From a virus: a DNA stretch of 22,818 bases. Position numbers and translations under genes: made by a program. Of this stretch, positions 1 through 22,818 are shown one piece after another (the stretch's first letter is position 1; every line of letters starts with the position of its first letter). The notes beneath the pieces are model-generated. The model had not been told where the DNA came from and searched no databases. It saw only the letters and a program-made list of their open reading frames with translations. The stretch spans positions 1 to 22,818 of IMG/VR virus record IMGVR_UViG_3300027791_001920. One strand, written 5' to 3'.

Positions 1-15
1 CCAGGAATGAGCTTA

Positions 16-546
16 TCATTTTTCGATAGCAATATCCAACTTGCCTTTTTTGTTTACTTCGTTATATACTATTGTACCTTTTATATTACGTTGTAAAATA
101 TTTAACCACCATGACTCGTTTTGAATAATAAGATGAGCATTACGTCCATCAGACAGTTCTTTACGTGCAGGTTGTGTGTCAATTCTTAACCAAATATATT
201 TTGTAGCATATTGATCAATGTCTTGTAATACACTGTTTATAAAATTAGGTTCAATGTGTTCTAGTACATCGTTACTAAACACCATATCAAATTTATTTGT
301 TGGCTTGTTATCCCACATCGGTAATGCAGGGTCATAACCTATAAATTCAGTGTTAGGAAACTTTTCATTGAGGTGGGAAAGAATTACTCCCTTCCCACAT
401 CCGTAATCTAAACAATTACTTGGCATCCAATAATTTATATAATTATGTGCTTGACCTAAATCTTTTACTTTGCCACCAAATCCATTAGGGCGTTTTGGAT
501 CGTAATGTAGTTCTTTAAGTTCTGCCAAGTATTGTTTACTATACAT
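16..546 (-). CDS. Class I SAM-dependent methyltransferase
   Basis: A 176-aa protein with the Rossmann-type SAM-binding signature: motif I LDYGCGKG (about residues 46-53), an acidic residue at the end of strand 2 in IGYDP (D72), and a motif IV-like DVLEHIE at 93-99. These features are typical of small class I (Methyltransf_11/23-like) enzymes. The substrate cannot be read from sequence; sugars, small metabolites and nucleic acid are all possible. The ATG lies one base after the stop of the upstream transporter gene (stop 548-550), so it is very likely the last gene seen of the same operon. The ribosome-binding site is weak, and the upstream purines are Lys codons of the transporter tail, which fits translational coupling. 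The methyltransferase fold is well supported; the role is unknown. Confidence 0.85.
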   Translation of the reverse strand: MYSKQYLAELKELHYDPKRPNGFGGKVKDLGQAHNYINYWMPSNCLDYGCGKGVILSHLNEKFPNTEFIGYDPALPMWDNKPTNKFDMVFSNDVLEHIEPNFINSVLQDIDQYATKYIWLRIDTQPARKELSDGRNAHLIIQNESWWLNILQRNIKGTIVYNEVNKKGKLDIAIEK

Positions 547-547
547 T

Positions 548-1228
548 TTATTCAGCTTTCTTCTTAGCCGGTGCTTTCTTCTTAGCCGGTGCTTTCTTCT
601 TAGCTACTGGTTTTGGTGCTTCTACTGGAGCATCAACTAGTCCGCCATTTAAATAGCGTAGTAAGAATCCGTATGCTGGAAGGAAGATAATTAATCCTAC
701 TGCAATCTTTAAGCCTGCTTGACTTGTAGCAATTTCCATCCAGTTAGCCGCCATATACTCATCTGCTGAGTTATTAAATGCTACTGCAAAGAATGTATAA
801 CTATCAATAATGTTTGCAACAACTGTTGACAATGCTGGAGCAATCCACCACTGCTTTGACCAGTTCTCACGGAAGTATTGAAACACATATACATCAAGGA
901 ATGTACCTACTGCATATGCTGTTGCACTTGCAAAGCCAATACGCATTGCTACACTCTCCGGTGCACCTTCTGCTAGAACTACTGCAATACTTGTGATAAT
1001 TGCAATTGGATATGCTGCTAGAATAGTTGCTCGAGCAATGTTCTTACCTAACATACGTACTGTTAGGTCAGTTGCTAGAATAACTAGTGGAAACGTAAAT
1101 GCCGCCCAAGTTAATTTAAATCCAGCAATTTCTACCGGAATAGCAACTAGTGCGTTACTTATTGTAATAACAACTACATGCAAAAGAGCAAGTTTAATCA
1201 TCATACCTTTATCAATGTTTTTAAACAT
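548..1228 (-). CDS. yhhQ: YhhQ/VUT-family queuosine precursor transporter with basic C-terminal tail
   Basis: A 226-aa membrane protein with about six hydrophobic segments and the conserved landmarks of the VUT/YhhQ family: FTFPLVILATDLT near residues 44-56, AYAVGTFLDVYVF near 104-116, W-x-P-x-x-ST near 128-135, and DSYTFF near 142-147. Known family members import queuosine precursors (preQ0/preQ1), and phages use such bases for tRNA queuosine or 7-deazaguanine DNA modification. A GTG start 30 codons upstream is possible, but I chose the ATG at 1228 because it follows the cupin stop by 4 nt, has an AAGGA motif about 9 nt upstream, and gives a normal family N-terminus. After the last membrane segment, residues 203-226 form a Lys/Ala/Pro tail built on a tandem DNA repeat, which is unusual for the family. 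No other queuosine-pathway gene is in the window. Confidence 0.85.
   Translation of the reverse strand: MFKNIDKGMMIKLALLHVVVITISNALVAIPVEIAGFKLTWAAFTFPLVILATDLTVRMLGKNIARATILAAYPIAIITSIAVVLAEGAPESVAMRIGFASATAYAVGTFLDVYVFQYFRENWSKQWWIAPALSTVVANIIDSYTFFAVAFNNSADEYMAANWMEIATSQAGLKIAVGLIIFLPAYGFLLRYLNGGLVDAPVEAPKPVAKKKAPAKKKAPAKKKAE
555..604. repeat. 18-bp direct tandem repeat, about 2.8 copies
   Basis: The unit GCTTTCTTCTTAGCCGGT (+ strand) occurs identically at 555-572 and 573-590, and its first 14 bases recur at 591-604. In frame it encodes repeated A-P-A-K-K-K units of the transporter's C-terminal tail. Perfect identity at synonymous positions suggests recent slippage or duplication, so copy number may vary between related phages. 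Confidence 0.9.
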
Positions 1229-1232
1229 ATTT

Positions 1233-1592
1233 TTATTTTCCTTCTGTTTTAGTGCCTGCTGTACGACGAACAATATCATCGTGGTTAAATTCAGCCCAGT
1301 ACAATTCAAAAGCGACACCGTCTTCTAAACCTTCAAACTGGTGAATCTTTCCTGGCTTTACTTGTGTAAAGTCACCAGGTTCAAGAATAGTTTCGTCAAC
1401 TAGTCCTTGATCATCTTGCCAAACACGAACAATCATCTTGCCCGATTCAACAAAGAATCCGTTCCATTTAAATTCATGTGCATGTTCACTACACTTGAAT
1501 CCTGCTTTATATTCAATACGGTGAAATTCTAATACACCGTTTGCATGGATCAATTCCGTTTGACCCCATACTTTTCCTGCTTTCATTGTCAT
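1233..1592 (-). CDS. Small single-domain cupin protein
   Basis: A 119-aa protein that is essentially one cupin beta-barrel. Cupin motif 1 reads G31...H37-A-H39-E...G51 and motif 2 is around P80-G-K-I-H84, so the usual metal-binding histidines (37, 39, 84) are present. Cupins of this size include sugar-phosphate isomerases, epimerases, dioxygenases and sugar-binding regulators, and sequence alone does not choose between them. Two in-frame ATGs are close together (1592 and 1586). An AAAGGA motif precedes both, with spacing better for the second, so the true start may be 6 nt downstream. The gene is followed after 4 nt by the transporter and preceded by an unknown 170-aa gene. A role in processing the transported base or a sugar is only inference from position. 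Confidence 0.75.
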   Translation of the reverse strand: MTMKAGKVWGQTELIHANGVLEFHRIEYKAGFKCSEHAHEFKWNGFFVESGKMIVRVWQDDQGLVDETILEPGDFTQVKPGKIHQFEGLEDGVAFELYWAEFNHDDIVRRTAGTKTEGK

Positions 1593-1603
1593 AGTATCCT
1601 TTC

Positions 1604-2116
1604 CTATAATAAAGCACTGTAGTCTATTGTTTCGCTTTGTCTGCTTATGTCTTTACAAAAAAATGCACACAATGGTTTCTTGCCTTCAGTAATTGGAACA
1701 CTTAGTAGTTGGTTGTTTTTCATCTTAGGAAAATACCACTTGACATCGTTGTAAAAGTTAATTATTTTTAAACTTCCAAAATCTAATTTGTAACTTGATA
1801 GTGGGTTGAATAAAAATGCTTCGAATCCTCTATCATTAATACTTGTTAAAGGCAATACTTCTACATCGGCACCAGCTGTTGAATCACCAACAGCAATGTG
1901 CCAATCAACTGGCATCATTAATTCGTGTCCATTAATTTCCATTACAATAGCAGGGCTACTAAATGATTCTAAAAATATAAGCGGTATAAAAAAGAAGTCA
2001 GGATCTTTTGGATCGCTATTATCTAGTACACTAAAGCGTACATCTTCGTCTTCTCCTAATTCATCCGGTAAGTCATTAAGGGAAAAACACTCGTTATCTA
2101 AGGTTAACATTCTCAT
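1604..2116 (-). CDS. Hypothetical phage protein, 170 aa
   Basis: I do not recognise this 170-aa family. The first 45 residues are very acidic (LNDLPDELGEDEDVRF, then DNSDPKDPD). A mixed beta-rich region follows (IVMEINGHELMMPVDWHIAVGDS), with no signal peptide, membrane segment or catalytic motif that I can name. It starts 3 nt after the uvsW stop. A GGA motif about 9 nt upstream supports ATG 2116, and a second in-frame ATG at 2110 is possible. The tight spacing suggests co-expression with UvsW, which could point to DNA metabolism or late functions, but nothing in the sequence proves this. Uninterrupted coding and operon packing make the gene itself convincing. Confidence 0.7.
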   Translation of the reverse strand: MRMLTLDNECFSLNDLPDELGEDEDVRFSVLDNSDPKDPDFFFIPLIFLESFSSPAIVMEINGHELMMPVDWHIAVGDSTAGADVEVLPLTSINDRGFEAFLFNPLSSYKLDFGSLKIINFYNDVKWYFPKMKNNQLLSVPITEGKKPLCAFFCKDISRQSETIDYSALL

Positions 2117-2119
2117 ATA

Positions 2120-3583
2120 TTAATTCCAGTCTACTTTTTCAATTGTAAAGGGGTACTCTGCTTCTTTGTAAAACTTTTTACGGTGAGTCAGATGTCGCTT
2201 CGCAAACTTGCATGTAGATGTCAAGTCCCATATTTGTACGAAGTCTTTGTCTTTAGCCTTTCTTACGCCTCTACCAATTGATTGGATTACCCGAACAAAA
2301 GACTTTCCAGGCTCGATAAGTACAAGATTAAAAATCCTAGGTATATTAAGGCCCACTGCCGCAACTCCGTAGGTTGCGATAATAACCTCATTAGTACCTT
2401 CTTTAATTGTATCATATGTTTCCTTGCGGTCTTTTACTTTAACACTTCCGCTTACAAAAGTGCTATTGGGTATTAGTTCTGCTAACAATTCTCCAGCGGA
2501 GATTCTGTCTACTAGTATAAGTGTGTTGCCTGATTGTTTTACATTGTTTAAAAATTTGCCTATGTATTCTATTCTTGCTTTGTTAGTAACAAGATATTTT
2601 AATTCTTCTTGATATCCTGCATGTGATACAGTATCTATTAATTGTACTACGTTAACATGACATTGAGATAGTACACCTTTGTCCTGCAATTCTTTTGCTG
2701 TAATGTTTCCAATTACAGGTCCAAGACTTGCGTGTATACTTTCAAACTCAAACTTCTCTTTAGGCACAGTGCCAGTTAGTCCCCAACGTATTGGAGCGTT
2801 ACGTAGGTTGCGAGTAAGCAAGTTCTTAAGAACTTCAGCTTTCGCTTGGTGTACTTCGTCGACGATTATAGTACTAACACCTTCAAGGAATTCTGCAAGG
2901 CTTAAAACTGCCGAGCCGTCCTTTGTTTTCTTGTCGAGTATATTTAAACTCTGCCAAGTACAAATAGTGTGAGTCTTACCTAATTGTTTTCGATCTCCAA
3001 AGTATACCCCTACGTCGAGCCCACAGTTAATATAGTCTTCTTCTGTTTGTTCTACTAACGATTTGTTAGGAACAATCACAAGACTCCTACCGTATGGCTC
3101 AGCTATATGTGACAGGGTTGCTGTCGTAATTGTTTTACCTGCACCAGTAGCAATCTGTTGCAAGCTCTGTGGATGACTTAAAAAGTTATTAATAGCTTCT
3201 ACTTGGTAGTCACGTAGAATAATTTCTGTACCTGCTACAGGATGTCCTTCAGGCCAACATACACCCTGGTCTGCCCAATAGCGTTCTGTAACTGGTGTAA
3301 AATCTAATTGTATAGGATGTCGCCTATCTTCAATGTCTGCAATTTGTACGTTATTCCTTTGTAGAACTTCGCTAACTGTATTAAGATGATTAACATATCC
3401 TGAACCACCAATACCAAAGAAAGCAACCTTGCCATCCCAACGTCCTAGTTTATATTGTGGCATGTACTTTGCATACGGTACTTCAAACTTTAATGCGTTT
3501 GCAAGTTTTCTCCGTACGTCAACGTCAAGACCTTCTATCTTTATGTTTACTTCATCTTCAATTATTAGTTTACATGTTGCCAT
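2120..3583 (-). CDS. uvsW: UvsW-like SF2 DNA/RNA helicase
   Basis: A 487-aa superfamily 2 helicase. Residues 1-80 match the UvsW N-terminal DNA-binding region, including Y-K-L-G-R-W-D-G-K at 44-52, which corresponds to the YGNWDG segment of T4 UvsW. Core motifs in order: RDYQ (Q-motif-like, 124-127), Walker A IATGAGKT (144-151), DEVH box (242-245), GLTGT (motif III-like, 268-272), a helicase C domain with GVAAVGLNIP, and motif VI QSIGRGVRKA near the end. In T4, UvsW unwinds branched DNA and R-loops and takes part in recombination-dependent replication. This protein is about 100 residues shorter than T4 UvsW. The ATG overlaps the upstream stop by one base (TAATG) and has no Shine-Dalgarno, so translation is probably coupled to the 413-aa gene. 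Confidence 0.95.
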   Translation of the reverse strand: MATCKLIIEDEVNIKIEGLDVDVRRKLANALKFEVPYAKYMPQYKLGRWDGKVAFFGIGGSGYVNHLNTVSEVLQRNNVQIADIEDRRHPIQLDFTPVTERYWADQGVCWPEGHPVAGTEIILRDYQVEAINNFLSHPQSLQQIATGAGKTITTATLSHIAEPYGRSLVIVPNKSLVEQTEEDYINCGLDVGVYFGDRKQLGKTHTICTWQSLNILDKKTKDGSAVLSLAEFLEGVSTIIVDEVHQAKAEVLKNLLTRNLRNAPIRWGLTGTVPKEKFEFESIHASLGPVIGNITAKELQDKGVLSQCHVNVVQLIDTVSHAGYQEELKYLVTNKARIEYIGKFLNNVKQSGNTLILVDRISAGELLAELIPNSTFVSGSVKVKDRKETYDTIKEGTNEVIIATYGVAAVGLNIPRIFNLVLIEPGKSFVRVIQSIGRGVRKAKDKDFVQIWDLTSTCKFAKRHLTHRKKFYKEAEYPFTIEKVDWN

Positions 3584-4824
3584 TATATTTTTTCAATTTT
3601 GCTTGTTAAGAACGGTGATACATCTGCATCATAGTACATAACAAGATCTAGTTCGTCTAAGTATGTTTGTATTTTATTCTTTCTTGAACATCCAAAAACA
3701 AGTGCAGACTTAGGCTGCCATTCCTGTTTTAATAATGTTTTTACTAACTTATCTTGTGTAGTATACACTATTTTTGAGTTAGTGTCAAGTGAATTATTTA
3801 AATTATTTTGTTTTATAAACTTATTAAAGTCTTTGTTGTCTTCGGTATCATTGTCTTTTCTATACAGCACACAGCTATCTTCATTAGAAAAAATATTACC
3901 AAACCCTTTATAAACTGTTGTTAGGTCGTCTAAATCTGTTTCACTATTTAAACATACTAATAGTGGATATCGATTTAGTTCTAGAATTGATTCTACAATA
4001 TGATTAACAGTAAACGACTCTGGTCTTATTAGTATTTGTGTTGATGTACGTCTTACTATACGCTGACTTAAAGTAGTAAGACTTTGTAAACTAGCATCTA
4101 AGTCCTCTTGATCAAAATGTTCAATGCCATATAATGCTTCTCTATCTTTATATAATGCAAGATTTTTTAGAGAGGGTTCATCACCAATATCAGTAATTAT
4201 ATAATCTACAGCTTTTGCATTTAAGTTTTTTAGTTTAAATCCATACACTCCGGGCAAGTAATCATTCTTATTGTTCATCATTATTTGTAACTTTTCATAT
4301 TGTGAGTTAACCTCGTCCTCGATAGTAAATTTTCTTTCTTTTAAAATTTCTATAATTTTATATAAGTTTAGTTCTGTATGTTTAAAATAATTTATTTTAT
4401 TGTCAGCGTCATTAATCTTTTCTTTTTCAATACCAGATGATCTTAATGATTCAAGTGCAGAAATTAAACGTTTATTAAATGTAAATCTTACAGCAATATA
4501 ACTAGTTCCGTCTATATTACGTATGCCAACCCACTTAGAACGATCAATTGTTCTAAGTTCCAATCTAAGATTATTGATACAATCTGTTACATTAATATCT
4601 AATTTTTCTAAAACTTCTTTGTATAATAGTATTTTACTTTTTACTAATTCGTACTGTCTATCAGTGTAAGCAATGCCTTTAAAAGATTGCTTAGTAAGAC
4701 TCATGATAAGATGCTTGTCATTATTATGTACATCATTACCCTTATAGCTGTGTGTAGGGTGGACGCCTGATAATATTTCTATGCAGCTTTCTGCGGTATT
4801 GTCGGGGACTTTATTTCTAAACAT
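3583..4824 (-). CDS. Uncharacterised 413-aa protein coupled to UvsW
   Basis: I do not recognise a named family. The N-terminal 60 residues contain a distinctive segment (YKGNDVHNNDKHLIMSL, then KGIAYTDRQYELVKSKI) that looks conserved in character. The middle is helical and charged. The C-terminus (SKIVYTTQDKLVKTLLKQEW, then SALVFGCSRKNKIQTYL) vaguely resembles a degenerate helicase C-terminal half, but no Walker A, Walker B or arginine-finger motif is present. Its stop overlaps the uvsW start in TAATG, and a consensus sigma70 promoter lies directly upstream with its -10 box only 6 nt from the ATG. No Shine-Dalgarno is visible. Coupling suggests a UvsW partner or a DNA-metabolism factor; this is inference. 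Confidence 0.75.
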   Translation of the reverse strand: MFRNKVPDNTAESCIEILSGVHPTHSYKGNDVHNNDKHLIMSLTKQSFKGIAYTDRQYELVKSKILLYKEVLEKLDINVTDCINNLRLELRTIDRSKWVGIRNIDGTSYIAVRFTFNKRLISALESLRSSGIEKEKINDADNKINYFKHTELNLYKIIEILKERKFTIEDEVNSQYEKLQIMMNNKNDYLPGVYGFKLKNLNAKAVDYIITDIGDEPSLKNLALYKDREALYGIEHFDQEDLDASLQSLTTLSQRIVRRTSTQILIRPESFTVNHIVESILELNRYPLLVCLNSETDLDDLTTVYKGFGNIFSNEDSCVLYRKDNDTEDNKDFNKFIKQNNLNNSLDTNSKIVYTTQDKLVKTLLKQEWQPKSALVFGCSRKNKIQTYLDELDLVMYYDADVSPFLTSKIEKI

Positions 4825-4830
4825 ACTAGT

Positions 4831-4858
4831 ATTATAGCAGGTTTATCTTAGATGTCAA
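4831..4858 (-). promoter_or_regulatory. Consensus sigma70 promoter (TTGACA-16-TATAAT)
   Basis: On the minus strand a perfect -35 TTGACA (4858-4853) is separated by 16 bp from a perfect -10 TATAAT (4836-4831). Transcription would start near 4824, which is the first base of the ATG of the 413-aa gene, so the mRNA would be leaderless or nearly so. The promoter overlaps the last codons of the glycan cassette, so the 413-aa gene and uvsW can be expressed independently of it, probably early by host polymerase. Confidence 0.8.
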
Positions 4859-5695
4859 GTGTTTATGTGGTATTCCTTGAGAAATTTCTTGGATTGTATA
4901 TTCTGTATGTGCGTAATCGTTTAGCCATTGTGTTCTATCACAGTACAAAGGAGTTTCAATATTGCGTAAGTTTTGTTCTGCTACATCAAATGCTAAACTA
5001 CTTGGGCCGGTAAATGCTGGTACGCCGTTGATTACACTATGTATGCCCGGGTTACTTGACCAACTAACTGTAGCCCATATGTTTTTAAATTTCATATCAA
5101 AGTCGTCATATGTTCCGGGTAGTTTAGATGGTTCTTGTCTGTATACATTCTTAAATTCTTTTTCAATATGTGTTAACGGACATCTTGGATGAGGCCTAAA
5201 TATAATCGGACGTTTCGTTTGTGCTCTTATGAATGTTATAGTATCGTATACCCAATTAGACATTAAGGGCATATCTTTCCATTGCAAACTTTTGTCATGT
5301 TGACCTGCTATAAGAATATATTCACCGTTGTAATTCCACGGAGATAATTTAAGACCTAGTTCATTAGCACGAGTATTGTCGTTGCTACTAGGACCAAAAT
5401 AACCATCTCGATTAATCCCATTGAGTCCTACTTTCCAAGTTGTTCCTCTTACTATTCCGCCTACTTCGAGGACGACGGTTGGTCTGGATTGTTGTATGTT
5501 TCTTTGCCATATAGCTTGGTTTCCAGCCATACGACCGTTCCAAAGTACGCTCCAAATAACATCAATCCCATCATCACCGTTAACGACAACATCATGGCCA
5601 AGAGCATTAGCACCAGCATGAAAGGCATCAAACACAGGCTTAGAATTGAGAGCACCAAATCTTTCATGTAAATTAAACTTCCTCTTTGTCTTCAT
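4832..5695 (-). CDS. Putative GT-B glycosyltransferase, KpsC/KpsS-like (paralogue 4)
   Basis: A 287-aa member of a four-copy family in this window. Shared blocks are GEYILIAGQ (124-132), a basic strand PIIFRPHPR (163-171), and a C-terminal nucleotide-sugar-type region SWSSNPGIHSVINGVPAF (211-228) followed by AFDVAEQNL (235-243). The signature ends in RTQWLNDYAHTEYTIQEI. The pattern N-S-x-x-G-x-x-x-x-x-x-G-x-P resembles capsule synthesis proteins of the KpsC/KpsS (Kdo transferase) type, but this assignment is inference. Compared with its paralogues, the terminal NGTAW motif is altered to QGIPH. The ATG at 5695 overlaps the preceding gene by 23 nt and the ribosome-binding site is weak. It is the last gene of the cassette; its stop overlaps the -10 box of the next promoter. 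Confidence 0.7.
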   Translation of the reverse strand: MKTKRKFNLHERFGALNSKPVFDAFHAGANALGHDVVVNGDDGIDVIWSVLWNGRMAGNQAIWQRNIQQSRPTVVLEVGGIVRGTTWKVGLNGINRDGYFGPSSNDNTRANELGLKLSPWNYNGEYILIAGQHDKSLQWKDMPLMSNWVYDTITFIRAQTKRPIIFRPHPRCPLTHIEKEFKNVYRQEPSKLPGTYDDFDMKFKNIWATVSWSSNPGIHSVINGVPAFTGPSSLAFDVAEQNLRNIETPLYCDRTQWLNDYAHTEYTIQEISQGIPHKHLTSKINLL

Positions 5696-6587
5696 ATTCT
5701 GTAAAGTCTACCCTCTCTTTTAGTCCTGCTTTAAAGTGACTTAGGTAAGGAGCAAGTAAACTTCTACTTATTGGTGTTTTATGTCGTCCAGTATTAAGAT
5801 TCATCATTTTATGACCCTTTGCTTCCATTAGTTCTACACATTTTCCATAAACTTCTCCGTCATAGAATCTGCGTAATTCATATTCTTCTGCTTTGTCGTT
5901 GTAGTAAATGTCTTTATATAAATCCATAAACTGCCCAAAACCGGGATGTTTCATATTTAGAATAAAAAATCCAGTTTCGCAACTGTGGTATTCCTTACCG
6001 TTCTTTTCATGCCATACACTAAAATGTGTACTTAGTACATCGTCTGGTGCAATTAATTCAGTTAACAATCTAGGAAAATTTTCTGTAAAAACTGCATCAG
6101 CATCTACCCATAATAATCTATCATGGTCTGAAAATTTCTCAGAAGCATCCATAATTGGAAATGCTTTTTTTGCAAACCCTTTAATTTTATGATTAGTATG
6201 TCTTCTTTGAAATTTTATAAATTCTTCTCCCAACATCCATCCAGCTGTTTTTACACCCTTTACTTTAGGATCAAATAACTGTTCGTTATAACAGTACATT
6301 GTACCCAAACCAGCAGCATGTCTTTTCCAACTTTGTAACATTGCTTTACCTGATTCAGTATAGTAACGTTTATCCATGCTTGTTATTAATGCAAATTTCT
6401 TACCGTTGGTCAATTCTAAATCCCTTGGTTCATCTGTTAATTTGTCTGCTTTAATCCTATTAAAGCGTCCTTTGTCAAAGTCTTCAATCGACACATGATT
6501 TTGTTGGCATTCAAAAACCTTTTCGCCGTGCTTAATAACATCACCCTTGGTATACAGCACACGTGGTTTCCAATTTACTATTTCCAT
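5673..6587 (-). CDS. GT-A glycosyltransferase with N-terminal CBM5/12-like module
   Basis: A 304-aa protein with two parts. Residues 4-33 show the spacing of a chitin-binding type 3 (CBM5/12-like) module: W6, Y12, G15-D16-V, F25-E-C27 and H31. From about residue 64 a GT-A-type glycosyltransferase domain begins (FALITSMDKRYY), with the metal-binding D-x-D motif at LLWVDADAV (D162, D164) and a later ETGFFILN segment typical of nucleotide-sugar transferases. It probably transfers a sugar from a nucleotide donor in the cytoplasm, with the module positioning a polysaccharide acceptor; donor and acceptor are unknown. The ATG overlaps the upstream stop by one base (TAATG), with GGAG 9 nt upstream. 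The 3' end overlaps the next gene by 23 nt. Confidence 0.75.
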   Translation of the reverse strand: MEIVNWKPRVLYTKGDVIKHGEKVFECQQNHVSIEDFDKGRFNRIKADKLTDEPRDLELTNGKKFALITSMDKRYYTESGKAMLQSWKRHAAGLGTMYCYNEQLFDPKVKGVKTAGWMLGEEFIKFQRRHTNHKIKGFAKKAFPIMDASEKFSDHDRLLWVDADAVFTENFPRLLTELIAPDDVLSTHFSVWHEKNGKEYHSCETGFFILNMKHPGFGQFMDLYKDIYYNDKAEEYELRRFYDGEVYGKCVELMEAKGHKMMNLNTGRHKTPISRSLLAPYLSHFKAGLKERVDFTEYEDKEEV

Positions 6588-7423
6588 TATGTTTTACTCC
6601 AGTTATGTGAGTCTTTCCAGTACTCTTCTGTTCTTGTTATACGTAGGTCACTTGCTTTACTTTTTCCTAATGCTTTTCGACCACCTTTTAAATGATCTAA
6701 GTATGCTCCCCATACGCTATTAATTAAAGGATGACCTTCACCTCTAATAATCCCTTGCCCCCAATTTAGGCAATGTGGATTAAGTTTTTTTCTTACTTCT
6801 TCGAACACAAAGCTATCATGCCATTCTGACATTTGGAATATGCCGTTTTCGGCTTCGTCGTAAACACGCTGAAATTCTTTTAAGAATGTTTGTCCCATTT
6901 TATTACGTAGGTTAATACTATATAATCCGCACTCGGGCCACTTGTTATCTCTTCCAACATAACATAAGTCATATGCAGGTAATACTAATTCATTGATTCG
7001 TTTCATTTCAATAGGACTATGGCATATTGTATCTGCATCCATCCACATGAGTTTGTCAGTGTTACATATTGTAGCACAATGAAATATACTATATACCTTG
7101 TGTGCAAATCTTACTGCGTCCCATTTGAATCCTTTGCCTGAATCTCTACGTAAACTACGTACTGGATCTTGGCTTACATCACCATTTGCTTTAGGAACAT
7201 CTTTCCATTTATTCTTAAATGCAACTAGTTCAGGACTTGAAGCATGTAAGTCTTTAACAATTATATTAGGTGCTGTAACTACCGGTGTACAGTCTTCAGC
7301 GTATGCATATAGTGTTATTTCTTTTGGCCACATCTCAGCAAAACTATCTAGCATTTTTTGTCCGTACTTGTCTAGTCCTTCTTTGTGAAATGTAGTTACT
7401 ACACTTATTGATTGATCTATCAT
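6587..7423 (-). CDS. GT-A type glycosyltransferase
   Basis: A 278-aa protein with a GT-A Rossmann-like start (SISVVTTFHKEGLDKYGQKM) and the D-x-D metal/nucleotide-sugar motif in KLMWMDADTI (D129, D131). A region CGLYSINLRNKMGQTFL follows, similar in position to the acceptor-side segment of GT8-like enzymes. It resembles its two DxD neighbours in architecture but lacks the carbohydrate-binding N-terminus of the next gene. It starts in an ATGA overlap with the upstream stop and has AAGGA 7 nt upstream, so the start is well supported; its stop overlaps the next ATG in TAATG. Sugar specificity cannot be inferred. Confidence 0.8.
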   Translation of the reverse strand: MIDQSISVVTTFHKEGLDKYGQKMLDSFAEMWPKEITLYAYAEDCTPVVTAPNIIVKDLHASSPELVAFKNKWKDVPKANGDVSQDPVRSLRRDSGKGFKWDAVRFAHKVYSIFHCATICNTDKLMWMDADTICHSPIEMKRINELVLPAYDLCYVGRDNKWPECGLYSINLRNKMGQTFLKEFQRVYDEAENGIFQMSEWHDSFVFEEVRKKLNPHCLNWGQGIIRGEGHPLINSVWGAYLDHLKGGRKALGKSKASDLRITRTEEYWKDSHNWSKT

Positions 7424-8331
7424 ATGTAATCCTTAATAATTTTCCATGCTGTGCCATTACGTAAATCATCAAAATTAAAATGACACATTGCTAATTTTTC
7501 TAACCAGGGCTGTCTATCAAATGTTTTTGGATCATTGATTGTCGATATATCAGTGTTTGCTACATCAAATGCTTGGCTTGATTTTGGATCAGGATCCATA
7601 ACATAAACTGGTATCCCCTCAACAGCTGCAGCTACACCCGGACTACTATTGTAAGTTACTACAGCATGACAGTCAACAAAGTCTTGTTGTATAGTTGGAT
7701 TTGTACTAATACGCACTCCGGGTTCGTTTAGTCTTAGATATTCTTTTGCTTTACCATCGCCTGGATGTGCTCTAACAACAATTTTTCTATTAGTATGCTT
7801 TTTAATTTGTGCAATCATATTAGGCAACCATTGCATTACTGGTAATTGTTTCATACTCCAACCGCCGTTGCGTTGTAAACAAATTAATATATGTCTACCT
7901 TCCTTGCGCCACGGTTGTACATTTATATTAAGATCATTTCTTAATTTATTCCATCTAGCAGGATCTATATTATCTGTAAAATATGTTCCAGTTTGAGGGA
8001 ATATATCGTTCAAACTAAATCTTAAATAATGATTTGTATTATTTGGATCTTTCCATAAAAATAAATTACTATCAATTGCAAGTACATGTTTTTGTGCTAA
8101 ACGTTGTTGCCTAATTATTTCTCTTCTAAACATTAAGTGTGGTGTACGTCCACTGTTCTCATGAACCCATCCTTGCATTACGGCAAGGTCGCATGCACTA
8201 TGTTGGGGTTCTTTTACTTCTATACTTTGAGCACCTGTTACTCCCATGTGGAAGAAACGTAGTACATCAACCTTCTCTGCATTATTATTTTTACTAGGAA
8301 TGCCTGCGTAAAATACTTTAACTGTTTTCAT
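7420..8331 (-). CDS. Putative GT-B glycosyltransferase, KpsC/KpsS-like (paralogue 3)
   Basis: A 303-aa member of the four-copy family. Family blocks are GRHILICLQ (145-153), RKIVVRAHPGDG (182-193), the putative donor-binding region AVVTYNSSPGVAAAVEGIPV (223-242) with QAFDVANTDI (253-262), and the C-terminal signature RQPWLEKLAM...RNGTAW (273-296). The H-P after the basic strand and the N-S-S-x-G motif resemble capsule Kdo-transferase-like proteins; the donor is not known. The start overlaps the upstream gene by 14 nt and has AGGA 7 nt upstream. The stop lies in an ATGA overlap with the next gene. Its N-terminal 130 residues differ strongly from those of the paralogues, which suggests different acceptors. 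Confidence 0.75.
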   Translation of the reverse strand: MKTVKVFYAGIPSKNNNAEKVDVLRFFHMGVTGAQSIEVKEPQHSACDLAVMQGWVHENSGRTPHLMFRREIIRQQRLAQKHVLAIDSNLFLWKDPNNTNHYLRFSLNDIFPQTGTYFTDNIDPARWNKLRNDLNINVQPWRKEGRHILICLQRNGGWSMKQLPVMQWLPNMIAQIKKHTNRKIVVRAHPGDGKAKEYLRLNEPGVRISTNPTIQQDFVDCHAVVTYNSSPGVAAAVEGIPVYVMDPDPKSSQAFDVANTDISTINDPKTFDRQPWLEKLAMCHFNFDDLRNGTAWKIIKDYI

Positions 8332-9094
8332 TTAATATCCTATATGCTGTGCCGTTTCTTAATTCTTCAATATGAAACTGTCCATATGCTAAGTGGCATG
8401 CCCATTTTCGTATCTTAGTTTCATCTTGTTTAGTTGGAGTTTCTAATAAACTTAAATCTTTATCACACACAGGATCAGCTGCTGTTGGTGCTGTAGTAAA
8501 TGCAGGCACTCCCCACATTACACTTTCCACAGCCGCAATACTTTGAAATGTTACAAGTGCATGGCAGTTACTTAAAGCATCAAATATACTATGTCCGTGT
8601 ACACGTTGACTGCGTTTAGTTTTTTCTCTTACTATTATCGGCCTATCTGTGTGATTTTTTATTTCTCTAATAGTGCGATGTTTCCAACTTTCTAAATCTA
8701 ATTTATAAAATTTACAAGGCTTTTCGCTTGGAACAACTAATAATATATGTTTGCCTGCTTTACGAGGTTGTAATTTTAAATCTAACTTGCGCCATCTATC
8801 ATCAGGCCTATCTATTATTGTATTGTGTTGCACATCATTTTTTACTATCCTATGATATAATTTCCAACCATTTGGATTAGTCGGCCCTGGATAGTTACCA
8901 ACGTATCCACTATCCATATAATAAAAATCTATACTGTCTCTATAACAACGATCAATCAGTTTGCGCTTTGCCATACTCCGAATTAGTATAGGTCCGTTTT
9001 CAAAGTTGTAATTGTAATCGTGTATAGGTAAGCCTGCGCCTTGTGCAAACATATTAATGTATTCGTCAGTAAGATTCTTACTTAAACATATCAT
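8318..9094 (-). CDS. Putative GT-B glycosyltransferase, KpsC/KpsS-like (paralogue 2)
   Basis: A 258-aa protein when started at the ATG at 9094. The frame is open to 9145, but that longer start would overlap the upstream gene by 68 nt. The shorter start has GGAAAG upstream, overlaps by only 17 nt, and begins with MICLSKNL. Family blocks are GKHILLVVPS, RPIIVREKTK (the usual H-P is replaced), ALVTFQSIAAVESVMWGVPAF, and a complete C-terminal WACHLAYGQFHIEELRNGTAY. The lost H-P after the basic strand and F-Q-S in place of Y-N-S suggest altered catalysis or specificity. Residues corresponding to the first 50 or so of the paralogues look shortened. Confidence 0.7.
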   Translation of the reverse strand: MICLSKNLTDEYINMFAQGAGLPIHDYNYNFENGPILIRSMAKRKLIDRCYRDSIDFYYMDSGYVGNYPGPTNPNGWKLYHRIVKNDVQHNTIIDRPDDRWRKLDLKLQPRKAGKHILLVVPSEKPCKFYKLDLESWKHRTIREIKNHTDRPIIVREKTKRSQRVHGHSIFDALSNCHALVTFQSIAAVESVMWGVPAFTTAPTAADPVCDKDLSLLETPTKQDETKIRKWACHLAYGQFHIEELRNGTAYRILNENS

Positions 9095-9755
9095 ACAGTT
9101 CGTCTTTCCAGTCTTGATGATAATCACAGTTACGGTAGTTTTCAAACCACGGACCGCCTTCTGTGTAGTGTATTAATTTTGGTGTGCCATCCTTTGGCTC
9201 TTTATAGTGTCCTACTAACCAATTCCATTCTGGAGACAATTCTCCTACTTCTTTATCTTTTAACCAACTAAAGCGATGTAAATAAGCACCTGTTATTTTA
9301 GGATCGTTTACTAAGTTCTGTGTAAGTTTAGCATTGCTTTTATGACCACAGTTAAACAACATTACACTTGACCAGTTCTTGCGTGGATATATAGTTTGTG
9401 CTTGCCCGTCCATCTTTGTAGTAGCACTCGGCGAATAATCATGTTGCACACACATTACCGCATACTTGTCATCTGCTTGATCAAATAGTTGCTTAATGTC
9501 TGTTTTTAAGATCATGTCACAATCCATAAACAATGCCCACCCGTTGAAGTTACAAAGCTCGGGTATTAAGAATCGAGTAAAAGTAAATTCAGTACTTGCC
9601 AGTTTGTCAATGCCTCTAGTGTACCAACCTGCGTCACGTAATTCCTGTTGCTTCAACGGCCTTACGCTTACGTCTGGTTGCTTGCTTTCAATACTATGTT
9701 TACATACTTGGTAAGCAATATCTTCTCTGGTATCATAACCTACAAATACTTTCAT
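9078..9755 (-). CDS. GT8-like DxD glycosyltransferase
   Basis: A 225-aa protein starting MKVFVGYDTREDIAYQV, typical of GT8-like enzymes in which the YDTRE region binds the nucleotide. STEFTFTRFLIPEL follows (54-67), then the D-x-D motif in ALFMDCDMI (D78, D80), NWSSVMLFNC (substrate-side strand), and a C-terminal HYTEGGPWF that carries the metal-binding histidine of this fold. Of the three GT-A genes this is the most canonical and complete. The start is in an ATGA overlap with the nucleotidyltransferase-cupin gene; only a weak purine stretch precedes it, so re-initiation is likely. It is predicted to be a soluble retaining glycosyltransferase; donor sugar unknown. Confidence 0.85.
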   Translation of the reverse strand: MKVFVGYDTREDIAYQVCKHSIESKQPDVSVRPLKQQELRDAGWYTRGIDKLASTEFTFTRFLIPELCNFNGWALFMDCDMILKTDIKQLFDQADDKYAVMCVQHDYSPSATTKMDGQAQTIYPRKNWSSVMLFNCGHKSNAKLTQNLVNDPKITGAYLHRFSWLKDKEVGELSPEWNWLVGHYKEPKDGTPKLIHYTEGGPWFENYRNCDYHQDWKDELYDMFK

Positions 9756-10516
9756 ACGTCTTTTCTTTCTATATCGTCTTCAATGCAGTTATTACCGTAT
9801 TGTATTTCTACTAATTTTAAATCTGTATCGTGTTCATTAGCAAGTTGATGCCATTGTCCTACGGGTATATGCAAAGACTTGTGTTGTTCAAATACGCCGT
9901 GTAGGTCAACATCTGAACTACTATCTAGAGTGTATACTGTTGCAGTACCTTCAGCAACAAACCAGTGTTCTGAACGCTCTTGGTGTCGTTGCATTGATAA
10001 TTTCTCTCCTGGTGGCACTGCTAATTCCTTAACTTTTGTGTGGTTATTATATTCGTGTATCACTCTATAGTACCCCCATGTACGCTCTGTCTTTGGTGCT
10101 TTCCACTCTTCTAATATCCAGCTGCTACTGTTAGCTTTGTTTTCTCCACCGACACCAAATACAAACTCTACACCTTCAACTGCCATCTCAGGAATGTTTT
10201 TTTCTGTCCTGTCGCCGCCGTTGGCAAATATTATTTTATCGTTGGGATAGTGTGCTTTAACTTGTTTTATAAAATTTATAGCAGAATCATCATCGTCCAT
10301 AAATGTAAAAACTTCGTCTACCATTTGTAAATTATTTACAATACATAGGCGTTCATTCCAGGGCATAAATGCTTTGCCCTTTTTTCGCTCTAGCCATTCA
10401 TCTGAATTTAGGCCAACGATTAATCGATCGCCGAGCAGCTTTGCTTCTTTAAAATATTTAATATGACCGCTGTGTAGTGGGTCAAATCCACCTGTGACTA
10501 ATACTAATCTGTTCAT
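9752..10516 (-). CDS. Nucleotidyltransferase-cupin fusion (HldE/TagD-like plus mannose-6-P isomerase type II-like)
   Basis: A 254-aa bifunctional-looking protein. Residues 1-135 form a cytidylyltransferase-like domain: VTGGFDPLHSGHIKYF with the H-x-G-H motif (H15, G17, H18), GDRLIVGLNSD (29-39), and an S-S-S motif near 130-132 where the family has its second nucleotide-binding loop. This resembles the adenylyltransferase half of HldE or glycerol-3-phosphate cytidylyltransferase. Residues 145-245 are a cupin of the mannose-6-phosphate isomerase type II kind (RTWGYYRVI; H178, H184, H223). It probably activates a sugar- or polyol-phosphate and may bind or isomerise it. No kinase domain is present. 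The gene starts 15 nt after the previous stop, lacks a Shine-Dalgarno and has a CATAAATA box just upstream. Confidence 0.85.
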   Translation of the reverse strand: MNRLVLVTGGFDPLHSGHIKYFKEAKLLGDRLIVGLNSDEWLERKKGKAFMPWNERLCIVNNLQMVDEVFTFMDDDDSAINFIKQVKAHYPNDKIIFANGGDRTEKNIPEMAVEGVEFVFGVGGENKANSSSWILEEWKAPKTERTWGYYRVIHEYNNHTKVKELAVPPGEKLSMQRHQERSEHWFVAEGTATVYTLDSSSDVDLHGVFEQHKSLHIPVGQWHQLANEHDTDLKLVEIQYGNNCIEDDIERKDV

Positions 10517-10521
10517 GTAGA

Positions 10522-10529
10522 TATTTATG
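10522..10529 (-). promoter_or_regulatory. Putative late promoter box CATAAATA
   Basis: Minus-strand CATAAATA fits the NATAAATA late-promoter form of T4-like phages. It lies in the only real gap of the glycan cassette, 5 nt before the ATG at 10516, which lacks a ribosome-binding site. Such short AT-rich boxes arise by chance in this composition; position and spacing are the main support. Confidence 0.4.
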
Positions 10530-10531
10530 TG

Positions 10532-11293
10532 CTACTTTAATAGTGTTAGGAACTTTTGGTAGAATTCGTTATTAAGTTCTCTACACTCTTGTAGAAATCC
10601 GTCAACAGCATTTTTCTTTTTTGTATATTTGTCATTTATGCTGTTAATAAAATGTGGTTGATGTTTCATGTGGTTAAATTTTACACTCCAACTAGCAACT
10701 TGCACATTTTTACCTAGTAGTTGAGCCCAATATGCTCCGTGGTAACTATCAGTAACTATTGTTTTTGCACTTCCTAAAAATTCAATTACTTTATCAAAAT
10801 CCATTTCATTATTTTTCATGTAAGGAAGTGTTTCAGGGTTTGTAAATTTACTTTTAAATGCATGTGTAAAATATACTACTTCGCGTTTAGATTCATACTC
10901 TTTATCAAATGCAGGATGCAAACAACTTACACAAGGCAAATAATATTTTTCATATCCTTCTATCCAATCTCTAATACCAATTAACGTAGCATCTTTAATC
11001 CATTCAGGATAGTACACATCGCCTTTTGTTTTAGCAATATGTTTTTTACCAAAATTATGTCCTATACCCCATAGCGTTGTAGTTGCAGGATCTTTTGACA
11101 TTAATGTTTGTATATGATTACTGAATTTCTTATGTATCAATCCACCGCCGCCAACAATTAAGTTATTGTTTTCAATAGGATAATCGTTATACATTAGTTC
11201 ACCTGATGTACAATTCATATCAAAATAACGACTAGGATTGCAATAATAATCGCCGACGTTATTTTTTACTTTTCTATGTACTTCGTATATCAT
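10532..11293 (-). CDS. Polysaccharide pyruvyl transferase-like protein
   Basis: A 253-aa protein with the landmarks of the polysaccharide pyruvyl transferase family: NNVGD near residues 11-15, NLIVGGGGLI at 44-53, TLWGIGHN, a TLIGIRDW strand, and the C-terminal TDSYHGAYWAQLLGK. Known members transfer pyruvate from phosphoenolpyruvate onto sugars (ketal formation) and give negative charge; related folds act as glycosyltransferases or sulfhydrylation enzymes. At 253 aa it is shorter than many members (often 300-400 aa), mainly in the linker between the two halves. The start is in an ATGA overlap with the FkbM gene, has no Shine-Dalgarno, and is probably translated by coupling. The family assignment is strong; the exact reaction is inferred. 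Confidence 0.85.
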   Translation of the reverse strand: MIYEVHRKVKNNVGDYYCNPSRYFDMNCTSGELMYNDYPIENNNLIVGGGGLIHKKFSNHIQTLMSKDPATTTLWGIGHNFGKKHIAKTKGDVYYPEWIKDATLIGIRDWIEGYEKYYLPCVSCLHPAFDKEYESKREVVYFTHAFKSKFTNPETLPYMKNNEMDFDKVIEFLGSAKTIVTDSYHGAYWAQLLGKNVQVASWSVKFNHMKHQPHFINSINDKYTKKKNAVDGFLQECRELNNEFYQKFLTLLK

Positions 11294-11943
11294 TTTGGCT
11301 TAGCTATAAAGTTATGGTATAAACTACTGTTAGATGCCGTGTGCTCTTGCAACTGTTCTTTAGTACATATATTTAAATCTAAATCTAATATATTGTAATT
11401 TAAGTTGTTAAAAAAGTCAAATATTTCGCCACTACCATAGTCATAATTTTCCATGTGTACATCAGCACATTCAAAATAAACAAATGGTTTAGAATTTTTA
11501 ATAGTTTTTTCAGCACCTCTAATTGTTTTTAGTTCATTGCCTTCAACATCTATTTTTATTAGTCCTACATTTTTTAATTTATAACTATCTAATGTTTTTA
11601 CAGGAACCTTTATTGTTCTATATTTTCCGCCTTCACGTTGCTGTGTAAGACCGCTCCATCCGCCTAATTCAAGATCAATATGAAAGTCTAATGTTGCTGA
11701 TACATCACTTAATGCTATACCATAAATAGTAACCCGATCATTTTTTCTATGTTTATTATCTAACCATTCATAAATGTTTGGCGTTGGTTCAAATAAGTGC
11801 GCTGGAGAATCCGGAAAATAATATGCAATTTTTTTAAACCAATGTCCTTTTCTTGCACCTATATCAACTACAGTACGTTGTGGTGTAAGATTTTGTTGTA
11901 ACCACGGAAAGATAATAGCATCTTCAGCTCTTTTAAAATTCAT
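11290..11943 (-). CDS. FkbM-family methyltransferase
   Basis: A 217-aa SAM-dependent O-methyltransferase. Motif I is TVVDIGARKGHW (about 25-36), followed by HLFEPTPNIYEWL, the strand-2 acidic motif, and the FkbM-typical IKIDVEGNELKTIRGA segment, then PFVYFECAD. FkbM enzymes methylate hydroxyls on sugars, polyketides and other small molecules; a sugar substrate fits this neighbourhood. A longer start at 11955 exists, but the ATG at 11943 is preferred. It forms the ATGA overlap seen repeatedly in this operon and has GGA 7 nt upstream, while the upstream ATG has no ribosome-binding site. The stop overlaps the pyruvyl transferase-like start. Confidence 0.9.
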   Translation of the reverse strand: MNFKRAEDAIIFPWLQQNLTPQRTVVDIGARKGHWFKKIAYYFPDSPAHLFEPTPNIYEWLDNKHRKNDRVTIYGIALSDVSATLDFHIDLELGGWSGLTQQREGGKYRTIKVPVKTLDSYKLKNVGLIKIDVEGNELKTIRGAEKTIKNSKPFVYFECADVHMENYDYGSGEIFDFFNNLNYNILDLDLNICTKEQLQEHTASNSSLYHNFIAKPK

Positions 11944-12434
11944 TTGCAATTCCATATCAAGTTAGTTTTGTGTTGGTGCATATGTACAACTTTAAATATT
12001 TTTTTGAATTGTACAATGTCATCAGGGGCAAATCTATGATGCCAAGTTTGTTTAAGACCTTTTTTTCCTTTTGGAGAATGATGTGTTAGTATAATCCAAC
12101 GGTCTGCAAAAGGTTTATATGCTTTTAAAACTTCCATAGGATTTTCTAAATATTCTAATACACCTATTGCTAAACCTAAATTAAATTTTGCATCTAGTGG
12201 TACAACTTCAGTGTTTAAATTAGTCACAATATCAGCTGTGTCAACTCTGTCTAATCCTACGTATCTTGTAACATTTACACCTTTCTTTGGTATAAAATAA
12301 TTTAGTATATCTTTATCGCCACAGCCTAGGTCAAGAACACTTCCGTTAAATCCTCTAATTAGTTTTGTTATTTCTTTGTTTCTTACTCGCCACACATTCT
12401 TATATGTATACGAAATAACTTTTTCATCTTCCAT
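11940..12434 (-). CDS. Class I SAM-dependent methyltransferase
   Basis: A 164-aa compact methyltransferase: motif I VLDLGCGDKDIL (33-44), an acidic residue in YVGLDRVD (strand 2), a motif IV-like LGLAIGVLEYLENPMEVL, and WIILTHHSPKG. There is little beyond the SAM-binding core, so the substrate-binding part is small. It starts 11 nt inside the end of the first transferase gene, with AAGGA 7 nt upstream, and ends in the ATGA overlap with the FkbM gene. Next to FkbM it is probably a sugar or glycan methyltransferase, but a metabolite or protein substrate cannot be excluded. Confidence 0.85.
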   Translation of the reverse strand: MEDEKVISYTYKNVWRVRNKEITKLIRGFNGSVLDLGCGDKDILNYFIPKKGVNVTRYVGLDRVDTADIVTNLNTEVVPLDAKFNLGLAIGVLEYLENPMEVLKAYKPFADRWIILTHHSPKGKKGLKQTWHHRFAPDDIVQFKKIFKVVHMHQHKTNLIWNCK

Positions 12435-13341
12435 GTATGTATCCTTGCTTTAGGTGTTCCCATGCTGTACCGTTAGCAATTTCATCTAAAGTCCATTGTG
12501 TGTACGCCATATCATATAACCATTGCGTTCTATTTATCTGGTAGTTTAATGACTCTAAATTTTCTATGTTATTACTAATATCCCAGGTCATACTTTCGTT
12601 TGACAATGCAATCACTGGCTTACCTAAACACACAGCTTCAACTAATGCATTTGTATTATAGCCTAGAACAACTTGACTGTTAACTATTTCGTCTTCTAAA
12701 CCCTTGCCACCTTCATGCTGTCTTCTATTTTTAAATGTTTTACTAAGTTCGATTGAAGGGTCGTTACGTCTTGCTATATTCTGTGCTACCCAAGGACCTG
12801 TTGTTAGATGAGGGCGTACTACAATCTTTCTATCACTGTACTTTCTTATGTTTGTAATAAGATCATTAAACCATTCTTCGTAAGTATTCCACTTATCATA
12901 AAGACTATTTAATGTAGTGTCTCTACGATTTTGTAAACAAATAAGAATGTATTCGCCTTGTGTGTAAGGCTTAACTTTTATTTTTTGGTCTTTACAAAGT
13001 TGCTCCCATCTATCACTAGGAGAATTACTATTATAAAATTTACCTGTGTTTAAGAAATGCTCCCAGCCAACTCTATAGCGCCAACTGTTTACATTACCTT
13101 CAATATAACTATTTTTTCTAAATGGAGTTGATTCACATACTAGTTTTGGTTTATTAGTACTATCAATATATGCAAATGCATGATCTATTTTTTTAAATCT
13201 ACCTTGTACATTAAGTTGCCAATAAACATCAGCATCGTATTGTTTGTCTTTTTCAAACTTTACTAAATGCCAATTTGGTAGATTAAATTTTATTGGAAAA
13301 CTTTTTGCTCGTGAATGATGGCTAAACGCAATTATTTTCAT
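12424..13341 (-). CDS. Putative GT-B glycosyltransferase, KpsC/KpsS-like (paralogue 1)
   Basis: A 305-aa protein and the first gene of the glycan cassette. Family blocks are GEYILICLQNRRD (129-141), RKIVVRPHL (171-179), VVLGYNTNALVEAVCLGKPV (224-243), WDISNNIENL, and the C-terminal signature RTQWLYDMAYTQWTLDEIANGTAW (271-294), the most complete copy in the window. The Y-N-T/N-S plus G-x-P pattern is like that of KpsC/KpsS capsule transferases; the activity is inferred. An in-frame stop directly precedes the ATG at 13341, so the start is fixed. It has only a distant AGG upstream, and its ATG overlaps the stop of an 18-codon ORF (ATGA), which may supply ribosomes. Confidence 0.75.
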   Translation of the reverse strand: MKIIAFSHHSRAKSFPIKFNLPNWHLVKFEKDKQYDADVYWQLNVQGRFKKIDHAFAYIDSTNKPKLVCESTPFRKNSYIEGNVNSWRYRVGWEHFLNTGKFYNSNSPSDRWEQLCKDQKIKVKPYTQGEYILICLQNRRDTTLNSLYDKWNTYEEWFNDLITNIRKYSDRKIVVRPHLTTGPWVAQNIARRNDPSIELSKTFKNRRQHEGGKGLEDEIVNSQVVLGYNTNALVEAVCLGKPVIALSNESMTWDISNNIENLESLNYQINRTQWLYDMAYTQWTLDEIANGTAWEHLKQGYIHGR

Positions 13342-13394
13342 CTATCAAAACATAACCTGTATTCACGTAAAAAGTTTTGTTTCATATTACTCAT
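13338..13394 (-). CDS. Tiny 18-codon ORF bridging uvsY and the glycan cassette
   Basis: The ORF encodes 18 residues beginning MSNMKQNF and ending in CFDR. Its ATG overlaps the uvsY stop (ATGA) and its TGA overlaps the first glycosyltransferase ATG (ATGA). A GGAGG motif about 10 nt upstream lies inside the uvsY end. The fit at both ends suggests a leader or coupling peptide that keeps ribosomes moving across an otherwise untranslated 49-nt gap. It may equally be a remnant of a longer gene or chance; no family can be named. Confidence 0.4.
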   Translation of the reverse strand: MSNMKQNFLREYRLCFDR

Positions 13395-13846
13395 AAACTT
13401 GCATCCTCCATACCTGCTACTCTAAGTTTAACAACATTAGTAATCTGCCATTGTTTCTGATCAAGTCCTTTTAACAAGCCTAACCATTTGTTACGCATTA
13501 GTGCAAATTCGTTGATAATCTTTTCGTAGTCAACAACATCTGCCTCACCGTCTACGTATTTTTCAACGTCACGGCTTGACAGAGCTCGTTGGTAGTTTTC
13601 AAGATACTTCTTAAAGTACGAGCTACGCAATCTACGCAGCTCGATATTTAAGTAGTGTAGTATAGCTTCGATCTCTTGAAGTTGGTTAAATCGTTGTTCA
13701 ACAATGCCAGGCATATTTGCCGCGGCACGTTCAACATTACCTTTCAGCTTTACATCTAAACGGCCTTCAATTAGCTCGTCTTCGAAGTACTGTACAGCAT
13801 TGGGTATTTTAGATATATCCCGCGATACTTCACTATACCATCCCAT
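13391..13846 (-). CDS. uvsY: UvsY-like recombination mediator
   Basis: A 151-aa, highly helical, charged protein in the position and size range of UvsY (T4 UvsY is 137 aa). Residues about 45-95 form a long helical segment with heptad-like hydrophobics (QEIEAILHYLNIELRRL), and the C-terminus has the compact LMRNKWLGLLKGLDQKQWQI block. Known UvsY loads UvsX onto gp32-coated single-stranded DNA; here it follows gp32, uvsX and a small ORF in the same run. Direct similarity to T4 UvsY is weak by eye, so the call leans on context and resemblance to the marine-phage form. The start overlaps the previous stop (TAATG). Confidence 0.75.
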   Translation of the reverse strand: MGWYSEVSRDISKIPNAVQYFEDELIEGRLDVKLKGNVERAAANMPGIVEQRFNQLQEIEAILHYLNIELRRLRSSYFKKYLENYQRALSSRDVEKYVDGEADVVDYEKIINEFALMRNKWLGLLKGLDQKQWQITNVVKLRVAGMEDASL

Positions 13847-14082
13847 TAGTCTTCATCTTCCCATGGATCATCGTCAGCAAAGTTTTCTTCATCAACATCT
13901 AAAAAATAATTAATTGCTGCGTCAAGATGATTATCAGTTCCGAGCACCTGTGTAAGTGTATGATCATCTATACCATAGTCGGCTAACATATCAACATAAC
14001 GTTCAGCAGCAATTTCTATACTTTTCTTATCAACGTATTCTTTAAATAAAGTCCACACATCAACGATTTGACTTTCGTCCAT
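13846..14082 (-). CDS. Small acidic protein between uvsX and uvsY, 78 aa
   Basis: A 78-aa protein I cannot assign to a family. It looks alpha-helical (VWTLFKEYVDKKSIEIAAER, then ADYGIDDHTLTQVLG) and ends in a strongly acidic tail (DVDEENFADDDPWEDED). It has a clear GAGGAG 6 nt before the ATG, located in the end of uvsX, and its stop overlaps the uvsY start. The sequence between two presynaptic-filament genes and the acidic tail, which could mimic the gp32 acidic C-terminus or bind a basic protein, suggest an accessory factor of recombination. This role is inference only. Confidence 0.75.
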   Translation of the reverse strand: MDESQIVDVWTLFKEYVDKKSIEIAAERYVDMLADYGIDDHTLTQVLGTDNHLDAAINYFLDVDEENFADDDPWEDED

Positions 14083-14085
14083 ATT

Positions 14086-15171
14086 CTACTCCTCGATTAG
14101 TTCTTCAATATTTTCGTCAATTAAATCTGTATCAACATCGCTATTTACCACAGGCTTGATTTTCTCGTTATATTCTAACATGATCTGATCAAGTTTGCCA
14201 CCAAGCATCCAAGCCTTGCGATATTCAAGAACTTCTTCGCCTGCTAGATTAATGTACTTGAGTCGATTGCCTTGCTTAACTAACAAGTTCTTCTTCTCAA
14301 ATAATTCAACTAAACCACTGTATGGATTCATACCAGTTTCATAAGGAATCTTAACCTGCACACCTTCGAAAGGTTTTGCATAGCGTGTCTTCATTACTTT
14401 ACAACCAGCACGTATACCCATAACTTCTGAGATCTTGTTGCCGTCTTCATCTTCTTTTAGCTTCATCTTCTTCATTGCAACAACAATACTTGATGCATAG
14501 ATAAAGCCTGAGCCACCACTGATCTTATCATCTGGATCAAACATATCCTGCGATGCATAAGTGTGGTTAGTACATACCAAACCTACGTTAAGCGAGCCAA
14601 TCATATTAACAGTATTACGGACTAATGAAGTTAGTGCTTTAGGCTTACGACCCATATCACCTTTCATGTCACCCTTGTTAAACTGATCAACGTCAGTAGG
14701 TGTTAGTAACATACCCAACGAGTCAACTACAAACAATACTTTAGGGCGATCTTCTTCGTCCATAGCACGATAGTCTGTAATAAATGTTGATATAGTTTTT
14801 GCTACATCGTCAATCATTGACATGTTTAGCTTGAGAAGTTTCTCTGCGCTAGTGTCAACTTGTAATGCTTGTAGCCAGCTTTCGTCAAGTGCGTTCTCTG
14901 AGTCAATTAAGACTACAAATATGCCTTGATCTTGTGCGTGTTTTACAATGTTACCTGAACAGAAATAACTTTTACCTGCTCCTGATTCACCTGCAAACAC
15001 AGTAACCTTACCTAGCGGAACACCTTTGTGAAAGTCTCCTGAGATAAGATAGTTTAGTGCATATGATCCTGTACTGATCCAATCAGTAGGATCGTTAAAT
15101 CCAGTACTCATGCCTGAGATACTCTTAGTCAAGTCCTTACGGAACTTACTAACGTCAAATGATTTAGCCAT
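14086..15171 (-). CDS. uvsX: UvsX RecA-like recombinase
   Basis: A 361-aa recombinase of the RecA/Rad51 superfamily. The Walker A motif is GESGAGKS (61-68) and Walker B is VLFVVD (145-150). A likely DNA-binding loop 2 region lies near the DDKISGGSGF segment, and a catalytic glutamate position follows Walker A in LIDSENALDE. T4 UvsX (391 aa) forms filaments on single-stranded DNA for strand exchange and recombination-dependent replication, with UvsY and gp32 as partners; all three are adjacent here. The start at 15171 has a strong AAGGAG 5-6 nt upstream, although a small hairpin overlaps it. The C-terminus is acidic. Confidence 0.97.
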   Translation of the reverse strand: MAKSFDVSKFRKDLTKSISGMSTGFNDPTDWISTGSYALNYLISGDFHKGVPLGKVTVFAGESGAGKSYFCSGNIVKHAQDQGIFVVLIDSENALDESWLQALQVDTSAEKLLKLNMSMIDDVAKTISTFITDYRAMDEEDRPKVLFVVDSLGMLLTPTDVDQFNKGDMKGDMGRKPKALTSLVRNTVNMIGSLNVGLVCTNHTYASQDMFDPDDKISGGSGFIYASSIVVAMKKMKLKEDEDGNKISEVMGIRAGCKVMKTRYAKPFEGVQVKIPYETGMNPYSGLVELFEKKNLLVKQGNRLKYINLAGEEVLEYRKAWMLGGKLDQIMLEYNEKIKPVVNSDVDTDLIDENIEELIEE

Positions 15172-15176
15172 GTTTT

Positions 15177-15195
15177 CTCCTTTGTTAAGCCAAAG
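15177..15195 (-). promoter_or_regulatory. uvsX Shine-Dalgarno in a possible hairpin
   Basis: The SD AAGGAG is at 15182-15177 (minus). A CTTTG-GCTTAA-CAAAG hairpin (15195-15180) pairs with the first bases of the SD. This could reduce or time uvsX translation. The stem is short (5 bp), so the effect is uncertain. Confidence 0.45.
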
Positions 15196-15196
15196 T

Positions 15197-15218
15197 GTAG
15201 GGGAGTTTAATCCCCTAC
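15197..15218 (-). other. Strong hairpin between gp32 and uvsX
   Basis: A perfect 8-bp inverted repeat, GTAGGGGA and TCCCCTAC, flanks a 6-nt loop. No U-run follows on the minus strand, so it is not a standard intrinsic terminator. It lies just after the gp32 stop and may protect the gp32 mRNA 3' end or mark a processing site before uvsX. Confidence 0.7.
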
Positions 15219-15228
15219 GTTATTTTGA

Positions 15229-16236
15229 TTATTGACCTTGTCTCGCACGTATCATTGCAAGAATGTCTGCGCCGTCTCCTGCTGGAGCTGCTGGTTCTGC
15301 TACTGGAGCAGGTGCCGCTACTGGCGTTGGAGTTGGAACAGGTGCTGCCGGAGCAGTTTCTGCAACTGGTGCTTGTGGAGCCGGTGCAGCTGTCATTGAC
15401 GTTGCTGTACCATTAGTTGATGATTTATTTGGATCACCAGTACGTGCTGCCATACCACTCGGACGGAAGTAGTTACTCCAACGATCCGGATCATATGCTT
15501 CGCCATCTACTGATGCTTCAAACATTTCTTGCATTATTTTAACTTCAATCTCACCTGGCTTTTTAGGTAGGAAATCACTAAGATTAAACAGTCCGTGTGT
15601 ATTAACTGCATTCATCTCGGCATCACTTAATGGACGCTCTCTACGGGCCCAATTACTTGTGCCGTAGTCAGCATAACCACCTTTTGATGTTTTATTAAGA
15701 CGGAAGTCTACACCAGCAGTATAATCTGTTGGTAATTCTTCCATGTCTGGATCCATAAGCGCCTGCTTAATAATTTGAAAAATCTGCGGACCAATAATAA
15801 AGCGTCTGACTGGATTTTCAGGTGCTTGATCATCTGCTAACGGATTATCAGTAACGAATCCTTGGAAAATATAAGAACGTTTCTTCCAATACTTTCTACC
15901 CATGTCTTCTAGACTTGGGTCTTTAAACCAACCACGTACCTCTGCTAAGATACCACAGCTATCACCGTACATTTCCATACACGGTACTTGTACCTGTACT
16001 GGGCGTGATGATGTGTCACCTTTCACTCCACTAAATGGAAGTTTGATCATTAAACGTTCTTTCCAAAAGAAAGTGTTGTCTTGATCGCTGTCAGGTAGGA
16101 AACGCATAGTTGCGCTTTCGCCTTCTTTGATATTCCAGAATGGGTAGATTGGGTTTGGACCTTGTGGTCCTCGGTTTCCGCCAGTATTGGCTTCTTGTTC
16201 CTTGAGTTTAGCTCTAATTTCTGCTAATGATGCCAT
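15229..16236 (-). CDS. 32: gp32-like single-stranded DNA-binding protein
   Basis: A 335-aa ssDNA-binding protein with a short basic N-terminus (LAEIRAKLKEQ) like the cooperative-binding domain of gp32. An OB-fold core includes YPFWNIKEGESATMRFLPD, CMEMYGDSCGILAEV and YWKKRSYIFQGFV. T4 gp32 has a zinc site of one His and three Cys; here only C86 and C94 are clear in that segment, so zinc binding may be lost. The C-terminal third is a low-complexity Ala/Pro linker (about 270-320) ending DGADILAMIRAR instead of a long acidic tail. The start has an excellent AGGAGG 7 nt upstream and a consensus sigma70 promoter, consistent with high early expression. Confidence 0.93.
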   Translation of the reverse strand: MASLAEIRAKLKEQEANTGGNRGPQGPNPIYPFWNIKEGESATMRFLPDSDQDNTFFWKERLMIKLPFSGVKGDTSSRPVQVQVPCMEMYGDSCGILAEVRGWFKDPSLEDMGRKYWKKRSYIFQGFVTDNPLADDQAPENPVRRFIIGPQIFQIIKQALMDPDMEELPTDYTAGVDFRLNKTSKGGYADYGTSNWARRERPLSDAEMNAVNTHGLFNLSDFLPKKPGEIEVKIMQEMFEASVDGEAYDPDRWSNYFRPSGMAARTGDPNKSSTNGTATSMTAAPAPQAPVAETAPAAPVPTPTPVAAPAPVAEPAAPAGDGADILAMIRARQGQ

Positions 16237-16243
16237 AGTTTTG

Positions 16244-16249
16244 CCTCCT
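16244..16249 (-). promoter_or_regulatory. Consensus Shine-Dalgarno of gp32
   Basis: AGGAGG on the minus strand lies 7 nt before ATG 16236. It is the strongest ribosome-binding site in the window, contrasts with the SD-less starts of several neighbours, and fits a protein needed in large amounts. Confidence 0.85.
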
Positions 16250-16312
16250 ATATGTTATGCCTATGTGCTTGTGCTTTTGCTTTTGTGCCTATTTGTTAGT
16301 AGCACAGTTTAT

Positions 16313-16341
16313 ATTATACACTGTATTACTAACATTGTCAA
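16313..16341 (-). promoter_or_regulatory. Consensus sigma70 promoter (TTGACA-17-TATAAT) upstream of gp32
   Basis: A perfect -35 TTGACA (16341-16336), a 17-bp spacer and a perfect -10 TATAAT (16318-16313) lie on the minus strand. The predicted start is near 16306, giving a leader of about 70 nt before gp32. It lies in the longest intergenic gap of the window. Host polymerase should use it from the start of infection, driving gp32, uvsX, the 78-aa gene, uvsY and possibly the glycan cassette. Confidence 0.9.
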
Positions 16342-16363
16342 GTCTTTTTTTAAAGAAAAAACA

Positions 16364-16386
16364 TAAAAACTTATAGTAGAACTATT
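16364..16386 (-). terminator. Weak AT-rich terminator candidate after the LysM gene
   Basis: Downstream of the 706-aa gene the minus strand has ATAGT-TCT-ACTAT followed by AAG and a run of five T. The stem is only 5 bp and has little GC, so efficient termination is doubtful. Its place between a late gene and the gp32 promoter makes it worth noting. Confidence 0.25.
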
Positions 16387-16403
16387 AAAGTCCTGCTAAT
16401 CTT

Positions 16404-18524
16404 CTAATATCGTGCTCTTCTTTGCGAAATAGTTGGTTCCATTACAGTATCATGATTTTGTAATATTGTATCTTCAGTTGCTAATGCATTACTAAAGGTA
16501 TCAGTCAACATATCTATGTCCCAGGTGTCAGTTTCGTCTAGTACATATTGTGTACCATCGTCACCTGTAACACTAACAATTTCAAATTCACCTTCTTGTA
16601 CATTACCAATTGCGTTTATTTTAACATTAACTGGTGTACCTTCAAGATCAATTTCTTCTTCTGACCCAGCTCTATAACCTAATCCGTCAAGTTTTGCAGT
16701 AAATTCTTCAGTATCGTCTGTACGTTCAACGTCTGTTAACTCTTTGCTGAAGTCTAGGAAAATCTCTTCGCCACCAGCTTCGCCTAGCATATTGCTATTG
16801 CCTATGTTAAACTCTTCAAACTTTGACATAATTGCTTCAATAAATTTCTTTGCTGGTTCAATATATTGCTCGCCATAATCTTTTTCAATTGCTGTTAATA
16901 CAGCCGTTTCGCCTTTTGGAAATGATCCTTGATCTCTATCAAACAAAGATAGTACAAATTCCGTTACTGGTATCTTTTGTTCTTCTACTTCTTTGCCGCC
17001 TTTGCCCATAGCTTTTTTAATAGCTTTATCCTTTGCTGACATGTAATCATCTGAATCTATATCGCCATCGTCATCGTGATCTTTGCCACCAGCTTCGTTC
17101 ATTTTATTCTTTTCGTGACAGTCACAATGTTCACAGTCGGGTCCGCACTTACATTCTTTTATAGGCTTACCACAACATGCTTCTGGACACATTTCTTCTT
17201 TTGCTTCTGCAAACTGTCCCATCATGTCTTCAAAACTGTTTTCAATCTCTTCGCCGTACTTGTCAAACCCACCTGGTGGCAGTCCACGTGAACCGCCGTC
17301 TGGACCTGTTCCCATAAAGTATGGCATTTCTAGCACTTGTCCAACTTGTAATGCTTTTGGATCTGAAATATTGTTAAGCATCATTATTTCTTTTACTGCG
17401 TCTTTAATGTCAGCATTTTGGAAATTAGCACCTTGGAATTTTTTAGCTATTGAATATATATTATCACCTGGAGAAACTTTATATGTTTCTGCTGGTGCTT
17501 TTACTTCAACATCATCAACTGGACTTCCCTCGCCTAGTATATCTTCTGGTGTAATATCTTTTGCTTTTGTTGCTTCACTTACTAAGTTATATATGTAAGG
17601 AAATACATCTTTTAATTCTTCGTTAAACTGTCTAATAGTTAATTGGTCTACCCAATTCTCTGCAACATCAGTTGGAACATCTTCCATCATTGGCTTTACA
17701 AACGATGCAAGAGTTTCTGCATAAAACTTTGGCTTTTGTAATGATTCAATTGTTTTCTTTACTGCACCAATACGATCTTTAACAACATCCATATATCCTG
17801 CTAGGCTTTCTGCCATTACAGCATTGCGTCCCATGTAAGATTTAAACTTGCGGAGTTTATTCATCTCTTCACTTAGACCTACAATATGTGTACCAAACTC
17901 ATCAAAAGGTTTACCGCCTTCAGCAACGTGTCTTGCCATTGCTCTTGCACCAGTTAAATGCTTATATGGATATAAAAATCTTTCGCCATCTGCACTTTCA
18001 ATATATATTTTTCCAATATTTCTTGTGCGTGTTTTACCAAGTTCTGGATTTACGCTTTCTGTGTGCTTGATAACTATTCTAGCACTATCTACGTTTTGGT
18101 AACTAAGTTTATTAGTTCCATACATTTTTGATTCGCTCATTGTGTTGTCTCCGCGGTTTGCTGCCAAGAATTCATAATCTCGACGATCTAAATTCGACTT
18201 ATTAATATTACGTGTATCAAATTTCATTAAACGTTTTTTACTAAACTGTCTAAGTTCTTTTAAAAAGTCGTACCATTTTTGTTGTGTTAGTTCATCTTGT
18301 TCACCAACAAAATTGTCAGCATACATAACTTCAATTGATTCATCAGTTACGCTAATACTAACTTTACCTAAACTCTCATTACCTTCTTTGTAATCAAAGT
18401 CAAAGTAACGGGCGTCTTTAGGAACATTTGTTACTTTGCCATCTATATTGCCTATAGTGACACTAGGAAAACGTCCACGTATTTTATTAAAAAGTTCTTC
18501 TGATATTAGATCTAAATTTTTCAT
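16404..18524 (-). CDS. Large LysM-containing phage protein, probably virion-associated
   Basis: A 706-aa multidomain protein. Residues 1-120 and 130-235 form two uncharacterised globular parts. A LysM peptidoglycan-binding domain lies at about 347-402 (TYKVSPGDNIYSIAKKF to VGQVLEMP). A flexible Gly/Pro segment is followed by a Cys-rich cluster (C446, C450, C451, C458, C460, C464, C467, C469, H470), likely metal binding. Then comes an EF-hand/dockerin-like loop D482-x-D-x-D-G-D-I (482-493) and an acidic C-terminal region. No muramidase or amidase motif is visible. The size, linkers and late-type promoter beside terminase suggest a virion component or assembly protein that contacts the cell wall. 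The start has no SD and is preceded by GATAAATACTAT. Confidence 0.75.
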   Translation of the reverse strand: MKNLDLISEELFNKIRGRFPSVTIGNIDGKVTNVPKDARYFDFDYKEGNESLGKVSISVTDESIEVMYADNFVGEQDELTQQKWYDFLKELRQFSKKRLMKFDTRNINKSNLDRRDYEFLAANRGDNTMSESKMYGTNKLSYQNVDSARIVIKHTESVNPELGKTRTRNIGKIYIESADGERFLYPYKHLTGARAMARHVAEGGKPFDEFGTHIVGLSEEMNKLRKFKSYMGRNAVMAESLAGYMDVVKDRIGAVKKTIESLQKPKFYAETLASFVKPMMEDVPTDVAENWVDQLTIRQFNEELKDVFPYIYNLVSEATKAKDITPEDILGEGSPVDDVEVKAPAETYKVSPGDNIYSIAKKFQGANFQNADIKDAVKEIMMLNNISDPKALQVGQVLEMPYFMGTGPDGGSRGLPPGGFDKYGEEIENSFEDMMGQFAEAKEEMCPEACCGKPIKECKCGPDCEHCDCHEKNKMNEAGGKDHDDDGDIDSDDYMSAKDKAIKKAMGKGGKEVEEQKIPVTEFVLSLFDRDQGSFPKGETAVLTAIEKDYGEQYIEPAKKFIEAIMSKFEEFNIGNSNMLGEAGGEEIFLDFSKELTDVERTDDTEEFTAKLDGLGYRAGSEEEIDLEGTPVNVKINAIGNVQEGEFEIVSVTGDDGTQYVLDETDTWDIDMLTDTFSNALATEDTILQNHDTVMEPTISQRRARY

Positions 18525-18527
18525 TGT

Positions 18528-18539
18528 ATAGTATTTATC
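18528..18539 (-). promoter_or_regulatory. T4-type late promoter upstream of the LysM gene
   Basis: Minus-strand GATAAATACTAT matches the extended T4 late -10 consensus TATAAATACTAT at every position except the first and fits the NATAAATA form. It overlaps the terminase stop. Its 8-bp core ends 7 nt before the ATG at 18524, so transcription would start at or next to the start codon, which has no SD. Confidence 0.7.
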
Positions 18540-20118
18540 AATAGTTGCTGCTTATGAAGATAGGCATTGGTGCCTCGTAATCTGATATTTCTTCAGCTTG
18601 TGTAAATGTATTATATATTCTAGGATCCCAATCTTTAAGTACAGCCATCATTCTAATAGCTAACAATGTTGCACTAATAAGGTCATCTGTTTGTCCATTT
18701 TTTGCATTATAACTAGAACCAGTTGCTACAAAGTTTTTAAGTTCTGATAAAAAAGGTCTTGAATGTATAATCATTTTATCATTTTCGATCATTGTTTTCA
18801 TTCTACTACACGCTGTAATTTTAGTTCCGTGTGTAGTGTTAAATCCTTTACGAAACTTACGTACATGACCTTTACGCATCGGTTCACTTACAAATAGTCC
18901 GGGTATATTTTCTTCGCCAAAATCGTTAATAACAATAAGACATGCTTCGCCAATTCCGTTATTTTCAACACTCCAATATATACCATTAGTATTTTCAGTT
19001 TCTTGTTGTAAGTATTTACATATATCTGATAGTACTCTTATTTGTCCTGGAATTGGTGTTGTGTTGTGTTGCCACTCTGCTACTTGTTCGTAACTAGGTA
19101 GTTCAAATACTTGTATAGCTGCATTATCGCCACCAGTACCCATACTAGGATCAAGGGCAACTGCATACGTATACTCTGGAGTAGGTTTTTTATACCAGCG
19201 TGTTTGTCCCATATTAACTAACGGACTATTGCCTTCCATAGCAACAAGTTTTATACTGTTAATTAATGTTTCGTCATAAACTAAGAATTCACAATCATAT
19301 TCGCGTCTAAATCTTTCTTCGCCAATGCGTCCGAGTTCTTCTTCTTTCCACTTGTCGTCTCTGTCAGGATGTTCGTTCCAATAACTTCGAAAGCTATGAA
19401 ATCCATTTAGACCAACTTCTTGTTCATTACCATGTTCGTCAAACTTGTCTTCAGCTTGCTTCCAAATAGTAGCAAATGTATCTTCGTCACTATTAGGTGT
19501 ACTAGTAATAATAGCTCTACCACCTGTTGCTAGTGTAGGTGATATAGATGTCCAAAAGTCTGTAGCAACGTTAGGTTGTACAAATGCAAACTCATCACAG
19601 TATAATAATGATATGGACATACCACGTCCTGTGTTGCCTGTTGTAGTAGCACTAACAATACGTGATCCATTTTCAAATTCAATCGAACCTTTGTTATAGT
19701 TAGTAACACCTGCTCTAATATGATCTGGACATAGTTCGTATACATAACGTATACGTTGCATAATTTCTTGTGCGCCTGTATACTTGTGTGCAGCAATTAG
19801 AATAGTTTGATCTGGAGTAAACATAGCAAACCAACACAAATAGATTGCCGCACAAGTAGTTTTACCTGTCTGTCTAGGCATCATATTAATATTAAATCGG
19901 TAGTTATGATATGAGTGCATCAAACGTAGTTGGTATTCAAAAGGATCAAACAACAACTTTCCTTTTACAGGATGTTGGATGTATGCAAACATACGTGCAA
20001 AGTGTAAGTATCCTTCATCCGGATCCATACACTTCATTAGTTCTTCAACTTGCTCGTTTGTAAATGTTTCTTGTTTATTGGCTTTCTTAATTAAGACGCC
20101 GTCTAATGATGTGCTCAT
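18538..20118 (-). CDS. 17: Terminase large subunit (gp17-like packaging ATPase-nuclease)
   Basis: A 526-aa DNA-packaging motor protein. The ATPase half has Walker A MPRQTGKT (80-87), Walker B LLYCDE (171-176, with catalytic E176) and a coupling-type STP at 206-208. The nuclease half has an RNase H-like arrangement: ALDPSMG (D323), WSVENNG (E385) and QTDDL (D478/D479). T4 gp17 is 610 aa, so this is a somewhat shorter but complete form with all catalytic residues. It cuts concatemeric DNA and pumps it into the prohead. The start at 20118 has no SD and follows a weak late-type box; its stop overlaps the late promoter of the next gene. Confidence 0.97.
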   Translation of the reverse strand: MSTSLDGVLIKKANKQETFTNEQVEELMKCMDPDEGYLHFARMFAYIQHPVKGKLLFDPFEYQLRLMHSYHNYRFNINMMPRQTGKTTCAAIYLCWFAMFTPDQTILIAAHKYTGAQEIMQRIRYVYELCPDHIRAGVTNYNKGSIEFENGSRIVSATTTGNTGRGMSISLLYCDEFAFVQPNVATDFWTSISPTLATGGRAIITSTPNSDEDTFATIWKQAEDKFDEHGNEQEVGLNGFHSFRSYWNEHPDRDDKWKEEELGRIGEERFRREYDCEFLVYDETLINSIKLVAMEGNSPLVNMGQTRWYKKPTPEYTYAVALDPSMGTGGDNAAIQVFELPSYEQVAEWQHNTTPIPGQIRVLSDICKYLQQETENTNGIYWSVENNGIGEACLIVINDFGEENIPGLFVSEPMRKGHVRKFRKGFNTTHGTKITACSRMKTMIENDKMIIHSRPFLSELKNFVATGSSYNAKNGQTDDLISATLLAIRMMAVLKDWDPRIYNTFTQAEEISDYEAPMPIFISSNY

Positions 20119-20120
20119 GT

Positions 20121-20131
20121 AAGTATTTAAC
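20121..20131 (-). promoter_or_regulatory. Weak late-promoter-like box upstream of terminase
   Basis: Minus-strand GTTAAATACTT shares AAATACT with the T4 late consensus, but the bases before it differ. It sits 5 nt before the terminase ATG in an 8-nt intergenic gap. It is recorded mainly because spacing and an SD-less start repeat the arrangement seen at 18528 and 10522. Confidence 0.3.
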
Positions 20132-20477
20132 CTATTATATCGTCATAGTAGCCTGTATCGAATCTAATATCAAACAGCTTACGTTTATCCTGTTGTATTA
20201 GTATAGGTACTGGTGATGCATTAGGGCCGTTGGTTGGTTCGCTCCACAGCCATTCATATGTACCGTCGTTAATTTTTTTGTGTAATTTTTTTAATCGTCT
20301 ACGATTATAGTTTGGGCAAATATAAACAATGGCTTGGTTGTTGCCTAGCGGCTCAATTTCACCAGACCATTGTGTAATTTTTAATTCGCCTTTTTTAAGA
20401 GCTGCTCCGCTCCAAGGACATACAGGTTTAATGTGTTGGAAATATTCTTCCCAATTAACCTCTTGACTTCTCACCAC
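20127..20477 (-). CDS. Uncharacterised 116-aa protein upstream of terminase, GTG start
   Basis: I do not recognise this 116-aa protein. It begins at a GTG (two GTG codons in a row at 20477 and 20474), and no in-frame ATG occurs in the whole protein, so a non-ATG start is required. Visible features are PVCPWSGAALKKGE (about 18-31), ICPNYNRRRLKKLHKK (basic, about 53-68) and a C-terminal IRFDTGYYDD. The two Cys-Pro motifs could form part of a small metal or redox site. It overlaps the upstream gene by 23 nt and ends 8 nt before terminase, the place where T4 carries the small terminase gene 16, but no similarity to gp16 is evident. Confidence 0.7.
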   Translation of the reverse strand: MVRSQEVNWEEYFQHIKPVCPWSGAALKKGELKITQWSGEIEPLGNNQAIVYICPNYNRRRLKKLHKKINDGTYEWLWSEPTNGPNASPVPILIQQDKRKLFDIRFDTGYYDDIIG

Positions 20478-22818
20478 GACTCTTTTTACCTTTAGAGCCC
20501 TCAGTTGTTTTAATGTCTTCGTTGCCGCGTGATGCTTTTAACTTCTTCTTAGTACCACGTGAACCGCCCTCTGTCATCTTTTCGTTTAATGCAGCCCAAA
20601 GCTGTTCTTTAATCGAAGTTTCAACTGCCATTGGATTATCTCCGCCTGCTACTTTTGGATAAGATTTCTTTTGACGATTTAGACCACCGCTTAAATCTTT
20701 AGTCATTGTCTGTGTATCAGCATATGTTTCGTCTGGTGAGTTATCCCAAGAATCTTCTTCTACGCCTTCTTCGCCCATTCCACATGGACTATCGTCTGGT
20801 GCTGGCTCGTCCATCATTTTCATCTTAGCTACCATGTCGTCATGTCCGTCATAGTCTAAGTCAAATGCTGCTCCGCCTGGTACTGATCTAACAGGTGAAT
20901 CCATAGCCATTGCTGGTTTTTCGCCTGGTCTTGGTAATATATCACTTACTGGTTTTGCATCAGGCATACCTGCGTTTTTAAGGATGCCAGCTAATTCAGC
21001 AACTTCTGCTGCGCTATCACCATTAATTGAAATATTCATTGATGCTTCTTTGATTGCTTTTTTCATGTTGTTATCCTTACTTGCTGTTTGAAGTTTACCT
21101 ATTATTTTTGCTTTTAACTTAGGGTTATTTTTAACAAAGTCTTCTAAATTTACTAATGGTCCATACCCTCTATGTACTGTACCATCTGCTTGTGGCATAT
21201 CTACATACGGTTTTGGATACTTTTTCTTCATTTGACTTACATTAAAGTTTGCTAAAGATGCATTACGATTAGGCGCCATTTGTATGTATGATTCTTTACT
21301 AACCTTTGGTGCTGCTGACTTTTGGTTTACCTTGGTGTTCACAGATGCCTGGCTAGCGGTTGATGCTGGTTCTTTAACTAATTTTAAATATCTATTTAAT
21401 TGTGCTGTAATTTTGTCATCAAGTTCTGTGTCAACACCAACATGTCCTTGCACTTTTGTATGTAATGCTTTTAATTCTTCCATCTCAGCTTTTGTAAGTT
21501 GCTCGTTTAATAGCTTATTTTCAACTAATGTCATTAAGTCACGGAAGTCATAACTAGCAACTACTTTTCCTTGTGTAGCATTTGGTGTCCCTGCATTCTG
21601 CTGGCCACCTTCTAGTTTGTTTAACAATTCAATATAACGATCTAAGTCTGCATTTGGTTGTGCTGTATTAATATCTTTTTGTTGGTTATCTGCTGACATA
21701 GCATCATTAGGATCAGTTTCAACGCCTGATTTTGCTCCGCCTGCAGGTCCATCTTTTCCTGTGCCCGGTGCTACTGTTAGCGGAACTCCGTCTGCATCTT
21801 TACCGCTACCTGCGTTTGGATTAATAGCTTTTTCAATTGCTGCAAGGGTGTTTGTTCCAGCTTGTCCGTCTACAGTTAAGCCATTTGCTTTTTGGAATGC
21901 TTGTACAGCTGCATATGTTCCGTTACCGTACTTGCCATCAATACCGTTTGGATCAAAACCTAAACGTGATAATTCAGTTTGTAGTTTTTTAATTTCAGGC
22001 ATTGCTTTTTTGCCGCCTTCATTATAACGTGTCATTAAATCTTTTGTATTTACAGGCTCTTGTGTTGCATCATCTGTTGCTGCATCTACTTGATCAATAC
22101 CCTGTGCTACGCCACCTTCTTGATCAGTTACAGTTGGATCTTCTTCACTACCTACAGCGTCAACTGACCCATCTGACTTTGGTTTTGGTTCTGTTATTGA
22201 TGTGTCGGTTCCTGGATGTACATAAAATCGCGTATCACTAGGTTGATCGTATTTAACTTCAGACTCTATGCCGTCAATAGTAATTATGTCGCCAACTTCT
22301 AAATCATCTGCTTCTTGTGCATCGTTAATAGAATCAAAAGTTTTATTTGTTGTTATATCTGCATCTGTTTTTGGTTTGACTTCTGCACTATCTATACCTG
22401 TAGTTGCACTTCCGTCCGGGTTTTGTACAGATTTAGGTGTACCATCTGTATTATGTGTGTCGCCATATTTCTTATCCCATTTTCTTTGATCAATATCACC
22501 GCCGAACATATTTAGACCAGGTCTAGGTTCTACGTTGCCTGAAGCTTCTGGATCAACTGTACCGGTTGTGTTATCGCCTGATGGGTTAGCTAACTTTGAT
22601 GGATCTATGCCAGTTTTTTTAGCATCTTTGCCTTCTGGATTCTCAGTATCAATACCAGTTTTCTTAGCTGTTTTATCTATCTCAGTCGCTTGATCATCAG
22701 TAATGCCAAAAACATCTTTAATTTTATCTGTAAACCAATTTTCATCAACTTGTTTCTTTTCGTTAAGATCTAATACCTCAGTATATAAATTAGATATATT
22801 AATAAACTTTTTTACATC
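20455..22818 (-). CDS. Large protein with peptidoglycan-binding domain, 5' end cut by window
   Basis: The frame stays open without a stop from 20455 to the window edge, so the true start is upstream of 22818; at least 787 aa are visible. An internal ATG at 22509 is not the start, since the 103 codons above it read as normal protein. The first visible stretch (FINISNLYTEVLDLNE, NWFTDKIKDVFGI) is helical, followed by a repeated AKKTGID segment and long D/T/G/P-rich linkers. A PG_binding_1-type domain is encoded at 22011-21820 (IKKLQTELSRLGFDPNGIDG...VQAFQKANGLTVDG). Towards the end come a DLDYDGHDD calcium-loop-like motif, SIKEQLWAALNEKM and a basic Lys/Gly/Arg tail. No lytic enzyme domain is visible. 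It is probably a virion or assembly protein. Confidence 0.8.
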   Translation of the reverse strand, partial: DVKKFINISNLYTEVLDLNEKKQVDENWFTDKIKDVFGITDDQATEIDKTAKKTGIDTENPEGKDAKKTGIDPSKLANPSGDNTTGTVDPEASGNVEPRPGLNMFGGDIDQRKWDKKYGDTHNTDGTPKSVQNPDGSATTGIDSAEVKPKTDADITTNKTFDSINDAQEADDLEVGDIITIDGIESEVKYDQPSDTRFYVHPGTDTSITEPKPKSDGSVDAVGSEEDPTVTDQEGGVAQGIDQVDAATDDATQEPVNTKDLMTRYNEGGKKAMPEIKKLQTELSRLGFDPNGIDGKYGNGTYAAVQAFQKANGLTVDGQAGTNTLAAIEKAINPNAGSGKDADGVPLTVAPGTGKDGPAGGAKSGVETDPNDAMSADNQQKDINTAQPNADLDRYIELLNKLEGGQQNAGTPNATQGKVVASYDFRDLMTLVENKLLNEQLTKAEMEELKALHTKVQGHVGVDTELDDKITAQLNRYLKLVKEPASTASQASVNTKVNQKSAAPKVSKESYIQMAPNRNASLANFNVSQMKKKYPKPYVDMPQADGTVHRGYGPLVNLEDFVKNNPKLKAKIIGKLQTASKDNNMKKAIKEASMNISINGDSAAEVAELAGILKNAGMPDAKPVSDILPRPGEKPAMAMDSPVRSVPGGAAFDLDYDGHDDMVAKMKMMDEPAPDDSPCGMGEEGVEEDSWDNSPDETYADTQTMTKDLSGGLNRQKKSYPKVAGGDNPMAVETSIKEQLWAALNEKMTEGGSRGTKKKLKASRGNEDIKTTEGSKGKKSRGEKSRG
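22602..22674 (-). repeat. Imperfect direct repeat encoding AKKTGID
   Basis: Two segments offset by 45 nt (22602-22629 and 22647-22674) encode the same AKKTGID motif in the linker of the large peptidoglycan-binding protein. The DNA copies differ at several bases, so this is an older duplication than the transporter repeat. Confidence 0.6.

Follow-up and report, generated by a model that had tools for sequence, protein, structure and literature searches.

In the window analysed here, a 22,818-nt (22.8-kb) stretch of viral DNA, eleven minus-strand ORFs of 164-305 aa fill positions 4832-13341, with few-base gaps or overlaps at their junctions. They are bounded on one side by uvsY (13391..13846, minus strand; phrog_231, 3.7e-16) and on the other by a unit containing orf413 and the helicase gene uvsW (2120..3583, minus strand; phrog_16, 2e-77); the recombinase gene uvsX of the phage core lies at 14086..15171 (minus strand; phrog_97, 3e-68). 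The ORFs and the profile matches of the flanks thus confirmed the overlapping eleven-gene cassette between uvsY and orf413/uvsW that an earlier note on this DNA had described. Alignment of relatives indicated that orf413 (3583..4824, minus strand) encodes a conserved phage protein of unknown function, for which no PDB, Pfam or PHROG match was found. Directly before it there is a sigma70-like promoter, TTGACA-16-TATAAT (4831..4858, minus strand), which starts a separate unit, orf413-uvsW-...; such a promoter was found at orf413 in 54 of 83 related loci and in no more than 4 for any other gene family. Because of this promoter and the absence of similarity to glycosyltransferases (GTs), orf413 was rejected as a member of the cassette.

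Compared with L173, the closest syntenic relative, every cassette gene showed a dN/dS of 0.02-0.14; the ORFs are therefore real genes under purifying selection. Seven of the eleven are of GT type, namely one GT8, two GT-A (GTa1 and GTa2) and four GT-B (GTb1-4), and the others are NTcup, PyrT, FkbM and MT23. Pfam gave no confident GT match for GTa1, GTa2 or GTb1-4, and the GT-A and GT-B folds were obtained by structure prediction of one member per type (GTa2 and GTb2), both models being GT folds. Taken together, Pfam, motifs and fold models bore out the gene types proposed earlier (seven GT-type genes, a nucleotidyltransferase-cupin, a pyruvyl transferase-like gene and two methyltransferases), and this content supports genuine glycan-enzyme genes in numbers sufficient to build a whole oligosaccharide, as the note had suggested. 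No membrane protein, epimerase/dehydratase or PfkB sugar kinase is encoded among the eleven genes, and no tRNA was found within the window.

NTcup (9752..10516, minus strand, as are all genes of the cassette; 254 aa) is a fusion of a cytidylyltransferase-like domain (GGFDPLHSGH; PF01467, CTP_transf_like, 1.3e-13) and a mannose-6-phosphate-isomerase-type cupin (PF01050, 5.6e-24), and its PDB matches are ethanolamine-phosphate and glycerol-3-phosphate cytidylyltransferases. GT8 (9078..9755; 225 aa) is a GT8-like GT-A protein (PF01501, 8.5e-8; phrog_28018, 3e-51). GTa2 (6587..7423; 278 aa), a GT-A protein with DxD and a C-terminal HxKGxxK motif, gave an AF2 model (pLDDT 92.2) whose top PDB matches were alpha-1,3-galactosyltransferase and related enzymes (E 4e-8). 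By alignment, GTa1 (5673..6587; 304 aa) is a paralogue of GTa2 that carries a CBM5/12 module at its N terminus (PF02839, 2.3e-6). PyrT (10532..11293; 253 aa) matched PF04230 at only 0.029 and was assigned as polysaccharide pyruvyl transferase-like by its motifs, NxGD and T(D/N)SYHG (here TDSYHG), which are retained across aligned relatives; it co-occurs with GTa1 (p=7e-5). The methyltransferases are of the FkbM-type O-methyltransferase (11290..11955; 221 aa; PF05050, 1.4e-18) and class I SAM types, the latter being MT23 (11940..12434; 164 aa; PF13489, Methyltransf_23, 5e-5, under the Pfam cut-off), which is likely to perform sugar O-methylation.

The four GT-B paralogues are GTb1 (4832..5695; 287 aa), GTb2 (7420..8331; 303 aa), GTb3 (8318..9145; 275 aa from TTG; PF20471, DUF6716, 0.0016) and GTb4 (12424..13341; 305 aa). 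The listed start of GTb3 is the TTG at 9145, and an ATG at 9094 suits the relatives better. The fold comparison rests on the AF2 model of GTb2 (pLDDT 95.9), the sole GT-B paralogue modelled, from which the fold of GTb4 was extrapolated. The first 22 PDB matches of this model were all retaining beta-Kdo transferases (KpsC, WbbB and KrkA), with E values of 5.5e-8 to 5e-5 and TM-scores of only about 0.4-0.54. These enzymes are defined by the motifs QXXXD and RXH (PMC12887879, PMC10148158, PMC9587256).

Employing alignment columns, we counted these motifs in each paralogue. QXXXD with the Asp nucleophile is present in GTb4 (Q137-x3-D141; Q and D each 48/48), as are the R and H of RXH (R176-x-H178; 48/48), the following P being found in 44/48 and replaced with Leu in the GTb4 of the window. 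GTb4 is accordingly typed as a putative retaining beta-Kdo transferase. Its Glu70 (47/48) and Arg75 (44/48) show the E+5=R spacing of WbbB E158/R163, a likeness of sequence spacing, and Glu70 is a possible general base. At the nucleophile position GTb1 has Ser (104/104, with Q kept in 104/104), GTb2 has Gly (121/123) and GTb3 has a hydrophobic residue, Pro or Ser; these three lack QXXXD and were therefore not filed as retaining beta-Kdo transferases. The CMP-binding motif (K/R)XHP is nevertheless invariant in GTb1 (104/104) and GTb2 (123/123); GTb3 has RX(K/R) in its place. The likeness to KpsC (GT107), WbbB (GT99) and KrkA (GT140) thus consists of the predicted GTb2 fold, of QXXXD, RXH and the possible Glu base in GTb4, and of RXHP in GTb1 and GTb2; unlike those enzymes, GTb1-3 have no nucleophile, and sequence similarity is at noise level. 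Alignment profiles of GTb4 and GTb1 found no Kdo transferase among PDB sequences, and a mixed GTb profile reached WbbB at E 0.4 only, so the Kdo assignment rests on fold and motif. On these grounds the GT-B family is predicted to use a Kdo donor, and we propose that GTb4 may transfer Kdo from CMP-Kdo via a covalent adduct.

Genes for CMP-Kdo synthesis, KdsA and KdsB, lie just past uvsW in most relatives; the window stops short of their usual place. In L173, KdsA scored over two equivalog cut-offs and KdsB was the best match. KdsB was present in 20 of 24 nonredundant contigs, among them all 10 carrying a QXXXD GTb4, a co-occurrence that is not significant by itself (p=0.11). No CTP_transf_3 gene was found in Atu_ph07, Phosso, Vibrio 2.275.O or CBB.

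The earlier note had called the phage core T4-like. This holds, except that the similarities of uvsX and uvsW place it nearer to Atu_ph07/Rak2-type jumbo phages (uvsX 59-66% identical) than to T4 or cyanophages. The cultured phages Atu_ph07, Phosso, Vibrio 2.275.O and CBB have the gene order terL - structural - SSB - uvsX - uvsY - ... - uvsW in common with it, whereas their uvsY-uvsW intervals contain no GT gene and span 0.9-2.8 kb in Phosso, Vibrio 2.275.O and CBB and about 6 kb in Atu_ph07 (by our own ORF calls). Among 89 related contigs reaching both uvsY and uvsW, 73 have at this site all families of a six-gene core that begins with NTcup and continues with GT8, GTb3, GTb2, GTa2 and, last, GTb1 (three GT-B, one GT-A); 8 more have five families. 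The genes are therefore kept as one block rather than scattered singly in relatives. At least two core families were found in 26 of 35 uvsX-recruited loci with at least 4.5 kb after uvsY. The core is kept over uvsX identities of 71-96% and in several habitats, and the uvsY-side half of the island is variable in content. Cassette-bearing relatives are as large as 236,751 and 335,231 bp. The carriers are uncultured phages from aquatic habitats; the group is widespread and has its relatives among giant T4-like phages, and vertical inheritance of the island within the clade is the best reading. Moraphages, a jumbo lineage from aquatic habitats that has core GTs (PMC12619734), were considered as members of the same clade and rejected because their position is outside the T4 group. 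The MAG bins pointed to contradictory hosts (Neomarinimicrobiota, Verrucomicrobia, Pelagibacter, Rickettsiales, Pacearchaeota), and the assignment of a host from them was dropped.

A T4-type late promoter core, CATAAATA (10522..10529, minus strand), was identified 5 nt before the ATG of NTcup, and the motif is found at exactly this distance in 93 of 148 relatives. The late-promoter core TAAATA also occurs upstream of the structural gene 16404-18524 (18532..18537, minus strand) and 5 nt before the ATG of terL (18538-20118; motif at 20124..20129, minus strand). Across relatives, TAAATA is located 4-7 nt before the ATG in 93/148 NTcup, 23/53 terL and 32/65 s706 genes, compared to 3/128 for GT8 and none for uvsX, uvsY or uvsW. 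The late promoter consensus is TATAAATA in T4 and NATAAATA in S-PM2 (PMC2984593). In the 236-kb relative, the same motif precedes genes for tail tube, virion structural and short tail fibre proteins, and the 335-kb cassette-bearing contig encodes a gp55-type late sigma factor (phrog_12791, 2.8e-78); both marks of T4-type late transcription were thus found, namely late genes preceded by a TATAAATA-like motif and, in a relative, a sigma factor of the gp55 type. When GTa2 is inverted it acquires its own late motif (36/58 versus 5/68), and so does GTb1 when it lies downstream of an opposite-strand gene (34/57 versus 1/45). No convincing inverted repeats flank the inverted GTa2 (L055, L090), which makes a phase-variable switch less likely than a fixed inversion. 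The variable half, to which GTb4 belongs, overlaps uvsY (median gap -4) and is mostly without the late motif (127/146), and KdsA/KdsB have none (0/85); the pathway is therefore not all late. As judged from these motifs, the arrangement suggests that the core is switched on with the virion genes, late in infection.

Known phages were said in the earlier note to carry single glycosyltransferases, which is contradicted by P-SSM2, whose 24 LPS genes form two clusters (PMC2984593), the main one of 15 genes (PMC7824862), and by S-SSM7, with a large LPS gene cluster (PMC3037559). Those clusters are located close to hli03 or phoH and tRNAs and hold epimerases and PfkB kinases (PMC3037559, PMC7824862). 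They resemble the present cassette as big, variable clusters of GT and sugar-modifying genes, with nucleotidyltransferase and cupin parts, in T4-like marine phages; they differ in that the cassette lies at the uvsY-uvsW site, has no epimerases and has a core conserved across its clade. S-SSM7 and P-TIM68 match NTcup in the N-terminal half only, and no match to GT8, GTb1 or GTb4 was found in P-SSM2 or S-SSM7. Pelagibacter phage Mosig EXVC030M carries a single run of FkbM-type methyltransferase, methyltransferase, GTa2-, GT8- and GTb3-like genes (Mosig_00183-00191), but beside RuvC and nrdB; its GT8 is 49% identical, no NTcup was seen at the GT cluster, and no CTP_transf_3 gene was found. In the cultured Synechococcus phage S-SCSM2R, a GT8 homologue (49%) lies two genes from KdsB and KdsA, but the neighbourhood is another one, with PstS, PsbA and PsbD, and KdsA is just 40% identical. 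Large phage glycan clusters are therefore already known, as in P-SSM2.

The explanation that we tentatively prefer, at somewhat less than even confidence, is a vertically kept clade pathway that makes one Kdo-containing oligosaccharide late in infection, the acceptor most likely being a virion protein. KdsA and KdsB would supply CMP-Kdo, and NTcup one further activated unit. GT8 and the GTa enzymes may place the first hexoses, after which the GTb enzymes would add Kdo, GTb4 by KpsC/WbbB-type double displacement and GTb1 and GTb2, because the nucleophile is missing, by some other route. PyrT, FkbM and MT23 would cap or decorate the chain, giving particles with a constant glycan core and strain-specific outer groups. 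Published accounts describe virus-encoded GTs that glycosylate virion protein in chloroviruses, with a conserved core and variable parts (PMC7826918), and in mycobacteriophages (PMC12619734). The GT families involved differ from those of the island. We know of no report of Kdo in the virion glycans of either group.

The virion appears only slightly favoured over the host envelope as acceptor. Kdo is a hallmark of the LPS inner core and group 2 capsule, KdsA and KdsB are part of LPS and capsule synthesis, and the substrates of KpsC and WbbB are surface glycans. The same pathway could act on the lipid A-core or a capsule linker in a Gram-negative host during infection and block rival phages, or the sticking of progeny to debris, a lock-out of the kind suggested for cyanophages and for other phages of the sea; we regard this remodelling as quite plausible, and the big cyanophage clusters have been interpreted as lock-out genes (PMC7824862, PMC2984593). 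The GT core, however, is conserved over uvsX identities and habitats across which host cores differ. Superinfection blocks are usually early, yet the core has a late promoter, and the cassette has no lipid-carrier, export or ligase gene. LPS-core GTs are likewise without membrane spans, so the absence of flippase and polymerase genes is compatible with a host-envelope acceptor.

DNA modification, the third role considered in the earlier note, would have the GTs attach sugar to a hydroxymethylated base, which is what happens in T4. GT genes near uvsX do recall T4, in which beta-gt adjoins uvsX, but the core promoter is late, and known base glycosylation makes no use of KdsA/KdsB, pyruvyl transferase or FkbM genes. 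No dCMP hydroxymethylase was found in any relative searched: the only PF00303 protein in the phage records searched, which are fragments, was a true ThyA with PFNIASY, encoded by the 236-kb record, and the PF00303 match in G001 lies on an 11.6-kb contig separate from the 335-kb phage contig. A PF11440 (AGT) search gave no match, with the positive control equally silent. This role is very improbable. Stuffer DNA has been suggested for cyanophage LPS clusters (PMC3037559); cargo of this kind, having no selected product, is hardly credible here, as is a secreted or secondary-metabolite glycan, since the low dN/dS, the invariant catalytic columns and the retained late promoters point to selection.

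Hitherto, phage glycan clusters were interpreted either as genes for LPS lock-out or as stuffer DNA, with no means to distinguish the two; a timing signal, a predicted donor sugar and a conserved core make the question of particle or cell directly testable. If the product is on the particle, these phages would be decorated with an envelope sugar of bacteria, a point relevant to grazing and to recognition of the host and by immune systems. A bolder version, which we consider doubtful, combines a Kdo-glycan virion coat from a self-contained late pathway with leaderless late transcripts starting at the ATG and with QXXXS/QXXXG GT-B subfamilies that would keep the CMP-sugar site and, having lost the nucleophile, form a new catalytic class. 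Many marine-virome ORFs now listed as hypothetical gain a predicted function, and among the GTb paralogues the loss of the nucleophile from a retaining double-displacement enzyme can be followed as a natural series.

The window is a 22,818-base virus fragment in IMG/VR, for which megablast found nothing matching in the 'phages' collection. Its genes run in the order terL, a structural gene, SSB, uvsX, a 78-aa ORF, uvsY, the eleven minus-strand cassette genes (4832-13341), orf413 (a conserved phage protein) and uvsW, followed by orf170, a cupin, a YhhQ-type transporter and a methyltransferase. Because its UvsX and UvsW are closest to those of Atu_ph07, Phosso, Vibrio 2.275.O and the CBB/121Q group, we place the phage in the jumbo branch of T4-like phages. 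The uvsY-uvsW interval is 0.9-2.8 kb in Phosso, Vibrio 2.275.O and CBB and ~6 kb in Atu_ph07 (by our ORF calls), and no glycosyltransferase was found within it in these four phages. The YhhQ-type (vitamin or queuosine precursor) transporter gene overlaps the cupin gene (548-1318 and 1233-1592) and is kept beyond uvsW; its GTG start in the window is probably too early.

Employing uvsX, NTcup (a nucleotidyltransferase-cupin fusion) and GTb1 (a GT-B paralogue) as queries, we collected related loci. The cassette had been described in the earlier note as one unit between uvsY and orf413/uvsW; the relatives keep its core block there, with all six core families present in 73 of the 89 loci possessing both uvsY and uvsW and five in 8 more, a count skewed towards cassette carriers. 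The median interval in these 89 loci was 9.4 kb. When only uvsX served to recruit loci, and 4.5 kb or more followed uvsY, at least two core families were present in 26/35; UvsX identity among cassette carriers ranged from 71 to 96%. The island is a feature of the clade. Core order is constant (NTcup, GT8, GTb3, GTb2, GTa2, GTb1), GTa2 alone being often inverted, and the uvsY-NTcup stretch is swapped between loci (FkbM, methyltransferases, GTb4, the pyruvyl transferase-like PyrT, unknowns). The closest syntenic relative, L173, has the gene order of the window plus one extra methyltransferase in front; dN/dS between the two was 0.02-0.14 for every cassette gene. PyrT and the GT-A paralogue GTa1 occurred together (5/6 versus 4/61, p=7e-5), suggesting a shared target residue. 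GTa1 (5673-6587) bears an N-terminal chitin-binding-type CBM5/12 module, odd for a glycosyltransferase.

For one GT-A and one GT-B member, structure prediction gave glycosyltransferase folds. GTa2 showed a GT-A fold (pLDDT 92.2; top matches alpha-1,3-galactosyltransferases and related enzymes), and the first 22 PDB matches of the GTb2 model (pLDDT 95.9) were structures of the retaining beta-Kdo transferases KpsC, WbbB and KrkA. These enzymes have in common QXXXD, in which Gln binds the Kdo carboxylate and Asp is the nucleophile, and (K/R)XHP, which binds CMP (PMC12887879, PMC10148158, PMC9587256). We scored the motif columns on an alignment of 408 distinct GTb sequences. GTb4 retained Q, D, R and H (each 48/48) and Glu70 (47/48); GTb1 retained Q and RXHP with Ser at the Asp position (each 104/104); GTb2 retained Q and RXHP (each 123/123) with Gly at the Asp position (121/123); GTb3 showed neither motif. 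By these columns, one GTb subfamily carries the full signature, two the donor half and one little of it. NTcup was nearest to glycerol-3-P and ethanolamine-P cytidylyltransferases. In BFVD, the GTb2 model also closely matched structures from the algal giant virus Tetraselmis virus 1, named capsule polysaccharide biosynthesis proteins (TM ~0.75, E 5e-16), and from Caulobacter phage CcrColossus.

A PF02348 (CMP-sugar synthetase family) gene was found in 8/18 IMG/VR contigs tested and on a 335-kb cassette-bearing contig, and was absent from the four cultured jumbo relatives. Its place is past uvsW, in the conserved gene order orf170, cupin, YhhQ, KdsA, KdsB. KdsA of L173 exceeded two equivalog cut-offs (336 bits versus 242; 325 versus 314); the best matches of its neighbour were all Kdo cytidylyltransferases, yet below cut-off. 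KdsB was present in 20 of 24 nonredundant contigs that extend 5.5 kb or more past uvsW, and the 4 without it also lacked GTb4 (p=0.11). For the window phage, KdsA/KdsB are predicted rather than seen, since their usual place falls beyond base 1, where the window ends. Within cultured phages carrying named annotation, KdsA turned up in S-SCSM2R (40%) and also in two records of unknown source that go by the name Acinetobacter phage MD-2021a; Kds genes are among the auxiliary genes listed for marine viromes (PMC10653327, PMC5332604). The island probably uses Kdo or a related CMP-sugar. In L219, a uroporphyrinogen-decarboxylase family gene (15557-16534, plus strand; PF01208 2.4e-61) lies between KdsA and KdsB.

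The NTcup start in the window reads CATAAATATCTAC-ATG, and 93 NTcup genes of relatives have TAAATA exactly 5 nt ahead of the ATG. This type of motif agrees with the T4 and S-PM2 late promoter (PMC2984593), and the 335-kb relative has a gene for a gp55-type sigma. Late-promoter cores in the window lie at 10522-10529, 18532-18537 and 20124-20129; in many loci they precede the ATG of NTcup, terL and s706 (a structural gene family) by 4-7 nt (mostly 5). The motif is absent at internal cassette genes and at uvsX/uvsY/uvsW; GTa2 bears its own where inverted, as does GTb1 when the preceding gene faces the opposite way. NTcup, terL and s706 starts show almost no Shine-Dalgarno-like sequence. With T4 spacing the transcript would start at the ATG itself, so the late mRNAs of the clade look leaderless. 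The uvsY-NTcup genes overlap uvsY, mostly without a late motif, and may be transcribed as part of the uvsX unit. orf413 is preceded by TTGACA-16-TATAAT (54/83 relatives) and thus starts another unit; this sigma70-like promoter is positioned like the late cores, right before the start. The entire glycan block is flipped relative to uvsX/uvsY in L136, L137, L139, L142, L146, L149 and L166, and in 5/7 of these NTcup has TATAAATA 5 nt before ATG.

That the island makes a glycan is very likely. This glycan may be attached to a conserved phage acceptor, tentatively the virion: such a product fits the constant core with its variable outer modifiers, the late timing, the island's own donor-sugar supply and the lack of membrane parts (none of the cassette proteins spans a membrane). 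Chloroviruses likewise carry a conserved glycan core on the capsid protein (PMC7826918). Kdo chemistry would suit alteration of the host envelope late in infection equally well, a reading that we consider only slightly less likely than the virion; modification of phage DNA is very improbable. Since large phage glycan clusters are known, the island is of a known kind. As far as checked, several features look new: in a large clade of uncultured phages the island keeps one fixed place, uvsY-uvsW; its Kdo-transferase-like set includes paralogues that lack the nucleophile; KdsA/KdsB accompany it as partner genes; and there is evidence for a late promoter.

Two large phage contigs among the relatives, L167 (PBPT01000016.1, 335 kb) and L168 (PBPT01000082.1, 153 kb), lie in a Neomarinimicrobiota MAG, and comparable ones are binned in Verrucomicrobia, Pelagibacter, Rickettsiales and Pacearchaeota MAGs. 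A 236-kb relative, L264, encodes a CHASE2-adenylate/guanylate cyclase fusion of 685 aa (13242-15299, plus strand; PF05226 2.8e-38, PF00211 1.2e-15), the gene for which bears the late motif.
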